Translations under genes and position numbers: made by a program
Shown here: piece by piece, positions 1 through 64,000 of the stretch
How the letters are laid out: every line of letters starts with the position of its first letter
Numbering within the stretch: position 1 is the stretch's first letter
The notes under the pieces: generated by a model
What the model saw: the letters and a program-made list of their open reading frames with translations, nothing else
The model's database searches: none
What the model was told of the DNA's origin: nothing
Assembly (NCBI GenBank): GCA_016185245.1
Contig: JACPNZ010000030.1
Span: 1-64,000 of the forward strand
Source of the DNA: Hyphomicrobiales bacterium
Lineage (GTDB): Bacteria; Pseudomonadota; Alphaproteobacteria; Rhizobiales; Aestuariivirgaceae
Direction: 5' to 3'
Length of the DNA: 64,000 nt

Positions 1-87
1 TGACGGATGATCGCCCTCGTGATCCAAAACCATCCGCACCGCCCGGGCCCGGACTTCAGTTGAAAACTTGTTCGTTGTCTTGCTCAT
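1..87 (-). CDS. IS3-family transposase OrfA, N-terminal part
   Basis: The first 29 codons are visible and begin [19 protein letters not shown], which is typical of the helix-turn-helix OrfA protein of IS3-family elements. The ATG at 87..85 follows a GGTGGAGC stretch that can act as ribosome binding site. The reading frame runs off the left edge, so intactness of the transposase cannot be judged. OrfA binds the element ends and, after programmed frameshifting, makes the OrfAB transposase. The assignment rests on recognition of the N-terminal sequence. Confidence 0.75.
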
Positions 88-140
88 CGTAGCTCCACCT
101 TCTCAGGAGTTGGAGCCTCCGGCAATCCCGGGGCGGTTCA
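1..140 (-). mobile_element. End of an IS3-family insertion sequence
   Basis: The element enters from the left edge and ends at about base 140. Read inward from 140 on the minus strand, the terminus is TGAACCGCCCCGGG, which resembles IS3-family ends, followed by the start of an orfA-like gene. It abuts the last histidine codon of a yoeB copy, so it has inserted into or next to that gene. The rest of the element lies outside the window. Confidence 0.75.
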
Positions 141-301
141 TGATACCTACACTGAGCAATCTGCAAACTGCTCCCTTCAACCCGGTAGACCAGCCGGTGT
201 TCCTGGGTAATGCGCCTTGACCACCAGCCAGACAGTTCATCGCGCAGGGGTTCGGGTTTTCCGATAGCGCTGAAGGGAGCACGGTTCGCCTGCAGCTCAG
301 A
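141..301 (-). pseudogene. Truncated YoeB-type toxin gene
   Basis: Minus-strand translation matches residues about 33 to 83 of the intact YoeB at 1169-1423 at most positions, for example [18 protein letters not shown] and HRLVYRVEG. The N-terminal third is missing and the frame meets a stop upstream. At the other end the IS3 terminus replaces the last tyrosine codon, so the frame reads RYH then E instead of RYHY. E46, R65 and H83 remain but Y84 is gone. This is a dead second copy. No antitoxin gene is visible beside it. Confidence 0.8.
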
Positions 302-378
302 TAGCGGCGACTGTCAGGCGATTACTGTTCTTGTACACTTAGTTCCGCAAGCTTGCGGCCATCTACCCGCCCGCCACT

Positions 379-792
379 TCAATTATCCTTTGCACCCTGT
401 GAGATCCAATGGCGGACCGTATCTCGATCACAAATGGAAAGCTGCTTCTTGCCATGTGGCATGCGAATTTCCGGCGCGACACGCCAATCAATCAATCTCA
501 TTAGACTGCTGCTTTCAGGGTCGCCCGGAATGACCATCCGTCCATATTTGGTGCCCTTCATCAGGCCCTCATATGAAGTCAGATCGAACCCGCTTTTTTG
601 GAATCCCTGACCGCCGGGCTGGTGGCAAGTCGAGCATTTCCATTGCAGGAGCGGCGCGATATCTTGGGAATAACTCACTTGCGTTTCAGCGGCCCTCGCC
701 GGCTCCGATGCCGGTCTCGTTCCCACCGCCACTAAAGATGCAATTGACAGCGCTGCTCCTGTCAACAATATCGATCGGGCTGTAATTGTCAT
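379..792 (-). CDS. Small periplasmic c-type cytochrome domain protein
   Basis: 137 residues. An N-terminal signal peptide (TARSILLTGAALSIASLVAVG) is followed by a haem attachment motif CSTCH near residue 56. The YSQDIAPLLQWKCSTCH context is the one seen in planctomycete-type and PSCyt1-like cytochrome domains, where the segment before the motif contacts haem. A second conserved block is SLMRLIDWRVAPEIRMPHG, whose methionine could be the distal ligand. The ATG at 792 was chosen over a TTG 12 nt upstream because GGGGG lies just before it. Base composition is less GC-rich than the flanks. The partner redox protein is unknown. Confidence 0.75.
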   Translation of the reverse strand: MTITARSILLTGAALSIASLVAVGTRPASEPARAAETQVSYSQDIAPLLQWKCSTCHQPGGQGFQKSGFDLTSYEGLMKGTKYGRMVIPGDPESSSLMRLIDWRVAPEIRMPHGKKQLSICDRDTVRHWISQGAKDN

Positions 793-804
793 AATTACCC
801 CCAA

Positions 805-1168
805 TCTTGATGCATTCTCCAGCTGTCCTTTGATGTCTATCGCCGACCGGCCTCCATTCTCATGTCATCACTTTGCGCCCACAATCGCCATGTGATTTTA
901 AGCATACGCCGCAATGGTGCAGTCGCCTTGAACTGCGTCAAGTTCGGGCCTCCTATCCAGCCAGATCGGGCGAATTCGACAACAGTGGCGGATCTGACTG
1001 GCATGCGACGTCGAACCGAGCCACAAGAGCGACCGCCCATGGTGCTGGCGCGGTCGATGCCGCAACAAAGCGCGGGCGCTAGAATTGATCTAAAAGCCCA
1101 GCAAGATTGTTGAGTTGAAGGACAAGTTCGCTCCACCCGGCGGATTGCATGAAGGCCAGGACCCAGCC
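805..1168. other. Intergenic stretch without a supported gene
   Basis: Several open frames cross this stretch on both strands, but none shows a recognisable family, a good ribosome binding site or a convincing start. It lies between the cytochrome gene promoter and the 3' end of yoeB, next to an IS junction, and may be decayed mobile-element DNA. I see no tRNA, hairpin terminator or repeat array in it. Confidence 0.4.
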
Positions 1169-1423
1169 TCAATAATGATACCGGCACTGAGCAATCTGCA
1201 GGGTGTTGCCTTCAATGCGACAGACCAGCCGGTGTTCCTGGGTGATGCGCCTTGACCACCAGCCCGATAGTTCCCCGCGCAGGGGTTCGGGTTTTCCGAT
1301 ACCGGTGAAGGGCGTACGGCTCGCCTCTTGGATGAGGGCGTTCAGTCTAGCGAGTATCTTGGCATCGTTCGTCTGCCACTGGACATAGTCTCCCCAGGCC
1401 CGTTCGGAGAAGCTCAGCCTCAC
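1169..1423 (-). CDS. yoeB: YoeB-type mRNA interferase toxin
   Basis: 84 residues, the usual YoeB length. The residues that form the active site in E. coli YoeB fall at identical numbers: E46, R65, H83 and Y84, with the protein ending QCRYHY. YoeB binds the ribosomal A site and cuts mRNA when its antitoxin is degraded. The ATG overlaps the antitoxin stop codon by 4 nt (ATGA), giving translational coupling. All key residues are kept, so this copy looks functional, in contrast to the broken copy 900 bp away. Confidence 0.93.
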   Translation of the reverse strand: MRLSFSERAWGDYVQWQTNDAKILARLNALIQEASRTPFTGIGKPEPLRGELSGWWSRRITQEHRLVCRIEGNTLQIAQCRYHY

Positions 1424-1674
1424 TCGATCAACTTGCGCTCCGTGCCGCCGCCCTCTTCAAATTCGGCAATCGACTGGCGCAAGTATTTCGCGTTCTTCGG
1501 GCTGCGCAACAGATGGAGGGTTGCCTCCCAGGAGGCGAATTCCTCCATCGACATCAGCACGGCGGCCGGCTTGCCGCGGTCTCTGGTGATGATGACGGGC
1601 TCGCGGTCGTCGTTCACCCGGTCGAGGGTCTTGGCGAGGTTCTTGCGAAATTCGCTATAGGACGTGGTGCGCAT
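1420..1674 (-). CDS. yefM: YefM/Phd-type antitoxin
   Basis: 84 residues from the ATG at 1674. The N-terminal half (MRTTSYSEFRKNLAKTLDRV, then EPVIITRDRGKPAAVLMS) is the Phd/YefM DNA-binding fold. The C-terminal half, rich in acidic residues, is the part that wraps the toxin. A longer frame starting with TTG at 1704 is possible, but it would translate through the palindromic operator, so the ATG only 7 nt after the operator is preferred. The protein neutralises YoeB and represses the operon, with YoeB acting as co-repressor in the known family. Confidence 0.92.
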   Translation of the reverse strand: MRTTSYSEFRKNLAKTLDRVNDDREPVIITRDRGKPAAVLMSMEEFASWEATLHLLRSPKNAKYLRQSIAEFEEGGGTERKLIE

Positions 1675-1681
1675 AAAAATA

Positions 1682-1701
1682 TTGTACGCGTTTGCGTACA
1701 A
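1682..1701 (-). promoter_or_regulatory. Palindromic operator of yefM-yoeB
   Basis: The minus strand reads TTGTACGC-AAAC-GCGTACAA, a perfect 8-bp inverted repeat with a 4-nt centre, ending 7 nt before the antitoxin ATG. Known YefM operators carry short TGTACA-type palindromes, so this is the expected autoregulatory site. A lone TTGTAC also occurs near 331 beside the broken yoeB copy and may be a remnant. Confidence 0.75.
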
Positions 1702-1713
1702 CAAAACAAGCCC

Positions 1714-2187
1714 CTAGCGCCACTGCACCTTGACGATTTCGTAGCTCTTGCCGCCGCCGGGGGTGGCGACTTCGACCGAGTCGCCCTTTCTTTTGCCGAT
1801 GATCGCCCGGGCGATGGGGGAGGAGATCGAGATCTTGCCCTTCTTCACGTCGGCTTCGAATTCGCCGACGATCTGGTAGGAGTTCTGGTCATCGGTCTCC
1901 TCGTCGACCAAGGTCACCTTGGCGCCGAAGGTCACGGTTTCGCCGGAAAGCCTCGTAATGTCGATCACGTCGGCGCGGCTGATCTTGTCCTCGAGCTCGG
2001 CGACGCGCGCCTCGGTCCAGCCCTGCTGCTCCTTGGCGGCATGGTATTCGGCGTTCTCCGAGAGGTCGCCATGCGAGCGGGCTTCCTCGATCAGCCGGAT
2101 GATGCGCGGCCGCTCCACCGACTTGAGGTGCTTGATCTCATCCAGCATGGCGGAATGGCCTTCCGCCGTCATTGGCACTTTTTCCAT
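1714..2187 (-). CDS. greA: Transcription elongation factor GreA
   Basis: 157 residues, full length. Residues 1-75 form the coiled-coil that enters the RNA polymerase secondary channel. They include the acidic tip region ([17 protein letters not shown]) whose D and E residues activate backtracked-RNA cleavage. Residues 80-157 are the FKBP-like domain ending in [14 protein letters not shown]. The protein rescues stalled polymerase. It lies downstream of carB on the same strand with a gap of about 190 nt, a common alphaproteobacterial arrangement, and probably has its own promoter. Confidence 0.97.
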
Positions 2188-2373
2188 GGTAATCGTCCAA
2201 GGTCCGTCAGTTCAAAATCAACCGCCCGGCAGGGCCGGCCGGCGCACGTCGTATCCCTACGCGCGGAAAAGCGACGCCCGGCCTACGCGTCAACGTATGT
2301 GGCCGGGCAAGGGGGAAAGATGGCGCAAGAAGCCGGAAAATTCAAGGCCCATTTGGGCCGGTTTGACCAAAGG

Positions 2374-5739
<3,366 letters not shown>

Positions 5740-5807
5740 TGGGAAACCCGGATTTGGGGTTCCCTACACAATGCGGCAGACGATTCCAAGCGGAAAGCCC
5801 GCACGAG

Positions 5808-6410
5808 TTAGAGGTGCACGAGTTCCTGCAGGCGGCTTATTGCCTTAGTGAGCGATGGCGAGCGTTGCGAATTGACCGCATCTGCCAAGTTCCAATGTTT
5901 GGCGGCAAAACTGGCCATCCAAGAAGCATACTCGGGCCCAGTGGAAAGTCCGCTTCTGGGGTGGGGAACCAGAGCTGTCTTGACGTCGGACCTCCTCGAT
6001 CTTCGCGCCAATGAAACTAGCATTTCTTTGGGATTTTCGACCTGGTCGAGTGAAGTGGGTATCCTATTCTCGGAAACGCGCAAGAATTCCGCCATCTTCC
6101 GAAAATCCGCCATGAGCCAACTCTCGGCCTGGCGAACTGCTATGCGGAAGCAAAGATGAGGATCATCGTCTACTAGCAGTTTGCCCCGCAGTTCGGGAGC
6201 GCAGTGCCCATCTCGATCGAGGTCTCGCAATATCAGCCATTTCATCTGCTGGTGACGTGCGGCATTCAGAAATTTGGGAACAAGGGGGTCGAGCTTGGAT
6301 TTTCCGCCAGCCTCCCGCGGGATTCCGATTTTGCCGCCGACGTGCAGGATAAGCCGCTTGGCAATGGCGGAATCAATTCTTCCTTCGCAAGCGTAGTTGA
6401 TTTCAATCAT
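5808..6410 (-). CDS. TOPRIM-like / DUF4276-like protein paired with an AAA ATPase
   Basis: 200 residues. The layout resembles a TOPRIM-type nuclease fold. A glutamate (E9 in YACEG) lies on the first strand, a D-x-D pair (D63, D65 in LILRDLDRDG) on a later strand, and then comes RIAVRQAESWLMADF with E96 and D102. The C-terminal block NPKEMLVSLARRSRR is typical of a family of about 200-220 residues that travels with ATPases. The start codon overlaps the end of the upstream ATPase gene by 8 nt, so the two are almost certainly made together. GC content is lower than in carB, suggesting transfer. Nuclease activity is inferred, not shown. Confidence 0.6.
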   Translation of the reverse strand: MIEINYACEGRIDSAIAKRLILHVGGKIGIPREAGGKSKLDPLVPKFLNAARHQQMKWLILRDLDRDGHCAPELRGKLLVDDDPHLCFRIAVRQAESWLMADFRKMAEFLRVSENRIPTSLDQVENPKEMLVSLARRSRRSDVKTALVPHPRSGLSTGPEYASWMASFAAKHWNLADAVNSQRSPSLTKAISRLQELVHL

Positions 6411-7575
6411 CTACTAGATCGAACAGCCCCAAGTTCTCGATTCCTTGGGGGTGGGCCAATGGCATAGCAGATTCTCCTACGGTAAATCCGGCCTTCACCT
6501 GTCCTGCTATGTTCGGATTGTCGGATGCGGTTTCAATTGTTGTTCCATTGTCGCTGGGGACAAGTCTATGGACTTCGTGCAATCCTACTCCTTCTGAAAT
6601 TAGCGCCTCGGAGTGTGTTGTCATCAGAACCTGCCGCCCGGATTGCCGTTGCATCCTCGCCACCATTTGGGGCAACTGCCTCGCAATTTGATCGTTCAGC
6701 GACAACTCTGGTTCTTCCAGCAGCAGTGGCCCTCGCCGGTCTCCAATCGCCCATAGAAATCCGAGGAGTCTGAGCGTTCCGTCCGAGAACACCTCCTCAG
6801 TCTGGTAGGAATAATTCGGCCGCCAGTGACTAAATCCGGCTTCCAGATGCGGCTTTCCGCCAGCGTCGAGCTTAAGCCGGAGATCGGCAAATTGTGGTAC
6901 AGCGATGGCCAAGGCCTCGGCGATTCTCTTTAGGCGCGAATCCCTGCTGCGCGGCGCGACTTCATTGATGTTCTTGAGAAGGTTGCCACCAAATGGATCG
7001 TCTCCCCGTTCCAGAGATCGGCGTGGATCTCTGACAATCTGTGGCACGACATGAAGATAGCCAATACTGCCGAAGAATTCGTAGATCCCACGGAATTTTG
7101 TGTTCTGCAAGGCTTGCTCAAGCAGAGTCTCACTGAATATGGCCCCATCCGGAGCACCAACTCGCTCTTGCTGAGCTACTATTGTGCCATTTTCTTGTAC
7201 TACTTCCTTGAAAATCGTTGGAAATCGCTCCTTCCCGGCCTTTGTAAAACTGAGATAATAGGTCCATTCCGCCGGGATTTCATCGTCGCCGATATCGACT
7301 TCAACAACCACTTCTGTGCGATGCCCTCTCGCATAGAGTGAGCGCACTGCACTGATGCCGCCTCGATCGGCAATCGCAGAGGCCAGGCCACCGCCTATCG
7401 GTTTCGCAACATCCCGCAAGAATCTTATGGCGTCGAGTAGATTCGATTTTCCCGAAGCGTTGGGGCCAATGAAGAAAGCCCGTTTGGCAAGGTGAACCTC
7501 GGCCTCACGGAAGTTGCGCCAATTTCGGACCTTAAGGCGAGTGATTCGTCGAGTTTTTTGGGAACGGCGAGCCAT
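6403..7575 (-). CDS. AAA family ATPase of the SMC/OLD type
   Basis: 390 residues. Walker A is GPNASGKS at 37-44, an ABC-like signature SDGTLR is at 264-269, Walker B is LLLEEPE at 284-290, and a switch histidine is H321 in TTHSE. This is the single-polypeptide AAA_15/AAA_21 layout, related to OLD and RecF/SMC ATPases but without the C-terminal nuclease domain of OLD proteins. The following overlapping gene appears to supply that part. Pairs of this kind (PARIS AriA/AriB, AbiL) are known phage-defence systems. Lower GC than the flanks supports acquisition. A defence role is an inference. Confidence 0.75.
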   Translation of the reverse strand: MARRSQKTRRITRLKVRNWRNFREAEVHLAKRAFFIGPNASGKSNLLDAIRFLRDVAKPIGGGLASAIADRGGISAVRSLYARGHRTEVVVEVDIGDDEIPAEWTYYLSFTKAGKERFPTIFKEVVQENGTIVAQQERVGAPDGAIFSETLLEQALQNTKFRGIYEFFGSIGYLHVVPQIVRDPRRSLERGDDPFGGNLLKNINEVAPRSRDSRLKRIAEALAIAVPQFADLRLKLDAGGKPHLEAGFSHWRPNYSYQTEEVFSDGTLRLLGFLWAIGDRRGPLLLEEPELSLNDQIARQLPQMVARMQRQSGRQVLMTTHSEALISEGVGLHEVHRLVPSDNGTTIETASDNPNIAGQVKAGFTVGESAMPLAHPQGIENLGLFDLVDD

Positions 7576-7613
7576 AGTTCCAGGACACCCGGCTGAAATG
7601 AATATTCGTTATC

Positions 7614-8036
7614 CTACACGGACTTGACGGATTTTAAAGACGTCATTTCAGCTGGATGATACCGGCATGCATTTGTACCCAGCGGGTTTTGGCTTTTGGT
7701 ACATATGGGTAAGCTGTTTGCTGGCCCAGCCCGAGAAATACCCGAATAGCACTTGATCTGGCGGAAGCCGGTGCAGGAGGGGCCGGTGCAGGCCTGACCG
7801 TTGCCGAGCCGGCGGGTGAGGCTGGCTGGTTCGCGCTGAAAGATCAGGGCCTCGCTGAAGCCCTCCCGGCGGCAGAAGGCGTCGGCGGCCGGCTTGCCGC
7901 AATCGCTAGCCGAGCTCAGGCAGCTGTCGAGCCTTGCGCCATCGAAGCCGGGGTTGAAGAAATTCCGCACCGTGGCATGGGCCGGCTGGTAGGCGGTTGC
8001 GAGCAGGACTGCGGCGAAAAGGGGTGTCCGTGGCAT
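7614..8036 (-). CDS. Small secreted cysteine-rich protein of unknown function
   Basis: 140 residues with a signal peptide (MPRTPLFAAVLLATAYQPAHA). The mature part begins FFNPGFDGARLDSCLSS, followed by DCGKPAADAFCRREGF and CTGPSCTGFRQIKC, so six cysteines fall in its first 75 residues. This pattern belongs to a family of unknown small secreted proteins I have seen in alphaproteobacteria, which usually ends near the RQIKC motif. The last 45 residues here look unlike the family and may come from a frameshift or stop-codon loss. It follows the first mini-peptide gene on the same strand after 143 nt. Confidence 0.6.
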   Translation of the reverse strand: MPRTPLFAAVLLATAYQPAHATVRNFFNPGFDGARLDSCLSSASDCGKPAADAFCRREGFSEALIFQREPASLTRRLGNGQACTGPSCTGFRQIKCYSGISRAGPANSLPICTKSQNPLGTNACRYHPAEMTSLKSVKSV

Positions 8037-8099
8037 GGGGGAAATTCCCGGCGAGGAACGGCTGGTTCATGGGCGATACCCTGGAGGAAAGGTGGCGGA

Positions 8100-8138
8100 C
8101 GGAGCGGTTCCGAGAGGGGGCTTTGTTGAACCGCTCCG
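8100..8138 (-). other. 11-bp hairpin with C-rich loop downstream of the first mini-peptide gene
   Basis: The minus strand reads CGGAGCGGTTC, a 17-nt loop, then GAACCGCTCCG, a perfect 11-bp stem. The loop contains GCCCCCTCTC. No T-run follows in the direction of transcription, so it is not a standard terminator. It lies between the mini-peptide gene ending at 8180 and the secreted-protein gene starting at 8036, and could protect or process the shared transcript or be a small-RNA module. Confidence 0.55.
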
Positions 8139-8179
8139 CCGCGTCCTTCGCCGACCCGGGCAGGGGCGGCGAATGGCGA

Positions 8180-8380
8180 TCAGATGTCGAAGCAGCGGGT
8201 ATCGCCGCAGGTCCCGGCGAAATCCTCGCCGATCACCGGCCAAGCCCGGTTTTTCTCGATCACCGTCAGGTTGTCGTTGTGGACGAGGGACGCGGGAACC
8301 GCACGGTGCGAGTTTCCGGCAAAGGCGCCGGCGGACAGGAACATGACGGTCAGGGCGAGGGTGGCGGCCAGGGTCTTCAT
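8180..8380 (-). CDS. Secreted mini-protein, paralogue 1 of the NLT(V/I)I-x-K family
   Basis: 66 residues from the ATG at 8380, which is preceded by GGAGAG. A longer frame from 8398 lacks such a site. Signal peptide: MKTLAATLALTVMFLSAGAFA. Mature peptide of about 45 residues with core NLTVIEKNRAWPVIG and C-terminal C-x4-C (TCGDTRCFDI). Two paralogues follow at 8579-8761 and 9070-9267. The shared core means these are genes and not chance frames. No function known. The two cysteines could form one disulphide in the periplasm. Confidence 0.75.
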   Translation of the reverse strand: MKTLAATLALTVMFLSAGAFAGNSHRAVPASLVHNDNLTVIEKNRAWPVIGEDFAGTCGDTRCFDI

Positions 8381-8447
8381 GGGTGTCTCTCCTCTCAAGA
8401 GAACGATCAGGGTTGGAGCAAAGATGCGCCACCGCGCCGGAACCCAG

Positions 8448-8476
8448 CCTGAATGCCGCGTTCATCCGCGGTTTAG
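8448..8476 (-). promoter_or_regulatory. Shared 29-bp upstream element, copy 1
   Basis: A 29-bp block 68 nt upstream of paralogue 1. It matches the block at 9332-9360 upstream of paralogue 3 at 22 of 29 positions, and the distance to the start codon is almost the same (67 against 64 nt between). On the minus strand it reads CTAAACCGCG-GATGAACGCG-GCATTCAGG. Conserved parts are CTAAAC, GATGAACG and TTCAGG. Interpreted as a common promoter or operator. Confidence 0.55.
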
Positions 8477-8499
8477 ATTGGGTCTCCTGTAAATAGGGA

Positions 8500-8525
8500 A
8501 AGGCCCCGGGGGGAACCGGGGCCTT
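8500..8525 (-). terminator. Rho-independent terminator of mini-protein gene 2
   Basis: Perfect 10-bp stem (8500-8509 with 8516-8525) around a 6-nt loop. On the minus strand it reads AAGGCCCCGG-TTCCCC-CCGGGGCCTT and runs into TTCCCTATTT. It ends the transcript of the gene at 8579-8761 and lies just upstream of the promoter element of gene 1. Confidence 0.75.
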
Positions 8526-8531
8526 CAAGTC

Positions 8532-8562
8532 CGGCGGCTTTTGCAGGGGATGGGGGCCGCCG
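8532..8562 (-). other. C-rich-loop hairpin in the 3' region of mini-protein gene 2
   Basis: Stem of 7 bp (8532-8538 with 8556-8562), plus-strand CGGCGGC and GCCGCCG. In RNA from the minus strand the loop is CCCCAUCCCCUGCAAAA. It lies between the stop codon and the terminator. The same loop and stem position recur at 8947-8984 with two compensatory base-pair changes, which supports a selected RNA structure. Confidence 0.6.
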
Positions 8563-8578
8563 TGGGGGATTCCTGGGT

Positions 8579-8761
8579 TCAGCCTTCGGCGCAGTCCTCG
8601 CTCCGGCAGGGGCCGACGACGATGGGGCCGAGGACCGGGAAGGCTTCGCTCTTGGTGATCACGGTCAGGTTGCGGGACAAGGTGGCGACACCCTGGGGGC
8701 CGGTGGCAGCAATGGCGATGGAGAGCAGGCCTGCCAGCAATAAAACCGAGTAGCGGATCAT
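8579..8761 (-). CDS. Secreted mini-protein, paralogue 2 of the NLT(V/I)I-x-K family
   Basis: 60 residues from the ATG at 8761 (MIRYSVLLLAGLLSIAIAA), chosen because paralogue 3 also begins MIRY; an in-frame ATG lies 9 nt upstream. Signal peptide to about residue 19. Mature core NLTVITKSEAFPVLGPIVVG is nearly the same as in paralogue 3 and ends PCRSEDCAEG. It has its own terminator and a 3' hairpin. It lacks the 29-bp upstream element found before paralogues 1 and 3, so it may be expressed differently. Function unknown; likely periplasmic or secreted. Confidence 0.75.
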   Translation of the reverse strand: MIRYSVLLLAGLLSIAIAATGPQGVATLSRNLTVITKSEAFPVLGPIVVGPCRSEDCAEG

Positions 8762-8911
8762 GGGCCTCACCCGAATGCCTGGCCGACACTGCGGCCTGTT
8801 GCGACCTTGTTAAGCCCTTCCCTTGAGTCGCACTGTAATCCACGTCACAATGGCGGGTGGTTCTGAAAAGATTTTTACAGAGCCCCGATGGCCTGCCGGG
8901 GAAACGAAAAA

Positions 8912-8939
8912 AGACCCCGGGGGTTGGGGCCCGGGGTCT
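8912..8939 (-). terminator. Rho-independent terminator of mini-protein gene 3
   Basis: Perfect 10-bp stem (AGACCCCGGG at 8912-8921 with CCCGGGGTCT at 8930-8939). On the minus strand it is followed by TTTTTTCG. This is a strong intrinsic terminator directly after the hairpin at 8947-8984, so gene 3 is transcribed as a unit of its own. Confidence 0.85.
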
Positions 8940-8946
8940 CCAGTTA

Positions 8947-8984
8947 CAGGCAGCTTTGCAGGGGATGGGGGGAAGTGCTGCCTG
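8947..8984 (-). other. C-rich-loop hairpin in the 3' region of mini-protein gene 3
   Basis: Stem of 8 bp (CAGGCAGC at 8947-8954 with GCTGCCTG at 8977-8984). In minus-strand RNA the loop includes CCCCAUCCCCUGCAAA, identical over 16 nt to the loop after gene 2. Relative to that hairpin one C-G pair is A-T and one G-C pair is A-T, so pairing is kept while sequence changes. It lies just before the terminator. Confidence 0.6.
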
Positions 8985-9069
8985 GGTAGAAATCTAAAAT
9001 AGATACGCCGCCGGTGGCTTTCAAGTTTCGCCAAGGGGGGCTTGCAAAAAAATCTTTCGGCGCGGGCGC

Positions 9070-9267
9070 TCATTGGGCGTCCGAACAATCCTCCGTTGCG
9101 CAGGGCTCGACAACGATCGGCCCAAGAATCGGGAAGGCCTGGTTTTTGGCGATGATCGTCAGGTTGTGCGACGGCGTCGTGACGGCGCGGCTTCCGGGCC
9201 CAACCGCAGCGATGGCGGTGGCGGCGCTGCCGACCACGATGGCGATGAAGAATGTGTAGCGGATCAT
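9070..9267 (-). CDS. Secreted mini-protein, paralogue 3 of the NLT(V/I)I-x-K family
   Basis: 65 residues. Signal peptide MIRYTFFIAIVVGSAATAIA, then a mature peptide with core NLTIIAKNQAFPILGPIVVE ending PCATEDCSDAQ, with two cysteines four residues apart. It is transcribed away from the ECF sigma gene and its upstream region holds the 29-bp shared element. A strong terminator and the covarying hairpin follow. Function unknown. The neighbourhood suggests it is a target, or an input, of the adjacent sigma/anti-sigma pair. Confidence 0.8.
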   Translation of the reverse strand: MIRYTFFIAIVVGSAATAIAAVGPGSRAVTTPSHNLTIIAKNQAFPILGPIVVEPCATEDCSDAQ

Positions 9268-9331
9268 GTCAATTCCCTCACAGGCCGGTGTCGATCATGG
9301 AGAGAGACTAGGGAGGGCGGGCCGAACCGGA

Positions 9332-9360
9332 CCTGAACGTTTCGTTCATCTGGCGTTTAG
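9332..9360 (-). promoter_or_regulatory. Shared 29-bp upstream element, copy 2, with palindrome
   Basis: Matches 8448-8476 at 22 of 29 positions and lies 65 nt before the start of paralogue 3. It contains the perfect inverted repeat TGAACG-TTT-CGTTCA at 9334-9348. The element is in the divergent intergenic region, about 50 to 80 nt before the sigma-factor start, so it could serve both directions. Confidence 0.55.
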
Positions 9361-9411
9361 TTAGGCCCCGATTGCTGCAACCTTTTGGCCCCTATGCAGC
9401 GTAATTGTGAC

Positions 9412-9966
9412 ATGACAGCCTTTTCCGCTGCCGGCGATGGCCAACTGCTCCCCCTGATCGCCCGGGTGGCCACCGGCGACCGGACCTCCTTCGGCAGGCT
9501 TTACGACCTGACGGTCAACCGGCTGTTCGCCGTGGTGCGCGCCATCCTGCGCCGTCCCGACCTGGCCGAGGAGGCCCTGCAGGAGACCTTCGTCCGGGTC
9601 TGGCAGAAAGCCTCGCTGTTCGAGGAGGGCCGTTCGCCGGCCATGACCTGGCTGGCGGCGATTGCCCGCAACCAGGCGATCGATCTCGGGCGGCGGGCCG
9701 CCGAGCGGCCGGGCGAATCGCTCGAAGGCAAAGAAGCCGCCGCCGCCCAGACGGTACTGCCGGAAGCCGAACTCGCCCTTGAACTCAAGCGCCTGCGCGA
9801 CTGCCTCTCACAGTTGCCGGAAGACCGCCAGGAAATGGTGCTGCTGGCCTATTACCAGGGCTGGAGCGGGGAGGAGCTGGCGGCCCAGTTCAGCCGGCCG
9901 GTCATCACGGGCAAGACCCCGCGCCGCCGCAGCCTGTTTGCCCTCAGGGAGTGCATCGATGGCTGA
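9412..9966 (+). CDS. ECF RNA polymerase sigma factor, SigK-like
   Basis: 184 residues from the ATG at 9412; an in-frame ATG at 9385 is an alternative and no strong ribosome binding site decides between them. Region 2 is FGRLYDLTVNRLFAVVRAIL then AEEALQETFVRVWQKA; region 4 starts QLPEDRQEMVLLAYYQGWSG. In most relatives the recognition segment reads GTVKTW-x-RR; here it reads ITGKTPRRR, with proline in place of the tryptophan. That may change or weaken promoter contact. The anti-sigma gene overlaps its end by 8 nt. Likely targets are the divergent mini-protein genes, an inference from position. Confidence 0.88.
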   Translation: MTAFSAAGDGQLLPLIARVATGDRTSFGRLYDLTVNRLFAVVRAILRRPDLAEEALQETFVRVWQKASLFEEGRSPAMTWLAAIARNQAIDLGRRAAERPGESLEGKEAAAAQTVLPEAELALELKRLRDCLSQLPEDRQEMVLLAYYQGWSGEELAAQFSRPVITGKTPRRRSLFALRECIDG

Positions 9967-10489
9967 TCTCGAAGAGCGCGAAGGCCTGGCTGCCGAATAT
10001 GTGCTGGGAACGCTCGACGCCGGCGAACGGGCGGTGGCCGAGCGCGACATGGCCCGCGATCCGGGCTTCGCCGATCTGGTCGCGGGCTGGGAACGGCGGC
10101 TGTCGCCGCTCGTCGGGGTGCTGCTGTGGAAGCCATTGCCCACCGCACCGCGTTATGTGACGGTTTTCGAAAGTGAGGGGCCGGGCCCGGCCTTCGTCGC
10201 TTCCGTCGATCTGGCCAAGGGCACGATTTCGATGCGGCCGATTTCGGCCTCGGCCCCGGCGGGCAAGGCCTATGAACTGTGGGCGGTGGGCGGGGGCCGC
10301 GACAAGCCGCAGAGCCTTGGGGTCATCACGGCCGACTTCCGCATCCCGGCGGAAAGGCTCGGCAAGACCGACAGCACAATACTCGGCGAAACCATCTTCG
10401 CCGTCAGCCTCGAGCCGGAAGGGGGCTCGCCCACCGGCCAGCCGACGGGACCGGTAATGTTCACCGGCAAGCTCAATCCTACCGAATAA
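9959..10489 (+). CDS. RskA-type anti-sigma factor without a membrane segment
   Basis: 176 residues. The N-terminal anti-sigma domain (EYVLGTLDAGERAVAERDMA, about residues 10-50) is followed almost directly by the C-terminal RskA domain (PAGKAYELWAVGGG, then PQSLGVITADF). Typical RskA proteins have 230-260 residues, with a linker and one transmembrane helix between these parts. Here only LSPLVGVLLWKPLPTAPRYV joins them and no 20-residue hydrophobic helix is present. The protein therefore looks cytoplasmic. Start at 9959 overlaps the sigma stop (ATCGATGGCTGA), giving coupled synthesis. Confidence 0.85.
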   Translation: MADLEEREGLAAEYVLGTLDAGERAVAERDMARDPGFADLVAGWERRLSPLVGVLLWKPLPTAPRYVTVFESEGPGPAFVASVDLAKGTISMRPISASAPAGKAYELWAVGGGRDKPQSLGVITADFRIPAERLGKTDSTILGETIFAVSLEPEGGSPTGQPTGPVMFTGKLNPTE

Positions 10490-10497
10490 ATGACAAA

Positions 10498-10518
10498 GGC
10501 CGCGCTTTCGGCGCGGCC
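10498..10518 (-). terminator. Terminator after rpsU
   Basis: Stem GGCCGCGC (10498-10505) with GCGCGGCC (10511-10518) and a 5-nt loop. On the minus strand it is followed by TTTGTCATTTATT, a modest T-rich stretch. It lies between the convergent anti-sigma and rpsU genes and may stop both. Confidence 0.6.
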
Positions 10519-10543
10519 CCGGAATTCGGCAATCGCAGAAGGC

Positions 10544-10801
10544 CTATTGCGGACCGCGCGGGCCCCGGGTCGGCATTTCCACCTTCTTGGGCATCGGCAA
10601 GAGGCCTTCGCGCTGCAGCTTCTTGCGCTGCAGCTTGCGGGCCCGGCGCACCGCTTCGGCCTTTTCCCGGGCCTTCTTCTCGGAGGGTTTCTCGTAGTGG
10701 CCGCGCAGCTTCATCTCGCGGAAGATCCCCTCGCGCTGCATCTTCTTCTTGAGCGCCTTGAGGGCCTGATCGACGTTGTTGTCACGGACTACGACTTGCA
10801 A
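10544..10801 (-). CDS. rpsU: 30S ribosomal protein S21
   Basis: 85 residues. [20 protein letters not shown] and [19 protein letters not shown] are the S21 signature. The C-terminal basic tail extends to [20 protein letters not shown], longer than the 71-residue E. coli protein but usual for alphaproteobacteria. S21 binds the small subunit near the anti-Shine-Dalgarno end of 16S rRNA and helps initiation. Confidence 0.97.
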
Positions 10802-10892
10802 AGGGTACCTCGGAGTTGGTCGGGTGGAACTGGCTAGGCAAAAGAGGCCCAGTGACGGGCCTCCGAAATTGGCGGCGGCATAGCACAGGCGG

Positions 10893-11975
10893 TCAGCCCT
10901 GTCGAGGGGTCAGGCGGTTGATATGGCCCATTTTCCGGCCCGGCCGGGCCTCCGTCTTGCCGTAAAGGTGAAGCCCGGCATAGGGCTCGGCCGCGAGCCT
11001 CGCCCAGAGGGCTGCATCGTCGCCGAGGAGATTGGTCATCACCGCGTCGGAATGGCGAGAGGGATCGCCGAGCGGCCAGCCGCAGATCGCCCGCACATGC
11101 TGTTCGAACTGGGACACCAGGCAGGCATCCATGGTCCAGTGGCCGGAGTTGTGGACGCGGGGGGCGAACTCGTTAACCAACAATCCTTGCGCGCCGACGA
11201 ACATCTCGACGCCGATGACGCCGACATAGTCGAGGGCGGCGGCGATGCGGCGGCCAAGCTCACGCGCTTCTTCGGTGATCGCGGCAGAAATTCGCGCCGG
11301 CACGGTTGAGGTATGGAGGATGTGATGGCGATGGACATTCTCCGGCACATCATAGACCGCCACCTCGCCGTCCCAGCCACGCGCCGCGATGACCGAGATT
11401 TCCTTGTCGAAGGAAACGTAGCCCTCGAGAATCGCCGGGGCCTTGCCGATCGCGGCAAAGGCCGCTGCGAGATCGGTGGCGGTATCGATCTTGACTTGGC
11501 CCTTGCCGTCGTAACCCAGACGCCTTGTCTTGAGGATCGCCGGCCGGCCGAGCTTTGCAACTGCCATGGCAAGGTTTTCCTCGTCAGTGACGGCGGCAAA
11601 GGGTGCAACCGTGATGCCGAGGGAGGCAATGAAGGATTTTTCATCGACCCGGTCCTGGGCCACGGCCAGCGCCCGGGCGCCGGGCGCCAGCGCCACCTTT
11701 CCTTCAAAGAAGGCGGCAGTGGCGGCGGGCACATTCTCGAACTCGTAGGTCACAACATCGACAGTCCTGGCAAAGCGGGCGAGTGCTGCCAGGTCGTCAT
11801 AGGTGCTGACCGTATGGGCCGCCGCCACCTGGAAGGCCGGGCTGTTCCTTTCCGGGGCATAGATGTGGCAACCGAGCCCCAGGCGGGCGGCGGCCAGCGC
11901 CGTCATCCGGCCGAGCTGACCGCTGCCCAGAATGCCGATCGTGGAGCCCGGCGGCAGCGGCCTTTGAAGTCGCAT
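10893..11975 (-). CDS. purK: 5-(carboxyamino)imidazole ribonucleotide synthase
   Basis: 360 residues. N-terminal [22 protein letters not shown] nucleotide-binding start, then an ATP-grasp domain ([14 protein letters not shown], then [24 protein letters not shown]) and [14 protein letters not shown] near the C-terminus. It carboxylates AIR to N5-CAIR using ATP and bicarbonate in purine synthesis. Its start overlaps the purE stop by one base (TGATG), so purE-purK is one operon. Confidence 0.97.
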
Positions 11976-12472
11976 CAGGTATCGTCCCCGGGGTGCTCGG
12001 CAATCGCCGCCGTCTGGGCGGCGCGCCAGGCTTCGAGGCGGGCGGCAAGGGCGGCATCGGACAATGCCAGCACGGCCACCGCCAGGAGGGCCGCGTTGAC
12101 CGCGCCGGCCTTGCCGATGGCCAGGGTTCCGACCGGAATGCCGGCGGGCATCTGGACGATCGACAGGAGCGAATCCCGGCCGGACAGCGCCTTCGATTCA
12201 ATCGGCACACCGAACACCGGCAGTGTCGTCATGGCGGCGGTCATGCCGGGCAGATGGGCGGCCCCGCCGGCGCCGGCGATCACCACCTTGAAGCCCGCCG
12301 CCTTGGCGCCCTTGGCGAAAGCGTAAAGCCGCTCAGGAGTGCGATGGGCCGAGACGATTCGCGCCTCGTAGACCACGCCCAGTTCGGCGAGGGTCTCGGC
12401 GGCGTGCTTCATGGTGGGCCAGTCGGACTGGCTTCCCATGATGATGGCGACGGCGGGGTGGGTCTTCGGCAA
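11975..12472 (-). CDS. purE: N5-carboxyaminoimidazole ribonucleotide mutase
   Basis: 165 residues. The class I PurE motifs are present: [30 protein letters not shown] with the catalytic histidine, and [17 protein letters not shown]. It converts N5-CAIR to CAIR, acting right after PurK. It is upstream of and overlapped by purK. A DUF465 gene ends or starts just 12 nt upstream on the same strand and may share the transcript. Confidence 0.97.
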
Positions 12473-12484
12473 GTCTTGAACTTT

Positions 12485-12748
12485 CTAGGCAATGATGTCT
12501 GGAATCAGCATGTTTTCAATCTGTTGGATGCGGTCCTTGAGATCGAGCTTTATCTTTTTGAGGCGCCTGAGCTGGAGCTGGTCGCCGGTTCCGGTTTCCT
12601 CAAGCGATTGAATGGCGGCGTCCATATCCCGGTGCTGCTGCAGCATCTGCTGCAGTTTGGTGCGCAGCGCCACTTCCTGTAACGTGTCCAGTTTTGCCAC
12701 TTGCCCCAGCGCTCCGCGAACCCGGGCCCCTAATTCCGCGACTATCAC
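12485..12748 (-). CDS. DUF465 (YdcH-like) coiled-coil protein
   Basis: 87 residues. The C-terminal two thirds carry the DUF465 pattern: QHRDMDAAIQSLEETGTGDQ, LQLRRLKKIKLDLKDRI and a final IENMLIPDIIA. The first 25 residues are less typical, so an internal start is possible. The protein is mostly helical and its role is unknown in the family. It precedes purE by 12 nt, and is divergent to a second DUF465 gene 80 nt away. Confidence 0.8.
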   Translation of the reverse strand: MIVAELGARVRGALGQVAKLDTLQEVALRTKLQQMLQQHRDMDAAIQSLEETGTGDQLQLRRLKKIKLDLKDRIQQIENMLIPDIIA

Positions 12749-12829
12749 CTATGCGCTTGCCGAGGGTTCGACAAGCCCCCAAGTCTGTGTCATCATACCT
12801 TTGTCGTCATATCCTGAGTGGAGGAATGC

Positions 12830-13009
12830 ATGAGCCTTCAGGCGCATCTCAGTGAGCTCACCGCCAAACATAAAGCCCTCGAAGCGGAACTGGCCGAAGC
12901 CATGGCCCATCCGGCTTCGACGGACGCCGAAATCGCCGAACTGAAGCGCAAGAAACTCAAGATCAAGGACGAAATCAGCAGGCTCGAAAGCCAGGCCCAC
13001 GCCGCCTGA
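12830..13009 (+). CDS. DUF465 (YdcH-like) coiled-coil protein
   Basis: 59 residues from the ATG at 12830, preceded by GTGGAGG at the right distance, so the upstream in-frame ATG at 12818 is rejected. MSLQAHLSELTAKHKALEAE and IAELKRKKLKIKDEISRLES give a two-helix coiled coil typical of DUF465. Small, soluble, function unknown. A bidirectional terminator follows. Confidence 0.85.
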   Translation: MSLQAHLSELTAKHKALEAELAEAMAHPASTDAEIAELKRKKLKIKDEISRLESQAHAA

Positions 13010-13079
13010 TTAATCGGCTGTCGTGAGTTTTCCACGTTACGGCCCAAGGGCCGGAGCGGTGAAGTTGAGTTTTCGCAAA

Positions 13080-13111
13080 ACGCCCGCCCGGCTCAGGCCA
13101 GCCGCGGGCGT
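13080..13111. terminator. Bidirectional terminator overlapping the amidase stop codon
   Basis: Stem ACGCCCGC (13080-13087) with GCGGGCGT (13104-13111); on the plus strand TTTTTCTTT follows and on the minus strand GTTTTGCG follows. The amidase stop codon at 13093-13095 lies in the loop, and the last amidase codons form one arm. It ends the DUF465 transcript from the left and probably also the amidase transcript. Confidence 0.8.
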
Positions 13112-14499
13112 TTTTCTTTCCAGTCGGTTGCCTGCTCATAGGCTTGAGCCGCCCGCAGCACGGTCACGTCGTCGAACATTCGGCCGACAATATGAAGTCC
13201 GGCCGGTAGCCCCGCCTTGGTGAAGCCGCAGGGAACACTCGCCGCCGGCTGCTGGGTCAGGTTGAAGGGGTAGGAAAAGGGCGTCCAATTTACCCATTTG
13301 CCGGTGCCGTCGTTGTCAGCGGGCGACAATTTCCCCGCCTCGAAAGCGGTGATCGGCAGGGTCGGGGTTACCAGCAAGTCATAGTCTTCCATGAAGCGGC
13401 GCATGTCGCTGCCCAGCAGCCCCCTCGCCTTCACCGCATCGAGGTAATCGTCAAGCGTGATGGCGCGGGACTGTTCCACCACGTCGGCCAGTCCAGGGTC
13501 GAGCAGCTTCAGCTTTTCTTCGGGAAGCTTGCCCAGAAGCGCCCGGGCGCCCGACCACCAGAGGGTGCGGAAGCAGGGGGCGGGATCGGCAAAGCCCGGG
13601 TCGACCGGTTCGACATGGGCGCCGAGCGATCCCAGCATCTTCACCGCCTTGGCCACCAGCCGGGCGATCTCAGGATCGACTTCCGCCTGGCCGAGCCGCG
13701 GCGAGAAGGCGACGCGGAGGCCCTTCACCCCCTTGCCGAGCTTCCTCAGGTAGTCGCGGCCGTCATAGGGAAGCGAAGTCCAGTCGCGGGCGTCGGGCTG
13801 GGCGATCACATTCATCATCAGGGCCGCATCCTCGACGGTGCGGGTCATCGGCCCCACATGGGCCACCGTGCCGAAGGGCGACAAGGGCCAGGCCGGCACC
13901 CGGCCGAAGGAGGGTTTCAGCCCGAAGATACCGGTGAAGCCCGCCGGAATGCGGATCGAGCCGCCGCCGTCGGTGCCGAGCGTCAAGGGCCCATAGCCCG
14001 CCGCCGCCGCGACGGCCGAACCTCCGGAAGAACCGCCCGGCGTCTTGGTGGCATCCCAGGGATTGCGGGTGATGCCGGTCAAAGGCGAGTCGGTCACACC
14101 CTTCCAGCCAAATTCCGGCGTGGTGGTCTGGCCGAGAAAGACGGCACCCGACTCGCGCAGCCGTGCGACGCTGGGCGCGTCGTGGTCCCAGGGCTGGTCG
14201 GGATCGACGGTCTTGGAACCGCGCAGCGTCTTCCAGCCCTTGACCAGCAGGAGGTCCTTGACTAGCACCGGCACGCCATCGACCGGCCCCTGGGGCTCGC
14301 CCTTCTGCCAGCGCGCCTCGCTGACCTTGGCCTGGGCCAGGGCTTCTTCGGCATGGACCCCGCACATGGCGTTGAGCGAACCGTCGTGTTTTTCGATCTG
14401 GGCCAGACACGCTTTCGCCACCTCGACGGGCGAAAACCTGCGGCGAGCATAGCCCTTCATCAGCTTGACGGCACTCTTCCAGTTCAGTTCCTCGGACAT
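13093..14499 (-). CDS. Amidase of the amidase-signature family
   Basis: 468 residues. The Ser-Ser-Lys triad is visible: K81 in PVLVKDLLL, S157 in PGGSSGGSA, and nucleophile S181 in GTDGGGSIRIPA, with the 24-residue spacing between the serines seen in malonamidase. C-terminal part has PFNLTQQPAASVPCGFTK, the usual substrate-channel region. It hydrolyses a carboxamide to acid and ammonia. It is not GatA, which would show a different C-terminal half, and no gatC is nearby. Substrate unknown. Confidence 0.9.
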   Translation of the reverse strand: MSEELNWKSAVKLMKGYARRRFSPVEVAKACLAQIEKHDGSLNAMCGVHAEEALAQAKVSEARWQKGEPQGPVDGVPVLVKDLLLVKGWKTLRGSKTVDPDQPWDHDAPSVARLRESGAVFLGQTTTPEFGWKGVTDSPLTGITRNPWDATKTPGGSSGGSAVAAAAGYGPLTLGTDGGGSIRIPAGFTGIFGLKPSFGRVPAWPLSPFGTVAHVGPMTRTVEDAALMMNVIAQPDARDWTSLPYDGRDYLRKLGKGVKGLRVAFSPRLGQAEVDPEIARLVAKAVKMLGSLGAHVEPVDPGFADPAPCFRTLWWSGARALLGKLPEEKLKLLDPGLADVVEQSRAITLDDYLDAVKARGLLGSDMRRFMEDYDLLVTPTLPITAFEAGKLSPADNDGTGKWVNWTPFSYPFNLTQQPAASVPCGFTKAGLPAGLHIVGRMFDDVTVLRAAQAYEQATDWKEKRPRLA

Positions 14500-14599
14500 C
14501 GCTTGGCTCCCAATTCTGCCTTCAGCTTAGGGAGCCCACGTGACATTGTATAGAAGTGCCGATCAGCGGTAGTGGTTCAGTCTGAATTTTCTTCGCCAG

Positions 14600-15382
14600 T
14601 CATTTGTGCCGCCATACCTTGGCCGCCGATAGCAGCAGGATTGCAACAAGCAACGGAATCAAGATGCCGCTCGGGACAATCCCGAGCAGCCAGCCACCGA
14701 CGAAGCTTCCAACAATCGACCCAATAGCCATGACAGTAGCGAACCCGGTGTTCTCTCGAAGCACGGCAAAGCTCTTGTCCTGACTATAGCGGGCAAAGCC
14801 GACAAGCATTGTCGGCAGGCTCACCGCCAGCGACAAACTGCCAGCCAGCTTGATGTCTACGCCAAACAGCAGAATGAGCGTCGGGATTAGGAGCTCGCCA
14901 CCGGCCACCCCGAGAAGCGCGGCCACGACGCCAATGGCAAAGCCAGCGATCACCCCAGCAATCGCCTGCATCATGCCGGTGACCAGCGCCCCGGTTGTCG
15001 CCGGATTATGACCGAACATCAGAACGCCAGCGATCACTACCAGAAGGACGGCGATGACCCGGTAAAGGTTCCTTGACGAAAGCTTGGTTGCCCATCCCGC
15101 CCCGAACCAGGCGCCCAATAGACTCCCGCCAAGTAAGTTCACGATGATCGGCCAGTGAGCGCCAACATCGGCAAATGGAACCGCTGCCGCGCGGAAAGGC
15201 AAAGCGGAGGCCACAACCACCAGACTCATGGCCTTGTTCAGGATAACCGCTTGCAAAGCGGCAAAGCCGAATGGGCCGATGAGCAACGGTAGTCGGAATT
15301 CGGCCCCGCCAAGGCCAATCAAGCCGCCTAGTGCACCAATTACTGACCCGCCCGCAAATGCGCCAATCCAGCGTTTTTTCAT
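14600..15382 (-). CDS. TauE/SafE family membrane permease
   Basis: 260 residues, about eight hydrophobic helices. The duplicated family motif is present as GGLIGLGGAEFRLPLLIG (about 19-36) and VVAALLGVAGGELLIPTLIL (about 153-172). Members export or import sulphite, sulphoacetate or related anions. No sulphur gene is adjacent, so the substrate is open. Codon use is less GC-rich than the neighbours, which could mean recent arrival. It stands alone on the minus strand. Confidence 0.85.
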   Translation of the reverse strand: MKKRWIGAFAGGSVIGALGGLIGLGGAEFRLPLLIGPFGFAALQAVILNKAMSLVVVASALPFRAAAVPFADVGAHWPIIVNLLGGSLLGAWFGAGWATKLSSRNLYRVIAVLLVVIAGVLMFGHNPATTGALVTGMMQAIAGVIAGFAIGVVAALLGVAGGELLIPTLILLFGVDIKLAGSLSLAVSLPTMLVGFARYSQDKSFAVLRENTGFATVMAIGSIVGSFVGGWLLGIVPSGILIPLLVAILLLSAAKVWRHK

Positions 15383-15628
15383 GCACGACTACTCTACAGT
15401 TCTTGCCGTCTTTTTAAAGGGGCCGCGCCGACCGGGCTTGCGGTCAGCGGCTTCCGGCAGTGCAACACTGTCGCCAATCTGCCAAAGCCTCTTGGACACG
15501 CAAGCGGCCATTTGTGACGAACCACGGGGACGTCTCGGCTAATTGTCCATGTGTTGAACATGGCCTGACCCGGCCCGCTTTTGCGTGACAGTCAAGGGCT
15601 GCAAGATTCAGACTGGCCCACTACCCGC

Positions 15629-16123
15629 TCAACCATTCCCCTTGGTCTCGTCCACTTCCTTGCGGCCGACGTCTGCGGGGACTTCGGTGATCTGGATCGA
15701 CTGGCTGATGGTGCCGCCGCCGTTGAGCCCGGCGTTGACGATGTTCTGGTCGACCCGCACATAAGACGGACTGCCAGCCAGAACGGCGACGGTGACGGTC
15801 TGTGGGATTGTCGGCAAGAGCAGCACGCTCTGCTGCACCGTCACCTTGACATCACCTTCCGGCACCCGGGCGGCGATATAGGCGCCGGCCTTGATGGGGC
15901 CATAGGATTTGCCGGCTACCGTCACATAGGGTGACTCGCCGCGGGTGAAGATGGTGCCGCGCGGCCGGTAGACATAGACCAGACCCGTATTGGCCAGGGG
16001 ATTGTCGGGCAAGGGCTGAAAGTCCGTGCCCTCGGCGGTGCAGCCTGCAAGCGTCAGTCCGGCAAGTCCCAGAAACCGGCGCCGGCCGATCCGCCCTGTC
16101 AAATCAGTTCCCCGCTTTCTCAT
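15629..16123 (-). CDS. DUF2846-like lipoprotein
   Basis: 164 residues from the ATG at 16123. A twin-arginine-like, lipobox-containing leader (GRRRFLGLAGLTLAGC) predicts lipid attachment at C28. The mature domain (GLVYVYRPRGTIFTRGESPY, then GAYIAARVPEGDVKVT) is the DUF2846 sandwich fold found in envelope lipoproteins. The much longer open frame upstream on this strand is the antisense of the aroE homologue and is not coding. Confidence 0.8.
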   Translation of the reverse strand: MRKRGTDLTGRIGRRRFLGLAGLTLAGCTAEGTDFQPLPDNPLANTGLVYVYRPRGTIFTRGESPYVTVAGKSYGPIKAGAYIAARVPEGDVKVTVQQSVLLLPTIPQTVTVAVLAGSPSYVRVDQNIVNAGLNGGGTISQSIQITEVPADVGRKEVDETKGNG

Positions 16124-16228
16124 CCGCAAATCATGGAAATACGTTTGGGCGGCGGAAATAGGGCGGGCTTCCGGTGGAGCGGCCGCTGCACTATTGTCGA
16201 GCCGCGACAGCGGAGGGAGTGTAGCACC

Positions 16229-17080
16229 ATGGCCCATAATTTCTTGAGCAGGCTCACCGGCTCCTTTGCCATGCCGGCGGCGGAAAACCCCACCGTCGCC
16301 ATGGTCGAGGCAGCCTATCGCCATCACGGCCTCGACATCCGCTACATCAATTGCGAGGTGCCGCCGGAAAAGCTCGGCGATGCGGTGAAAGGCGCCCGCG
16401 CCATGGGCTGGATCGGTTTCAACTGCTCGATCCCCCACAAGGTGGCGGTGATCGAACATCTCGACGGGCTGGGAGACTCGGCCGCCATCATGGGGGCGGT
16501 CAATTGCGCAGTGCGGCGCGGGGAGAAATTCATCGGCGAGAACACCGACGGCAAGGGTTTTCTCCAGTCGCTGCGCACCGTCGCCGATCCGGCGGGCCAG
16601 ACCGTCGTCATGTTCGGAGCCGGCGGTGCTGCCCGCGCCATCGGCGTCGAACTTGCCTTCGCCGGGGCGTCGCGCATCATCGTCGTCAACCGCGACGAGA
16701 AACGCGGGGCAGTTCTCGTCGATCTCCTCAACGGCAAGACCAAGGTCAAGGCGGAATTTGTCTCCTGGCGGGGCTCCTACCGCATTCCGCCGGAAGCTTC
16801 GATTGTCGTCAACGCCACCTCGATCGGCCTCTATCCGGACGTCGAGGCAAGGCTTGCCATCGATCCGGCCTCCCTCCGCCCCGGCCTGGTGGTGGCCGAT
16901 GTGATCCCCAATCCGCCGCGCACCCATCTCGTCCGCGAGGCGCAAGCGCGCGGCTGCACGGTGCTCGATGGTCTCGGCATGGTGGTGAACCAGGGGGTGA
17001 TCGGCATCAAGTACTGGACCGGTGTCAATGTCGAGGCGTCCGTCATGCGCCGCCGGCTGGAGGAACTGTTCGGGGCGTGA
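16229..17080 (+). CDS. Shikimate dehydrogenase family protein
   Basis: 283 residues from the ATG at 16229, preceded by CGGAGGGAG. N-terminal substrate part has FNCSIPHKVAVIEHLD, whose lysine is the catalytic Lys of AroE, and GENTDGKGFLQSL with the partner Asp. The NAD(P) fold starts at VVMFGAGGAARAIGVELAF. It ends with DGLGMVVNQGVIGIKYWTG. The Gly-rich loop is followed by VVNRDEKRG, where N-R-D suits NADP. Likely reduces dehydroshikimate, but it could be a quinate/shikimate paralogue (AroE-like, YdiB) because the N-terminus differs from classical AroE. Confidence 0.85.
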   Translation: MAHNFLSRLTGSFAMPAAENPTVAMVEAAYRHHGLDIRYINCEVPPEKLGDAVKGARAMGWIGFNCSIPHKVAVIEHLDGLGDSAAIMGAVNCAVRRGEKFIGENTDGKGFLQSLRTVADPAGQTVVMFGAGGAARAIGVELAFAGASRIIVVNRDEKRGAVLVDLLNGKTKVKAEFVSWRGSYRIPPEASIVVNATSIGLYPDVEARLAIDPASLRPGLVVADVIPNPPRTHLVREAQARGCTVLDGLGMVVNQGVIGIKYWTGVNVEASVMRRRLEELFGA

Positions 17081-17093
17081 AGCTGCGCCGGTC

Positions 17094-17888
17094 TTAGACC
17101 CGCGCGGCGGCAAGGGCCTGCTTGATCTGCGGCATGAGTTCGGCGTTGGCGGCGAGGATGTTGCCGGTGACCATCGGGCTTGCCTCGCCGTCGACGTCGC
17201 TCGTAAAGCCGCCGGCCTCGCGCATGAGCAGCATGCCGGGGGCCATGTCCCATTGATTGAGATTGCGGCAAATGAAGGCATCGAGGCGGCCGGCCGCCAC
17301 GAAGGCGAGCGCCATGGCCGACGAGCCGAGGCCGCGGATGCCGATCACCTTGCCTTGCAGCACCGCCAGCTCGGCCCGCGACAGGGGAAGATCCGGCCCG
17401 CCGCGATGGGGCACCTCATAGGCGACTAGCGCCTCGTGGATATCCTTGCGCTGGGCCACCCGCAGGCGCTTGTTGTTGAGAAAGGCGCCCGCACCCTTTT
17501 CGGCGGTAAACAGTTCGTCGCTCACCGGGTTGTAGGTGACGGCGGCGACGATCTCGCCCTTGCGCTCGAGCGCCACGTTGATGGCGAAGATCGGCACGGC
17601 GTGCATGAAATTGGTGGTGCCGTCGATCGGATCGATGATGAAGCGGTGGTCGGGATCGGAGCCCTTCACCAGACCCGTCTCCTCGGTCAGGAACGAATAG
17701 CCGGGCCGGGCCTTGGCCAGCTCCTGGCGCAGCACCTTGTCGCAACGGTGATCGGCGGCGGTGACGTAGTCGCCGGGCGCCTTCAGCGACACCTGCAGAT
17801 TGGCGAGTTCGCCGTAGTCGCGCTGCACGCCGCGCGCCGCCTTGCGGACGGCGGCGATCATCACGGTCAAAGCGGGGGAGGCGGCCAT
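17094..17888 (-). CDS. suhB: Inositol monophosphatase family protein
   Basis: 264 residues from the ATG at 17888; the longer frame from 17942 adds a non-family leader. Metal-site motifs: FLTEETG, IIDPIDGTTNFMHAVP and NQWDMAPGMLLMREAGG. It hydrolyses inositol-1-phosphate or similar sugar phosphates in a Mg-dependent way. SuhB can also act in rRNA transcription complexes in enterobacteria. It converges on the aroE homologue with 13 nt between the stop codons. Confidence 0.92.
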   Translation of the reverse strand: MAASPALTVMIAAVRKAARGVQRDYGELANLQVSLKAPGDYVTAADHRCDKVLRQELAKARPGYSFLTEETGLVKGSDPDHRFIIDPIDGTTNFMHAVPIFAINVALERKGEIVAAVTYNPVSDELFTAEKGAGAFLNNKRLRVAQRKDIHEALVAYEVPHRGGPDLPLSRAELAVLQGKVIGIRGLGSSAMALAFVAAGRLDAFICRNLNQWDMAPGMLLMREAGGFTSDVDGEASPMVTGNILAANAELMPQIKQALAAARV

Positions 17889-17974
17889 GGAGATTTCTCG
17901 ACAGGATGCGGGCGGCGGGGGATAGCAGGTCTCCACCGCCATGGCCAGAGCGGCGGGCGCATAGCTCGGCGGAC

Positions 17975-18112
17975 CTATGGCGCGGCGGAACCGCTATCCG
18001 AGGGTTGAAACTCATTGCCACGGCCGAAAATCATCGGTCCGATCATCGACCAGACGATGCCGCCAAGAACCAGGGCCACGGCGAGCCCCAGCGCGAATTT
18101 CAACAGTTTCAT
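17975..18112 (-). CDS. 45-residue single-helix membrane peptide coupled to zntA
   Basis: The frame MKLLKFALGLAVALVLGG, then IVWSMIGPMIFGRGNEFQPS, ends DSGSAAP and a TAG. It starts 3 nt after the ATPase stop (TAG-CAC-ATG), so the ribosome can pass directly from one gene to the other. A single hydrophobic helix spans about residues 5-25, with a short polar tail after. Too short for routine ORF calling. By analogy with KdpF or other small pump subunits, it may bind or stabilise the metal ATPase. That is an inference. Confidence 0.6.
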   Translation of the reverse strand: MKLLKFALGLAVALVLGGIVWSMIGPMIFGRGNEFQPSDSGSAAP

Positions 18113-18115
18113 GTG

Positions 18116-20323
18116 CTACCCGCGCGGCGCCAGGAGCCGGAGCGCGTTGAAGGTCACCAGGACGGTTGCCCCCGTATCGGCAAAAATTGCCGGCCACAGG
18201 CCGGTCAATCCGGCGATGGTCGTTATGAGAAACAGGCCCTTTAGGCCAAGGGAGAGCGAGATATTCTGTTGAATGTTGCGCATGGTGCGTTTCGACAATT
18301 CGACCAGGGCGGCAACATCGCTCACCCGGCCATGCAGGATCGCCGCGTCAGCGGTCTCCAGAGCCACATCGGTGCCGCCGCCCATGGCGATGCCGACATC
18401 GGCCGCCGCCAGTGCCGGCGCATCGTTGATGCCGTCGCCGACCTTGGCGACGTTCAGGCCCCGCCCTCTCATCTCGCCGACAATGCGAAGCTTGTCTTCC
18501 GGCAGCAACTCGGCTTTCACCTCAATGCCAAGCTGCCTGGCAATGGCGGAAGCGGCGCGGCGGTTGTCGCCGGTCAACATCACGGTTGCGATGCCTAAGG
18601 CGCTCAGGGCCTTGATACCGGCGAGGGCATCGAGGCGCGGCTCGTCGCGCATGGCGATAGCGCCGGCAATGCTGTTATCGACGGTCAAGACCGAAACCGT
18701 CTTGCCGTCATCGTTCAACGCCTGGATGCGCGCCGTCAAATCACTGGGGATGGCAACTCTTGTTTCGACTGCTTGGGGCGAGCCGAGAAACAGTTCTTTG
18801 CCTTCGGCCGTGCCACTCATGCCCTTGCCGCCAACGGCCTTTGCGTCACTTGCCGACGGCACGGCAATCTTGTCGGCTGCGGCCTTGGCCAGTATGGCCG
18901 CGGCAAGCGGATGGCTCGAACCGGTCTCGAGCGCGGCAGCCAGCCGCAACACGTCCTCTTCGGAACGGTCGACGCCGATCACATCGGTGACCTTGGGTTT
19001 GCCCTCGGTCAACGTACCGGTCTTGTCGAATGCAACTGCCGTGACCTTGCCGAGACTCTCGAGAACCGCGCCGCCCTTGAGCAGAAGGCCGCGCCGGGCG
19101 CCCGCCGAAAGGCTGGCAGCGATTGCCGCAGGTGTCGAGATTACCAGCGCACAGGGACAGCCGATGAGTAGGATCGCAAGACCCTTGTAGACCCACTCGT
19201 TCCACCCGCCGCCAAGAAGCAAGGGCGGAAGAACGGCAACCATGGCGCCCACCAGCAGGACTCCCGGCGTGTAGTACCGCGAAAACCCGTCGATGAAGCG
19301 TTCGGTTGGGGCCTTCGATTCCTGGGCCTCTTCGACGAGCTTCACCACCCGGGCGATAGTGTTGTCATTGGCCGCAGCCGTGACCCGGATGCGCAAGGCG
19401 GCATCGCCGTTCACGGTCCCGGCAAACACCGTGGCGTCGACACCCTTGCGCACCGGTAGGCTTTCCCCGGTGACCGGGGCTTCGTCAACGGTGCCTTCCC
19501 CGGACAGGATGATGCCATCGGCCGCAATGCGGTCGCCGGGGCGCACCAGGATCACCGCGCCAACAGCGAGGCTATCGGCAGGCACCTCACGTGTCCTGCC
19601 ATCGGCTTCCAACCATGCGGTTTTCGGCACCAGCGCGGCGAGCGATTGAATGCTCGCCCGCGCCTTCCCCGCGGCAACACCTTCGAGGAGCTCGCCGACG
19701 ATGAACAGGAACACCACCACGGCGGCTTCCTCCGCGGCGTTGATGATGACGGCGCCCACCGCCGCAATGGTCATCAGCGAATCGATGGAAAACGGCGTGC
19801 CTCCTAAGGCCGCCATCAGCGCCCGGCGCGCGATGGGGACGAGGCCCACCAGCATCGCGGCGATGAAGGCATAGGGTTCGACAGCCGGAACGAGCTTGCC
19901 GAGAGCGTAAGCCGCCACCAGTGCACCGCCGCACGCGAACGCCGACAAGGCCTTGGACGACGTCCACCAATGGCCTGTCGTCACCGCATGGCTGTGGAAA
20001 TGCAGGCTGGAGGTATCTTCATCCTTCGGTTGCTCATGGCCACGGCCATGCTCGTGGTCATGCCCGCAATCCGCATGGGTGACCGGGACAGGCATCGCAC
20101 CCGCCAGAGGCTCGGCCCTGTAGCCAAGGCCGGAGACCTTTTTCGCGATGGCCGCCGGATCGCCGGAACCGTCATGGGACACCGTCATGGTGCCCGCCAT
20201 GACCGATACGGTCACGTCGGTGACGCCCGGCATGCGCCGAACCGCCGTGTCAATCTTGGTTGCGCAACTGGCGCAGTCCATGCCTTCGATACGATAACGC
20301 GCCGTGCTTGCGGTGTCCGCCAT
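18116..20323 (-). CDS. zntA: Zn/Cd/Pb-translocating P1B-type ATPase
   Basis: 735 residues. Order: HMA domain with MDCASCATK (residues 14-22), a His-rich linker (HADCGHDHEHGRGHE and FHSHAVTTGHWW), transmembrane helices, TGES actuator loop, the membrane CPC motif (IGCPCALVIS), DKTGTLT phosphorylation site, HP motif (GSSHPLA), GDGINDAPAL, and a last helix with FADTGATVLVTFNALRL whose Asp is the PIB-2 metal ligand. It exports divalent zinc, cadmium or lead. Transcribed divergently from a MerR regulator, with a MerR-type promoter between. Confidence 0.95.
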   Translation of the reverse strand: MADTASTARYRIEGMDCASCATKIDTAVRRMPGVTDVTVSVMAGTMTVSHDGSGDPAAIAKKVSGLGYRAEPLAGAMPVPVTHADCGHDHEHGRGHEQPKDEDTSSLHFHSHAVTTGHWWTSSKALSAFACGGALVAAYALGKLVPAVEPYAFIAAMLVGLVPIARRALMAALGGTPFSIDSLMTIAAVGAVIINAAEEAAVVVFLFIVGELLEGVAAGKARASIQSLAALVPKTAWLEADGRTREVPADSLAVGAVILVRPGDRIAADGIILSGEGTVDEAPVTGESLPVRKGVDATVFAGTVNGDAALRIRVTAAANDNTIARVVKLVEEAQESKAPTERFIDGFSRYYTPGVLLVGAMVAVLPPLLLGGGWNEWVYKGLAILLIGCPCALVISTPAAIAASLSAGARRGLLLKGGAVLESLGKVTAVAFDKTGTLTEGKPKVTDVIGVDRSEEDVLRLAAALETGSSHPLAAAILAKAAADKIAVPSASDAKAVGGKGMSGTAEGKELFLGSPQAVETRVAIPSDLTARIQALNDDGKTVSVLTVDNSIAGAIAMRDEPRLDALAGIKALSALGIATVMLTGDNRRAASAIARQLGIEVKAELLPEDKLRIVGEMRGRGLNVAKVGDGINDAPALAAADVGIAMGGGTDVALETADAAILHGRVSDVAALVELSKRTMRNIQQNISLSLGLKGLFLITTIAGLTGLWPAIFADTGATVLVTFNALRLLAPRG

Positions 20324-20353
20324 GACTCATTTCCCTTGCAAAATATCGGCAAA

Positions 20354-20384
20354 GGCCTACATCCTCTAGCGGCTAGAGGAGCAA
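20354..20384 (-). promoter_or_regulatory. MerR-type promoter of zntA
   Basis: On the minus strand: TTGCTC, a 19-nt spacer holding the dyad CCTCTAG-CCG-CTAGAGG (20363-20379), then TAGGCC. The over-long 19-nt spacer with a central dyad is the hallmark of MerR-activated promoters, and the dyad resembles those described for PbrR and CadR. The -10 is weak by itself, as expected for an activator-distorted promoter. Confidence 0.75.
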
Positions 20385-20389
20385 GCGAA

Positions 20390-20815
20390 ATGTTCACCGG
20401 AGTTGCCATTGGAGAAGCCGCCCGGCAAAGCGGAGTGAAAGTTCCAACTATCCGTTATTACGAGCAAATTGGGCTTTTACCGGCACCGCCCCGCAGCCAG
20501 GGCAACCGGCGTCACTACGAGGGCTCGATTTTGCGCAGGCTGGCATTCATCCGCCACGCCCGCGAGCTCGGGTTCGGGATTGGAGCCATCCGCGACCTGT
20601 TGACCTTGCAGGATGACCCACATCAGCCCTGTGCCACGGCCGACAGCATTGCCAAGGCTCGCCTGGCGGAGGTTGAACAGCGCATTCGCAGTCTGACGGC
20701 CCTCAAGGCCGAACTTGAACTGATGGTGGCCGGTTGCAGCCACGGCCATGTTTCCGAATGCCGGGTCATCGAGATATTGGCCGACCACGGTCAATGCATG
20801 CATCCGCATCACTGA
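20390..20815 (+). CDS. MerR-family metal sensor, ZntR/CadR/PbrR type
   Basis: 141 residues from the ATG at 20390. Winged helix VAIGEAARQSGVKVPTIRYY and NRRHYEGSILRRLAFI, then a long dimer helix. Metal cysteines: C81 on the dimer helix, C116 and C124 in the loop GCSHGHVSEC, plus C136 and terminal histidines (MHPHH). This matches C79, C114 and C124 of ZntR closely. It should bend the 19-nt-spacer promoter of zntA when loaded with Zn, Cd or Pb. Ends 14 nt from a convergent lacI-family gene. Confidence 0.92.
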   Translation: MFTGVAIGEAARQSGVKVPTIRYYEQIGLLPAPPRSQGNRRHYEGSILRRLAFIRHARELGFGIGAIRDLLTLQDDPHQPCATADSIAKARLAEVEQRIRSLTALKAELELMVAGCSHGHVSECRVIEILADHGQCMHPHH

Positions 20816-20829
20816 GAACGGAATATGCC

Positions 20830-21870
20830 CTAACTGGAATTGCCCAATTCGCCGGTACTCTCCCTGGCGATGAGGCGGAAGCCGAGGTCGATCTGGCGCT
20901 GCTTGGGCCGGCGGCCGCTGCCGCGGATGATTTCGAGAATGATTTCGCCGGCGCGCCGCGCCATCTCGTAACGCGGCGTGGCAATCGTGCTCAATGACGG
21001 ACAGGCCGAGGCGGCGACTTCGAGATCGTTGAAGCCGACGATCGAAAGATCCCGTGGGACGCCAAAGCCGCGCCGCTGGCACTCGAACAGCGCCCCCAGC
21101 GCCAGATTGTCGTTGCCGCAGAAAATCGCGGTGGTGGATGGCCAACGGGCCAGAAGCTCGCCGAGGAGCTCGCCGCCCGAGGCAATGCTCGATGGCAGGT
21201 CGACCGATACCATCATCGGCGTGGCGCCGAATTCCCGGACGGCCTGCAGATAGCCATCGATGCGCTTCAGCGAACGCGAATCGAGCGGTGCGGAAATCTG
21301 CCCGACATGGCGATGGCCAAGGTCGAACAGGTGCCTTGCCGCCGCATAGCCGGCGTCCTGCTGCGACAGGCCGATATTGATGTCGATCGGCTTGGCAGCA
21401 AGTTCCATCGTCTGCACCACCGGAATGCCGGCCTGCTGCAGCGCCTTGCGGGCATGCGGCGTCTGCTCGATGCCGGCCAGCACGATGGCTTCCGGAAATT
21501 GCCCGAGCATGGTCAGGATCGCCTTCTCCTCGCGCCCCGGCATGTAGTGGGAGTTGAGAACCAACACCTGGATATCGGCGGGCACGAAGACGTCATGCAG
21601 GGCCCGCAGATAGTCGTTGAACACGCCGTTGGTCAGCGACGGGACGATGACCCCGATGCGCCCGGTGCGCCGCGAGGCGAGCGCACTGGCCAGTTGATTG
21701 GGCACGTAGGCGAGCGCCCGGGCGGCGGCATTCACCCGGTCGCGCAAGTCGAGCGACACCATCTCGGGCCGGCGCAAGGCGCGCGAGGCGGTGACCATGC
21801 TCACCCGGGCGCGGGCCGCAACATCGTGCAGGGTGACCCGCTTGGGTCGCGATTTGGGCGGCTTCTTCAT
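20830..21870 (-). CDS. LacI-family transcriptional regulator
   Basis: 346 residues. N-terminal helix-turn-helix and hinge: VTLHDVAARARVSMVTASRA, then LAYVPNQLASALASRRTGRI. The rest is a periplasmic-binding-protein-like sensor (TAIFCGNDNLALGALFECQ). It is of the GntR/gluconate-type subgroup that carries LSTIATPRYEMARRA. Divergent from the sugar importer genes that start at 22096, with a LacI-type half-symmetric site on their promoter, so it most likely represses that importer. Confidence 0.93.
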   Translation of the reverse strand: MKKPPKSRPKRVTLHDVAARARVSMVTASRALRRPEMVSLDLRDRVNAAARALAYVPNQLASALASRRTGRIGVIVPSLTNGVFNDYLRALHDVFVPADIQVLVLNSHYMPGREEKAILTMLGQFPEAIVLAGIEQTPHARKALQQAGIPVVQTMELAAKPIDINIGLSQQDAGYAAARHLFDLGHRHVGQISAPLDSRSLKRIDGYLQAVREFGATPMMVSVDLPSSIASGGELLGELLARWPSTTAIFCGNDNLALGALFECQRRGFGVPRDLSIVGFNDLEVAASACPSLSTIATPRYEMARRAGEIILEIIRGSGRRPKQRQIDLGFRLIARESTGELGNSS

Positions 21871-21931
21871 CGGCGCGGGGAGCTCTCCAGCAAGATAGTG
21901 GCGGTTGTCGGGGAAACCAGCGCCGGCAACA

Positions 21932-21960
21932 TTGACAGCGTTTTCATGGGGACGTATATT
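21932..21960 (+). promoter_or_regulatory. Sigma-70-type promoter of the sugar importer
   Basis: TTGACA at 21932-21937, a 17-nt spacer and TATATT at 21955-21960. The -35 box is a perfect match to the consensus, the -10 box close, and the spacing ideal. It faces the binding-protein gene 136 nt downstream. The best promoter by sequence in this window. Confidence 0.8.
21933..21946. promoter_or_regulatory. Candidate LacI-family operator over the -35 box
   Basis: TGACAGCGTTTTCA is an imperfect 14-bp palindrome with a central CG (10 of 14 positions symmetric), the form bound by LacI-family proteins. It overlaps the -35 box, so binding would block polymerase. A second inverted repeat, ATCGGGT (21968-21974) with ACCCGAT (21987-21993), lies just after the -10 box and could be another operator or a leader hairpin. 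Confidence 0.5.
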
Positions 21961-22095
21961 TCACTTTATCGGGTGGCCGGCACTATACCCGATCAGTGGT
22001 AATAATAAAGCGCCTAAGGACAGCAGAGACCCAACAAAGTTCTCTGAATGAAGCCTGTGATCATCAACATGCTTAGTCTCCAGGGAGGAGCTCAA

Positions 22096-23238
22096 ATGAA
22101 ACCGATGTCCGATCTACTCCGCTTTGCCAGCGTGGCAGCCGTTCTCGCGGCCGCGATCACTCTTTCCACCGCGGCCCAGGCCGCAGGACCCGAAGTTGTC
22201 GCCGGACCGTCGGCCGATCCGAAGTGCTTTGCACCGTGGGCCGCCGACACGAAATTCTTCAAGTTCCCGGCCAAGCCCGGTCCCTATCGCATAGCACTCG
22301 CCAACGGCTACATCGCCAACACCTGGCGCATCCAGATGATTCAGACGGCCAAGGCCTATGCCGCCCAGCCCGACGTCGCCGCCAAGCTGAAGGAATTCAA
22401 GGTGGTCTCGACCGGTGAAGACGTGCCGGCGCAGATCTCGGCGATCAACAACTTCATCGACTCGGGCTACGACGCAATCGTCGTCAACGCCCAGAATCCG
22501 ACGGCCTTCGGCCCGGTCATCAAGCGCGCCAAGGAAGCCGGGGTGATCCTGGTGGCCTTCGACAACATTCTCGACACCCAGGACGCGATCAACGTCAACG
22601 TCGACCAGAAGGGCCTCGGCGTGTTGTGGGCCAACTGGCTGATCGCCCATCTGCCCAACGGCGGCAAGATCCTCGAGGTGAAGGGTGTGGCCGGCACCTC
22701 GGTCGACACCGACCGCCACAACGGCATCCAAGAGACCCTCAAAGCCTCGGGTAAGAAATGGGAGATCACCGAAGTGGCCGGCAAGTGGGACGATGGCGTG
22801 GCCCAGAAAGTGACCGCCGACGCAATCGCCACCAACGGTCCCTTCGACGGCATAACCGCCCAGGGCGGCGACACCGGCGTGGTACAGGCGATGATCGACG
22901 CCAAGCAGCCCTTCGTGCCCTTCGGCGGCGAGACCGAGAACGGCTTCCGCAAGTTCTGTTCGAAGTATGCGGCCGACGGCCTCAAGTGCTCGTCGGCGGG
23001 CACCGGCCCGGCCCAGGTTGCGGTTGCCATCAAGACGGCGATCGCCGCCCTTGAGGGCCAGGTGGTTCCGCAATCGGTGAAGCTGCCGCTGGCCATCGTC
23101 GAAGATCCCAACTTCAAGGCCGGACAGGACTTCTTTCCCGACCAGTCCGACAACTTCTTCGTCGGCAATTCCTTCCCGACCTGCGGCATCAATTTCACCG
23201 CCCAGGAAATCATGGGACAGACCAAGGAAAACCAGTAG
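22096..23238 (+). CDS. Sugar ABC transporter substrate-binding protein
   Basis: 380 residues from the ATG at 22096, preceded by AGGGAGGAG; two upstream in-frame ATGs lack a site. Signal peptide ends AAQAAG near residue 29. The mature protein is a ribose-type (Peripla_BP_4) binding protein: GPYRIALANGYIANTWRIQM, IVVNAQNPTAFGPVIKRAKE, GITAQGGDTGVVQAMID. It delivers the sugar to the two permeases encoded downstream. Four cysteines in the C-terminal part may form disulphides. First gene of the operon. Confidence 0.92.
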   Translation: MKPMSDLLRFASVAAVLAAAITLSTAAQAAGPEVVAGPSADPKCFAPWAADTKFFKFPAKPGPYRIALANGYIANTWRIQMIQTAKAYAAQPDVAAKLKEFKVVSTGEDVPAQISAINNFIDSGYDAIVVNAQNPTAFGPVIKRAKEAGVILVAFDNILDTQDAINVNVDQKGLGVLWANWLIAHLPNGGKILEVKGVAGTSVDTDRHNGIQETLKASGKKWEITEVAGKWDDGVAQKVTADAIATNGPFDGITAQGGDTGVVQAMIDAKQPFVPFGGETENGFRKFCSKYAADGLKCSSAGTGPAQVAVAIKTAIAALEGQVVPQSVKLPLAIVEDPNFKAGQDFFPDQSDNFFVGNSFPTCGINFTAQEIMGQTKENQ

Positions 23239-23260
23239 TCTGATCCGAATGGCCTGACCG

Positions 23261-23290
23261 TGGCGTCGCGGAGTGACATTCGCGACGCCA
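23261..23290 (+). terminator. Intercistronic hairpin after the binding-protein gene
   Basis: Perfect 10-bp stem TGGCGTCGCG (23261-23270) with CGCGACGCCA (23281-23290), loop of 10 nt, followed by TCTTG. It can act as a partial terminator or 3'-end protector, so that the binding protein is made in excess over the ATPase and permeases. Confidence 0.6.
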
Positions 23291-23321
23291 TCTTGCAAGG
23301 GTTGACCGGGCGGGGGATTGC

Positions 23322-24866
23322 GTGACTGAAGCGGCGCCGTTGTTTTGTATGGAAGGCGTGTCCAAGCGCTATGGTGGCGTACGGGCGATCGAGAAGGCCG
23401 ATCTCGATGTGACGGCGGGCCGCATCCATGCGATCCTCGGCGAGAACGGCGCCGGCAAGTCCACCCTGATCAAGATCATGGCGGGGGTGGTGGCGCCCGA
23501 TGAAGGTCGCATGGCCCTGGACGGTCGCGCGGCGACCTTCGCCTCGCCGGCGGCCGCCAACCAGGCCGGCATCGTGTGCATCTTTCAGGAGCTCTCGCTC
23601 ATCCCCGACCTTTCGGTTGCCGACAATATCGTGATCAGCAATCCGCCGACCCGCTTCGGGATGATCGACCGCGGTGCCCAGCGCCGCATCGCCGAGGAGG
23701 CCCTGGCGCGCGCCGGGGCGTCCGACATCCACCCCCTGGCCCTCGTCAAGGACCTGCCCCTGTCGCGCCGGCAGATGGTGGAAATCGCCAAGGCGCTGGC
23801 CCGCAATCCGCGCATCCTCATCCTTGACGAGGCAACTTCGGCGCTGACGGCCGCCGATGTCTCGAAGGTCTTCATCGTCCTCAAGCGCCTGCGGGCCGAG
23901 GGCCTGGCGCTGCTCTACATCTCCCACCGCATGCACGAGATTGCCGAACTGGCGGACGAGTGCTCGGTCTTCCGCAACGGCCAGAAGGTCGCCACCTATG
24001 CCGCCGGAAGCAAGAGCGACAACGAGGTGGTCGAGCTGATGATCGGGCGGGAGTACAGTCATGTCTTTCCGCCCAAGCCGACGCGCCCAAAGTCCGAGAC
24101 TCCGCCGGTGCTCGAGACCCGCAAGCTCAGCTGGACCGAGCGGCTGCGCGACATTTCGTTTTCGGTGCGCGCCGGTGAGATCGTCGGGCTGGGCGGCCTC
24201 GACGGCCAGGGCCAGCGCGATCTGCTGCTGGCGTTGTTCGGCGTATTGCGCGGTTGCTCGGGCGAGATCCTGATCGACGGCAAGGCGGTCTCGATCGCCA
24301 GCCCGGCCGCCGCCAAGAGCAAGAAGATCGGCATGGCCCTGATCCCGGAGGATCGCAAGACCGAAGGTCTGATGCTGCCGATGACGGTGCGCGACAATCT
24401 ATCTTTCGCAGCGCTTGACCGGGTGTCGCATGGCGGCATCGTCGACCGCGAGGCCGAACGCCGCCTGATCGACGACATGATCAAACTCCTGGGCATCCGC
24501 ACGGCGGGCATCGATATCGCGGTTGGGGCCCTTTCCGGTGGCAATCAGCAGAAGGTGGTGATTGCCAAATGGCTGATGAACCAGCCGCGCATCATCCTGC
24601 TCAACGATCCCACCCGCGGCATCGATGTGGGAACCAAGCAGGAACTTTATCAGTTGCTGCGCAAGCTGGCCGATGCCGGGGCCGCAATCGTTTTCTATTC
24701 GACCGACTACGACGAGCTGATCGGCTGCTGCGACCGGGTCCTGGTGCTCTACGACGGCGCGGTCAAGCGCGAGCTGGTGGGGCCTGAAATCACCGAGCGG
24801 GCACTGATCGCCAGTGCGCTCAACATCGACATGGCGGAAGTCGGCAGGGCGGCGGTGACGGCATGA
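23322..24866 (+). CDS. Sugar ABC transporter ATP-binding protein, two-domain RbsA type
   Basis: 514 residues from a GTG at 23322, preceded by CGGGGGATT. Two nucleotide-binding domains. Domain 1 has GENGAGKSTLIKIMA and ILDEATSALT, with a modified signature LPLSRRQMVEIAKAL. Domain 2 has GLDGQGQRDLLLALFG in place of a standard Walker A, LSGGNQQKVVIAKWL and ILLNDPTRGIDVG. The degenerate second Walker A is usual in RbsA/XylG/MglA proteins. Powers the two permeases whose genes follow with 4-nt overlaps. Confidence 0.95.
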   Translation: MTEAAPLFCMEGVSKRYGGVRAIEKADLDVTAGRIHAILGENGAGKSTLIKIMAGVVAPDEGRMALDGRAATFASPAAANQAGIVCIFQELSLIPDLSVADNIVISNPPTRFGMIDRGAQRRIAEEALARAGASDIHPLALVKDLPLSRRQMVEIAKALARNPRILILDEATSALTAADVSKVFIVLKRLRAEGLALLYISHRMHEIAELADECSVFRNGQKVATYAAGSKSDNEVVELMIGREYSHVFPPKPTRPKSETPPVLETRKLSWTERLRDISFSVRAGEIVGLGGLDGQGQRDLLLALFGVLRGCSGEILIDGKAVSIASPAAAKSKKIGMALIPEDRKTEGLMLPMTVRDNLSFAALDRVSHGGIVDREAERRLIDDMIKLLGIRTAGIDIAVGALSGGNQQKVVIAKWLMNQPRIILLNDPTRGIDVGTKQELYQLLRKLADAGAAIVFYSTDYDELIGCCDRVLVLYDGAVKRELVGPEITERALIASALNIDMAEVGRAAVTA

Positions 24867-25843
24867 AGGACTGGCGCTTCTGGCTGGCCGAGCAACGCGG
24901 CACATTGCTGGCGGTCGGCATCTTCGTGATGATGTTCATCATCTATTCGTCCAATCACCCGGCCGGCTTCAGCCCCAATGTAGTGCAGACCGCCGCCAAC
25001 AAGGGCGTGCTTTTGGCTTTCGTCGCCATGGCCCAGGCGCTGGTCGTCATCACCGCCGGCATCGACCTGTCGGTCGGCATGATCTTCACTCTGACCAACT
25101 GCCTGGCCTCGTGGGTGGTGGTCGGCTCGCCCCTCCAGGTTGCCATGGGTGTCATTGTGGTGCTCGGTGTGGGCTCACTGTGCGGCGCCATCAATGGCGC
25201 TATCGTAATTTATGGGCGGCTGCAGCCGATCGTCGCCACCATCGCCACGGGGGCGGTTTATTTCGGCATCGCGCTGGCGCTCCGCCCAACGCCGGGCGGT
25301 GGCGTCGACGAAACCCTGGCCGACGCGATGACCGGACGGGTCTTCGGCGTGGTGCCGGCGAGTCTTGTGGTGCTCGCCGCCGTGGTCGCCGTCGTGTGGG
25401 TGCCATTCAGCCGCTCGGTGACGGGCCGGGCGGCCTACGCCACCGGGTCTTCCGAGGCTGCGGCCTATATGTCGGGCGTGCCGATCCGGCGCGCCAAGAT
25501 GGCGGCCTACACGCTCTCCGGTCTGCTGGCCTCGATCGGTGGCCTGTTTCTAACGTTCTTCACCTATACGGGCGATGCCGCCTATGCCAGCGGCAATGCC
25601 TACACGCTGTTCTCGATCGCCGCCGTGGTGCTGGGTGGGGTTTCGCTGTTCGGCGGCAAGGGTAGCGCCATCGGTGCGATCTTCGGTGCGCTCGCCTTCC
25701 GCACCATCGGCGACCTGCTTTTCGTCTTCGATTTCGACCCCCTGTGGCAACCGCTGTTCCAGGGGGTGGTGCTTCTTCTCGCCGTCAGCCTCGGGGCCTT
25801 CGGCCTGTTCCGCGTACGCAACCGCCTGGATTGGTTTGGATGA
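24863..25843 (+). CDS. Sugar ABC transporter permease (RbsC type), first
   Basis: 326 residues with about nine or ten hydrophobic helices. Family motif in the middle is ALVVITAGIDLSVGMIFTLT; the C-terminal part carries AAVVLGGVSLFGGKGSAIGA, the loop that contacts the ATPase. Start ATG overlaps the ATPase stop (ATGA). With the next gene it forms a heterodimeric channel. Confidence 0.94.
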   Translation: MKDWRFWLAEQRGTLLAVGIFVMMFIIYSSNHPAGFSPNVVQTAANKGVLLAFVAMAQALVVITAGIDLSVGMIFTLTNCLASWVVVGSPLQVAMGVIVVLGVGSLCGAINGAIVIYGRLQPIVATIATGAVYFGIALALRPTPGGGVDETLADAMTGRVFGVVPASLVVLAAVVAVVWVPFSRSVTGRAAYATGSSEAAAYMSGVPIRRAKMAAYTLSGLLASIGGLFLTFFTYTGDAAYASGNAYTLFSIAAVVLGGVSLFGGKGSAIGAIFGALAFRTIGDLLFVFDFDPLWQPLFQGVVLLLAVSLGAFGLFRVRNRLDWFG

Positions 25844-26814
25844 GCGACCTCAGCACCACCCGCATGCCCGCCTTCATGCGCCGCCTCGATCCGGCGGTGA
25901 CCACCGCATTCGTCTGTATCCTGGTTCTGCTGCTGGTCGGCAGCATGTACTCGCGCAATTTCCTGTCGCCGGAATATCTGCTGCAGCAGCTCAAGGTGGC
26001 GTCGTTTCTCGGCATCATCGCCAGCGGCATGATGCTGGTCATCCTGCTCGGCCAGATCGACCTGTCGCTGCCCTGGGTGGTGACGGTTGGGGCGATGATG
26101 TCGAGCGCCGTGGCGGGCTATGGCGAATTGGGCTCGCTTCTTTCGGTGCCCTTCGGCATCCTGTGCGGCATCGCCATCGGTCTGATCAACGGCGTCGGCG
26201 TCGCCTATCTGCGCATCCCCTCGATGATCATCACGCTCGCCACCAACGCCGTGGCCCAGGGGTTGATGGTCGTCTACACTGGTGGCTTCTCGCCCCGCGA
26301 CAACGCCTCGGCGGCGATGCGCTATCTGGCAACCGGCGAAGCCATTCCGCATGTGCCCAATGCCGTCATCTGCTGGCTCGTGGTCGGTGCCGGCACGGTC
26401 TTTTTGCTCACCCGGACGACCTTCGGCCGCTCGATCTACGGCATCGGCAACCGCGAGCGGGCCGCCTATCTGTCGGGCATCGATACCAGGCGTGTGGTGA
26501 TGACCGTCTTTGCCATCTCGGGCGGCCTCGCGGCCTTCGGCGGGGTGCTCCTGGCGGGCTATGCCTCAAAGGCGGCGCAATCGATGGGCGACGCCTATCT
26601 GCTTCCCGCTATCGCCGCGGTGGTGCTGGGCGGCACCTCGATCCTCGGCGGGCGCGGCAGCTATCTCGGCACGGTCGCGGGCGTCATGCTGGTAACCCTG
26701 CTCCTGTCGATCCTGTCGGTCATGCAGATGCCCGAGTTCGGCCGGCAGATCATCTACGGCGTGGTGATCATCGGCATGCTGCTGCTCTACGGCCGGGAAC
26801 GCATCCAGCGCTGA
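25840..26814 (+). CDS. Sugar ABC transporter permease (RbsC type), second
   Basis: 324 residues from the ATG at 25840, which overlaps the preceding stop by 4 nt. Motifs: MLVILLGQIDLSLPWVVTVG, AAVVLGGTSILGGRGSYLGT. It differs clearly from its neighbour, so the importer uses two different permease chains. Its last 28 nt overlap the 3' end of the convergent dehydrogenase gene. Confidence 0.94.
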   Translation: MSDLSTTRMPAFMRRLDPAVTTAFVCILVLLLVGSMYSRNFLSPEYLLQQLKVASFLGIIASGMMLVILLGQIDLSLPWVVTVGAMMSSAVAGYGELGSLLSVPFGILCGIAIGLINGVGVAYLRIPSMIITLATNAVAQGLMVVYTGGFSPRDNASAAMRYLATGEAIPHVPNAVICWLVVGAGTVFLLTRTTFGRSIYGIGNRERAAYLSGIDTRRVVMTVFAISGGLAAFGGVLLAGYASKAAQSMGDAYLLPAIAAVVLGGTSILGGRGSYLGTVAGVMLVTLLLSILSVMQMPEFGRQIIYGVVIIGMLLLYGRERIQR

Positions 26815-27965
26815 TCGCCGGTCACCAAGTCGGCTGTCAGGTCGGCGATCCGTGCCGCTCCCATGAGCGCCATGGCCCGATCGATCTCGCGCCGGAAAAT
26901 CTCGAGCACATGGGCAACCCCGGCCTCGCCGGCAACCGCCAGTCCCCACAGCTGCGGACGGGCGATGAGGCATGAGGCGGCCCCCAGGGCGAGCGCCTTC
27001 ACCACATCGGTGCCGCGCCTGATGCCGCCGTCGAGCAGCACCGGAATGCGGCCAGCAACGGCGTCGACCACGGCGGGCAGGGCGGCAATCGATGACAGGG
27101 TGCCGTCGAGCTGGCGGCCGCCATGGTTCGACACGATCACCGCATCGCAGCCCATGGCAGCAGCTTGCCGGGCCTCATCGGGATGGAGGATGCCCTTGAT
27201 GATCAGCGGTCCTTTCCACACCTGGCGCAGGCGTTCGACATCGCGCCATGACATGGAAGGGTCGAGCAGTTCCGCCATGCGCTTGGCCAGGCTGCCGATA
27301 TCGACCGGCTGGCCTTGGCGCACATAGTTGCCGAAGCTGATGCGCGGTAGCTCGTTCCGCATGCGCCAGAGCCACGGCAGTTTCCCGGCCATGGCCAGGA
27401 GATCGCCCGCCCGGAACCGGGGCGGAATGGCAAAGCCGTTGCGCACATCGCGCTCGCGGTTGCCCAGCATCTGATTGTCGGTGGTCAGCAGCAACCCGTC
27501 ATAGCCCGCCGCCGCCGCCCGGTTGGCGAGTTCTTCGGTGAAGCCGCGGTCGCGATAGACGAAGACCTGCATCCAGCGTGGGCCGGCGCCGATCCGCGGC
27601 AGATCCTCGAGGCGGCAGACGGAGCCGTGGCTCAGACAATAGGCCGTGCCTGCCGCCGCCGCGGCGCGCGCCGCCGCCTTCTCGCCCTCGGGCCACATCA
27701 GGCCGGCAAGCCCGGTGGGACCGATCAGCAAGGGCAGCGCCAGCCGGTGCCCGAGGAGATCGACCGACAGGTCGCGCTGTCCCGGGCCATTGAGCGGCCG
27801 GGGGATCAGACTCACCCGCTGAAAGTCGAGTTCGTTGCGGCGGAGCGTTGTCTCGTCATCGGCTCCGCCGTCGGTGAAATCGAAGACCGGACGCGGCAGA
27901 ATTCGCCGGGCCTCATCGCGCACCGCAGGGATGCTGTAGCACCGGCCGCGCCAGCTCTCAGTCAT
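26787..27965 (-). CDS. FMN-dependent alpha-hydroxy acid dehydrogenase
   Basis: 392 residues from the ATG at 27965; an ATG at 27986 would add seven residues. The family signature SNHGGRQLDG contains the catalytic histidine, followed by DGGIRRGTDVVKALALGA for the FMN phosphate. IKGILHPDEARQAAAMGCDA and the start MTESWRGRCYSIPAVRDEAR are typical of LldD and mandelate dehydrogenase relatives. It oxidises a 2-hydroxy acid such as L-lactate to the keto acid. Convergent with the sugar permease (28-nt overlap) and divergent from the RraA-like operon. Confidence 0.92.
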   Translation of the reverse strand: MTESWRGRCYSIPAVRDEARRILPRPVFDFTDGGADDETTLRRNELDFQRVSLIPRPLNGPGQRDLSVDLLGHRLALPLLIGPTGLAGLMWPEGEKAAARAAAAAGTAYCLSHGSVCRLEDLPRIGAGPRWMQVFVYRDRGFTEELANRAAAAGYDGLLLTTDNQMLGNRERDVRNGFAIPPRFRAGDLLAMAGKLPWLWRMRNELPRISFGNYVRQGQPVDIGSLAKRMAELLDPSMSWRDVERLRQVWKGPLIIKGILHPDEARQAAAMGCDAVIVSNHGGRQLDGTLSSIAALPAVVDAVAGRIPVLLDGGIRRGTDVVKALALGAASCLIARPQLWGLAVAGEAGVAHVLEIFRREIDRAMALMGAARIADLTADLVTGDQRWMRSRP

Positions 27966-28098
27966 TGGCAAACCCGTCCCGCTCACTTTCCCAGCTTAGG
28001 ACAGCTATTCGCGAAGCAACAACTGTCGTCACCTGACTTGTGGCAATTTTTTCGGAGCCGTGCAAAATTGTGGGAGGTAAGGGCAGGGGGCTGACAGT

Positions 28099-28788
28099 GT
28101 GATCGAAGACCCACCGATCCTCCGCGTCCGGCGTAATTTTCCACGCCCGGCGCAGGAATTGGTTACGGCACTGACGGGTGCCGCGACCGGACACGTTGTC
28201 GATGCCATGGGCGGTGGTGGTGCCCTGGATGGGCGCATCAGGCCGCTTTCCGCCACGCAGCCCGGGTTTTGCGGCGTTGCGATCACCTGCGATGCGGGCC
28301 CCGCCGACAACTTGGCACTCTTTGCCGCCCTCGACGCGGGTGAGCCGGGCGACGTGATCGTTGCTGCAACCGGGGGCCATCTGGCCGCCGCCGTGACCGG
28401 CGATCTCCTGATCGGCATGGCCAGAAATTGCGGCATCGCCGCATTGGTCACCGACGGAGCGGTGCGCGATGTTGCGGGAATTCTGGCGGTCGGTGTGCCG
28501 GTCTTGTGTGCCGGCGTTTCGGCCAATTCGCCGGCCCGCAACGGACCGGGTACCGTCGGCCTGCCGATCGTGATCGGCGGCATTGCCGTGCGCGCCGGTG
28601 ATATCGTCATTGGCGACGGCGATGGGGTCGCGATCGTACCGCAAGCCAGAGCCGCCGAGGTCATCGCCCGGCTTGCCGAGGTGCGCGCCGCCGAGGCCAC
28701 CCTCGAGGCCAAAGTCAAATCCGGCCTGCGCCTGCCCGAATCGATTGCGGCCGTCCTGGCATCGAGCCGGGTGGAGAAACTTCCGTGA
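28099..28788 (+). CDS. RraA / HMG-CHA aldolase family protein
   Basis: 229 residues from a GTG at 28099, after GGGAGG. The RraA fold motifs are GGGALDGRIRPLSATQPGFC, GDVIVAATGGHLAAAVTGDL and VTDGAVRDVAGI. The family includes RNase E inhibitor RraA and metal-dependent aldolases for 4-hydroxy-4-methyl-2-oxoglutarate and 4-carboxy-4-hydroxy-2-oxoadipate. The G-x20-R-D pattern of the aldolases is met here, and the adjacent hydrolase supports a catabolic role over RNA regulation. Confidence 0.8.
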   Translation: MIEDPPILRVRRNFPRPAQELVTALTGAATGHVVDAMGGGGALDGRIRPLSATQPGFCGVAITCDAGPADNLALFAALDAGEPGDVIVAATGGHLAAAVTGDLLIGMARNCGIAALVTDGAVRDVAGILAVGVPVLCAGVSANSPARNGPGTVGLPIVIGGIAVRAGDIVIGDGDGVAIVPQARAAEVIARLAEVRAAEATLEAKVKSGLRLPESIAAVLASSRVEKLP

Positions 28789-29837
28789 CGCCCTCGGGCC
28801 ATGCACAGGCGGCAGCGCCTGCGAACCCGGTTCGCGCCGACTGGCTCGCCCGGTTGACCGAGCCCATCCTCGAACCCCACCTGCCGATCGTCGATCCGCA
28901 CCACCATCTTTGGGAGCGGCCCGGCTGGCGCTACCTGCTCCCCGATCTGCTGCTCGATATGAACAGCGGCCACAACATCGTGGCGACCGTCTATGTGCAG
29001 GCGCGCGCCTTCTATCGCGCCGGCGGCCCTACGGAAATGAAACCGGTGGGCGAGGTCGAGTTCGCCAACGGTGCGGCGGCGATGAGCGCCAGCGGCATCT
29101 ATGGCATAGCTAGAATCTGTGCCGGCATCGTCGGCCACGCCGACCTGACGCTCGGCAGCCGGGTCGAGCCGGTCCTGTCGGCCCTCATTCAGGCCGGCGG
29201 CGGCAGGCTCAGCGGCATTCGTCACATCACCACCTGGGACGCCGATGCTTCGCTTCTCAATCCGGCCTATCCGACCCGGCCCGGACTCATGGCCGACCCC
29301 ACATTCCGCGAAGGCTTCGCCCAGCTCGGGCGCCTTGGCCTTTCCTTCGATGCCTGGCTCTTTCACCCGCAGATCGACGAGCTCACGGGCCTTGCGGCGG
29401 CTTTTCCGCAAGTGCCGATCGTGCTCGACCATTTTGGCGGGCCGATCGGCGCCGGCGCTTACCGTGGTACCGCCGACGAGGTGTTCCGCCACTGGGCGGC
29501 GTCGATCAGAAAACTGGCGGTGCACCCCAATGTCTTCGTCAAGGTCGGCGGGCTTGGCCAGGCCGTCAACGGCTTTCTTCTGAGCGAGCGACCCGAGCCG
29601 CCATCCTCGGAGGCGCTGGCAGCGCTGATGCGGCCCTATGTGGAGGTTACTCTCGAGGCGTTCGGGGCATCGCGGGCGATGTTCGAGAGCAACTTTCCGG
29701 TAGACAAGGCCTCCTACAGCTATCCGGTGTTCTGGAACGCCTGCAAGCTCTTGGCCCGGGGTGCGAGCCCCTCCGAGACGGCAGACCTGTTCAGCGGCAC
29801 GGCATCGCGCTTCTATCGCCTCGACGCCGGCGGCTGA
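28785..29837 (+). CDS. Amidohydrolase family 2 (lactonase-like) protein
   Basis: 350 residues from a GTG that overlaps the RraA-like stop by 4 nt. LPIVDPHHHLWERPGWRYL is the metal-binding start (H-x-H) of the family that includes 2-pyrone-4,6-dicarboxylate hydrolase and fuconolactonase. PIVLDHFGGPIGAG carries a third histidine and MFESNFPVDKASYSY the final active-site part. Coupled translation with an RraA-like aldolase fits the protocatechuate 4,5-cleavage type of pathway or a related acid degradation. Confidence 0.85.
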   Translation: MTPSGHAQAAAPANPVRADWLARLTEPILEPHLPIVDPHHHLWERPGWRYLLPDLLLDMNSGHNIVATVYVQARAFYRAGGPTEMKPVGEVEFANGAAAMSASGIYGIARICAGIVGHADLTLGSRVEPVLSALIQAGGGRLSGIRHITTWDADASLLNPAYPTRPGLMADPTFREGFAQLGRLGLSFDAWLFHPQIDELTGLAAAFPQVPIVLDHFGGPIGAGAYRGTADEVFRHWAASIRKLAVHPNVFVKVGGLGQAVNGFLLSERPEPPSSEALAALMRPYVEVTLEAFGASRAMFESNFPVDKASYSYPVFWNACKLLARGASPSETADLFSGTASRFYRLDAGG

Positions 29838-29919
29838 GCCCGTTTGTATTGCCCGGTCTTGCCCGCAGTGGCCCTTTGCGCCAGTCTCGATAGCGGCAAG
29901 CGAATGGCGGGGTCGATGC

Positions 29920-30207
29920 ATGGACAGGATCGGATTTGTCGGCCTCGGCCGCATGGGTCGCCCGATGGCGTCGAGCCTTTGCCGGAAGGGTTTCCGGCTC
30001 ATCGCCTATGACATCAACCCGGAGGCCCTCGCGGCGGTTGAGCAACTGCAGGCCCATGCGGCAGCGAGTGTCGTCGAAGTCGCCGCCGATGCCGCCAAAC
30101 TGTCAGCTGAATACCGTCTCAGCACAGACCGTGGCGAAACTCCGAACCCTTGCCCCGCGCTCTCCGACCCTTTACCAAGTCGGCAATTTCGTGAGGGTGC
30201 AGCATGA
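29920..30207 (+). pseudogene. Truncated 3-hydroxyisobutyrate dehydrogenase-like gene
   Basis: The start MDRIGFVGLGRMGRPMASSL then GFRLIAYDINPEALAAVEQ is the dinucleotide-binding motif of the family. Homology stops near residue 55, after SVVEVAADA, and is followed by 40 unrelated residues up to a stop at 30207 that overlaps the gatB start. Full-length members have about 290 residues and a C-terminal helical domain, absent here. It was probably the third gene of the RraA/amidohydrolase operon and was cut by a deletion that joined it to gatB. Confidence 0.7.
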
Positions 30208-31685
30208 TGGAATCCGCCAAACGGGTGGCCGAGAAGAAGGACTGGGTGAAGGGGGCAACCGGCGACTGGGAGATCGTCCTGGGGCTCGAAGTCCATGCCC
30301 AGGTGCTGGCCAAGTCCAAGCTGTTTTCGGGCGCCTCGGCCGAGTTCGGGGCCGAGCCCAACGACCACGTGTCCCTCGTCGATGCGGCGATGCCCGGCAT
30401 GCTGCCGGTGATCAACGAATATTGCGTTGAGCAGGCGGTGCGCACCGGTCTCGGCCTCAAGGCGCGGATCAACAAGCACTCGGTCTTTGACCGCAAGAAC
30501 TATTTCTATCCCGACCTGCCGCAAGGGTATCAGATTTCCCAGTACAAGCAGCCGGTGGTGGGCGAGGGCTCGGTCCATGTCGATGTCGACGGCCGCTCCG
30601 TCGAGGTGGGCATCGAGCGCCTGCATCTCGAACAGGATGCCGGAAAGTCGCTGCATGACCAGCATCCCTCGATGAGTTTCGTCGACTTGAACCGCTCGGG
30701 CTGCGCCCTGATGGAAATCGTCTCCAAGCCCGACCTGCGCTCGGCCGACGAGGCCAAGGCCTACGTCACCAAGCTCCGCCAGATCATGCGCTATCTCGGC
30801 ACCTGCGACGGCAACATGGAAGAGGGCTCGCTCCGTGCCGATGTCAATGTCTCGGTCAGGCGCCCGGGGGCGGAGTTCGGCACCCGCTGCGAGATCAAGA
30901 ACGTCAATTCGATCCGCTTCATGGGCCAGGCCATCGACTACGAGGCCAGGCGCCAGATCGGCATCATCGAGGACGGCGGCTCGATCGACCAGGAGACCCG
31001 CCTGTTCGATGCCAGGAAGGGCGAAACCCGCTCCATGCGTTCCAAGGAGGAGGCCCATGACTACCGCTATTTCCCCGATCCGGACCTCCTGCCGCTGGAA
31101 CTGGAGGACGCCTGGATCGAGGCGATTGCCATGGGCCTGCCAGAGCTTCCCGACGCGAAGATCGCCCGCTTCATCCGCGACTATGGGCTTTCCACCTATG
31201 ATGCCGCGGTGCTGGTGGCCGAGCGGGCGTCCGCCGACTTTTTCGAGCAGGTGGCCCGTGGCCGGGACGGCAAGATGGCCGCCAATTGGGTCATCAACGA
31301 ACTCTTTGGAAGGTTGAACAAGGAGGGGAAAACCATTGACTCGTCTCCGCTTTCCGCCGCCCAGCTGGGCGAGATCGTCGAGCTGATCGGGTCCGGCGTC
31401 ATTTCCGGCAAGATCGCCAAGGATGTGTTCGAGATCGTCTGGACCGAGGGCGGCTCGCCCAAAGATATCGTCGAAAGGCGCGGTCTCAAGCAGCTGACCG
31501 ACATGGGCGCCATCGCCAAGGCGGTCGATGATATCATCGCCGCCAACCCCGACAAGGTCGAGCAGGTGAAGACCAAGCCGACCATGCTCGGCTGGTTCGT
31601 CGGCCAGGCGATGAAAGCCACCGGCGGCAAGGCCAATCCCCAGACGGTGAGCGACATGCTCAAGGAAAAACTGGGGATTAATTAA
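30204..31685 (+). CDS. gatB: Asp-tRNA(Asn)/Glu-tRNA(Gln) amidotransferase subunit B
   Basis: 493 residues. [20 protein letters not shown] is the cradle-domain start; [20 protein letters not shown] and [10 protein letters not shown] give the catalytic core; the C-terminal YqeY-like tail ends [12 protein letters not shown]. With GatA and GatC it amidates Glu-tRNA(Gln), needed in alphaproteobacteria that lack GlnRS. gatA and gatC are not in the window, so the usual gatCAB order is broken here. Two adjacent ATGs at 30204 and 30207 are possible starts. Confidence 0.96.
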
Positions 31686-31780
31686 TTTTTTCAGCCAGTT
31701 AGTTTCGATTTCCGTTTCCGGGAATTCTCCGCTATAGTCCGTACCCTGAGTTTTGTTCTGGGGTTCGGGAGGGTTCGATC

Positions 31781-32542
31781 ATGGCTAAGACAGCCTCGAA
31801 GGCTGCGAAGAAGGCGGCTGCCAAAAAGGCCGCAAAAAAGCCGGCGGCGGTGAAGAAGCAGGCCCCGGCCAAGAAGCGCCCGGCGGAAAAGAAGCCGGCT
31901 TCGGGCGGCGACAAGCAGCGCTTCACCCTCTACGGTTCCATGACCTCGGGGCCCACCTATACGGTCGGCCTGATGCTCTCGCTCTGCCGGCATCCCTTTT
32001 CCTATATCCACGTCAATCTGCGCGAAGGCCAGCACAGGCTTCCCGACTACATGGTGAAGAACCGCTACGGCCAGGTGCCGACATTGCGCGACGGCCAGAC
32101 TTTCCTGGTCCAGTCGGCGGCCATTCTCGAATACCTCGCCGAAAGTCTCGGCAAGTTCGAGGGCCGGACCGCCCATGAACGCCAGCGCATCCGCGAATGG
32201 CTGTTCTGGCAGTGGGACAAGCTGGCCCTGCCGATCCTGCGGCTAAGGGCCAGGGCCCGCGGCTTCCGCCAGTTCGGCGACGAGGTGCGGGTGATGTACG
32301 ATACCGAGGCCAAGACCGCGCTTGCCGTGCTCGAACATGAACTGGCCCGCTCCGAATGGGTCGTCGGCCGGCGCCCGACGATTGCCGATGTCGGCGTCTA
32401 TGGTGTCATTCGCTATGCCGCCGAGGCCAGCATCGATCTTTCCCCCTATCCCCATGTGGCGGCCTGGAAGAAGCGCTTTGAAACGCAACCGGGATTTGGT
32501 ACGCCCGAGCAGATCCTGCCGATGGAAAGCAGGCTTCTGTAG
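31781..32542 (+). CDS. Glutathione S-transferase with a histone-H1-like N-terminal tail
   Basis: 253 residues. Residues 1-45 are almost only Lys, Ala and Pro (AKKAAAKKAAKKPAAVKK), as in bacterial H1-like proteins. From residue 47 comes a GST thioredoxin-like domain (RFTLYGSMTSGPTYTVGLML, NRYGQVPTLRDGQTFLVQSA, ILEYLAE), then an all-alpha GST C-domain (VGRRPTIADVGVYGVIRYAA). The tail and enzyme are in one frame with an ATG after GGGAGGG. The tail could bind nucleic acid or polyanions. The combination is unusual. Confidence 0.85.
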   Translation: MAKTASKAAKKAAAKKAAKKPAAVKKQAPAKKRPAEKKPASGGDKQRFTLYGSMTSGPTYTVGLMLSLCRHPFSYIHVNLREGQHRLPDYMVKNRYGQVPTLRDGQTFLVQSAAILEYLAESLGKFEGRTAHERQRIREWLFWQWDKLALPILRLRARARGFRQFGDEVRVMYDTEAKTALAVLEHELARSEWVVGRRPTIADVGVYGVIRYAAEASIDLSPYPHVAAWKKRFETQPGFGTPEQILPMESRLL

Positions 32543-32575
32543 GATGGTTTGGGGGGCCGTCCGCCGGTGACCGGA

Positions 32576-33556
32576 ATGGAGAAGAAAACGGCTTCGGCCG
32601 AGGCATCGACGCGCCCGGCGAAACGGCGCCGCTGCGGCGGCATCGAGTGTCGGCTGGGCTTGTTGATCGGCGTTGCCGGACTGATCGGCGGCAGGCTTAG
32701 CCAGCTGTGGATCGCCTTCGACGTCTTTGCCCAATTTACTCTGCAATTCGCCGTCATCACCCTGGCCTTCGCCATCGGGTTTTTCCTGCCGCGCGGCCGG
32801 ACGACGGCCGCCTTCCTGCTGATCCTGGCCGGTCTGGCGGCAATCGGCGCATGGCCCCATGTGGTGAGCCGCGAGCCCCAGGTGCGCTCTACCCTCAGGG
32901 AGGGCGAGCGGGCTCTGACGGTAGCCAGCTTCAACACCCGGTATGACAACCAGAATGTCGCCGCCGTGCGCGCCGAGATCGAGCGCCTCGACGCCGATAT
33001 CGTGACACTGGTCGAACTCGGCCCCAACAAGCGCGCCATGCTGGAGGAGCTCAAACCGCGGTATCCTTACCGGGCCGACTGCTTCGCCATCGATTTCTGT
33101 AATCTCGCCATCCTGTCGAAGATGCCGATTGTCGAACAGTCGGGCAAGGTCGAATGGGAGGGGCCGCCGATAATCGTGGCGAAGCTCGGCCCGGAGGCGG
33201 ACGGTCTGACGGTGGTCGGCGTTCACACCATCCGCTTTCCCCACTGGCGCTCCCAATTCCAGCAGGCGCAGGCCTTGACCCGCATGATCGAGACGATTCC
33301 CGGGCGCAAGCTGGTGATGGGTGACTTCAATGCCACGCCATTCTCGCGAATCGCCAAGACCGTTTCATCGGAGACCGGCCTCGTGCGGCTGACCTGGCTT
33401 CCGAGCTGGCCCAGCCGCCTGGAACTGCCGCAGGTGGCGATCGACCACATCTTCGCCTCGCCCGGCATCCGCGTGCTCGAGGACGAGCGGATCGGCGAAG
33501 CGGCCGGCTCCGACCACTATCCCATCTTCATGAAGCTGGCGGTGCCGGCGCCGTGA
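32576..33556 (+). CDS. Membrane-linked endonuclease/exonuclease/phosphatase family protein
   Basis: 326 residues from the ATG at 32576 (a TTG at 32549 is the alternative). After a basic start, three hydrophobic stretches (GLLIGVAGLIGG, FTLQFAVITLAFAIGFFL, TTAAFLLILAGLAAIGAW) anchor it. The EEP domain follows: LTVASFNTRYDNQN, LVELGPN with the metal Glu, VHTIRFPHW, VMGDFNATPFSRI, AIDHIFAS and GSDHYPIFMKL. Such proteins cut phosphodiesters in the periplasm or at the membrane; substrate unknown. Confidence 0.85.
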   Translation: MEKKTASAEASTRPAKRRRCGGIECRLGLLIGVAGLIGGRLSQLWIAFDVFAQFTLQFAVITLAFAIGFFLPRGRTTAAFLLILAGLAAIGAWPHVVSREPQVRSTLREGERALTVASFNTRYDNQNVAAVRAEIERLDADIVTLVELGPNKRAMLEELKPRYPYRADCFAIDFCNLAILSKMPIVEQSGKVEWEGPPIIVAKLGPEADGLTVVGVHTIRFPHWRSQFQQAQALTRMIETIPGRKLVMGDFNATPFSRIAKTVSSETGLVRLTWLPSWPSRLELPQVAIDHIFASPGIRVLEDERIGEAAGSDHYPIFMKLAVPAP

Positions 33557-33835
33557 GTCCGCGTTTCGCCAAGCCTGGTGAAGAAGCAGTCAACGCAACA
33601 GGGTGAAAGGCTGCTGAATCGCGGTTCAAGCCTTTGAATCGATTGCCGGCGATCATCGGCGCGGTCGGTGGCGCCAGCGGTCGTTCACGGCCGTTTAAGC
33701 CTGCCGTTTAACCTGGCCTTTCGAGGCCCCCCGCAAGATGTGGCCAAGGCCGCCCGGTGGATCATGGAGCGGCCCCGGCGAAAGGACACCGGCACAACGG
33801 GCCACGCCAGGCGCAACGAGAGACGGGGATTGAAA

Positions 33836-34105
33836 ATGGCTCGACTGGAGATTCCGGAAGCTTCGACGGCGGAGATTGCGCCCAATCTGGCGACCGCCGA
33901 TATTCTCTTCGAACTTGGCATCAACTATTCGACCGGCCGCGGCGTCAGGCCGGACAATGTAATGGCCCACAAGTGGTTCAACCTCGCCGCCCTCAAGGGC
34001 AGCGAGAATGCCCGCCTGTACCGCTGCGAACTGTCACGCGAGATGACGGCGGCGGAGATCCATGAGGCCCAGCGCCAGGCCAGGGCCTGGCTGACGCTGC
34101 ACTGA
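33836..34105 (+). CDS. Sel1-repeat family small protein
   Basis: 89 residues from the ATG at 33836. One Sel1-like repeat is clear: ILFELGINYSTGRGVRPDNV then MAHKWFNLAALKGSENA. The remainder (AEIHEAQRQARAWLTLH) resembles the capping helix of such proteins. Sel1 repeats mediate protein contacts. It is a short, single-repeat form common in alphaproteobacteria; role unknown. The 280 nt before it hold no gene I can support. Confidence 0.75.
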   Translation: MARLEIPEASTAEIAPNLATADILFELGINYSTGRGVRPDNVMAHKWFNLAALKGSENARLYRCELSREMTAAEIHEAQRQARAWLTLH

Positions 34106-34123
34106 AGGACTGGCGTCAGGAAG

Positions 34124-34154
34124 GGCCCGGCGCGAAACAGGGCGCGGCCGGGCC
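34124..34154. terminator. GC-rich hairpin between convergent genes
   Basis: Stem GGCCCGGC (34124-34131) with GCCGGGCC (34147-34154), around GCGAAACAGGGCGCG which can itself pair. It lies between the Sel1 gene and the convergent small periplasmic-protein gene. No clear T-run follows on either strand, so the terminator role is probable but not firm. Confidence 0.45.
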
Positions 34155-34178
34155 ACTCCGTTTGTTCGGGACGTCGGT

Positions 34179-34457
34179 TCAGTAGTCGATGAACACCGAC
34201 GCTCCCTTGGGGTCGTGGCTGTAGCTGAACTGGTCGACGCGGCTCTGGAATTCCTTGGCGATGCGCTGGCGCATGTAGACTTCCGACTGGTAGATGTCGA
34301 CTTGGGTGTTGAACTGGTCCTTCGGACTGTTGAGCGGCGGCAGCTGGTTCTGGCCTATGGCATAGCTCTGGCCGAGCGGGATGAAGTTCTCATAGGCCTG
34401 GGCGGCGGCAGGCCACAGCGCCGCAGCGGCAATCAGCAGGGCAAAGGCAAAACGCAT
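34179..34457 (-). CDS. Small periplasmic protein of unknown function
   Basis: 92 residues. Signal peptide MRFAFALLIAAAALWPAAAQA with an AQA cleavage site, then a mature part of 71 residues (YENFIPLGQSYAIGQNQLPP and VYMRQRIAKEFQSRVDQF). I do not recognise a family. It stands alone between the Sel1 gene and the polyol operon. Confidence 0.7.
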   Translation of the reverse strand: MRFAFALLIAAAALWPAAAQAYENFIPLGQSYAIGQNQLPPLNSPKDQFNTQVDIYQSEVYMRQRIAKEFQSRVDQFSYSHDPKGASVFIDY

Positions 34458-34570
34458 GATGGGAACTCCCGAACTTCCCCTTGTCTAGCCCAACTTGCGC
34501 CGTGAGGCACCAAGAATTCGTTAACCCTGTGGCGCTTCGCGAGGAATTACCGGGAGCCGCGTGCGGCGGG

Positions 34571-36073
34571 CTAGGCGAAAGTGCCGGTCGCCGGCTTGCT
34601 CGCCCGGCCGGCGAGATAGTGCCCGATGGCCCGGACCGTGCCGTCGCGCCAGATGCGATCCAGGGCGTCGCGGAAGGCGCGACGGAACACCGGCGAGCGC
34701 CCGACATCGCCGTAGATGTCGTCCATGCCCAGCCACAGATCCGGGTTCTCTTTGGCGGCCCGCGCCAGAGGCTGCAGCTTCGACCAGTTCGGATCGTTGG
34801 GCTCGATCGGCTTGCCGCTGTCGGTGGTGCCGCAGCAATAGCGGCACCACAGGGCCGACTCGAGCGCCAGGCCGTCGATGCTCCGACCGGCGCGCAGCCG
34901 CTCGGCGATCGGCGGCACGATGAACTTGGGCTGGCGGTTGGAACCATCCAGGCACAGCCTGCGGATGGTGTCGCCGATCTTCGGATTGGCGAAACGGCGA
35001 ACGATAAGCTTGTAGTAGTCCTGAAGGTCGGTATCGGGAACCGGCGGAACCGTGGGGATCACTTCCCCGGTCTCGACCTTGTCGAGGTATGCCCGGATCA
35101 GGGGATGCGCCATCGCCTCATGCACGAAATGCACGTCGAGCAGGCCGCCGGCATAGGCAATGATCGCATGGCCGCCATTGAGTATGCGGATCTTCATGTG
35201 CTCGTAGGGGGTGACATCCTTGACGAAGGCAACGCCCACTCGTTCGAGGGCCGGCCGGCCAAGCGAAAAATTGTCCTCGATCACCCACTGCTTGAATTCT
35301 TCGCAGAACACCGGCCAGGCATCCTCGATGCCGAAGGCCTTGCTGGTCATCTGGCGCTCGCGGTCGGAGGTCGCCGGCGTGATGCGATCGACCATGGCAT
35401 TGGGAAAGGCGACATGGGCGGCGATCCAATCGGCGAGTGCCGGATCGAACAGCCGGGCCAGTCCTGCGACCGCGTTGCGTGTCACCACGCCATTGTGCGG
35501 GACATTGTCGCAGGACATGACGGTGAAGGGGGGGGTGCCCGTTTCCCGGCGCAGCGCCAGCCCGCGCAGAATGATGCCGAAAGCGCTTTCCGGGTGCAGG
35601 GGATTGGCCGCATCCTTGCGGATTGCCGGATGCAGGGGATCGAACCTGCCGGTCGCCGGGTCGATCATGTAGCCGCCCTCGGTCACGGTGAGCGAGACGA
35701 TGCGGATCGCCGGATCGGCGAGCGTCTTGATGAGGGTTTGGCGATCGTCGGGCGCAATGAAGCCGATCATCGGTCCGGTGATGCGGGCGCTGCTGCGCTC
35801 GTTGTCCTGCTCGACGATGGTGGTCAGATAGTCCTGGGCTGCGAGCACCTCGCGCATCTTGACGTCAAAGGGCATGACTCCGGCGCCGATGATGGCCCAG
35901 TCGTGATCGATTCCGAGATTGAACAGGTCGTCGAGATAGACGGCGAGATGGGCACGGTGAAAATTGCCGACGCCGATGTGGACGATGCCGGCGGAGAGCT
36001 CATCGCGCCGGTATTTCGGCACCGCCGCGGTGCTGGCGATCTGCGGCAGATTGGCAAGCGAAAGTCGGGTCAT
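34571..36073 (-). CDS. mtlK: Mannitol 2-dehydrogenase family protein
   Basis: 500 residues, the usual length of the long-chain polyol dehydrogenases. IVHIGVGNFHRAHLAVYLDD is the NAD-binding start; the catalytic region has KIRILNGGHAIIAYAGGLLD, where K-x4-N/H is conserved. It oxidises mannitol to fructose, or a related polyol. Last gene of the polyol operon, 7 nt after the sorbitol-dehydrogenase-like gene, matching the smo/mtlK order known from Rhodobacter sphaeroides. Confidence 0.93.
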   Translation of the reverse strand: MTRLSLANLPQIASTAAVPKYRRDELSAGIVHIGVGNFHRAHLAVYLDDLFNLGIDHDWAIIGAGVMPFDVKMREVLAAQDYLTTIVEQDNERSSARITGPMIGFIAPDDRQTLIKTLADPAIRIVSLTVTEGGYMIDPATGRFDPLHPAIRKDAANPLHPESAFGIILRGLALRRETGTPPFTVMSCDNVPHNGVVTRNAVAGLARLFDPALADWIAAHVAFPNAMVDRITPATSDRERQMTSKAFGIEDAWPVFCEEFKQWVIEDNFSLGRPALERVGVAFVKDVTPYEHMKIRILNGGHAIIAYAGGLLDVHFVHEAMAHPLIRAYLDKVETGEVIPTVPPVPDTDLQDYYKLIVRRFANPKIGDTIRRLCLDGSNRQPKFIVPPIAERLRAGRSIDGLALESALWCRYCCGTTDSGKPIEPNDPNWSKLQPLARAAKENPDLWLGMDDIYGDVGRSPVFRRAFRDALDRIWRDGTVRAIGHYLAGRASKPATGTFA

Positions 36074-36080
36074 GCTGGGT

Positions 36081-36850
36081 TCAACTCATCCACTGGCCGC
36101 CGTCGACATTGAAGGTCTGCGCCACCACGTAGTCGCTCTCTGGCGAGGCGAGGAAGATGGCGCAGCCCACGTGATCTTCAGGTTTGCCCATGCGGCCGAA
36201 GGGAACGCCTTCGCCGACCAGGCGCTTCTTCTCGCCTTTGGGCCTTCCCTCATATTTGGCAAAGAGCGCATCGACCTCGTCCCACATGGGCGTGTCGACC
36301 ACGCCGGGGGAAACGCCGTTGACATTGATGCGATGCTTGATCAGCGCCAGCCCGGCCGACTGGGTGATCGAGATGACGGCGGCCTTGGAGGCGCAGTAGA
36401 CCGCCACCAGCGGCTCGCCGCGGCGCCCGGCCTGGGAGGCCATGTTGATGATCTTGCCGCCCCGGCCGCGCCCGATCATGCTTTTGGCCACGGCCTGCAG
36501 GGTGAACAGCAGGCCCTTGACGTTGACCGCGAAGATCCGGTCGTAGCTCTTCTCGGTGATCTCCTCGATCGGCGCCATATCGAAGATCGCCGCGTTGTTG
36601 ACCAGGATATCGATACCACCGGCCTTCGCTTCCACCGCCGCCACCATGGCGTCGATCGAGTCCTTCCTGGTCACATCGAGTGGTACGGCAAAGCTGCCGT
36701 TGCCGATCTCCCGCGCCGCCGCCACGGCCACATCATGCTCGATGTCGGCGATGGCGAGGCGGGCCCCTTCGCGGGCATAGCCCTCGACGATGGCCCGGCC
36801 GATGCCGCGGGCCCCGCCGGTGACCACCGCCACCTTGTCCTTGAGCCGCA

Positions 36851-36851
<1 letters not shown>
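36081..36851 (-). CDS. smoS: Short-chain dehydrogenase, sorbitol/galactitol dehydrogenase type
   Basis: 256 residues. Cofactor motif TGGARGIGRAIVEG, D-V at position about 60, NNAAIFDMAPI, catalytic MASQAGRRGEPLVAVYCASK (Ser, then Y-x3-K), and the C-terminal NVDGGQWMS. This is very close to the SmoS class that oxidises sorbitol to fructose with NAD. Start ATG overlaps the transporter ATPase stop (TGATG). Confidence 0.93.
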
Positions 36852-37828
<977 letters not shown>

Positions 37829-38659
37829 CTACTTCACCGCTCCGAATGTGAGACCACGCACCAGCTGCTTCTGGGCGAACCAGCCGAGCACCAGGATGGG
37901 GGCGATCGCCATGGTCGAGGCGGCCGAGAGCTTGGCCCAGAACAGTCCCTCGGGACTCGAATAGGAGGCGATGAATTGGGTGAGGGGGGCGGCATCCTTG
38001 GTGGTCAGGCTCAAGGTCCAGAAGGCTTCGTTCCAAGCGAGGATGACATTGAGCAGGATGGTCGAGGCGATGCCGGGGATGGCCATGGGAGTGAGCACGT
38101 AGAGCAGCTCTTTGCCGATCGAGGCGCCGTCCATGCGGGCCGCTTCCAGGATCTCGCCCGGGATTTCCTTGAAGTAGGTGTAGAGCATCCAGATGATGAT
38201 CGGCAGGTTGAGCAGCATCAGCACGGCGATGATGCCGCCGCGGGTATCGAGCAGATGGAAATCGCGAAAGATCAGATAGATCGGAATGAGGGCGCCGACC
38301 GGCGGCATCATCTTGGTCGACAGCATCCACATCAACAGGTCCTTGGTGCGTTTGCCGGGCGCAAACGCCATCGCCCAGGCGGAGGGAATGGCGATGAGCA
38401 ATGCGAAGATGGTAGACCCCAGCGCCAGCACGACCGAATTGAAGGCAAAAAGCAGGTAGTTGGAGCGTTCCTGCACGATGCCGTAATTCTCCAGGGTCCA
38501 TTGGAAGAACAGGAATTTCGGCGGCAGCTCGATAGCATCGCCTTCGGTCTTGAAACTGGTCAGGATGGTCCACAGGATCGGAAAGAAAATCACGAAGGCG
38601 ATAGCCCAGGCGAAGGCGGTGAAAAACATCCGGCGTCGGGTGGAAACGGCGCGCGCCAT
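37829..38659 (-). CDS. smoG: Polyol ABC transporter permease, MalG type
   Basis: 276 residues with six hydrophobic segments. The coupling-loop motif EAARMDGASIGKELLYVLTP meets the family form EAA-x2-DGA-x6-I-x-LP. The short cytosolic N-terminus is followed by FAWAIAFVIFFPILWTILTS. It pairs with the next permease. Stop codon directly adjoins the ATPase start. Confidence 0.94.
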   Translation of the reverse strand: MARAVSTRRRMFFTAFAWAIAFVIFFPILWTILTSFKTEGDAIELPPKFLFFQWTLENYGIVQERSNYLLFAFNSVVLALGSTIFALLIAIPSAWAMAFAPGKRTKDLLMWMLSTKMMPPVGALIPIYLIFRDFHLLDTRGGIIAVLMLLNLPIIIWMLYTYFKEIPGEILEAARMDGASIGKELLYVLTPMAIPGIASTILLNVILAWNEAFWTLSLTTKDAAPLTQFIASYSSPEGLFWAKLSAASTMAIAPILVLGWFAQKQLVRGLTFGAVK

Positions 38660-38662
38660 GGC

Positions 38663-39571
38663 TCAGGCCTCCAGGTTCTTGCCAATCATCCGCATCAGGA
38701 AGAACGCGACGATGTTGGCGAGGATGACCGCAATGATGCCGCCGGCGGAGGCGCCGCCGATGTCGTTGGATATCAGACCGTACTGGTACACCAGGAACGG
38801 CATGTTTCCGGCCCGGCCGCCCGAACCGGTGACGTAGATTTCGGCGAAGACGTTGAGCAGGAAGATGGTTTCGATGAGGATCACCACGGTGATCGGCCGG
38901 GCCAGGTGCGGCAGCACCAGGTGCCAGAAATAGGAGAGCGGCGGCGCCCCATCCATCTCGGCGGCTTCCTTCTGCTCCTCGTCGAGCGATTGCAGCGCGG
39001 TGAGCAGAATGAGGGTGGCGAAGGGCAGCCATTGCCAAGCGACCATGATGACGATCGCCGTCATCGGCGCATGGGCGAACCAGTCGATCGGCTGCAACCC
39101 GAAAAGCTGAAACAGCCAGGCGAGGAACCCCGACACCGGGTGCATCATCATGTTCTTCCACACCAGCGCGCTGACCGTCGGCATGACGAAGAAGGGTGCT
39201 ATGATCATCAGGCGCACGATGTTGCGGCCGAAAATCGCCTGGTCGAGCAGCAGCGCCAGCAGGATGCCGCCGATGACGCTGATGGCGAGCACCCAGCCGA
39301 CCAGCTGCAGCGAGTTTCCAATGGCCCGGAAGAACGCCGGATCGGTGAGGAAGTAATAGTAGTTGGAGGCCCCGGCCAGGCAGCGGTTGGCGGGATCGGT
39401 CAGGGCCCAAGGCGTCAGCGGCGAGCAGGCCGGATTGGGATCGAGCAGATTGTAGCGCAGAAGCGAGAACCAGATGGTCATCGCCAGCGGCACGATCATC
39501 CACAGGAAGAGCGCGATCACCGAAGGTGCTACGGCAATGCGGCCAAGGGCGCGGGTTTGCTGCGTCGCCAT
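38663..39571 (-). CDS. smoF: Polyol ABC transporter permease, MalF type
   Basis: 302 residues with six hydrophobic segments. Coupling-loop motif KEAAEMDGAPPLSYFWHLVLP. N-terminal VIALFLWMIVPLAMTIWFSL. Separated from the next gene by 3 nt. Forms the sugar-alcohol channel with SmoG. Confidence 0.94.
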   Translation of the reverse strand: MATQQTRALGRIAVAPSVIALFLWMIVPLAMTIWFSLLRYNLLDPNPACSPLTPWALTDPANRCLAGASNYYYFLTDPAFFRAIGNSLQLVGWVLAISVIGGILLALLLDQAIFGRNIVRLMIIAPFFVMPTVSALVWKNMMMHPVSGFLAWLFQLFGLQPIDWFAHAPMTAIVIMVAWQWLPFATLILLTALQSLDEEQKEAAEMDGAPPLSYFWHLVLPHLARPITVVILIETIFLLNVFAEIYVTGSGGRAGNMPFLVYQYGLISNDIGGASAGGIIAVILANIVAFFLMRMIGKNLEA

Positions 39572-39614
39572 GATGAATGCTCTTCGGAACAGAGTTCAGT
39601 CGGCGGCCCGGTAT

Positions 39615-39642
39615 GGCTGCCCGGATGTTACTCCGGGCAGCC
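39615..39642 (-). terminator. Intercistronic hairpin after the polyol-binding-protein gene
   Basis: Perfect 10-bp stem GGCTGCCCGG (39615-39624) with CCGGGCAGCC (39633-39642) and an 8-nt loop. No T-run follows on the minus strand. It lies between the binding-protein and permease genes and probably protects the upstream message or reduces read-through. Confidence 0.6.
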
Positions 39643-39663
39643 AGACTTCCAGGGGAGGAACGA

Positions 39664-40974
<1,311 letters not shown>

Positions 40975-41017
40975 CCTCCCTTGGGCGCAGCTGAGCTTTT
41001 GCTAAGCTGAAGAGCAT

Positions 41018-41047
41018 ATATTCGCTATGAAACTCGCAGGGTGTCAA
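41018..41047 (-). promoter_or_regulatory. Sigma-70-type promoter of the polyol operon
   Basis: On the minus strand TTGACA (41042-41047), an 18-nt spacer and GAATAT (41018-41023). It lies 44 nt before the smoE start. The upstream bases contain several GCGAT/GCAAC half-repeats that could bind the SorC-type regulator encoded just upstream, but no clean palindrome is seen. Confidence 0.65.
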
Positions 41048-41139
41048 CGGCGATTCGTTGCTGCGTTGCACTATCGCATCGCACAAATCTCAGCACACCG
41101 CTGATTAATCATGAGAATTGAGATATGGGCTTTTGCCAT

Positions 41140-42093
41140 TTATTCCAGCAAAAGTTCGGCCATCTGCTCGTTGGTGATCAGGCCGTTGATCAATTTCCCG
41201 CGCAGCGCCCCGCGGGCGGCGCGCAATCTGGCCGGCACCATGACCACGCCGATGACCTTCTTGCGGGCCGGCTGCTCGAGCGGCACGCTGAGTACCCGGT
41301 CGTTGGTCAGGCCGTCGATCAGCTGGCCCTCGCCATTGAAGGCCCAGCCGGTGATCTCGCCGACCGCACCGGCGCGCACCAGGGCGCGAATCTCGTCCTG
41401 GCGCACGAAGCCGTCGCGCAGCAGCGCCGCATTGTCGTCGACACTGCCGACGCCGACGAAGGTGACATCGGCCTGCTGGGCCAGCTCGATCACATTGCGC
41501 AGGGTCTTCTGGTCGAGCAGCAGGTTTTTTTCGTGAACCGTGTTGGCAATCACCGGCAGCGGCATCGGGTAATGCGGCGCCTTCACCCGGTCGCCGATGC
41601 GGCTCACCACATCGAACAGCGAGGCCGAACCATCGGGCGCGATATTGCCAACGAGCGAGATCACCTTGTGCTGCGGGCAGTCCATCGGGCTGATCTGTTC
41701 GGCCATGGCGCGCAGCATACGGCCTGTACCCATGGCGGCGATGACCGGATGCTGGGAGATGAGATAGCGCTCGAGTTCCGCCGCCGCCGCCTCGGCGACG
41801 CCGAGCGTGTCCGAGTTCGAACTGGGGTCGGCGGGAGCCACCTCGCACATCAGGAGGCCGTAGGTGTCTTTCAAGCGTTCCGACAGCTCGATGCAACGGC
41901 CGATGCGGTGATCGAGGCGGACCTTGATCAGCTTCTGGCTGACCGCCAGCGAGACCAGCCGCTGGGCCGTCTGGCGCGACACGCCGAGCTTGCGGGCGAT
42001 TTCGTCCTGGGTGTTGCCGGCGATGTAATAGAGCCAGCCAGCCCGTGCTGCGTCGTCAAGCCTGTCGGATTCGATTTCGGGTTTGCGTGGCAC
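41140..42093 (-). CDS. SorC-family (DeoR-like) sugar regulator
   Basis: 317 residues. N-terminal HTH YYIAGNTQDEIARKLGVSRQ then TAQRLVSLAVSQKLIKV. The effector domain (VIAAMGTGRMLRAMAEQ, VTFVGVGSVDDNAALLRDG, ALVRAGAVGEITGWAFN) binds phosphosugars or sugars in SorC/DeoR proteins. It sits on the same strand just upstream of the polyol transport operon and most likely controls it. Confidence 0.92.
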   Translation of the reverse strand: MPRKPEIESDRLDDAARAGWLYYIAGNTQDEIARKLGVSRQTAQRLVSLAVSQKLIKVRLDHRIGRCIELSERLKDTYGLLMCEVAPADPSSNSDTLGVAEAAAAELERYLISQHPVIAAMGTGRMLRAMAEQISPMDCPQHKVISLVGNIAPDGSASLFDVVSRIGDRVKAPHYPMPLPVIANTVHEKNLLLDQKTLRNVIELAQQADVTFVGVGSVDDNAALLRDGFVRQDEIRALVRAGAVGEITGWAFNGEGQLIDGLTNDRVLSVPLEQPARKKVIGVVMVPARLRAARGALRGKLINGLITNEQMAELLLE

Positions 42094-42120
42094 CGGCCTC
42101 TTGTCCTTTCGGGCGCGAAC

Positions 42121-42810
42121 CTATCGGCAAGCGGGCGTTCGGCAAAGGCCAATTTGTGCGAAGGCCATTTGCAGCTCCGCCATGCTGGCAACCGATCGGT
42201 CCGGCACACAATCGCGCGGCAGGAGGTAGCCCGCCTTGACATGGGCGCCGCCGGCAAACTGCCAGACTTGCGTGCCGGCGGCTTGCGCGGCTCGCACCCC
42301 CATCTCGCTGTCCTCGATCACCAGGCAGTTCGTGGGGTCAACACCCATGCGCCGCGCCGCATGCAGGCAGAGATCCGGCGCCGGCTTGCCATTACTCACT
42401 TCCGATGCAGTGAAGGCCCGGCCGGCGAATGTCGCCGCCAGTCCGGTCACCCGCAGCGACAGGGCCAGGCGTTCCGGGCTGCTGCCGGTGGCCAGGCAGA
42501 AGGGCACGCTGAGGGCTGCCAGGACGTCTTCCACTCCAGCCATCGGTTTCAGCTCAAGGGCCATCCGGGCCAGCAGGCGGGCGCGGTACTTCGACTGGAA
42601 ATCGCCGGGCAGCGGACGGCCGAAGCGCTGGCTTGCCTTCAGGGCGGCGCTGGCAAAGCTGCGCCCGAGAAAATCGCTGCGGAAAATCTCCGGGGTGATC
42701 GATATCTGCACCTCGGCCATCATCTCCATCAGCACTGCCGCACTCAGCATCTCGCTGTCGACGAGCACCCCGTCGCAATCGAAGATCACCAGTCCAATGG
42801 TCCGGCCCAT
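42121..42810 (-). CDS. HAD-family sugar-phosphate phosphatase
   Basis: 229 residues from the ATG at 42810; the frame from 42867 adds a non-family leader. Motif I LVIFDCDGVLVDSEML, motif II FCLATGSSPERL, a lysine in SNGKPAPDLCLHA, and motif IV CLVIEDSEMGVRAA. A beta-phosphoglucomutase/2-deoxyglucose-6-phosphatase-like enzyme with a cap domain after motif I. In relatives of this operon a gph-like gene is also present. It lies 27 nt before the regulator gene and shares its strand. Confidence 0.88.
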   Translation of the reverse strand: MGRTIGLVIFDCDGVLVDSEMLSAAVLMEMMAEVQISITPEIFRSDFLGRSFASAALKASQRFGRPLPGDFQSKYRARLLARMALELKPMAGVEDVLAALSVPFCLATGSSPERLALSLRVTGLAATFAGRAFTASEVSNGKPAPDLCLHAARRMGVDPTNCLVIEDSEMGVRAAQAAGTQVWQFAGGAHVKAGYLLPRDCVPDRSVASMAELQMAFAQIGLCRTPACR

Positions 42811-43115
42811 GGCCTCTCTATACAGGGTTCGCGAAAATCTCCGAAACCGGAGGGGCAGGGCAGGCACGCCTTACGGTCCAGTGAGGGGCTGGGGCAACCA
42901 GCGGTCCGGATAGGTTGACAATCGGCCGGCGCCTGGGGCATGGAACCCCGGTTGTCACTCCGACGACCTGGCACTTCCTGGAGATGACGGATACCGCGGC
43001 CGCAACTGCCATCGCGTGCATCCCGAAGAGGTGACATGGTATCGGGGTGGCGGCCGGGCGCCAATTTCGCCTCTCAGCCGTTGGTTCTCGTGAGTAGCGC
43101 GTTGATTTTTTATGC

Positions 43116-43209
43116 GGAGACGTGGCCGAGAGGCTGAAGGCGGCGGTTTGCTAAACCGTTATACGCTTGTAAAGGCGTATCGAGGGTTCGAATCCCTCCG
43201 TCTCCGCCA
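43116..43209 (+). tRNA. tRNA-Ser (anticodon GCU)
   Basis: Acceptor arms GGAGACG (43116-43122) and CGTCTCC (43199-43205) pair fully, followed by G and an encoded CCA. The anticodon stem closes TTGCTAA, giving anticodon GCT at 43150-43152, which reads AGC/AGU serine codons. The long variable arm (TATACGC-TTGTAAAG-GCGTA) is the class II type. GGTTCGAATCC is the T-loop. Confidence 0.97.
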
Positions 43210-43240
43210 GTTGATCGCGTAACATATTCAATTTAAAATG

Positions 43241-43785
43241 CTATTTTGATGCAATCGCACTGGCCCCACGCTGGGCCCGACATTGCAGTCTCGCTATTTC
43301 AGCGGCGGGATTGGTGCGCAGGTACTTGCCTTTGATTATCGGACTCGCCGAATGGACCGCACCTGATGTCCCGGCTCCCGATCTCCCGAATGCATTCGCC
43401 CTCGGCCGGGTCTGTAGCACGCGGCCATCCCAGGTCTGCTTGGCGAGGCACGGCTTCTTGCCCGGCACAATCAGCTCTACGATGCTGCGAAGGTAGTCCT
43501 AAAGCGCCCCGACCCCGCCGCGCCGAGCTCCTTGCCCGCCTCGAGAAGGTTAGGGAGCGCGGCTATGCCCTCGATCTGGAAGAGGCTGACATCGGGGTCC
43601 GTGGTGTCGGCGTAGCCGGCGGCCGTGCCAGGATGGCCGGTTCTCCACATCAGTTTCTCATTGCCGCGGCAGAGGGCTTCGATCGAACGCCTGCGGTCGT
43701 TGGCAAAGCCGTTGCTGGCGGCGGCGAAGCAGATCGAGAAAATCTTGTTGGTGACGCCGCACGCGTGCGGGCCATTCTCGTGCAT
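43241..43785 (-). other. Region after tRNA-Ser with two doubtful small frames
   Basis: Minus-strand frames 43241-43468 (75 residues) and 43477-43785 (102 residues) are open. The second contains ICFAAASNGFANDRRRSIEA and DPDVSLFQIEGIAALPNLLE, which look protein-like but which I do not assign to any family; no signal peptide or good ribosome binding site is seen. The position directly behind a tRNA gene fits leftovers of an integrated element. Neither is called as a gene. Confidence 0.35.
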
Positions 43786-43966
43786 GGTTGCTCAATTGCA
43801 TCGCCGAACATGGGCGGAGATGGGTCGTACGCCGAGCCGCCGCTCTTTTCCGATGCCGGTAAATACCGGCGTTGACGGAAAACTAAAACACTGCAATGGT
43901 CTAGGCCCAGGCGGACAACGGATATTCGGGTCCGATCCTGAAAATAGTTCATATCAGGAGGAAAAC

Positions 43967-44956
43967 ATGGAGCGTCGTTCACTGATCAAGATGATGGGGG
44001 CGGCAACGGCAGCTGCCGGCACGAGCCTGATTGCCGGCAAGGCTAGCGCCGCCGAAAAGGTTACCATCGCACTAATCCCCGGCCTCACCGCCGACGGATT
44101 CTATGTCACCATGCACAAGGGCGCAGAGGCCGCTGCAAAGGCGCTCGGGGTCGATCTCATCTATCAGGGAGCGGCCGAGTGGAACGTATCGCTGCAGGTT
44201 CCGATCCTCGATGCCGTGATCGCCAAGAAGCCAGCGGCGATCCTGATCGCGCCGAACGATAAGCAGCAGCTTATCCAGCCCCTCAAGAAGGCCAACGATA
44301 CCGGCATCGCGGTGGTCTGCGTCGACACCTTCATCGGCAACGGCGTGTTCCAGACCGGATCCGGGGACGCTGATTTCCCGATCTCCTATGTCGCCTCCGA
44401 CAACGTGCTGGGCGGACGCATGGCGGCCCGCGCCCTTGCCAAGGCAATCGGCGAAAAGGGCAAGGTCTATGTGTCGAACACGATACCCAACATTTCAACC
44501 ACCGATCAGCGCGAAGAGGGCTTCAAATTGGAGATTAAGAACTATCCCAACATCGAGGTTCTCGAAACTCAGTTCAACGGCGACGACGCCAACAAGGCGG
44601 CGGCGCAGTTCCAGGCGGTGCTCGGCCGGGTGCCCGACCTCGCCGGCGTCTTCGGCGCCAATCTGTTTTCGGCGGCCGGCGCCGCCAATGGTGCCAAGCA
44701 GGCGGGGGTGGCCGGCAAAGTCAAGATGGCCGGCTTCGATGCGCCAGAATCGATCGTCGCGCAACTCAAGGACGGAACCTTCGAGCTCACCATCGCCCAG
44801 CATCCGGCCGAGATCGGGTATTTTGGACTGGTGGCCGCCTATGCCCATGTCACCGGCAATCCGGTCCCCACCGCGATCGGCACCGGCTTCACGGTGATGA
44901 CCGCTGCCAACATCGACGATCCGAACGTCAGCCGCTATCTCTACAAGAGCGAATAA
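43967..44956 (+). CDS. Sugar ABC transporter substrate-binding protein, ribose type
   Basis: 329 residues from the ATG at 43967, with AGGAGG 5 nt before it. Leader MERRSLIKMMGAATAAAGTS is twin-arginine-like in shape (ERRSL) and ends near GKASAAEK. Mature protein: VTIALIPGLTADGFYVTMHK, ILIAPNDKQQLIQPLKKAND, VVCVDTFIG, VPDLAGVFGANLFSAAGAAN. First gene of an importer whose permease and ATPase follow. The substrate may be related to the aldolase/kinase operon opposite. Confidence 0.92.
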   Translation: MERRSLIKMMGAATAAAGTSLIAGKASAAEKVTIALIPGLTADGFYVTMHKGAEAAAKALGVDLIYQGAAEWNVSLQVPILDAVIAKKPAAILIAPNDKQQLIQPLKKANDTGIAVVCVDTFIGNGVFQTGSGDADFPISYVASDNVLGGRMAARALAKAIGEKGKVYVSNTIPNISTTDQREEGFKLEIKNYPNIEVLETQFNGDDANKAAAQFQAVLGRVPDLAGVFGANLFSAAGAANGAKQAGVAGKVKMAGFDAPESIVAQLKDGTFELTIAQHPAEIGYFGLVAAYAHVTGNPVPTAIGTGFTVMTAANIDDPNVSRYLYKSE

Positions 44957-44981
44957 TTTTGCCACTCGCATGAAATAGCGC

Positions 44982-45012
44982 CGGCCGCTTTCCGTAGTCC
45001 GGAGAGCGGCCG
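44982..45012 (+). terminator. Intercistronic hairpin after the binding-protein gene
   Basis: Stem CGGCCGCT (44982-44989) with AGCGGCCG (45005-45012), loop of 15 nt that can pair further, followed by TTTCGG. It sits between binding-protein and permease genes, as in the other three importers of the window. Confidence 0.6.
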
Positions 45013-45040
45013 TTTCGGTCAATCTCCGGAATCGTTTCAA

Positions 45041-46069
45041 ATGGCTGCACCGCAATTGCAAGTGAATGCCGGCAAGTCGATCCTCATCCGGATCGCCGAA
45101 CTGCGGGCGTGGCTGTTCCTCATCCTGCTCATCGTATTTTTCGAGTCCTGGGCCCGCGCCGCCTATGGCATGAGCTTCATCGTCAACCTCTACAATATCC
45201 AGTCGATCACCGTTTTCGCGACGGTTCCGCTGATGCTGGCCCTGGGCCAGACCTTCGTCATCATCTCGGCCGGAATCGACCTGTCGCTCGGCTTTGTCAT
45301 GGGGCTATCGTCAGTGGTCGCGGCCCACATGGCCAACATTGCCGCGGCGCAGCTCGGCCTGGGACCGTTCCCGGCGATGATGTTCGGCATTCTCGCCGGC
45401 ATCGTCGTGACCTTCATTCCGGGCCTGGTTAATGGCTGGCTCATTGCCTATCTGCGGGTTCCGCCCTTCATCGGCACCCTCGGCATGTATGGCGTTGCGC
45501 GCGGCTCAGCCTATCTCGCGGGAGGTGGCATGACCGTGGCGGTGAACAACGAATGGTACAGCGTCATCGGCAATTCGCGGCCCTTCGGCATTCCGGTGCT
45601 GGTGATGATTGCGGTAGTGGCGATCATCATCATGCACTATCTGCTGTCGCAAACGCGCTTCGGCCAGCACACCTATGCCTTGGGCGCCAGCAAAGCTGCG
45701 GCGAGCCGCGCCGGCATCAACATCAAGATGCTGACGATGAGGATTTATCTGCTCTCCGGCCTGACCGCCGGCCTGGCGGGCGCGCTCTACACGGGCCGCT
45801 TTTCGGCTGGCGCTCCGCAGGCCGGCGAACCGTTGCTGCTCGATTCGATCGCCGCCGTCGTGATCGGCGGCGCCAGCCTGTTCGGCGGCTCCGGTACCAT
45901 CTGGGGCACGGTGGCGGGGGCGCTGGTGATCGCGGTCATCCAGTATGGCCTCGTCTTCATCGACGTCGAGCCGTTCTGGCAATTCATCGCCGTTGGCACG
46001 GTCATCATCATCTCGGTGTTGGTCGATCAGGCCCAGCGGCGCTTCATCGGGGGCCGCCAGGTTGAGTGA
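45041..46069 (+). CDS. Sugar ABC transporter permease (RbsC type)
   Basis: 342 residues, about ten hydrophobic segments. Family motifs TFVIISAGIDLSLGFVMGLS and AAVVIGGASLFGGSGTIWGT. AVNNEWYSVIGNSRPFGIPV forms the large periplasmic loop. Only one permease gene is present here, so it should act as a homodimer, unlike the heterodimeric importer at 22-27 kb. Confidence 0.94.
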   Translation: MAAPQLQVNAGKSILIRIAELRAWLFLILLIVFFESWARAAYGMSFIVNLYNIQSITVFATVPLMLALGQTFVIISAGIDLSLGFVMGLSSVVAAHMANIAAAQLGLGPFPAMMFGILAGIVVTFIPGLVNGWLIAYLRVPPFIGTLGMYGVARGSAYLAGGGMTVAVNNEWYSVIGNSRPFGIPVLVMIAVVAIIIMHYLLSQTRFGQHTYALGASKAAASRAGINIKMLTMRIYLLSGLTAGLAGALYTGRFSAGAPQAGEPLLLDSIAAVVIGGASLFGGSGTIWGTVAGALVIAVIQYGLVFIDVEPFWQFIAVGTVIIISVLVDQAQRRFIGGRQVE

Positions 46070-46808
46070 ACGCCAGCCCATCCTCTCGGTGCGCAACGTC
46101 TCTAAGCATTTCGGCGGCGTGCAGGCCCTGGACAAGGTATCCTTCGACGTTTTCCCCGGCGAAGTAGTTGCGCTGGCCGGCGACAACGGCGCCGGCAAGT
46201 CGACTGTCATCAAGGCGATTTCCGGCGTCTATCCCTACGAGGACGGCGACATCTTTCTCGACGGCAAGCGCATCGCCTTCGCCACGCCCCAGGAGGCGCG
46301 CGACAACGGCATCGAGACGATCTACCAGGATCTGGCGCTGGCCGACAATCTGTCGATCGGCGCCAACATTTTCCTCGGCCGGGAGCCGATGAAGCGGCTT
46401 TTCGGTATTCTCCCGGCCATAGACCGCAAGCGGATGGCTGAGGCGGCGAAAGAGACGATGAAGCGGCTCGATTTCCATGTCGACCGGCTCGATGCGCCGG
46501 TTGCGGCCTTCTCCGGCGGCCAGCGCCAGGCCGTGGCTATCGGCCGTGCCATGTATTGGAATGCCCGGTTGGTCATCATGGACGAGCCGACCGCGGCCCT
46601 CGGCGTGCCGGAGCAGCGCAAGGTGATCGCACTCATTCAGTCGCTGAAGGCCGAGGGCAAGGGCATTATCTTCATCTCCCACAATCTGCGCGACATTTTC
46701 GAGGTGGCCGACCGCATCGTGGTGTTCCGTCGCGGCGAAAACGCCGGCGAACGAACCCCCGGCACGGTAAGCGCCGACGAGATCGTGCGGCTGATGGTCG
46801 GCAAGTAG
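46062..46808 (+). CDS. Sugar ABC transporter ATP-binding protein, single-domain
   Basis: 248 residues from a TTG at 46062 that overlaps the permease stop by 8 nt; no ATG or GTG fits the family start. Motifs: Walker A GDNGAGKSTVIKAISG, Q-loop IYQDLALADNLS, signature FSGGQRQAVAIGRAMY, Walker B VIMDEPTAALG, and H-loop ISHNLRDIFE. It has one nucleotide-binding domain, as in FrcA-type fructose importers, where others have two (RbsA). Confidence 0.9.
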   Translation: MSERQPILSVRNVSKHFGGVQALDKVSFDVFPGEVVALAGDNGAGKSTVIKAISGVYPYEDGDIFLDGKRIAFATPQEARDNGIETIYQDLALADNLSIGANIFLGREPMKRLFGILPAIDRKRMAEAAKETMKRLDFHVDRLDAPVAAFSGGQRQAVAIGRAMYWNARLVIMDEPTAALGVPEQRKVIALIQSLKAEGKGIIFISHNLRDIFEVADRIVVFRRGENAGERTPGTVSADEIVRLMVGK

Positions 46809-46906
46809 CCGGCGAACTTGGCGAGCCTGGCGCCGGATTGCCGGCGGGCCACTTCGTCCGGTCCACGGCCGGCGCCGTCTTCGCCAGCCGTTGATTCGCT
46901 TACGGA

Positions 46907-47449
46907 TCAATTGCCGGAGGCAGAGAGCGCTGCATCGACCCGAGCGACGATGTCGGCAGCGGAAATCGCAGCCGTTGTGTCGACATCGATGACCGGGAAA
47001 AGTCCGAAAGGTTTCGCGGTACGTGCGAGCGCCATCAATTCGGCCACATATTCCGTGCCGGGATGGCCCGACGGCCTCACGGGCACGCGCGCCGTATAAC
47101 GCTCGCCGATCGTCTCGGGCGCTGCATGGCACCATATTTCGACGATGGCGGTGAGGCCGGCGCGCGCCAGGTGACCGGTCAAGACCTCGACCGGCTGGAA
47201 GCCGAACCATGCGTCGATGATGACGCTCGTTCCGGCGGGAAAACCCGCGATCAGTGCGAAAATCGCTTCATAGCTCGCCATGCCGAGCCTGCGATTATAG
47301 GCGCGGTCGCCGCTGCCGAGGTGAACGAACAAGGCTTCCTTGATCGTGTCAAGGGCAAGCACCGGCCAACCCGTGTTCCCAGCGATGGCGTGGGCCACGG
47401 TGCTCTTGCCCGAGGCCGGCACGCCGTTGACGAGGACCGCCCTCTTCAT
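46907..47449 (-). CDS. P-loop kinase-like protein (AAA_33 type)
   Basis: 180 residues from the ATG at 47449. Walker A GVPASGKSTVAHAIA at residues 8-22, LALDTIKEALFVHLG and VIIDAWFGFQPVEVLTGHLA follow the pattern of small P-loop kinases such as gluconate/shikimate or chloramphenicol phosphotransferase-like enzymes. Its start overlaps the ROK kinase stop by 4 nt. It probably phosphorylates a small metabolite in the same pathway; the substrate is unknown. Confidence 0.75.
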   Translation of the reverse strand: MKRAVLVNGVPASGKSTVAHAIAGNTGWPVLALDTIKEALFVHLGSGDRAYNRRLGMASYEAIFALIAGFPAGTSVIIDAWFGFQPVEVLTGHLARAGLTAIVEIWCHAAPETIGERYTARVPVRPSGHPGTEYVAELMALARTAKPFGLFPVIDVDTTAAISAADIVARVDAALSASGN

Positions 47450-48306
47450 GGCCGGGCTTCGAGGCCGGCAAGTGCCGCACCGATCACCCCGGCATTGTCG
47501 CTCAGCGCCGCGGGAGCCACCTCGCATTGAAACCACGGCGAAGCGGCGGGGAAATCCGCCAGGGCTCGAACCGCCGCAGCGCCCAGTCCGCCGCCGAGCA
47601 CCAGGCGCTCGGGACCGAAGGCGGCGACCAGGCTATCGATCCCGGCCCGCAGTGGTTGAGCCCAGCCGCGCACCACGGCGCGCGCCCTGTCATCCTGGCG
47701 CGCAAGGAGGGATTCGATCGATGTATCGCCCGGCAGTTCGGCGTCGGTGATGAGCCGGCGCAGGGCGGTTCCCGAACTGGCGGTCTCGAGGCAGCCGCGC
47801 AATCCACAGACACAGCGCGGCCCCCGCCAGTTCACGCAGATGTGTCCGAGCTGGCCCGCCGTGGCCCGGCCGCGCAGGATTCGGCCGTCCACCAGGACCG
47901 CGCCGCCAATGCCGGTGCCGATGGTCAGCAGCACAGCATTGGAACAACCCTTCGCCGCGCCAAACCTTGCCTCTGCCAGCAATGCCATGCTCGCGTCATT
48001 GTCGATGAACACCGGCCTTCCCCTGCTGCGCGACAGGCGCCCGACAAGCGATGGCCCGGAAAGGTCAACGAAGCCGCCCGAGAAGATTGTTTCGCTTGAT
48101 ACATCGACGCGGGCTGGCACGCCGACGCCAATGGCCGAGGCCGCTTGGGTATCGACCTCTGCAATCAAAGTATCGATGGTGGCAATCACGTCCGCCGCCA
48201 GCCGTGGGGTGGCGGCAACTCGCAGGTCGCCGATCACACCGTCGGCGGACACCAGCGCAACGCGGGTTTTGGTGCCACCGATGTCAATTCCGATCGCCCA
48301 CTGCAT
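47446..48306 (-). CDS. ROK-family sugar kinase
   Basis: 286 residues from the ATG at 48306. ATP motif WAIGIDIGGTKTRVALV, catalytic region PVFIDNDASMALLAEARFG with Asp, LLTIGTGIGGAVLVDG, and the ROK zinc cluster GPRCVCGLRGCLET. It phosphorylates a hexose or hexosamine. It follows the aldolase gene by 9 nt and overlaps the P-loop kinase gene. Confidence 0.9.
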   Translation of the reverse strand: MQWAIGIDIGGTKTRVALVSADGVIGDLRVAATPRLAADVIATIDTLIAEVDTQAASAIGVGVPARVDVSSETIFSGGFVDLSGPSLVGRLSRSRGRPVFIDNDASMALLAEARFGAAKGCSNAVLLTIGTGIGGAVLVDGRILRGRATAGQLGHICVNWRGPRCVCGLRGCLETASSGTALRRLITDAELPGDTSIESLLARQDDRARAVVRGWAQPLRAGIDSLVAAFGPERLVLGGGLGAAAVRALADFPAASPWFQCEVAPAALSDNAGVIGAALAGLEARP

Positions 48307-48315
48307 GGTTCGCAA

Positions 48316-49230
48316 TCACGGCAAATGCGCCGGGCGGCGAGGATAGCGGTCGAGAATGGCCTGAATCTCCCGCAGTCGCGGAACGGCCTTGCTCCGCAAC
48401 AGCTCCTGCTGCCGGGTGCGGTCGAGCGATACGCAATCCTTCCAGAGAGATCGGCCGGCGATTACCCCCGCGGCGCCGTTGGCCATGGCGATTTCGACCT
48501 GGCCCAGGAAGGTCGCGTGGTCAACGCCGGCCGAGAGGACCGACCACGGCACCTCGCCCGCGATATTGCTAACGGCAGAGCAGGCTTCGGCTGTGCCGGG
48601 AAAGGGAATCTTCAGCACCTTGCTGCCGCAGTCGAGACAGATGCGGCAGCCCTCGCTGACGAGCAAAGGAAACCGCGACCGGTAGTCGGCCGGGTCCTCG
48701 CCCGGCATTGGATAGGTGAGGAATTCGACGACGAGAAGCAGGTCCTCGGCGGCGAAATCAGCGATGCATTTGCGAATGAGTTCGATATTGCCGGTACTGG
48801 CGCCGGGCTGGTCGGGCCGCAGATAAACCAGAAGCTTGCCGCCGGTCCCGCCAAGCTCGCGCACCCGGCGGGCAGAAATCCCGGGAACCAGTCGAGAGAC
48901 ATAGTGTCCGGTCGGGGCGAGGTCATAGCCGGATGCATCGAGTCCGATCAACAGGGCGACGTCGCGGGCAAGCGCGCCCTCGGCAATCACCCGTGGCAAG
49001 GCGCACAGGGGATCGAGTAGAATGCAGGGCGCATGTGAGGCAAGGTAGCGGGTTACATCCGACTTGGTGTCACCAAGCGTGGCATCGCTAATCGATTTCT
49101 CGTCCCCGCCCGACGCGGCCAGCAGCTTTCGCATGCTGCCACGCTGGTCGCAGGCGATCACCAGGATTGTGCCATTGGCCTGGCAGATTTGTTGGTAGCC
49201 GCGAAGTTCGGCGGTCGTCAGGTGATGCAT
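48316..49230 (-). CDS. Class I aldolase of the LacD/YihT family
   Basis: 304 residues from the ATG at 49230 (GAGG 8 nt upstream). Family pattern: GTILVIACDQRGSMRKLL, LLDPLCALPR, GKLLVYLRPDQPGASTGNIE where a lysine (GGTGGKLLVYL) is the likely Schiff-base residue, VVEFLTYPMPGED and VPWSVLSAGVDHATFLGQVE. LacD cleaves tagatose-1,6-bisphosphate; YihT/SqiA cleaves sulphofructose-1-phosphate. With two kinases and an importer opposite, it belongs to a dedicated sugar pathway. The exact sugar is not decided by the sequence. Confidence 0.85.
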   Translation of the reverse strand: MHHLTTAELRGYQQICQANGTILVIACDQRGSMRKLLAASGGDEKSISDATLGDTKSDVTRYLASHAPCILLDPLCALPRVIAEGALARDVALLIGLDASGYDLAPTGHYVSRLVPGISARRVRELGGTGGKLLVYLRPDQPGASTGNIELIRKCIADFAAEDLLLVVEFLTYPMPGEDPADYRSRFPLLVSEGCRICLDCGSKVLKIPFPGTAEACSAVSNIAGEVPWSVLSAGVDHATFLGQVEIAMANGAAGVIAGRSLWKDCVSLDRTRQQELLRSKAVPRLREIQAILDRYPRRPAHLP

Positions 49231-49482
49231 GGTGCCTCTAAGCAAGAGAGTTTGCCCAAGAGAACAATGGCAGAAGGCCGCGAAAACGTCGAGGCAATGT
49301 TTCAGGACAGATTTTTCGACCCGGCCGATGTTCTACGGCATGTGAGGCGGAGAATTTGCCGCAGTGGTGCGATGAGACGAAAGACTTGATCGGCCTCATC
49401 CCCGTTGGTCGCTATGACTTCACATCCATTGCGACCAGCGGTAGCGATTCACAGTCAGCGAGACCCGTCAACGGAACTAGCA
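49231..49482. other. Intergenic stretch before the insertion-sequence cluster
   Basis: About 250 nt upstream of the aldolase gene. It must hold the aldolase operon promoter, but I cannot point to clear boxes. No gene, RNA or hairpin of note is visible. Confidence 0.4.
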
Positions 49483-49690
49483 TTACAGTTGTATTTTCAT
49501 TTTGATGTGCGCGCGCCGGGTTTCGGCCTGATGAGTACGCCGCCAGAGTGACCATGCGATGATATGGGCAGGCCGGATGCGCCGTTGCGCGAGCTTGATG
49601 GCGATGCGGCGGATTTCTTGGATTGACCAACGGATCAGAAGGGCTTGATCGGGCGCGGACGCGGCAGCGTTTTTTTGATCGGCACGGCAT
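49483..49690 (-). pseudogene. C-terminal fragment of an IS701/IS4-type transposase
   Basis: The minus-strand frame LLIRWSIQEIRRIAIKLA then HIIAWSLWRRTHQAETRRAH and KMKIQL-stop matches the C-terminal end of DDE transposases of the IS701/IS4 group as I remember them. Only about 65 residues remain, cut where the IS256 end begins near 49736. Confidence 0.6.
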
Positions 49691-49735
49691 TGGCGTTGCG
49701 ACGGATGAGCAGATGCCGCTGAAAATGACTTACAA

Positions 49736-49984
49736 GGGACTGTCAGGAATCTTGTGTGTGGGGCCGGGTTATCCATCACGCTGCAAAGAACCTGTCTTCG
49801 AAGATGATGGCAAATTGGGGTTTCGCGGCACTCCATTCACGTGGCGGCTTTTCCATTCTTTCGCGGCCTGACGCAAGACCAGGAAGAGCAGCTTCAGCGC
49901 CGCGTCATCGGTCGGGAAGTGGCCGCGTGACCTGACCGCCTTGCGCAGCTTCGCATTCAGGCTTTCGATGGCATTGGTAACCGG
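49736..49984 (-). pseudogene. IS256-family transposase, C-terminal part and element end
   Basis: From 49984 down the minus strand encodes TNAIESLNAKLRKAVRSRGH then FPTDDAALKLLFLVLR, the IS256 C-terminal block. A one-base deletion after KEWK shifts the frame; the other frame then gives PREWSAAKPQFAIIFEDRFF and a stop at 49776. The outer end GGGACTGTCAGGAATCTTGT near 49736 resembles an IS256 terminus. The N-terminal part of the gene lies at 51541-52290, beyond the IS110 insertion. Confidence 0.8.
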
Positions 49985-51540
49985 TATAAGATTCCCGGTG
50001 CCGATGTCTGGCTGCGGTTTCCTTGATTGCAGCGTATGGTGGGACCATCCGGGACGGAGGCACCGGGAGCACGAAGGTGCGGGTAGGCCGATGCATACGA
50101 TGAGCTGCGAGCTCGTGTTAGTAGCTGGCCGCCTCTGCGACTCGCCCGGTTGCGCCGTGAGCGCGAATCCGTAGTTGTCGTGTCGCCCGCCGCTCCCGTC
50201 ATCAGAACTCTGACAGGAGGCGCAAATGCGACGCGTGATTGGAATGGACATCCATCGAACCTTTGGGGAGGTCGTTTTCTGGGAAGAGGGCAAGCTTCGC
50301 CATGGTGGTCGTGTTGACATGACCCGAACGGCGCTGGAAGGCGTCGGGAAAACCATTCAGGCCCACCACGGGGGCTTGCTGGAGGTCAGCTCGGACGCGC
50401 GGGGGGTGGTGATCGCCAATCCTCTGCAAGTGAAGGCGATCGCGCATGCTCACGTGAAGACCGACAAGGTCGACGCGGGCACGCTGGCCAGCCTGCACGC
50501 GGCGGGTTATCTGCCTGAGATCTGGACACCGGATGCCGCCACCGAGCGGATGCGCAGGCTGGTCGCGCGCCGCTACCAGGTCGTGCGACACCGGACCCGG
50601 ATCAAGAATGAGGTGCATGCGATCCTTCATGCGCATCTGATCCCCAAGTGTCCGCATGCCGACCTGTTCAACGGGCGCGGCCGCACCTGGCTGATGCACC
50701 AGCCGATCCCCGACGATGAGCGCTTTGCGATCGAGCGGCATGTGCGCGAACTCGACCGGCTCGCCGAGGACCTGGCGATCCTTGACCGGGAGATCGCCGA
50801 GAGCACGCTGGACGATCTCGCGATCAGACGTCTGCTCACCATCACTGGCGTCAATCTGACGGTGGCGGCCGGGTTGATGGCGGCAATCGGTGACATCACC
50901 CGCTTCAGGAGCCCGCAGAAGCTGGTTAGCTATTTCGGTCTCAATCCGCGGGTGCACCAGTCGGGCCTGGGTGCTGCCCATCATGGCCGGATCAGCAAGG
51001 TCGGACGCAGTCACGCCCGTGCGATGCTGGTGGAAGCAGCCTGGGCAGCCGCGAAGACGCCCGGACCGTTGCACGCTTTCTTCGTCCGCATCCGGGCCAA
51101 GCGCGGCCATCAGGTGGCCGCCGTGGCCGTCGCAAGGAAGCTGACGGTGCTCGTCTGGCATATGCTGACGAAAGAGAAGGACTACCTGTGGGCCCGACCC
51201 AGCCTGGTCGCTCACAAAGTCCGCAGCATGGAATTGCAGGCCGGCAGGCCGCAAAGAAAAGGCAGAGCCCGTGGCGACACCTATGCCTACAACGTCAAGG
51301 AATTGCGGAACCAGGAGATGCACATTGCCAGGAAAGCCCAGGAGAACTACGAGAACTTCATCGAGGCATGGCGCCCGCGCTCGCCAAAGGAAAGGGCGCG
51401 CGGACGCCTCAATCCGGCAAGGCTCGAATAGGGCGGCCCGACGACGCTTGCAGCCGATGCGCCGCACTTCGCCACGAGGTCATCCGCGCAGGCGAAGAAT
51501 ACCACGACCAGAAAGAAAGCGCTTGTCGATCTCATCCGTC
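49985..51540 (+). mobile_element. IS110-family element inserted in an IS256 copy
   Basis: About 1.55 kb between the two halves of an IS256 transposase gene. The interrupted sequence shows GTATA on both sides (49984-49988 and 51541-51545), giving approximate limits. It holds one transposase gene and about 200 nt of leader, typical of IS110-family elements, which lack long terminal inverted repeats. Limits are uncertain by tens of bases. The leader of such elements encodes the bridge RNA in well-studied members. Confidence 0.7.
50226..51431 (+). CDS. IS110-family transposase
   Basis: 401 residues, an intact frame with GGAGG 6 nt before the ATG. N-terminal RuvC-like DEDD domain starts VIGMDIHRTFGEVVFWEEGK and has KTDKVDAGTLASLHAAGYLP. 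The C-terminal Tnp domain has LLTITGVNLTVAAGLMAAIG, KLVSYFGLNPRVHQSG and GRISKVGRSHARAMLVEAAW, with the catalytic serine region. Full length for the family and without stops, so the element may still be active. Confidence 0.92.
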   Translation: MRRVIGMDIHRTFGEVVFWEEGKLRHGGRVDMTRTALEGVGKTIQAHHGGLLEVSSDARGVVIANPLQVKAIAHAHVKTDKVDAGTLASLHAAGYLPEIWTPDAATERMRRLVARRYQVVRHRTRIKNEVHAILHAHLIPKCPHADLFNGRGRTWLMHQPIPDDERFAIERHVRELDRLAEDLAILDREIAESTLDDLAIRRLLTITGVNLTVAAGLMAAIGDITRFRSPQKLVSYFGLNPRVHQSGLGAAHHGRISKVGRSHARAMLVEAAWAAAKTPGPLHAFFVRIRAKRGHQVAAVAVARKLTVLVWHMLTKEKDYLWARPSLVAHKVRSMELQAGRPQRKGRARGDTYAYNVKELRNQEMHIARKAQENYENFIEAWRPRSPKERARGRLNPARLE

Positions 51541-52290
51541 GTATAGATCATCCGGCGCACGGGCTCGAGGAAGGCGAAGAAGGGGATGACCTCGCTCCAG
51601 TTTCTCCGCCAGCTCTGGGCAATAGCCGGATATTTGCGGCCCCAGGGACCGGCATCGAACTCGTCGAGCTTCTGCTTGGCGGTCTCGGCGTCCTTGGCCC
51701 GGTAAACCTGCTTCAGCGCCATGTCACCGGCTTGCGCTCCTTCCATGAGGCAAAGCCCATGGAATGGCGGATCAGATGCACAATGCAGGTCTGGACGATT
51801 GTTTGCGGAAAGACGGCACCGATGGCTTCGGGAAAACCTTTCAGGCCATCCACGGTGGCAATCAGGATGTCGTTGACGCCCTGGGCCTTGAGATCGTTCA
51901 TCACCCGGAGCCAGAACTTGGCTCCCTCGGTCTGCTCGATCCAAGCCCGAGCGGTTCTTTCGTGCCGTCCGGGCGGATGCAGAGGGCCAGGTATATGGCC
52001 TTGTTGCGCACCGTCCCTTCGTCGCCGACCTTGACCCGCAGGGCATCGAAGAAGACCAGGGCATAGACCGGGTCGAGCGGCCGGCTCTGCCATTCCGCCA
52101 CCTCTTCCAGCACGGCATCGGTGACCGTGCTGATCAAGTCGAGAGAGACCTCGATGCCGTAAATCTCCAGAAGATGGCCTTGTATCTCCCTGATGGTGAG
52201 GCCCCGCGCATACATCAATATGATTTTGTCGTCGAAGCCGGGAAAGCGCCGCTGATACTTGGCTATCAGCTTCGGATCGAAAACGATCCG
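51541..52290 (-). pseudogene. IS256-family transposase, N-terminal and middle part, frameshifted
   Basis: Minus-strand pieces in three frames: [20 protein letters not shown] to [10 protein letters not shown] (to about 51950), then [18 protein letters not shown] and ATVDGLKGFPEAIG to WKERKPVTWR (to about 51720), then ALKQVYRAKDAETAKQKLDE to MIYTTDEID at about 51541. Two frameshifts plus the IS110 insertion make it non-functional. The first DDE aspartate (FFDALRVK) and second (TVDGLKG) are visible. Confidence 0.8.
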
Positions 52291-52392
52291 GTAGCGCCAG
52301 ACATGCTTCTGCGGCGCGTTGCGGTCGTTGACCACAGCCAGCAGGCGGCGGCGGCCGGCGGGCGAAACAGTGATGGATATTCCGGTGCGCAT
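52291..52392 (-). pseudogene. N-terminal scrap of an IS630-family transposase
   Basis: From the ATG at 52392 the minus strand encodes [20 protein letters not shown] then [17 protein letters not shown], the start of an IS630-type transposase. It then passes in frame into IS256 sequence (FDPKLIAKY) at about 52290. The junction contains an inverted repeat CGGATCG-AAAA-CGATCCG at 52273-52290. A fourth IS family in this 3-kb stretch. Confidence 0.65.
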
Positions 52393-52628
52393 GCGCCAGA
52401 CTCGCACACTGAAAGCCAAACAGGAATCCCCAAAGGGACTCAAATGTCAGATTTTATCCACTAGATCGCAATACTGGTGCTGGAGTCTATCGATTTCGCC
52501 GACCGAAATTGAGGTTTCTTCTGGCAGCCTAAGAAGTCGAAACTGTCCATTTCGAAGCGTCAAATTGCCCGGAGCTTGCCCAGTATTTCTGCCCAGTATA
52601 GCATTTAAATTATTGATATTATTGATGT

Positions 52629-52702
52629 TGGCTGGGGGACTAGGATTCGAACCTAGACTGGCGGAGTCAGAGTCCGCTGTCCTACCGTTAGACGATCCCC
52701 CA
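52629..52702 (-). tRNA. tRNA-Gln (anticodon CUG)
   Basis: Acceptor TGGGGGA (52702 down to 52696) pairs with TCCCCCA, followed by G and encoded CCA ending at 52629. Anticodon stem GCGGA/TCCGC encloses CTCTGAC, anticodon CTG, reading CAG glutamine codons. T-arm CTAGGTTCGAATCCTAG is regular. It lies between the IS cluster and the enolase-family gene. Confidence 0.97.
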
Positions 52703-52759
52703 AGGTGCAAGGCCGCTGGCTCGGGCGTGGCGGGGTCATAGCCCCGGGTCCCTGGAGGG

Positions 52760-53860
52760 TCAAGCCTCGCTCTTCTGGTAGGTGGCCCGGTCGAGCCATT
52801 TGGGATCGATCTCGACGCCCCAGCCGGGCGCGCCGGAGATCGTCGCCTTGCCGTCCGTGATGGCGTAGGGATCGCCCAGGAACAATCCGTACTGCCAGGG
52901 ATAGTAGTCCGCCTCCTCGATCGAGAATTCCAGATATTTTCCGGGATTGGGAATGGCGCCGAGGAGATGCATGGTGCACATGGTGACGAGCGACAGGTTG
53001 GCGGCATGGGGCGTGACCGGCAGGCCGGCGAGTTCCGCCATCCGGCACACCTCGAGGGTGCGGGTGATACCGCCCAGATACATGACGTCGGGCTGCACCA
53101 CATCGACGGCGCCCATGCCGATCATGGTCTTCCAGGCGGTCATTTCGCAGTCCTGCTCGCCGCCGGTTACGTCGATTGCCAGGGCGTCTGCAACTTCTTT
53201 GGTCTGCTCGAATTCCCAGTAGGGGCAGGGCTCCTCGAAATGGCCGATGCCCTCGGCTTCGAGTAGGCGGCCCACCTCGATGGCGCGTTTCGGCGAATAG
53301 CAGGAATTGGCGTCGACCAGCTTGGCCACACCATCGCCGAGGGCGCGCGAAACCAGCGGCACGATCTTTTCGGTGCGGCCGGGCCATTCGTCGCGGTCGC
53401 GGCCGCATTCGGCCCCCACCCGCCACTTGAAGGCATCGAAGCCTTTCTCGTCGCGGAGTTTGAGGAAGCGCCTGGCCTCGTCCTCGGGTGTTATGTCGCG
53501 CTTCATCGACGAGGCATAGGCGCGCAGCTTCCCCGGCTTGCCGCCGAGGAGAGTGACGACCGGCTTTCCTTCCAGACGCCCGCGCAGATCCCAGAGGGCC
53601 GTGTCGAGGCCGGTCATGGCGCGGCGCAGATAGGAGCCCGGATATTTGTGTTCGCGCTCGTTGACGAGGGCCAGCGTGTCGGCGAAATCGAGGGCATCGG
53701 TGCCCAGCGCATGGCGCGCCACCTGGCGGTGGAAGATCTCGCAGGTGATGTCGGCATTGTAGGTCGAAACCTGGCCCCAGCCCTGATCGCCGGTGTCGGA
53801 GGTCGCCCGGACGAAGCCGACGAATTCGTTGCAGAAGGTTTCCAGGCGGCGGATTTTCAT
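52760..53860 (-). CDS. Mandelate racemase/muconate lactonizing (enolase) superfamily protein
   Basis: 366 residues from the ATG at 53860. Capping domain at the N-terminus, then the barrel with FKWRVG (K-x-R where K-x-K or K-x-H is usual), metal ligands D in KLVDANSCY, E in HFEEPCPYW, E in TGGEQDCEM, then VQPDVMYLGGITRTLEV and catalytic H in TPHAANLS. Members dehydrate acid sugars or racemise 2-hydroxy acids. The substrate cannot be told from sequence alone. It is 58 nt from tRNA-Gln on the same strand. Confidence 0.88.
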   Translation of the reverse strand: MKIRRLETFCNEFVGFVRATSDTGDQGWGQVSTYNADITCEIFHRQVARHALGTDALDFADTLALVNEREHKYPGSYLRRAMTGLDTALWDLRGRLEGKPVVTLLGGKPGKLRAYASSMKRDITPEDEARRFLKLRDEKGFDAFKWRVGAECGRDRDEWPGRTEKIVPLVSRALGDGVAKLVDANSCYSPKRAIEVGRLLEAEGIGHFEEPCPYWEFEQTKEVADALAIDVTGGEQDCEMTAWKTMIGMGAVDVVQPDVMYLGGITRTLEVCRMAELAGLPVTPHAANLSLVTMCTMHLLGAIPNPGKYLEFSIEEADYYPWQYGLFLGDPYAITDGKATISGAPGWGVEIDPKWLDRATYQKSEA

Positions 53861-53873
53861 GGCTGGCCTCACG

Positions 53874-54247
53874 GAATAGGGAACGCGGACTTACCAATGT
53901 GGCGGAAGCGGGAGCGGATTGCTAGCGGGTGTCCGGCGTAACCGCAACGGCCGCTGGCGCAATCAATCTCTCGTGACTGGCACCATGGGGCTGCTCATGC
54001 GGACCGCATTTCATCGTTCGCCGGAAGGCGCTGCCGCTTGACAAGCAAAGCCCTATGATATGACAGTGACCGCCATGCCCGTGTCGGCATTGGTTGGCCT
54101 GTCATCGATTTGTTGCAGGAGGATAGTAGCTCTTGCCGTCGCGATGGCTTGCCCCGATAAGCTTTCATGGGGCCGGCCTAACAGAAATCAATCACACGGC
54201 CACCATACGCCGCTGTTGGCGTTGGAACATTTAGGGAGACGAAAAGT
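53874..54247. other. Divergent intergenic region before the polyamine-type importer
   Basis: About 370 nt between the enolase-family gene and the binding-protein gene. Open frames here show no family or ribosome binding site. TTGACA occurs near 54037 but no well-spaced -10 box follows. GGGAGACG precedes the importer start. I see no riboswitch-like structure or regulator. Confidence 0.4.
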
Positions 54248-55381
54248 ATGACGATCATCAGACCAGTGAGCCGCCGCACCCTTCTTAAGGCGTCGGCCGC
54301 CGGGCTTGGCGCGCTGGCCGCGCCGGCCATCATCCCGAGGGGGGCACTTGCCTCTTCGGGGGAAGTGAACTTCATGGGCTGGGCCGGTTATCCCGACCTC
54401 GCCGCCAAGGTCTTCCCGGCCTTCGAGAAAGCGACCGGCATCAAGGTGAACTTCACCGAGCAGCCGGGCCAGGACGACATGATGGCGCAGGCCAAGCTGT
54501 CGCTGCAGACCGGCGCCTATGACGTGGTCGAGCCGACGGTTGAACGCGTCGGCGCCTGGAACAGCAATGGAATGGTGCAGGCTTGGGACACCAGCAAACT
54601 CGCCATGGACAACTATCTCGGCGGTCTCGCCGACGGCAAGGCGGGCGAAATGGCGACGATCGACGGCAAGCGCTTTTTTGTCCCGAGCAACTGGGGCACC
54701 GAGGCACTCACCTACAGCAAGAAGGATTTCCCCACTGAATACGGCAAGGCCAGCCTTGGCGACCTGTGGGGCGACAACCTCGCCGGCAAGGTGACCGTGC
54801 GGGCGCACTCTTCGCTCGCCGCCATGGGTCGCTGGCTCGACTCGCAGGGCAAGCTGCCGAAGCCTTGGATCGACGGCTACAAGGACGAGGCCACAATGAA
54901 GGAACTGTGGGACATCGCACTCGCGGAAGCCATCAAGCACAAGGCCAATATCGCCCAGTTCTGGACCGGCGAAAACGAAGCCCAGGCGGCGTTCCGCACC
55001 AACGGCGCAATCCTCGGCCTCACCTGGGATTCGACCGGCTTCAATATGCGCAACGATGGTTTCGGCTACATCGCGCCTAAGGAAGGCGCCTTTGGCTGGA
55101 ACCAGGGCTTCGTGCTCATGTCCAACGCCAAGAACGTCGATCAGGCCCATGAGCTGGCCAAGTGGGTGTCGACCAAGGAGGGTTCGGCCGCTTGGGCCTC
55201 CGCCTTCTCGTCCAATCCGGTCGGCAAGGGCGGCATCGATCTCATGAAGCCTGAAAACAGCGCTTTCTACAATGCCGCTTTTCCGGGCGATGCGCTGAGC
55301 AAGCTCTATTGGTGGCCCGCTCAGGCCGCCTGGTTCCTCAAGCTGCGCGGCGAATACGCCGACAAGTGGAAGGCCGCATAG
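54248..55381 (+). CDS. Polyamine-type ABC transporter substrate-binding protein
   Basis: 377 residues. Twin-arginine leader (SRRTLLKASAAGLGALAAPA) followed by a PotD-like domain: VNFMGWAGYPDLAAKVFPAF, KLSLQTGAYDVVEPTVERVG, FVPSNWGTEALTYSKKDFPT. The C-terminal part has EGAFGWNQGFVLMSNAKN. Export in folded form by Tat is implied. The true ligand may be spermidine, putrescine or another amine or opine. First gene of a four-gene importer operon. Confidence 0.9.
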   Translation: MTIIRPVSRRTLLKASAAGLGALAAPAIIPRGALASSGEVNFMGWAGYPDLAAKVFPAFEKATGIKVNFTEQPGQDDMMAQAKLSLQTGAYDVVEPTVERVGAWNSNGMVQAWDTSKLAMDNYLGGLADGKAGEMATIDGKRFFVPSNWGTEALTYSKKDFPTEYGKASLGDLWGDNLAGKVTVRAHSSLAAMGRWLDSQGKLPKPWIDGYKDEATMKELWDIALAEAIKHKANIAQFWTGENEAQAAFRTNGAILGLTWDSTGFNMRNDGFGYIAPKEGAFGWNQGFVLMSNAKNVDQAHELAKWVSTKEGSAAWASAFSSNPVGKGGIDLMKPENSAFYNAAFPGDALSKLYWWPAQAAWFLKLRGEYADKWKAA

Positions 55382-55398
55382 GCATTCCGACTAAAGCT

Positions 55399-55426
55399 CC
55401 GCCGGGTTCGTTCGCGAGCCCGGCGG
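55399..55426 (+). terminator. Hairpin and T-run after the binding-protein gene
   Basis: Stem CCGCCGGG (55399-55406) with CCCGGCGG (55419-55426), 12-nt loop, followed by TTTTCTGTT. This is a normal intrinsic terminator form and the ATPase gene follows at 55501. Some read-through or a second promoter is needed for the downstream genes. Confidence 0.75.
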
Positions 55427-55500
55427 TTTTCTGTTGAGCCCCGGCAAGGGCCGGTCTAGGCTGTAAGAAAAACATAACATAGGGGAGGCCGCGCGGAGCA

Positions 55501-56598
55501 ATGAGCGCAGGCGTTGATCTTGATGCCGTGTCGGCCGATTTCGGCAAGTTTCGGGCCGTCGACCGGGTGAACGTTTCGATCCAGCCGGGCGAGTTCTTTT
55601 CTTTTCTCGGACCCTCGGGCTGCGGCAAGACCACCATTCTCCGCATGGTTTCGGGCTTTATCACGCCGAGCGAGGGGGCGGTCAGGATCGGCGGCCAGGA
55701 CATGCGCACGATCCGCCCCAACCAGCGCCCCACCGCGCTGATCTTTCAGAATCTCGCCCTCTTCCCGCTGATGCCGGTGTGGGAGAACATCGCCTTCGGA
55801 CTTGAGGTGCGTGGCATCGACAAGCAGGTGCGGCGCAGGAAGGCCGAGGAGCTTCTCCGCCTCGTCGACTTGCCCGATAGCGCCGACAAGGCGATTGCCC
55901 AGCTTTCCGGCGGCCAGAAGCAGCGGGTGGCGATCGCCCGGGCGCTCGCCGTCGAGCCCAAGGTGATGCTGCTCGACGAGCCTCTGTCGGCCCTTGATCT
56001 CAAGCTCCGCCAGCACATGCGGGCAGAATTGCGCACCATCCAGAAGCGCACCAACGTCACTTTCATCTACATCACCCATGACCAGGGCGAGGCCTTGGCC
56101 ATGTCGGACCGGGTGGGGGTTATGTCCCAGGGCCGGCTGCAGCAGGTCGGTGTGCCCCAGGAAATCTACAATCATCCGGCCAACGGCTTCGTGGCATCCT
56201 TCGTCGGCGAGAACAACATTTTTGCCGGCAAGCCGGGCGCAGCCGACAAGGGGCTTGCCCGGTTCGAGACCGACCGCGGCAGCTTCACCGCCCGCCTTGG
56301 ACCGGGTGTGAGTAGTCAGACACCTTGCAAGCTCTATGTGCGGCCCGAGCATGCCCGCCTCACCGCCGAAGCCGCCTCCGGCAACGCCATTGCGGTGGAG
56401 ATCGCCGACGTCGCCTTCGAGGGCAATTTCGCCACCATCCAGGCGCGCGACAGCGACGGCCGCATGCTGATGGTGGAAACCCGCAATGACGGTGCCGCCA
56501 GCCTGCCGGCCACCGGCCGGAAAATGAATTTCGTCTTCGACGCCGAGCGCGCCCTCATTCTCGCCGACGATGTTCCGGCCCACGGTCGAGCGGCATGA
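55501..56598 (+). CDS. Polyamine-type ABC transporter ATP-binding protein
   Basis: 365 residues. Walker A GPSGCGKTTILRMVSGF, Q-loop IFQNLALFPLM, signature LSGGQKQRVAIARALAV, Walker B VMLLDEPLSALD, and a TOBE domain near the C-terminus (LYVRPEHARLTAEAASG). PotA-like. Its stop overlaps the first permease start by 4 nt. GGGGAGGCC lies upstream of the ATG. Confidence 0.94.
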   Translation: MSAGVDLDAVSADFGKFRAVDRVNVSIQPGEFFSFLGPSGCGKTTILRMVSGFITPSEGAVRIGGQDMRTIRPNQRPTALIFQNLALFPLMPVWENIAFGLEVRGIDKQVRRRKAEELLRLVDLPDSADKAIAQLSGGQKQRVAIARALAVEPKVMLLDEPLSALDLKLRQHMRAELRTIQKRTNVTFIYITHDQGEALAMSDRVGVMSQGRLQQVGVPQEIYNHPANGFVASFVGENNIFAGKPGAADKGLARFETDRGSFTARLGPGVSSQTPCKLYVRPEHARLTAEAASGNAIAVEIADVAFEGNFATIQARDSDGRMLMVETRNDGAASLPATGRKMNFVFDAERALILADDVPAHGRAA

Positions 56599-57542
56599 AC
56601 GAACTCCTGCGCCGCTATGGAATGCCGCTCACGGCGTTGTTTTCGGTGCTCACCGCCTTCTGGCTGCTGATCCTGGTGATCCTGCCCTATATCTATCTGT
56701 TCGAGGAGTCGTTCCGCCCCTATTTGCCGGTAACCGAGGTCGGCGGCCCCAACGACACCTATAGCTTGAATAATTACCTGGCGGCTTTCAAACAGCCAAG
56801 CGATTGGAAGCTCTGGCTGCCGCTGGCCTGGCAACCGCTGATCATGCCGGTCCAGGCGCCGATTCACGTGCAGGTGTTCGTCCATACGATCCTGTTCAGT
56901 TCGCTGACGACGGTGCTGGCCTTCGTTCTGACCTATCCGATCGCCTACTATCTGGCCAAGATCGCCAATCCGAAGAATGTGCCGGTCCTGTTCCTGCTGT
57001 TGCTGGTGCCGATGTGGGTCAGCGAAATCCTGCGGGCTTTCGCCTGGTTTATCATTCTTGCGCTGAAAGGGCCGGTCAACTATGGGCTGATCGGGCTCGG
57101 CGTCATCGCCGATCCCATTCGCTGGATGACGGGATACAACAGCGTCATCCTCGGCCTCATCTATGTCTATCTCCTGTTCATGCTGCTGCCGGTCTATAAC
57201 GCCGTCCAGTCGCTCGATACCAACCAGATCGAGGCGGCCGAGGATCTGGGCTCGCCGTGGTGGCGCACCCACTGGCGGGTGATCCTGCCGCACGCCAAGC
57301 CGGGCATCGCCTCGGGCTCGGTGACGGTATTCATGCTGGCGGCGGGATCGATCCTGGTTCCCACCTTGCTGGCGTCGACCAACTCGCGCTGGTTCACCGA
57401 GGTTATCTACCAGTGGATGTTCGAGTCGCAGGACTGGAACACCGGCTCGGCTTACGCCTTCATGCTGATGATCCTGTGCACGGTCTTCGTATCGGTGGTC
57501 ATGCGCCTGTTCAAAGTAAAGCTGTCGGATATCGCGAAGTGA
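56595..57542 (+). CDS. Polyamine-type ABC transporter permease, PotB type
   Basis: 315 residues with six hydrophobic segments and an unusually long first periplasmic loop (about residues 40-95). Coupling motif IEAAEDLGSPWWRTHWRVIL then PHAKPGIASGS fits EAA-x3-G-x9-I-x-LP. Pairs with the following permease. Confidence 0.93.
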   Translation: MNELLRRYGMPLTALFSVLTAFWLLILVILPYIYLFEESFRPYLPVTEVGGPNDTYSLNNYLAAFKQPSDWKLWLPLAWQPLIMPVQAPIHVQVFVHTILFSSLTTVLAFVLTYPIAYYLAKIANPKNVPVLFLLLLVPMWVSEILRAFAWFIILALKGPVNYGLIGLGVIADPIRWMTGYNSVILGLIYVYLLFMLLPVYNAVQSLDTNQIEAAEDLGSPWWRTHWRVILPHAKPGIASGSVTVFMLAAGSILVPTLLASTNSRWFTEVIYQWMFESQDWNTGSAYAFMLMILCTVFVSVVMRLFKVKLSDIAK

Positions 57543-57549
57543 GACGGTC

Positions 57550-58392
57550 ATGAACAACGCCAACCGCTCGAACTGGCTGTTCCACACTTACATGATCGTG
57601 TTTCTCGCCTATATGCTGCTGCCCCTGGTGGTGATGGGCGGGGCGGCCTTCAACGATTCGCGCTTTCCCTCGATCTATCCCTGGGTGGGCTTCACCGACC
57701 GCTGGTTCGTCGAATTGTTCCAGGACGGGCGCATGTGGCTTTCCTTCCGCAACACCATCTTCGTCGCCATCGCGGTTGTCGCCATCTCGGTGCCGATCGG
57801 CACGGCGGCGGCGATCCTCATCAACAGCCTCGGCGGCACGACGCGCTCGCTGCTCTATGGCCTGATGGTGGCGCCGGTCCTCACCCCCGGCGCGGTCATC
57901 GGCATTTCGACACTGTTGTTCTGGAACAAGATCGGAAGTGGGCTCGGTTTGAACTGGTGGGTATTTTCGGCGGGCCTGCATCTCTCGGCGCTTGGTCAGG
58001 CCTCCTTTATTTCCGCCTTCGTCATGCTGCTGGTGTTGGCCAGATTGCAGAGCTTCGATCGGACGCTCGAGGAAGCCGCCCTCGATCTTGGAGCGAGCTA
58101 TACCCAGGTGATGCGGCGCATTCTCCTGCCGCATCTCTATCCGGCGATCGGGGCGGGTGCGGCCATCGCCTTCTTCCAGTCGGTCGAGAATTTCAACGTC
58201 ACGCTGTTCACCAAAGGCACCTACGATACGCTCACCGTTTATGTGTTCTCCAAGGTGCGGAGCGGCATCACGCCGACAATCAATGCCCTCGCCCTCATCC
58301 TGATCGCCGTCACCATCGTCGGGGCGATCTGGTACGAGACCCGGCGGCGGCGCAACGAGCGCCGCCTGGCGGCCATTGTCGAACCGGCTTAG
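57550..58392 (+). CDS. Polyamine-type ABC transporter permease, PotC type
   Basis: 280 residues with six hydrophobic segments. Coupling motif LEEAALDLGASYTQVMRRIL then LPHLYPAIGAG. Starts 7 nt after the PotB-like stop. Its TAG stop at 58390-58392 falls in the first copy of a 15-bp tandem repeat. Confidence 0.93.
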   Translation: MNNANRSNWLFHTYMIVFLAYMLLPLVVMGGAAFNDSRFPSIYPWVGFTDRWFVELFQDGRMWLSFRNTIFVAIAVVAISVPIGTAAAILINSLGGTTRSLLYGLMVAPVLTPGAVIGISTLLFWNKIGSGLGLNWWVFSAGLHLSALGQASFISAFVMLLVLARLQSFDRTLEEAALDLGASYTQVMRRILLPHLYPAIGAGAAIAFFQSVENFNVTLFTKGTYDTLTVYVFSKVRSGITPTINALALILIAVTIVGAIWYETRRRRNERRLAAIVEPA

Positions 58393-58413
58393 ACTGGGCC
58401 GGCTTAGACTGGG
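58384..58413 (+). repeat. Two perfect tandem copies of a 15-bp unit over the permease stop codon
   Basis: CCGGCTTAGACTGGG occurs at 58384-58398 and again at 58399-58413. The first copy contains the last codons and stop of the permease gene. A recent slippage duplication is the simplest explanation; no coding effect. Confidence 0.9.
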
Positions 58414-58495
58414 TTGCGCCAGTCTTCCTTTCCGGACATTAACTTCCCGGCAAACTTCGTCGCGCATGATTGGCTCCCGCACTGGAGATCGGCCG

Positions 58496-58684
58496 ATGGC
58501 GATGCGGATCGGGAACAAGGTTATCCATGCTGCCTCGTTGACGGCGCAGCGGCTGGCGCTCGAAGGGCGGCGCGAGGATGCCGACGCGATCTATGCCCTG
58601 GTCGACATTGCCATCAATCTGGAAGTGCGCATCCGCCAGGACGTCGAAACCGCGACGCCGCCGCTGGTCGAGCAGCCGGCCTGA
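58496..58684 (+). CDS. Small helical protein of unknown function
   Basis: 62 residues from the ATG at 58496, with GGAG 10 nt upstream. MAMRIGNKVIHAASLTAQRL then EGRREDADAIYALVDIAINL suggest two or three soluble helices. I do not recognise the family. An open frame from 58376 would start inside the permease stop region and is less likely. Confidence 0.55.
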   Translation: MAMRIGNKVIHAASLTAQRLALEGRREDADAIYALVDIAINLEVRIRQDVETATPPLVEQPA

Positions 58685-58772
58685 ACCTTCAAGCGTATTT
58701 CCATTACGTTGGGACCGAAGAACGGCGCCATCGGCCCATTGCCGGGCCGATGCGGTCCTGCCATGCGCCGTT

Positions 58773-60752
58773 CTAGCTGCGGAACTGGCGGATCAGGCTG
58801 GCCAGGCTCTGCTGCTGGGTCTGGGGCTGCGGTTGAGGCGGCGGGGGGAGCGGCTGGGGTGGCGCCACATGACCCACACCCTGGCCGAAACCGCCGTTGC
58901 CGGCGATCGGCTGCCGTCGCAGGTTGGGTGCCGCTTGCGACGGGCTGTAGCCATTGCCAGCTTGCGGCTGCGGGTTGGTTTGGGGCTGTGCGGTCTGGCC
59001 GGCCGGCGGCTGGGTGCCATTGATCTCGGCCACATAGGCGATGGCATCGGGGTTGTGGCTCTGGGCCCGCCAGCGGTTGACGATATCGGTGAGGAAGTTC
59101 TCGTCGGTCACTTCGGTCGCCCAGTTCTTGGTGAAGGAGGCAGTATTGCTGCGCGGCCAGGAATCGGCGGGCAGCATGTCGAACTTGATGCGGGTGGGAA
59201 GGGCAACGCCGTCGCCGAAGGTGATGGCTTCGCCGGTGCCCATGGTTGACATGAATTCGAGCAGGCTGGCGGCGGCGTCGGAAATGCCGGCCCGCAGGAT
59301 CTGCTGGTCGCGCTCGTTGGTGAGACGCATGGAGAAAATGGTATTGCACTGCGACAGGATGGTGGGATCGAGTTCGGCCGGGCGCTGGGTGACGATGCAC
59401 AGCGACACGCCGTATTTGCGGCCTTCCTTGGCGATGCGCGAGATCGCCCGCTTGGTCGGCTCGAAGCCGAGGGACTTGTCGATCGGCACGTAACGGTGGG
59501 CTTCCTCGCATACGAAAGTCAGCGGCACCCGGCCACCGCTCCACAGGGCGAAATCGAAGGCCAGCCGTCCCAGGACGGAAACCACCACATTGATGATTTC
59601 CGAGGGCAGGCCGCCCAGCTCGAGGATGGCGATGGGTTTCCCCGCTACCGGAATACGGAACAATCTGGCTAGCACCTGGGACATGGTATCCTGCACTGTC
59701 AGGCCGCCGAACATGAAGGCATAGCGCGGGTCGCGGGTGATCGTCTCGACCCGCGACTTGAGACGCTTGTAGGGGGCAAGTTCGCCGCGCAGTTCGAGCT
59801 TGCCGATATATTCCTCGAGCAGCCCGGTGAGATCGGAGGTGCGGTAGGGGATCGGCGTATCGACGCCGATGTTGCTGGCTTCCAGATAGTCGCGGCTGCG
59901 CGGCTGGCCGGCCCGGTCGCGGCGTTGGTTGCTCATGTAGCGCACCTTGGCGAGCGGGATCAGCTCGCGCAGCACCTCGACGTCGGTCTCGCGGTTGGGC
60001 TGCTGGCCGATCAGGATCTCGACGATCTCGTCGAAGTTGAGGAGCCAGAACGGCAGGTTCATGTTGTCGGGAGTGATGACCTCGGCAAGGTCCTTGAAAG
60101 ACTGGGCGTATTCGCGGTGCACGTCGAGCAGCAGCACATGGGCTTGCGGATTCTTCTCGATGATGCGGCGCAGGATCAGCGCCACGGTGCAGGATTTGCC
60201 GGTGCCGGTGGTGCCGAGCACGGCGAAATGCTTGCCCAGCATTTCGTCGATCTTGATCATCGCCGGAATGGTCGCGTCCTGCTGGATGTGGCCCACCCTG
60301 ATTGCCGTATCGGTGTCGCAGGCATAGGCCTTCTCGAGTTCCGACTTGCTGGCGCGGAACACGATGTCGCCGAGCGAGGGGTAGCTCGAGATGCCGCGGC
60401 GGAACGACTTGGCGCGGCCGTCGGCGTCCTTGGGAAGCTCGCCGATGAACTCGACCTCGACGATGCGCAGTTCGCGCTCGTCCGGGTTGTGCGACGGCAT
60501 CGGCGAACTCAGCGCCGAGATCATGGCGAGCGAAATCGAGCGCGGCGTGTCGACCTTGAGGAGGGTGCCAATCTCCGGGCCCTTCTCGGGCGGGGTGCCG
60601 GGCTCGCGGCGCTCCTGGTCGATGAGGATCACCGCGTGTGCCCCGGTCACCGCCACGACGCGGCCGACCCGCTCCATCGGTTCGGTGCGCAGCGCCAGGC
60701 CGGCGGCGGACGGCGGAGTTTGCGGGCGGTACATGGGGTGGCTCTCGCTCAT
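58773..60752 (-). CDS. HerA-like DUF87 ATPase
   Basis: 659 residues. An N-terminal HAS-barrel-like part (about 25-140), Walker A GTTGTGKSCTVALILRR from residue 180, VLLLDVHREYAQSF for Walker B, a second half with PLTFVCEEAHRYVP, and RKYGVSLCIVTQRPAELD with an arginine-finger-like region. From about residue 585 a Pro/Gln-rich tail runs to LASLIRQFRS. HerA/FtsK-like ATPases pump DNA as hexamers. No NurA gene is adjacent. Here it overlaps a histidine kinase gene by one base (TGATG). Confidence 0.88.
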   Translation of the reverse strand: MSESHPMYRPQTPPSAAGLALRTEPMERVGRVVAVTGAHAVILIDQERREPGTPPEKGPEIGTLLKVDTPRSISLAMISALSSPMPSHNPDERELRIVEVEFIGELPKDADGRAKSFRRGISSYPSLGDIVFRASKSELEKAYACDTDTAIRVGHIQQDATIPAMIKIDEMLGKHFAVLGTTGTGKSCTVALILRRIIEKNPQAHVLLLDVHREYAQSFKDLAEVITPDNMNLPFWLLNFDEIVEILIGQQPNRETDVEVLRELIPLAKVRYMSNQRRDRAGQPRSRDYLEASNIGVDTPIPYRTSDLTGLLEEYIGKLELRGELAPYKRLKSRVETITRDPRYAFMFGGLTVQDTMSQVLARLFRIPVAGKPIAILELGGLPSEIINVVVSVLGRLAFDFALWSGGRVPLTFVCEEAHRYVPIDKSLGFEPTKRAISRIAKEGRKYGVSLCIVTQRPAELDPTILSQCNTIFSMRLTNERDQQILRAGISDAAASLLEFMSTMGTGEAITFGDGVALPTRIKFDMLPADSWPRSNTASFTKNWATEVTDENFLTDIVNRWRAQSHNPDAIAYVAEINGTQPPAGQTAQPQTNPQPQAGNGYSPSQAAPNLRRQPIAGNGGFGQGVGHVAPPQPLPPPPQPQPQTQQQSLASLIRQFRS

Positions 60753-61609
60753 CAGTGAATGGGGGTATCGGGTTCAAGCTCGGTGGCATCGACGGTCGGC
60801 AGAATGACGGTGACGCGGGTGCCGGCCCCCTTCTGGGATTCGATGCGCAGGTCACCCGAATGCAGCCGTGCCAGGGCATAGGCGATGGGAAGGCCAAGCC
60901 CGGTGCCCTCGTGACGCTTGTTGAAGGTGGTGTCGACCTGACCGAAGGGGCGCATGGCGGTCTCGACCTCGGCCGGATTCATGCCGACGCCGGTATCGGT
61001 AACCGAGATCGCCGCATAGCCTTCCTGTAGCAGCGTGCACTCGATGCGGATGCGGCCGCCGTCGGGAGTGAACTTCACCGCATTGCTGAGAAGGTTGATG
61101 AGGATCTGCTTGACGCGCAGCGGGTCGGCGGAAAGTTTCGGCAGGTCGGGGGCGACGGCGCACTCGACGGCAATGCCTTTTTCCCGCGCCTTGGCCTCGA
61201 CAATCAGGAGGCAGGAGGCGAGGATCGGCTTCATTTCGACCGGTTCGCGCTCGACCGACAGCTTGCCGGCCTGGATCTTGGAAACGTCGAGAATGCCGTT
61301 GATCAGGGCCAGGAGGTGCTCGGCTGCCTGCTTGATGTAGCCGGAATACTGCATCACCTTTTCCGGCGAGGTCACGGTCTGCGAGGCTAGCATGTCGGAA
61401 AAGCCGATGATGGCGTTGAGCGGCGTCCGGAGTTCATGGCTCATGTTGGCGATGAAATCGGACTTGGCCTTGGAGGCGAGCTCGGCGTCGACCTTGGCGG
61501 CATTGAGGGCGATACCCTGCTTGTGCTGGACCATAGCGATGCCGAGATGATCGGCAAACTCGCCGATCAGCGAGCCTTGCTTGAACCAACTCTGTCCGAA
61601 TGTCCGCAT
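60752..61609 (-). CDS. Soluble sensor histidine kinase
   Basis: 285 residues. H58 in NMSHELRTPLNAIIGFSDML is the phosphorylation site, then the N box LINLLSNAVKFTPDGG, G1 DTGVGMNP, F box RPFGQVDTTF and G2 GTGLGLPIAYALA. The first 50 residues carry no membrane helix or clear sensor domain, so input probably comes from a partner protein. No response regulator is adjacent. Translational coupling to the HerA-like ATPase suggests joint function. Confidence 0.9.
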   Translation of the reverse strand: MRTFGQSWFKQGSLIGEFADHLGIAMVQHKQGIALNAAKVDAELASKAKSDFIANMSHELRTPLNAIIGFSDMLASQTVTSPEKVMQYSGYIKQAAEHLLALINGILDVSKIQAGKLSVEREPVEMKPILASCLLIVEAKAREKGIAVECAVAPDLPKLSADPLRVKQILINLLSNAVKFTPDGGRIRIECTLLQEGYAAISVTDTGVGMNPAEVETAMRPFGQVDTTFNKRHEGTGLGLPIAYALARLHSGDLRIESQKGAGTRVTVILPTVDATELEPDTPIH

Positions 61610-61662
61610 GACCGCCCCAATATGAATTTTGTTTTAGGTCATAACGTCTCAATGGGGGGTTA

Positions 61663-62910
61663 ATGGTGGAGGGCGAATTGGCCGGACTCCAGGCCCCAAG
61701 ACGAGACTTTGAAGGCCTGGCGAAAGCTGATACAATTGTTCTAACGCAATGGTTTGGGCGATCGCCGCGCACCGGTCCCGAGGGCCGTCGAGCGCAGGTC
61801 GTGCATGGAAGGTTCAACTTGGACGCGACCCACCGAGCGGATACCCGCTCCCGGCGCAGATCGGGCCGGTTTGGGGGCCGCAACCGACCGGGCGGGCGCC
61901 CGCCGGAACATCGTGGCTCGGGCAACGAAATCGATGGCGCCAGCCTCTATGGAGCGCTCGATCTCGGGACCAACAATTGCCGGCTGCTGGTCGCCACCCC
62001 CGCCGGCCACGGCTTCACGGTGGTCGATGCCTTTTCGCGCATTGTGCGCCTGGGCGAGACCCTGTCGCAGACCGGAAAACTCACCGACCAGGCCATGGGC
62101 CGTACCATCGATGCGCTGCGGGTCTGCGCCAACAAACTCAAATGGCGGAATGTGGGGCGCACCCGGCTGGTTGCCACCGAAGCCTGCCGCAGTGCCGCCA
62201 ACGGAGCCGAGTTCATCGCCCGGGTGAAGGCCGAAACCGGGCTGGGGCTCGAGGTGATCGACCGGGAGACCGAGGCGGAACTCGCCGCCACCGGGGCCGA
62301 GCCGCTGATCGACCCGGCCGCGGCGTCGGCCCTAGTTTTCGACATCGGCGGCGGCTCGACCGAAGTCATGTGGATGGAACGGCGGGGGCCGCGCTTTAAG
62401 ATCGCCGCCTGGACCTCGCTGGCTGTCGGCGTCGTTACCATTTCCGAGCGCTTTGGCGGCGGAATTGACGTTACGGCATCGTCCTTTGCCGCCATGCGCG
62501 CCTATCTCCGTCCGATGGTGGCCGAGTTCGTCGGAAAGGTTACCGAGTTGGGCGGCACGGCCCCGGTGCCGAGCCATCTGCTCGGCACCTCCGGCACCGT
62601 CACCACCATCGCCGGGGTGCAATTGGGCCTGGCCCGCTACGACCGCTCGCGGGTCGACGGCTGCTGGCTTGCCTCGGCCGACACCGGCCGGGTGACGGCC
62701 GAGCTTCTCGCCATGAGCTACGAGCAGCGCGCCGCCAACCCGTGCATCGGCCGGGAGCGGGCCGACCTCGTTCTCGCCGGCTGCGCCATCCTCGAGGAAA
62801 TCCGCCTGGCCTTTCCGGCTCCGCGCATCCGCGTTGCCGACCGGGGTCTGCGCGAAGGCATTCTCACCCAGCTGATGAAGCAGGACGGCACCTACGGGAG
62901 GGTGCCATGA
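61663..62910 (+). CDS. ppx: Ppx/GppA phosphatase family protein
   Basis: 415 residues. After an Arg-rich N-terminal extension of about 90 residues, the actin-like fold begins with GALDLGTNNCRLLVATP. Further motifs: VATEACRSAANGAEF, EVIDRETEAEL, LVFDIGGGSTEVMW and GTSGTVTTIAGVQLGL. It hydrolyses polyphosphate or pppGpp. The start at 61663 follows GGGGGG; a start closer to the fold cannot be excluded. Overlaps rlmE by 4 nt, a conserved alphaproteobacterial pair. Confidence 0.92.
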   Translation: MVEGELAGLQAPRRDFEGLAKADTIVLTQWFGRSPRTGPEGRRAQVVHGRFNLDATHRADTRSRRRSGRFGGRNRPGGRPPEHRGSGNEIDGASLYGALDLGTNNCRLLVATPAGHGFTVVDAFSRIVRLGETLSQTGKLTDQAMGRTIDALRVCANKLKWRNVGRTRLVATEACRSAANGAEFIARVKAETGLGLEVIDRETEAELAATGAEPLIDPAAASALVFDIGGGSTEVMWMERRGPRFKIAAWTSLAVGVVTISERFGGGIDVTASSFAAMRAYLRPMVAEFVGKVTELGGTAPVPSHLLGTSGTVTTIAGVQLGLARYDRSRVDGCWLASADTGRVTAELLAMSYEQRAANPCIGRERADLVLAGCAILEEIRLAFPAPRIRVADRGLREGILTQLMKQDGTYGRVP

Positions 62911-63602
62911 GTCGGCCGGGCTCGGGCAAGGCCCGGGGCAGCCGCGCCCTCAAGGAGCGGGTGAGGACCGGCAAGGGCCGTACCGTGTCGCAAAAGATCT
63001 GGCTCGAGCGCCAGCTCAACGACCCCTATGTCAAGGAAGCGCGGAAGCTCGGCTACCGCTCGCGCGCCGCCTTCAAGCTCATTGAGATCGACGACAAGTA
63101 CCGGTTCCTCAAGCCCGGCGGGCGGGTGGTTGACCTCGGTGCCGCACCCGGTGGCTGGAGCCAGGTGGCGGCACAGCGGGTTGCCGCCGAGAAGGGGAGG
63201 GGCAAGGTTGTCGCCATCGACATGCATGGCATGGACCCGATCCCGGCAGTCACCATCCTGCACAAGGATTTCTACGATGCCGATGCGCCTTCGCTGTTGA
63301 TCGCGGCATTGGGCGGTGAAAAGGCCGACTGTGTGCTCTCCGACATGGCGGCCCATGCCACCGGCCATCGTCAGACCGATCACATCAACATCATGGCGCT
63401 GGCCGAGGCGGGCTATGACTTCGCCAGGACCATCCTCAAGCCCGGCGGCACCTATCTCGCCAAGGTCCTGCGCGGCGGCACCGAAGGCGATCTCCTCAAG
63501 CTGATGAAACTGGACTTCGCCACGGTCCGCCACGTGAAACCGATGGCGTCGCGCGACGAGTCGGCCGAGTTGTTTGTGCTGGCAACGGGGTTCAGGGGGT
63601 AA
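62907..63602 (+). CDS. rlmE: 23S rRNA (uridine-2'-O)-methyltransferase RlmE
   Basis: 231 residues. The K-D-K-E set is recognisable: KEARKLGYRSRAAFKLIEID, VVDLGAAPGGWSQVAA for SAM, VLSDMAAHATGHRQTDH, and YLAKVLRGGTEGDLLKL with SRDESAELFVLA at the end. It methylates U2552 in the A-loop of 23S rRNA. The basic N-terminal 30 residues are an alphaproteobacterial extension. Translationally coupled to ppx. Confidence 0.95.
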   Translation: MSRPGSGKARGSRALKERVRTGKGRTVSQKIWLERQLNDPYVKEARKLGYRSRAAFKLIEIDDKYRFLKPGGRVVDLGAAPGGWSQVAAQRVAAEKGRGKVVAIDMHGMDPIPAVTILHKDFYDADAPSLLIAALGGEKADCVLSDMAAHATGHRQTDHINIMALAEAGYDFARTILKPGGTYLAKVLRGGTEGDLLKLMKLDFATVRHVKPMASRDESAELFVLATGFRG

Positions 63603-63609
63603 GAGTTAG

Positions 63610-64000
63610 ATGAAACGACTCACCTTCGACACTGAGAGTAATTACTTCATGCCACCCGGGTCGGGGATTGGTAGCGTTGACGCGCATCGGGATTACTGGC
63701 GCGGCAAGAATCTGAGATTTGATTGCGGTGTTGTTTTCGAGGAGGAGACAGGAAAGTATCGCGAGTTCGACGATAAACAAACTTTCGATTTGCTTGCGCT
63801 TTTGACGACTGCAGCTGAATTGGTCTCGCACAGCGGCCCGAGAGTCGATCTCATTGTTCTTGAGCATGCATGCGGTGAAGACCGCGTTGCCCCGCTGCAT
63901 CGTATTAAACATCATGACTTGATGGAAATCCATAACATGGTGAGTTTAGATGATCTCTCAAAGGATTACATAGGCCCGTTCGACTTTAGAGTTATGGAAA
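63610..64000 (+). CDS. RNase H-like (DnaQ/YprB type) exonuclease domain protein, partial
   Basis: 130 codons visible, open to the right edge. KRLTFDTESNYFM carries a D-x-E exonuclease I pair, CGVVFEEETGKYREFDDKQT and AELVSHSGPRVDLIVLEHAC resemble the exonuclease II region, and HHDLMEIHNM a later motif. This looks like the fold of 3'-5' exonucleases used in phage and helicase-linked YprB proteins. Lower GC than rlmE 8 nt upstream, so possibly acquired. The end and any further domains lie outside the window. Confidence 0.5.
   Translation, partial: MKRLTFDTESNYFMPPGSGIGSVDAHRDYWRGKNLRFDCGVVFEEETGKYREFDDKQTFDLLALLTTAAELVSHSGPRVDLIVLEHACGEDRVAPLHRIKHHDLMEIHNMVSLDDLSKDYIGPFDFRVME

Follow-up and report, generated by a model that had tools for sequence, protein, structure and literature searches.

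The window that we analysed, a 64,000-nucleotide stretch of a Hyphomicrobiales genome, carries on its forward strand (28099..28788) a gene for an RraA-fold protein of 229 aa (PF03737, 'Aldolase/RraA', E 2.5e-34), probably a metal-dependent 2-oxo-acid (pyruvate-type) aldolase, whose GTG start agrees with the N-terminus MIEDPP, the consensus of 52 aligned sequences. It overlaps a second forward gene (28785..29837), coding for a lactonase-like COG3618/Amidohydro_2 hydrolase of 350 aa (PF04909, E 1.8e-36; ESNFPVDK subfamily), and the start/stop overlap itself, GTGA, is read directly at 28785..28788. On the same strand follows a broken HIBADH-family dehydrogenase gene (29920..30207), which keeps about 55 N-terminal residues and misses the remainder: from the ATG at 29920, 40 of 54 residues are those of an intact HIBADH-family relative, homology is lost after about 55 residues, and the frame runs to a stop at 30207, just inside the start of the gene beginning at 30204, which we take from its sequence to be gatB. 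When the window was searched by tblastn with the intact relative, no significant match to the remaining pieces was obtained (next best, E 0.53). The initial annotation had described an RraA-like gene tied to a hydrolase gene by a 4-nt GTGA overlap, with a truncated dehydrogenase gene behind them, and the sequence bears out this arrangement.

Absent from that annotation were an FMN-dependent 2-hydroxyacid dehydrogenase gene (26787..27986, reverse strand), divergent from the RraA-like gene across 112 intergenic bp, and the genes of a sugar ABC transporter on the forward strand: a sugar-type periplasmic binding protein (22048..23238; Peripla_BP_4), an ATPase with two ABC stretches (23322..24866), a first permease (24863..25843; BPD_transp_2) and a second one (25744..26814, which are ORF limits, the true start lying probably further in). 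A LacI-family regulator is coded on the reverse strand (20830..21870), its top model being a gluconate-type GntR (366 bits, cut-off 400). The matches of the binding protein are scattered across many sugar-binding proteins and point to no one ligand, and at the settings used no inverted repeat that could serve as regulator operator was found between the FMN dehydrogenase and RraA-like genes. The FMN dehydrogenase is homologous over its full length to human hydroxyacid oxidase 1, of the glycolate oxidase family; it keeps the Lys and His-X-X-Arg segments and has a Phe in place of a Tyr of the oxidase YDYY, all of which we take to be functional sites of hydroxyacid oxidase. Its own genome holds eight FMN_dh matches, three of them near-full. 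The transporter and the LacI-type regulator speak for the acid-sugar half of the initial proposal, which had offered a meta-cleavage-like or an acid-sugar pathway.

Fold and residues of the RraA-like protein

The RraA-like protein lies above the cut-off of no NCBIfam model, and its Pfam label is 'Aldolase/RraA'. It scores 47 bits with the E. coli-type RraA model NF006875 (cut-off 136), 108.1 bits with the LigK model TIGR02798 (cut-off 304.5) and 124.4 bits with the HMG/CHA aldolase model NF006731 (cut-off 179). Its AlphaFold model (pLDDT 96.8, 38 sequences) finds as top PDB match the HMG/CHA aldolase 3noj (TM 0.86/0.84 over 225 columns, 0.86 being the query side), which is also the top sequence match, whereas E. 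coli RraA (1q5x) reaches a TM of only 0.57–0.58 with about 140 columns aligned. E. coli RraA, a short form of about 160 aa, lacks the C-terminal helix; the window protein has that helix, at 182–207 of the model, and it carries Glu199. The core fold is nevertheless common to the window protein, E. coli RraA and Streptomyces RraAS2 (5x15), and the last, aligned over residues 71–214, keeps the same Asp-X20-Arg-Asp motif. Known RraA structures are mentioned in PMC5738090.

With 3noj the window protein has in common its fold, its length, Asn71, Gly101, Arg123, Asp124 and Glu199, although the two are only 27% identical in the structural alignment and several substrate/phosphate residues of the HMG/CHA aldolase are lost: Arg40 is replaced by Gly39 (the next residue being Gly40), His75 by Phe, Thr145 by Pro and Arg195 by Val, while the change of Lys147 to Arg147 is conservative. 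In about half of the orthologues an Arg stands one place off, occupying position 40 in 44 (of 91) and position 196 in 48 (of 90). The gene context also differs, being aromatic for the HMG/CHA aldolase and of sugar type here.

The residue set of a class II pyruvate-type aldolase (Gly101, Asp102, Arg123, Asp124, Glu199) is complete in the window protein and nearly fixed in its 91 non-redundant orthologues, with Gly101, Arg123 and Asp124 each present in 91/91, Glu199 in 90/90, and position 102 occupied by Asp in 88 and by Glu in three. We count Asp102 too among the metal/enolate residues of the RraA-fold aldolase. For the P. putida enzyme, PMC5065237 assigns enolate stabilisation to Arg123 and metal binding to Asp124 and Glu199. 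The initial call of an aldolase and not an RNase inhibitor is thus upheld as to the likeness, which is to the aldolase over E. coli RraA (3noj, the catalytic residues, 47 of 136 bits); its negative half is probable, RraAS2, a reported RNase ES inhibitor, having the same motif.

Gene neighbours of RraA orthologues and of the hydrolase

Within 1.5 kb of the RraA gene, 34 of the 91 non-redundant orthologue loci, which are the best matches of our searches and no random sample, have a gene from any of three 2-hydroxyacid dehydrogenase families (FMN_dh at 18, D-2-hydroxyacid dehydrogenase at 12, Ldh_2 at four). Random positions in the same loci, drawn in 500 rounds, gave a mean of 13.2 and a maximum of 23 for any of the three families, and a mean of 6.5 and a maximum of 13 for FMN_dh; 13 control loci (187,763 bases) contained a single D-2-hydroxyacid dehydrogenase and neither FMN_dh nor Ldh_2. 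The usual COG3618 hydrolase lies within the same radius at 10/91 loci, eight of them also with FMN_dh; in the cultivated Acuticoccus kalidii (locus L078) this hydrolase, RraA and FMN_dh adjoin one another. None of the three dehydrogenase families is that close in the other 57 orthologues, and where at least 1.5 kb is available on both sides a dehydrogenase is present in only 27 of 69 loci. A P450 adjoins RraA in 7/91 and still other genes adjoin other orthologues, so the clade need not share one substrate. Clustering of the neighbours gave 698 clusters, 176 with more than one member, and as only part of these were typed (30 by Pfam, a few by NCBIfam), further genes of the pathway may have escaped us.

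In the L-fucose and L-rhamnose pathways a lactonase is followed by a dehydratase and then by an aldolase. We looked for such a dehydratase (PF13378, enolase superfamily; PF00920, IlvD/EDD) in 11 genomes, that of the window and those of ten relatives whose RraA has FMN_dh beside it. Within 19 kb of RraA none of them gave a match, several contigs being short (3.4 to 12 kb), and on the RraA contig such genes appeared only where it was very long, 19 kb away in one relative and 24 kb away in the window. This fits oxidation, not dehydration, as the step preceding RraA, and the lactonase–dehydratase–aldolase route is not the one we favour, although dehydratase genes of these types occur elsewhere in all 11 genomes.

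The overlapping hydrolase has the features of an Amidohydro_2 barrel, with His39, His41 and His216 invariant in an alignment of ten sequences. The solved folds nearest to it are, in order, COG3618 proteins of Burkholderia multivorans (4dlf/4do7; 4dlf, E 4.3e-14), 6uvz, and the putative pyrone-dicarboxylate hydrolases 4i6k (E 3.3e-9) and 2ffi (E 7.0e-9). The initial assignment to a 2-pyrone-4,6-dicarboxylate/fuconolactone type is therefore sound at the level of the family (COG3618, Amidohydro_2). Its score with the L-fuconolactonase model NF052480 is 71.9 bits against a cut-off of 400, and its identity to 4dlf/4do7, which we take to be L-fucono-1,5-lactonase, is 25%. The Asp that those carry where the last strand ends, presumably the catalytic general base as in the work on LigI, is Asn303 in the window protein, and Asn stands there in 29/29 of the homologues fetched. 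Since Asn is also common in the wider family (8/10 further homologues), Asn303 need not imply an altered activity.

This hydrolase belongs to another COG3618 subfamily than the hydrolase that usually neighbours RraA, a difference that the initial annotation did not record. Overlaps of its kind are ordinary: a four-base start/stop overlap opening at least 80 codons is present in 10 of the 86 RraA loci with enough downstream sequence, the window included, and in one of them (L055) the partner is FMN_dh. Elsewhere the hydrolase is rarely linked to RraA, no match adjoining an RraA match outside the window among the matches listed (best 5 or 7 per genome), and the closest pair among them being about 9.5 kb apart. 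The overlap, on which the initial annotation had built its pathway, is thus a weak argument for function, and the recurrent 2-hydroxyacid dehydrogenase is a better one.

Alternative readings and a proposed pathway

On balance, we think it probable that the RraA-like protein is a 2-oxo-acid (pyruvate-type) aldolase of an uncharacterised sugar-lactone/sugar-acid catabolic module. That it is instead an RNase E regulator with incidental metabolic neighbours is very unlikely in view of its NF006875 score, of metal and enolate residues fixed across 91 orthologues, of the recurrent hydroxyacid-dehydrogenase neighbours and of a second RraA-like gene in the same genome with an Ldh_2 gene at most 2.4 kb away, even though the protein belongs to PF03737, the genome codes for an RNase E/G protein, and RraAS1 and RraAS2, which exceed RraA in length by about 60 residues, are described in PMC10126417 as inhibitors of RNase ES, RraAS2 also binding it. 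An RraA of the E. coli type was rejected on model score, length and fold coverage. The initial annotation had also pointed to a meta-cleavage, protocatechuate-type role, with HMG as the substrate to assay, and this found no support. An HMG/CHA aldolase of the protocatechuate/gallate 4,5 route, with the hydrolase opening pyrone dicarboxylate, is at odds with the TIGR02798 and NF006731 scores, with the four replaced residues, with the sugar genes alongside and with the position of the genome's sole LigB-family match, about 114 kb away; it is highly improbable, despite 3noj being the best solved relative, the hydrolase fold lying near putative pyrone-dicarboxylate hydrolases, the conservative Arg147 and the offset Arg of about half of the orthologues, through which an anion site may partly persist in relatives. 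A pyrone hydrolase and a retro-aldolase, LumW and LumX, do act within one riboflavin breakdown pathway according to PMC12746152. As a main reading the protocatechuate/gallate pathway was rejected on model scores, residue changes and LigB-family distance, and HMG is an unlikely substrate because the LigK model gives 108 of 304.5 bits and sugar genes lie around.

A decarboxylase or dehydratase-decarboxylase, removing CO2 (and water) from the 2-oxo acid after the dehydrogenase, could use the identical conserved residues. 3noj is also named oxaloacetate decarboxylase, carboxylate transporters occur among 98 clustered loci (DctM in 13, TctC in six), and PMC8563752 describes FlDet, of the oxidative alginate pathway, as an RraA-like 2-keto-3-deoxy-glucarate dehydratase/decarboxylase. 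We nonetheless hold this to be unlikely: the transporter of the window is of sugar type, and FlDet, only 20% identical to HMG/CHA aldolase according to the same paper, is likened to our protein by description, as a member of the RraA family with a 2-keto-3-deoxy sugar acid for substrate, and not by sequence, its reaction and its neighbours being others. Compatible with the aldolase is a further reading, in which RraA and the FMN dehydrogenase form the real unit and the overlapping hydrolase joined them later, its activity being unrelated or altered. This is quite possible, although we lean somewhat against it. Homologues of the hydrolase occur in 73/385 genomes of the class, often several in each (best 68% among the matches listed), without the adjacency to RraA seen here; inspection of 13 close homologues revealed no common flanking partner; and the usual hydrolase is kept in the genome on another contig (77% identical to the relatives' copy), where the 19.9 kb examined contain neither RraA nor FMN_dh, while the overlapping one has Asn at the Asp position. 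However, an adjacency may have gone unseen with at most 5 and 7 candidates per genome scored, a homologue of 43% identity lies about 3 kb away from a pair of RraA and D-2-hydroxyacid dehydrogenase genes in two other genomes (L130 and L131), the GTGA overlap suggests co-expression, and Asn is common in the wider family.

Returning to the aldolase, we infer its activity and the order of the pathway steps from the observed fold, catalytic residues and recurrent neighbours. With its HMG/CHA-aldolase fold, the protein would be a lyase that needs a divalent metal and breaks a 2-oxo acid, the most likely reaction being a retro-aldol cleavage that yields pyruvate (or hydroxypyruvate) and an aldehyde. 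The substrate would be imported by the sugar ABC transporter, a COG3618 hydrolase would open the lactone, the FMN dehydrogenase would oxidise the resulting 2-hydroxy acid, and the 2-oxo acid so formed would be cleaved by the RraA-like enzyme; the HIBADH-family dehydrogenase, broken here, may process a product. As a more tentative and rather doubtful proposal, these genes may represent a recurrent, so far undescribed module that handles an imported sugar lactone in successive steps, by a COG3618 lactonase, an FMN 2-hydroxyacid dehydrogenase and an RraA-fold aldolase, the 2-oxo acid arising by flavin oxidation and not through a dehydratase, and in which, at this locus, the usual lactonase has gone from the operon and an Asn-bearing distant paralogue stands in its place. 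Among the papers listed in our searches of a literature mostly outside the subscription journals, none joins RraA with both a COG3618 hydrolase and an FMN dehydrogenase.

What would this mean for the family? RraA-named genes are readily taken for regulators of RNA decay, and the aldolase reading is a useful correction of no great surprise. The presence of 2-hydroxyacid dehydrogenases of three families beside one RraA clade suggests, for at least some of that clade, a concrete function that can be tested. If confirmed, the pathway would supply a further route from sugar lactones or acids to pyruvate. It would also assign a role to an uncharacterised group of FMN dehydrogenases and of COG3618 hydrolases, which we met mostly in Alphaproteobacteria, and, should the enzymes act in series, the chemistry of the Asn-bearing paralogue would be new.

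Gene layout around the RraA-like gene

The initial annotation had described an RraA-like gene joined to a hydrolase gene and followed by a truncated dehydrogenase gene, and this layout was borne out. The RraA-like ORF (28099-28788, plus strand; Pfam PF03737 'Aldolase/RraA', 119 bits) and the Amidohydro_2 ORF (28785-29837, plus strand; PF04909, 127 bits) overlap in a GTGA read in the sequence. Located 3΄ of the hydrolase, on the plus strand, is a broken gene of the HIBADH family, which from its ATG at 29920 matches an intact relative (in locus L047) at 40 of 54 residues, and whose frame ends at 30207, slightly within the downstream gene, presumably gatB. No other significant piece of the intact relative was found in the window. 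Upstream of the RraA-like gene are a LacI-family regulator (20830-21870, minus strand) and genes for a sugar-type binding protein, an ABC ATPase and two permeases (22048-26814, plus strand), and an FMN-dependent 2-hydroxyacid dehydrogenase gene (26787-27986, minus strand) diverges from it across 112 bp.

Other parts of the window, some judged by eye, carry what we take to be a polyol-operon-like cluster (34571-42093, minus strand) with a mannitol-dehydrogenase-like gene, a short-chain dehydrogenase, an ABC transporter and a regulator; an IS110-type transposase-like ORF (50226-51431, plus strand); and an enolase-superfamily (MR_MLE_C) gene, possibly for a sugar-acid dehydratase (52760-53872, minus strand), close to genes resembling an ABC transporter (54248-58392).

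The predicted active site of the RraA-like protein

All NCBIfam models scored below their cut-offs with the RraA-like protein, among them PRK06201 (164 bits, cut-off 231), the HMG/CHA aldolase models (124 and 108 bits, cut-offs 179 and 304.5) and the RNase E regulator RraA (47 bits, cut-off 136). Its AlphaFold model (mean pLDDT 96.8, 38 sequences as input) had as top Foldseek match the Pseudomonas putida HMG/CHA aldolase 3noj (TM 0.86 on the query, 225 columns), while E. coli RraA, 1q5x, aligned over about 140 columns with a TM of 0.57-0.58. The aldolase was also the top match of the sequence search (5.4e-21), and Arg123, Asp124 and Glu199 align with identical numbering. In the P. putida enzyme, according to the available text of PMC5065237, the enolate is held by Arg123, the metal is bound by Asp124 and Glu199, and positions 40, 75, 145, 147 and 195 are phosphate or substrate residues.

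To examine conservation we gathered 106 non-redundant RraA loci and removed 15 for which identity was under 42% or the match spanned fewer than 185 residues. The remaining 91, which are search matches and thus a non-random sample, comprise the window, 63 loci from the best 80 of 357 relatives in one named-genome scan, another 14 that belong to the same family, and 13 taken from a class panel; they include MAGs labelled 'Rhizobiales' (L063, 68% identity) and 'Aestuariivirgaceae' (L081, 55%), close to which the window may be placed. Gly101, Arg123 and Asp124 are invariant (91/91), Asp102 is present in 88 of 91 with Glu in the other three, Glu199 in 90/90 and Asn71 in 71/91. In contrast, P. putida Arg40 is replaced by Gly39 in the window protein (Arg in 10/91 orthologues), His75 by Phe (Phe in 33/91), Thr145 by Pro (Pro in 78) and Arg195 by Val (58 Val and 28 Ile, n=90), whereas the change of Lys147 to Arg is conservative (57 Arg, 26 Lys). 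These changes should not be over-read, since an Arg displaced by one position is found at 40 in 44/91 orthologues, where the window protein has Gly, and at 196 in 48/90, where it also has Arg. Judged from these alignments, the site is one in which the pyruvate half is retained and the other half differs from that of the HMG/CHA aldolase.

Regulation of RNase E is a less likely role for the RraA-like protein. RraAS2, a Streptomyces homologue for which binding and inhibition of RNase ES are reported in the available text of PMC10126417, aligns well with it and keeps the Asp-X20-Arg-Asp motif, and the source genome encodes an RNase E/G gene, so that motif and length on their own are insufficient to argue against a regulatory role.

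Partners of RraA: 2-hydroxyacid dehydrogenases and hydrolases

Neighbour clusters were typed with Pfam and turned into profiles. Within 1.5 kb of RraA, 34 of the 91 loci carry a 2-hydroxyacid dehydrogenase gene (FMN_dh 18, D-2-hydroxyacid dehydrogenase 12, Ldh_2 4); in the subset of 69 that extend 1.5 kb or more to each side the figures are 27 for any family and 13 for FMN_dh. Random positions in the same loci (500 rounds) gave a mean of 13.2 and a maximum of 23 for any dehydrogenase, against 34 observed, 6.5 and 13 for FMN_dh, against 18, and 3.4 and 8 for the hydrolase profile, against 11, a count to which the window's own hydrolase, of a different subfamily, contributes through a weak cross-match (75 bits). 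In 13 control loci surrounding hydrolase homologues, together 187,763 bases, FMN_dh and Ldh_2 were absent and D-2-hydroxyacid dehydrogenase occurred once. The source genome has eight FMN_dh matches, three of them near-full genes; chance adjacency to RraA should therefore, by our estimate, have a probability below 1% at any one locus. Near its second RraA-like gene (contig C8, 81416-82024; 37% identity) are an Ldh_2 gene, within 2.4 kb, and a sugar permease, about 5.8 kb off.

Among solved structures, the window's FMN dehydrogenase is closest to L-lactate oxidase constructs and hydroxyacid oxidase 1. It keeps the Lys and His-X-X-Arg segments of hydroxyacid oxidase, whereas a Tyr of YDYY is Phe. 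Because of this Phe, its substrate may be other than lactate or glycolate.

The overlapping hydrolase belongs to COG3618 (best folds 4dlf, 4do7 and 6uvz, next 4i6k and 2ffi; mean pLDDT only 76.6, 10 sequences as input) and scores 72 bits with the L-fucono-1,5-lactonase NCBIfam model (cut-off 400). It retains His39, His41 and His216, and its Asn303, in ESNFPVDK, aligns with the Asp of FGSDWPV, which we take from the LigI literature to be the general base. Asn occupies this position in all 29 best-scoring homologues and in 8 of 10 further ones, with Asp in the remaining two (L037 and a copy on source-genome contig C57). In relatives, RraA and FMN_dh go with a hydrolase of another subfamily, found within 1.5 kb of RraA in 10 of 91 loci, 8 of them also with FMN_dh; its source-genome orthologue (77%) is on C57, with no RraA or FMN_dh within the 19.9 kb examined. 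FMN_dh occurs with any amidohydrolase cluster in 12 loci, in four with a PF01979 amidohydrolase (L053, L055, L073 and L092), and L053 has both kinds.

Among the matches listed, 73 of 385 class genomes have homologues of the window hydrolase (E ≤1e-25), none of them adjacent to a listed RraA match outside the window and the closest about 9.5 kb away; at most five and seven candidates were scored per genome in these scans, hence misses are possible. In two genomes of the named set (L130, L131), a homologue with 43% identity is located some 3 kb from a pair of RraA and D-2-hydroxyacid dehydrogenase. This rarity, together with the C57 copy, indicates that the RraA-hydrolase pair is real but local, and one lactonase-like gene may have been swapped for another. 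The initial annotation had paired the RraA-like gene with this hydrolase; by our reading the key partner is the FMN dehydrogenase.

A proposed sugar-acid pathway and its variants

We propose that a sugar or its lactone would be imported, a COG3618 enzyme would hydrolyse the lactone, the flavoprotein would oxidise the resulting 2-hydroxy acid to a 2-oxo acid, and the RraA-like enzyme would cleave this to pyruvate or hydroxypyruvate plus an aldehyde. Some relatives may also use a HIBADH-type enzyme to act on a product. Both the order of steps and the substrate are inferred. The earlier reading was about half right: the aldolase-like protein and the acid-sugar setting stand, and meta-cleavage does not. 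A pyrone hydrolase and a retro-aldolase can co-occur in one pathway, as LumW and LumX do in riboflavin breakdown (PMC12746152, available text).

In L047, a locus that also includes the usual hydrolase and FMN_dh, about 6 kb separate RraA from the intact HIBADH-family gene. This gene scores best in NCBIfam with sulfolactaldehyde reductase (321, cut-off 348), followed by HIBADH and tartronate-semialdehyde types. In L055 a fragment assigned to the same cluster is likewise about 6 kb away from RraA. In three loci (L079, L084, L221) a HIBADH gene is within 1.5 kb of RraA, and no FMN_dh was found near RraA there.

On the RraA contigs of the source genome and ten FMN_dh-RraA relatives, no PF13378 (enolase superfamily) or PF00920 (IlvD/EDD) match was found less than 19 kb from RraA, the nearest being at 19 kb (G057) and 24 kb (the window), although several of these contigs are short and such genes do occur elsewhere in all 11 genomes. 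This is consistent with, but no proof of, a route in which the 2-oxo acid arises when a 2-hydroxy acid is oxidised.

In 7 of 91 loci a P450 is found no more than 1.5 kb from RraA, and carboxylate-transporter genes occur among the 98 clustered loci (DctM 13, TctC 6); these contexts do not fit a single substrate for the RraA clade. A P450 gene directly adjoins RraA in L093, L099, L100, L102, L104, L106 and L108, which makes for a different context, and in five of the seven there is a GMC oxidoreductase match on the opposite side. In L134, L138 and L139, which come from two MAGs of Desulfobacteraceae and a further proteobacterial MAG, an aldehyde ferredoxin oxidoreductase gene follows a tandem array of three RraA-like genes.

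One family of 2-hydroxyacid dehydrogenase is swapped for another beside the same RraA clade, and this replacement is the strongest sign that RraA acts on a 2-oxo acid.
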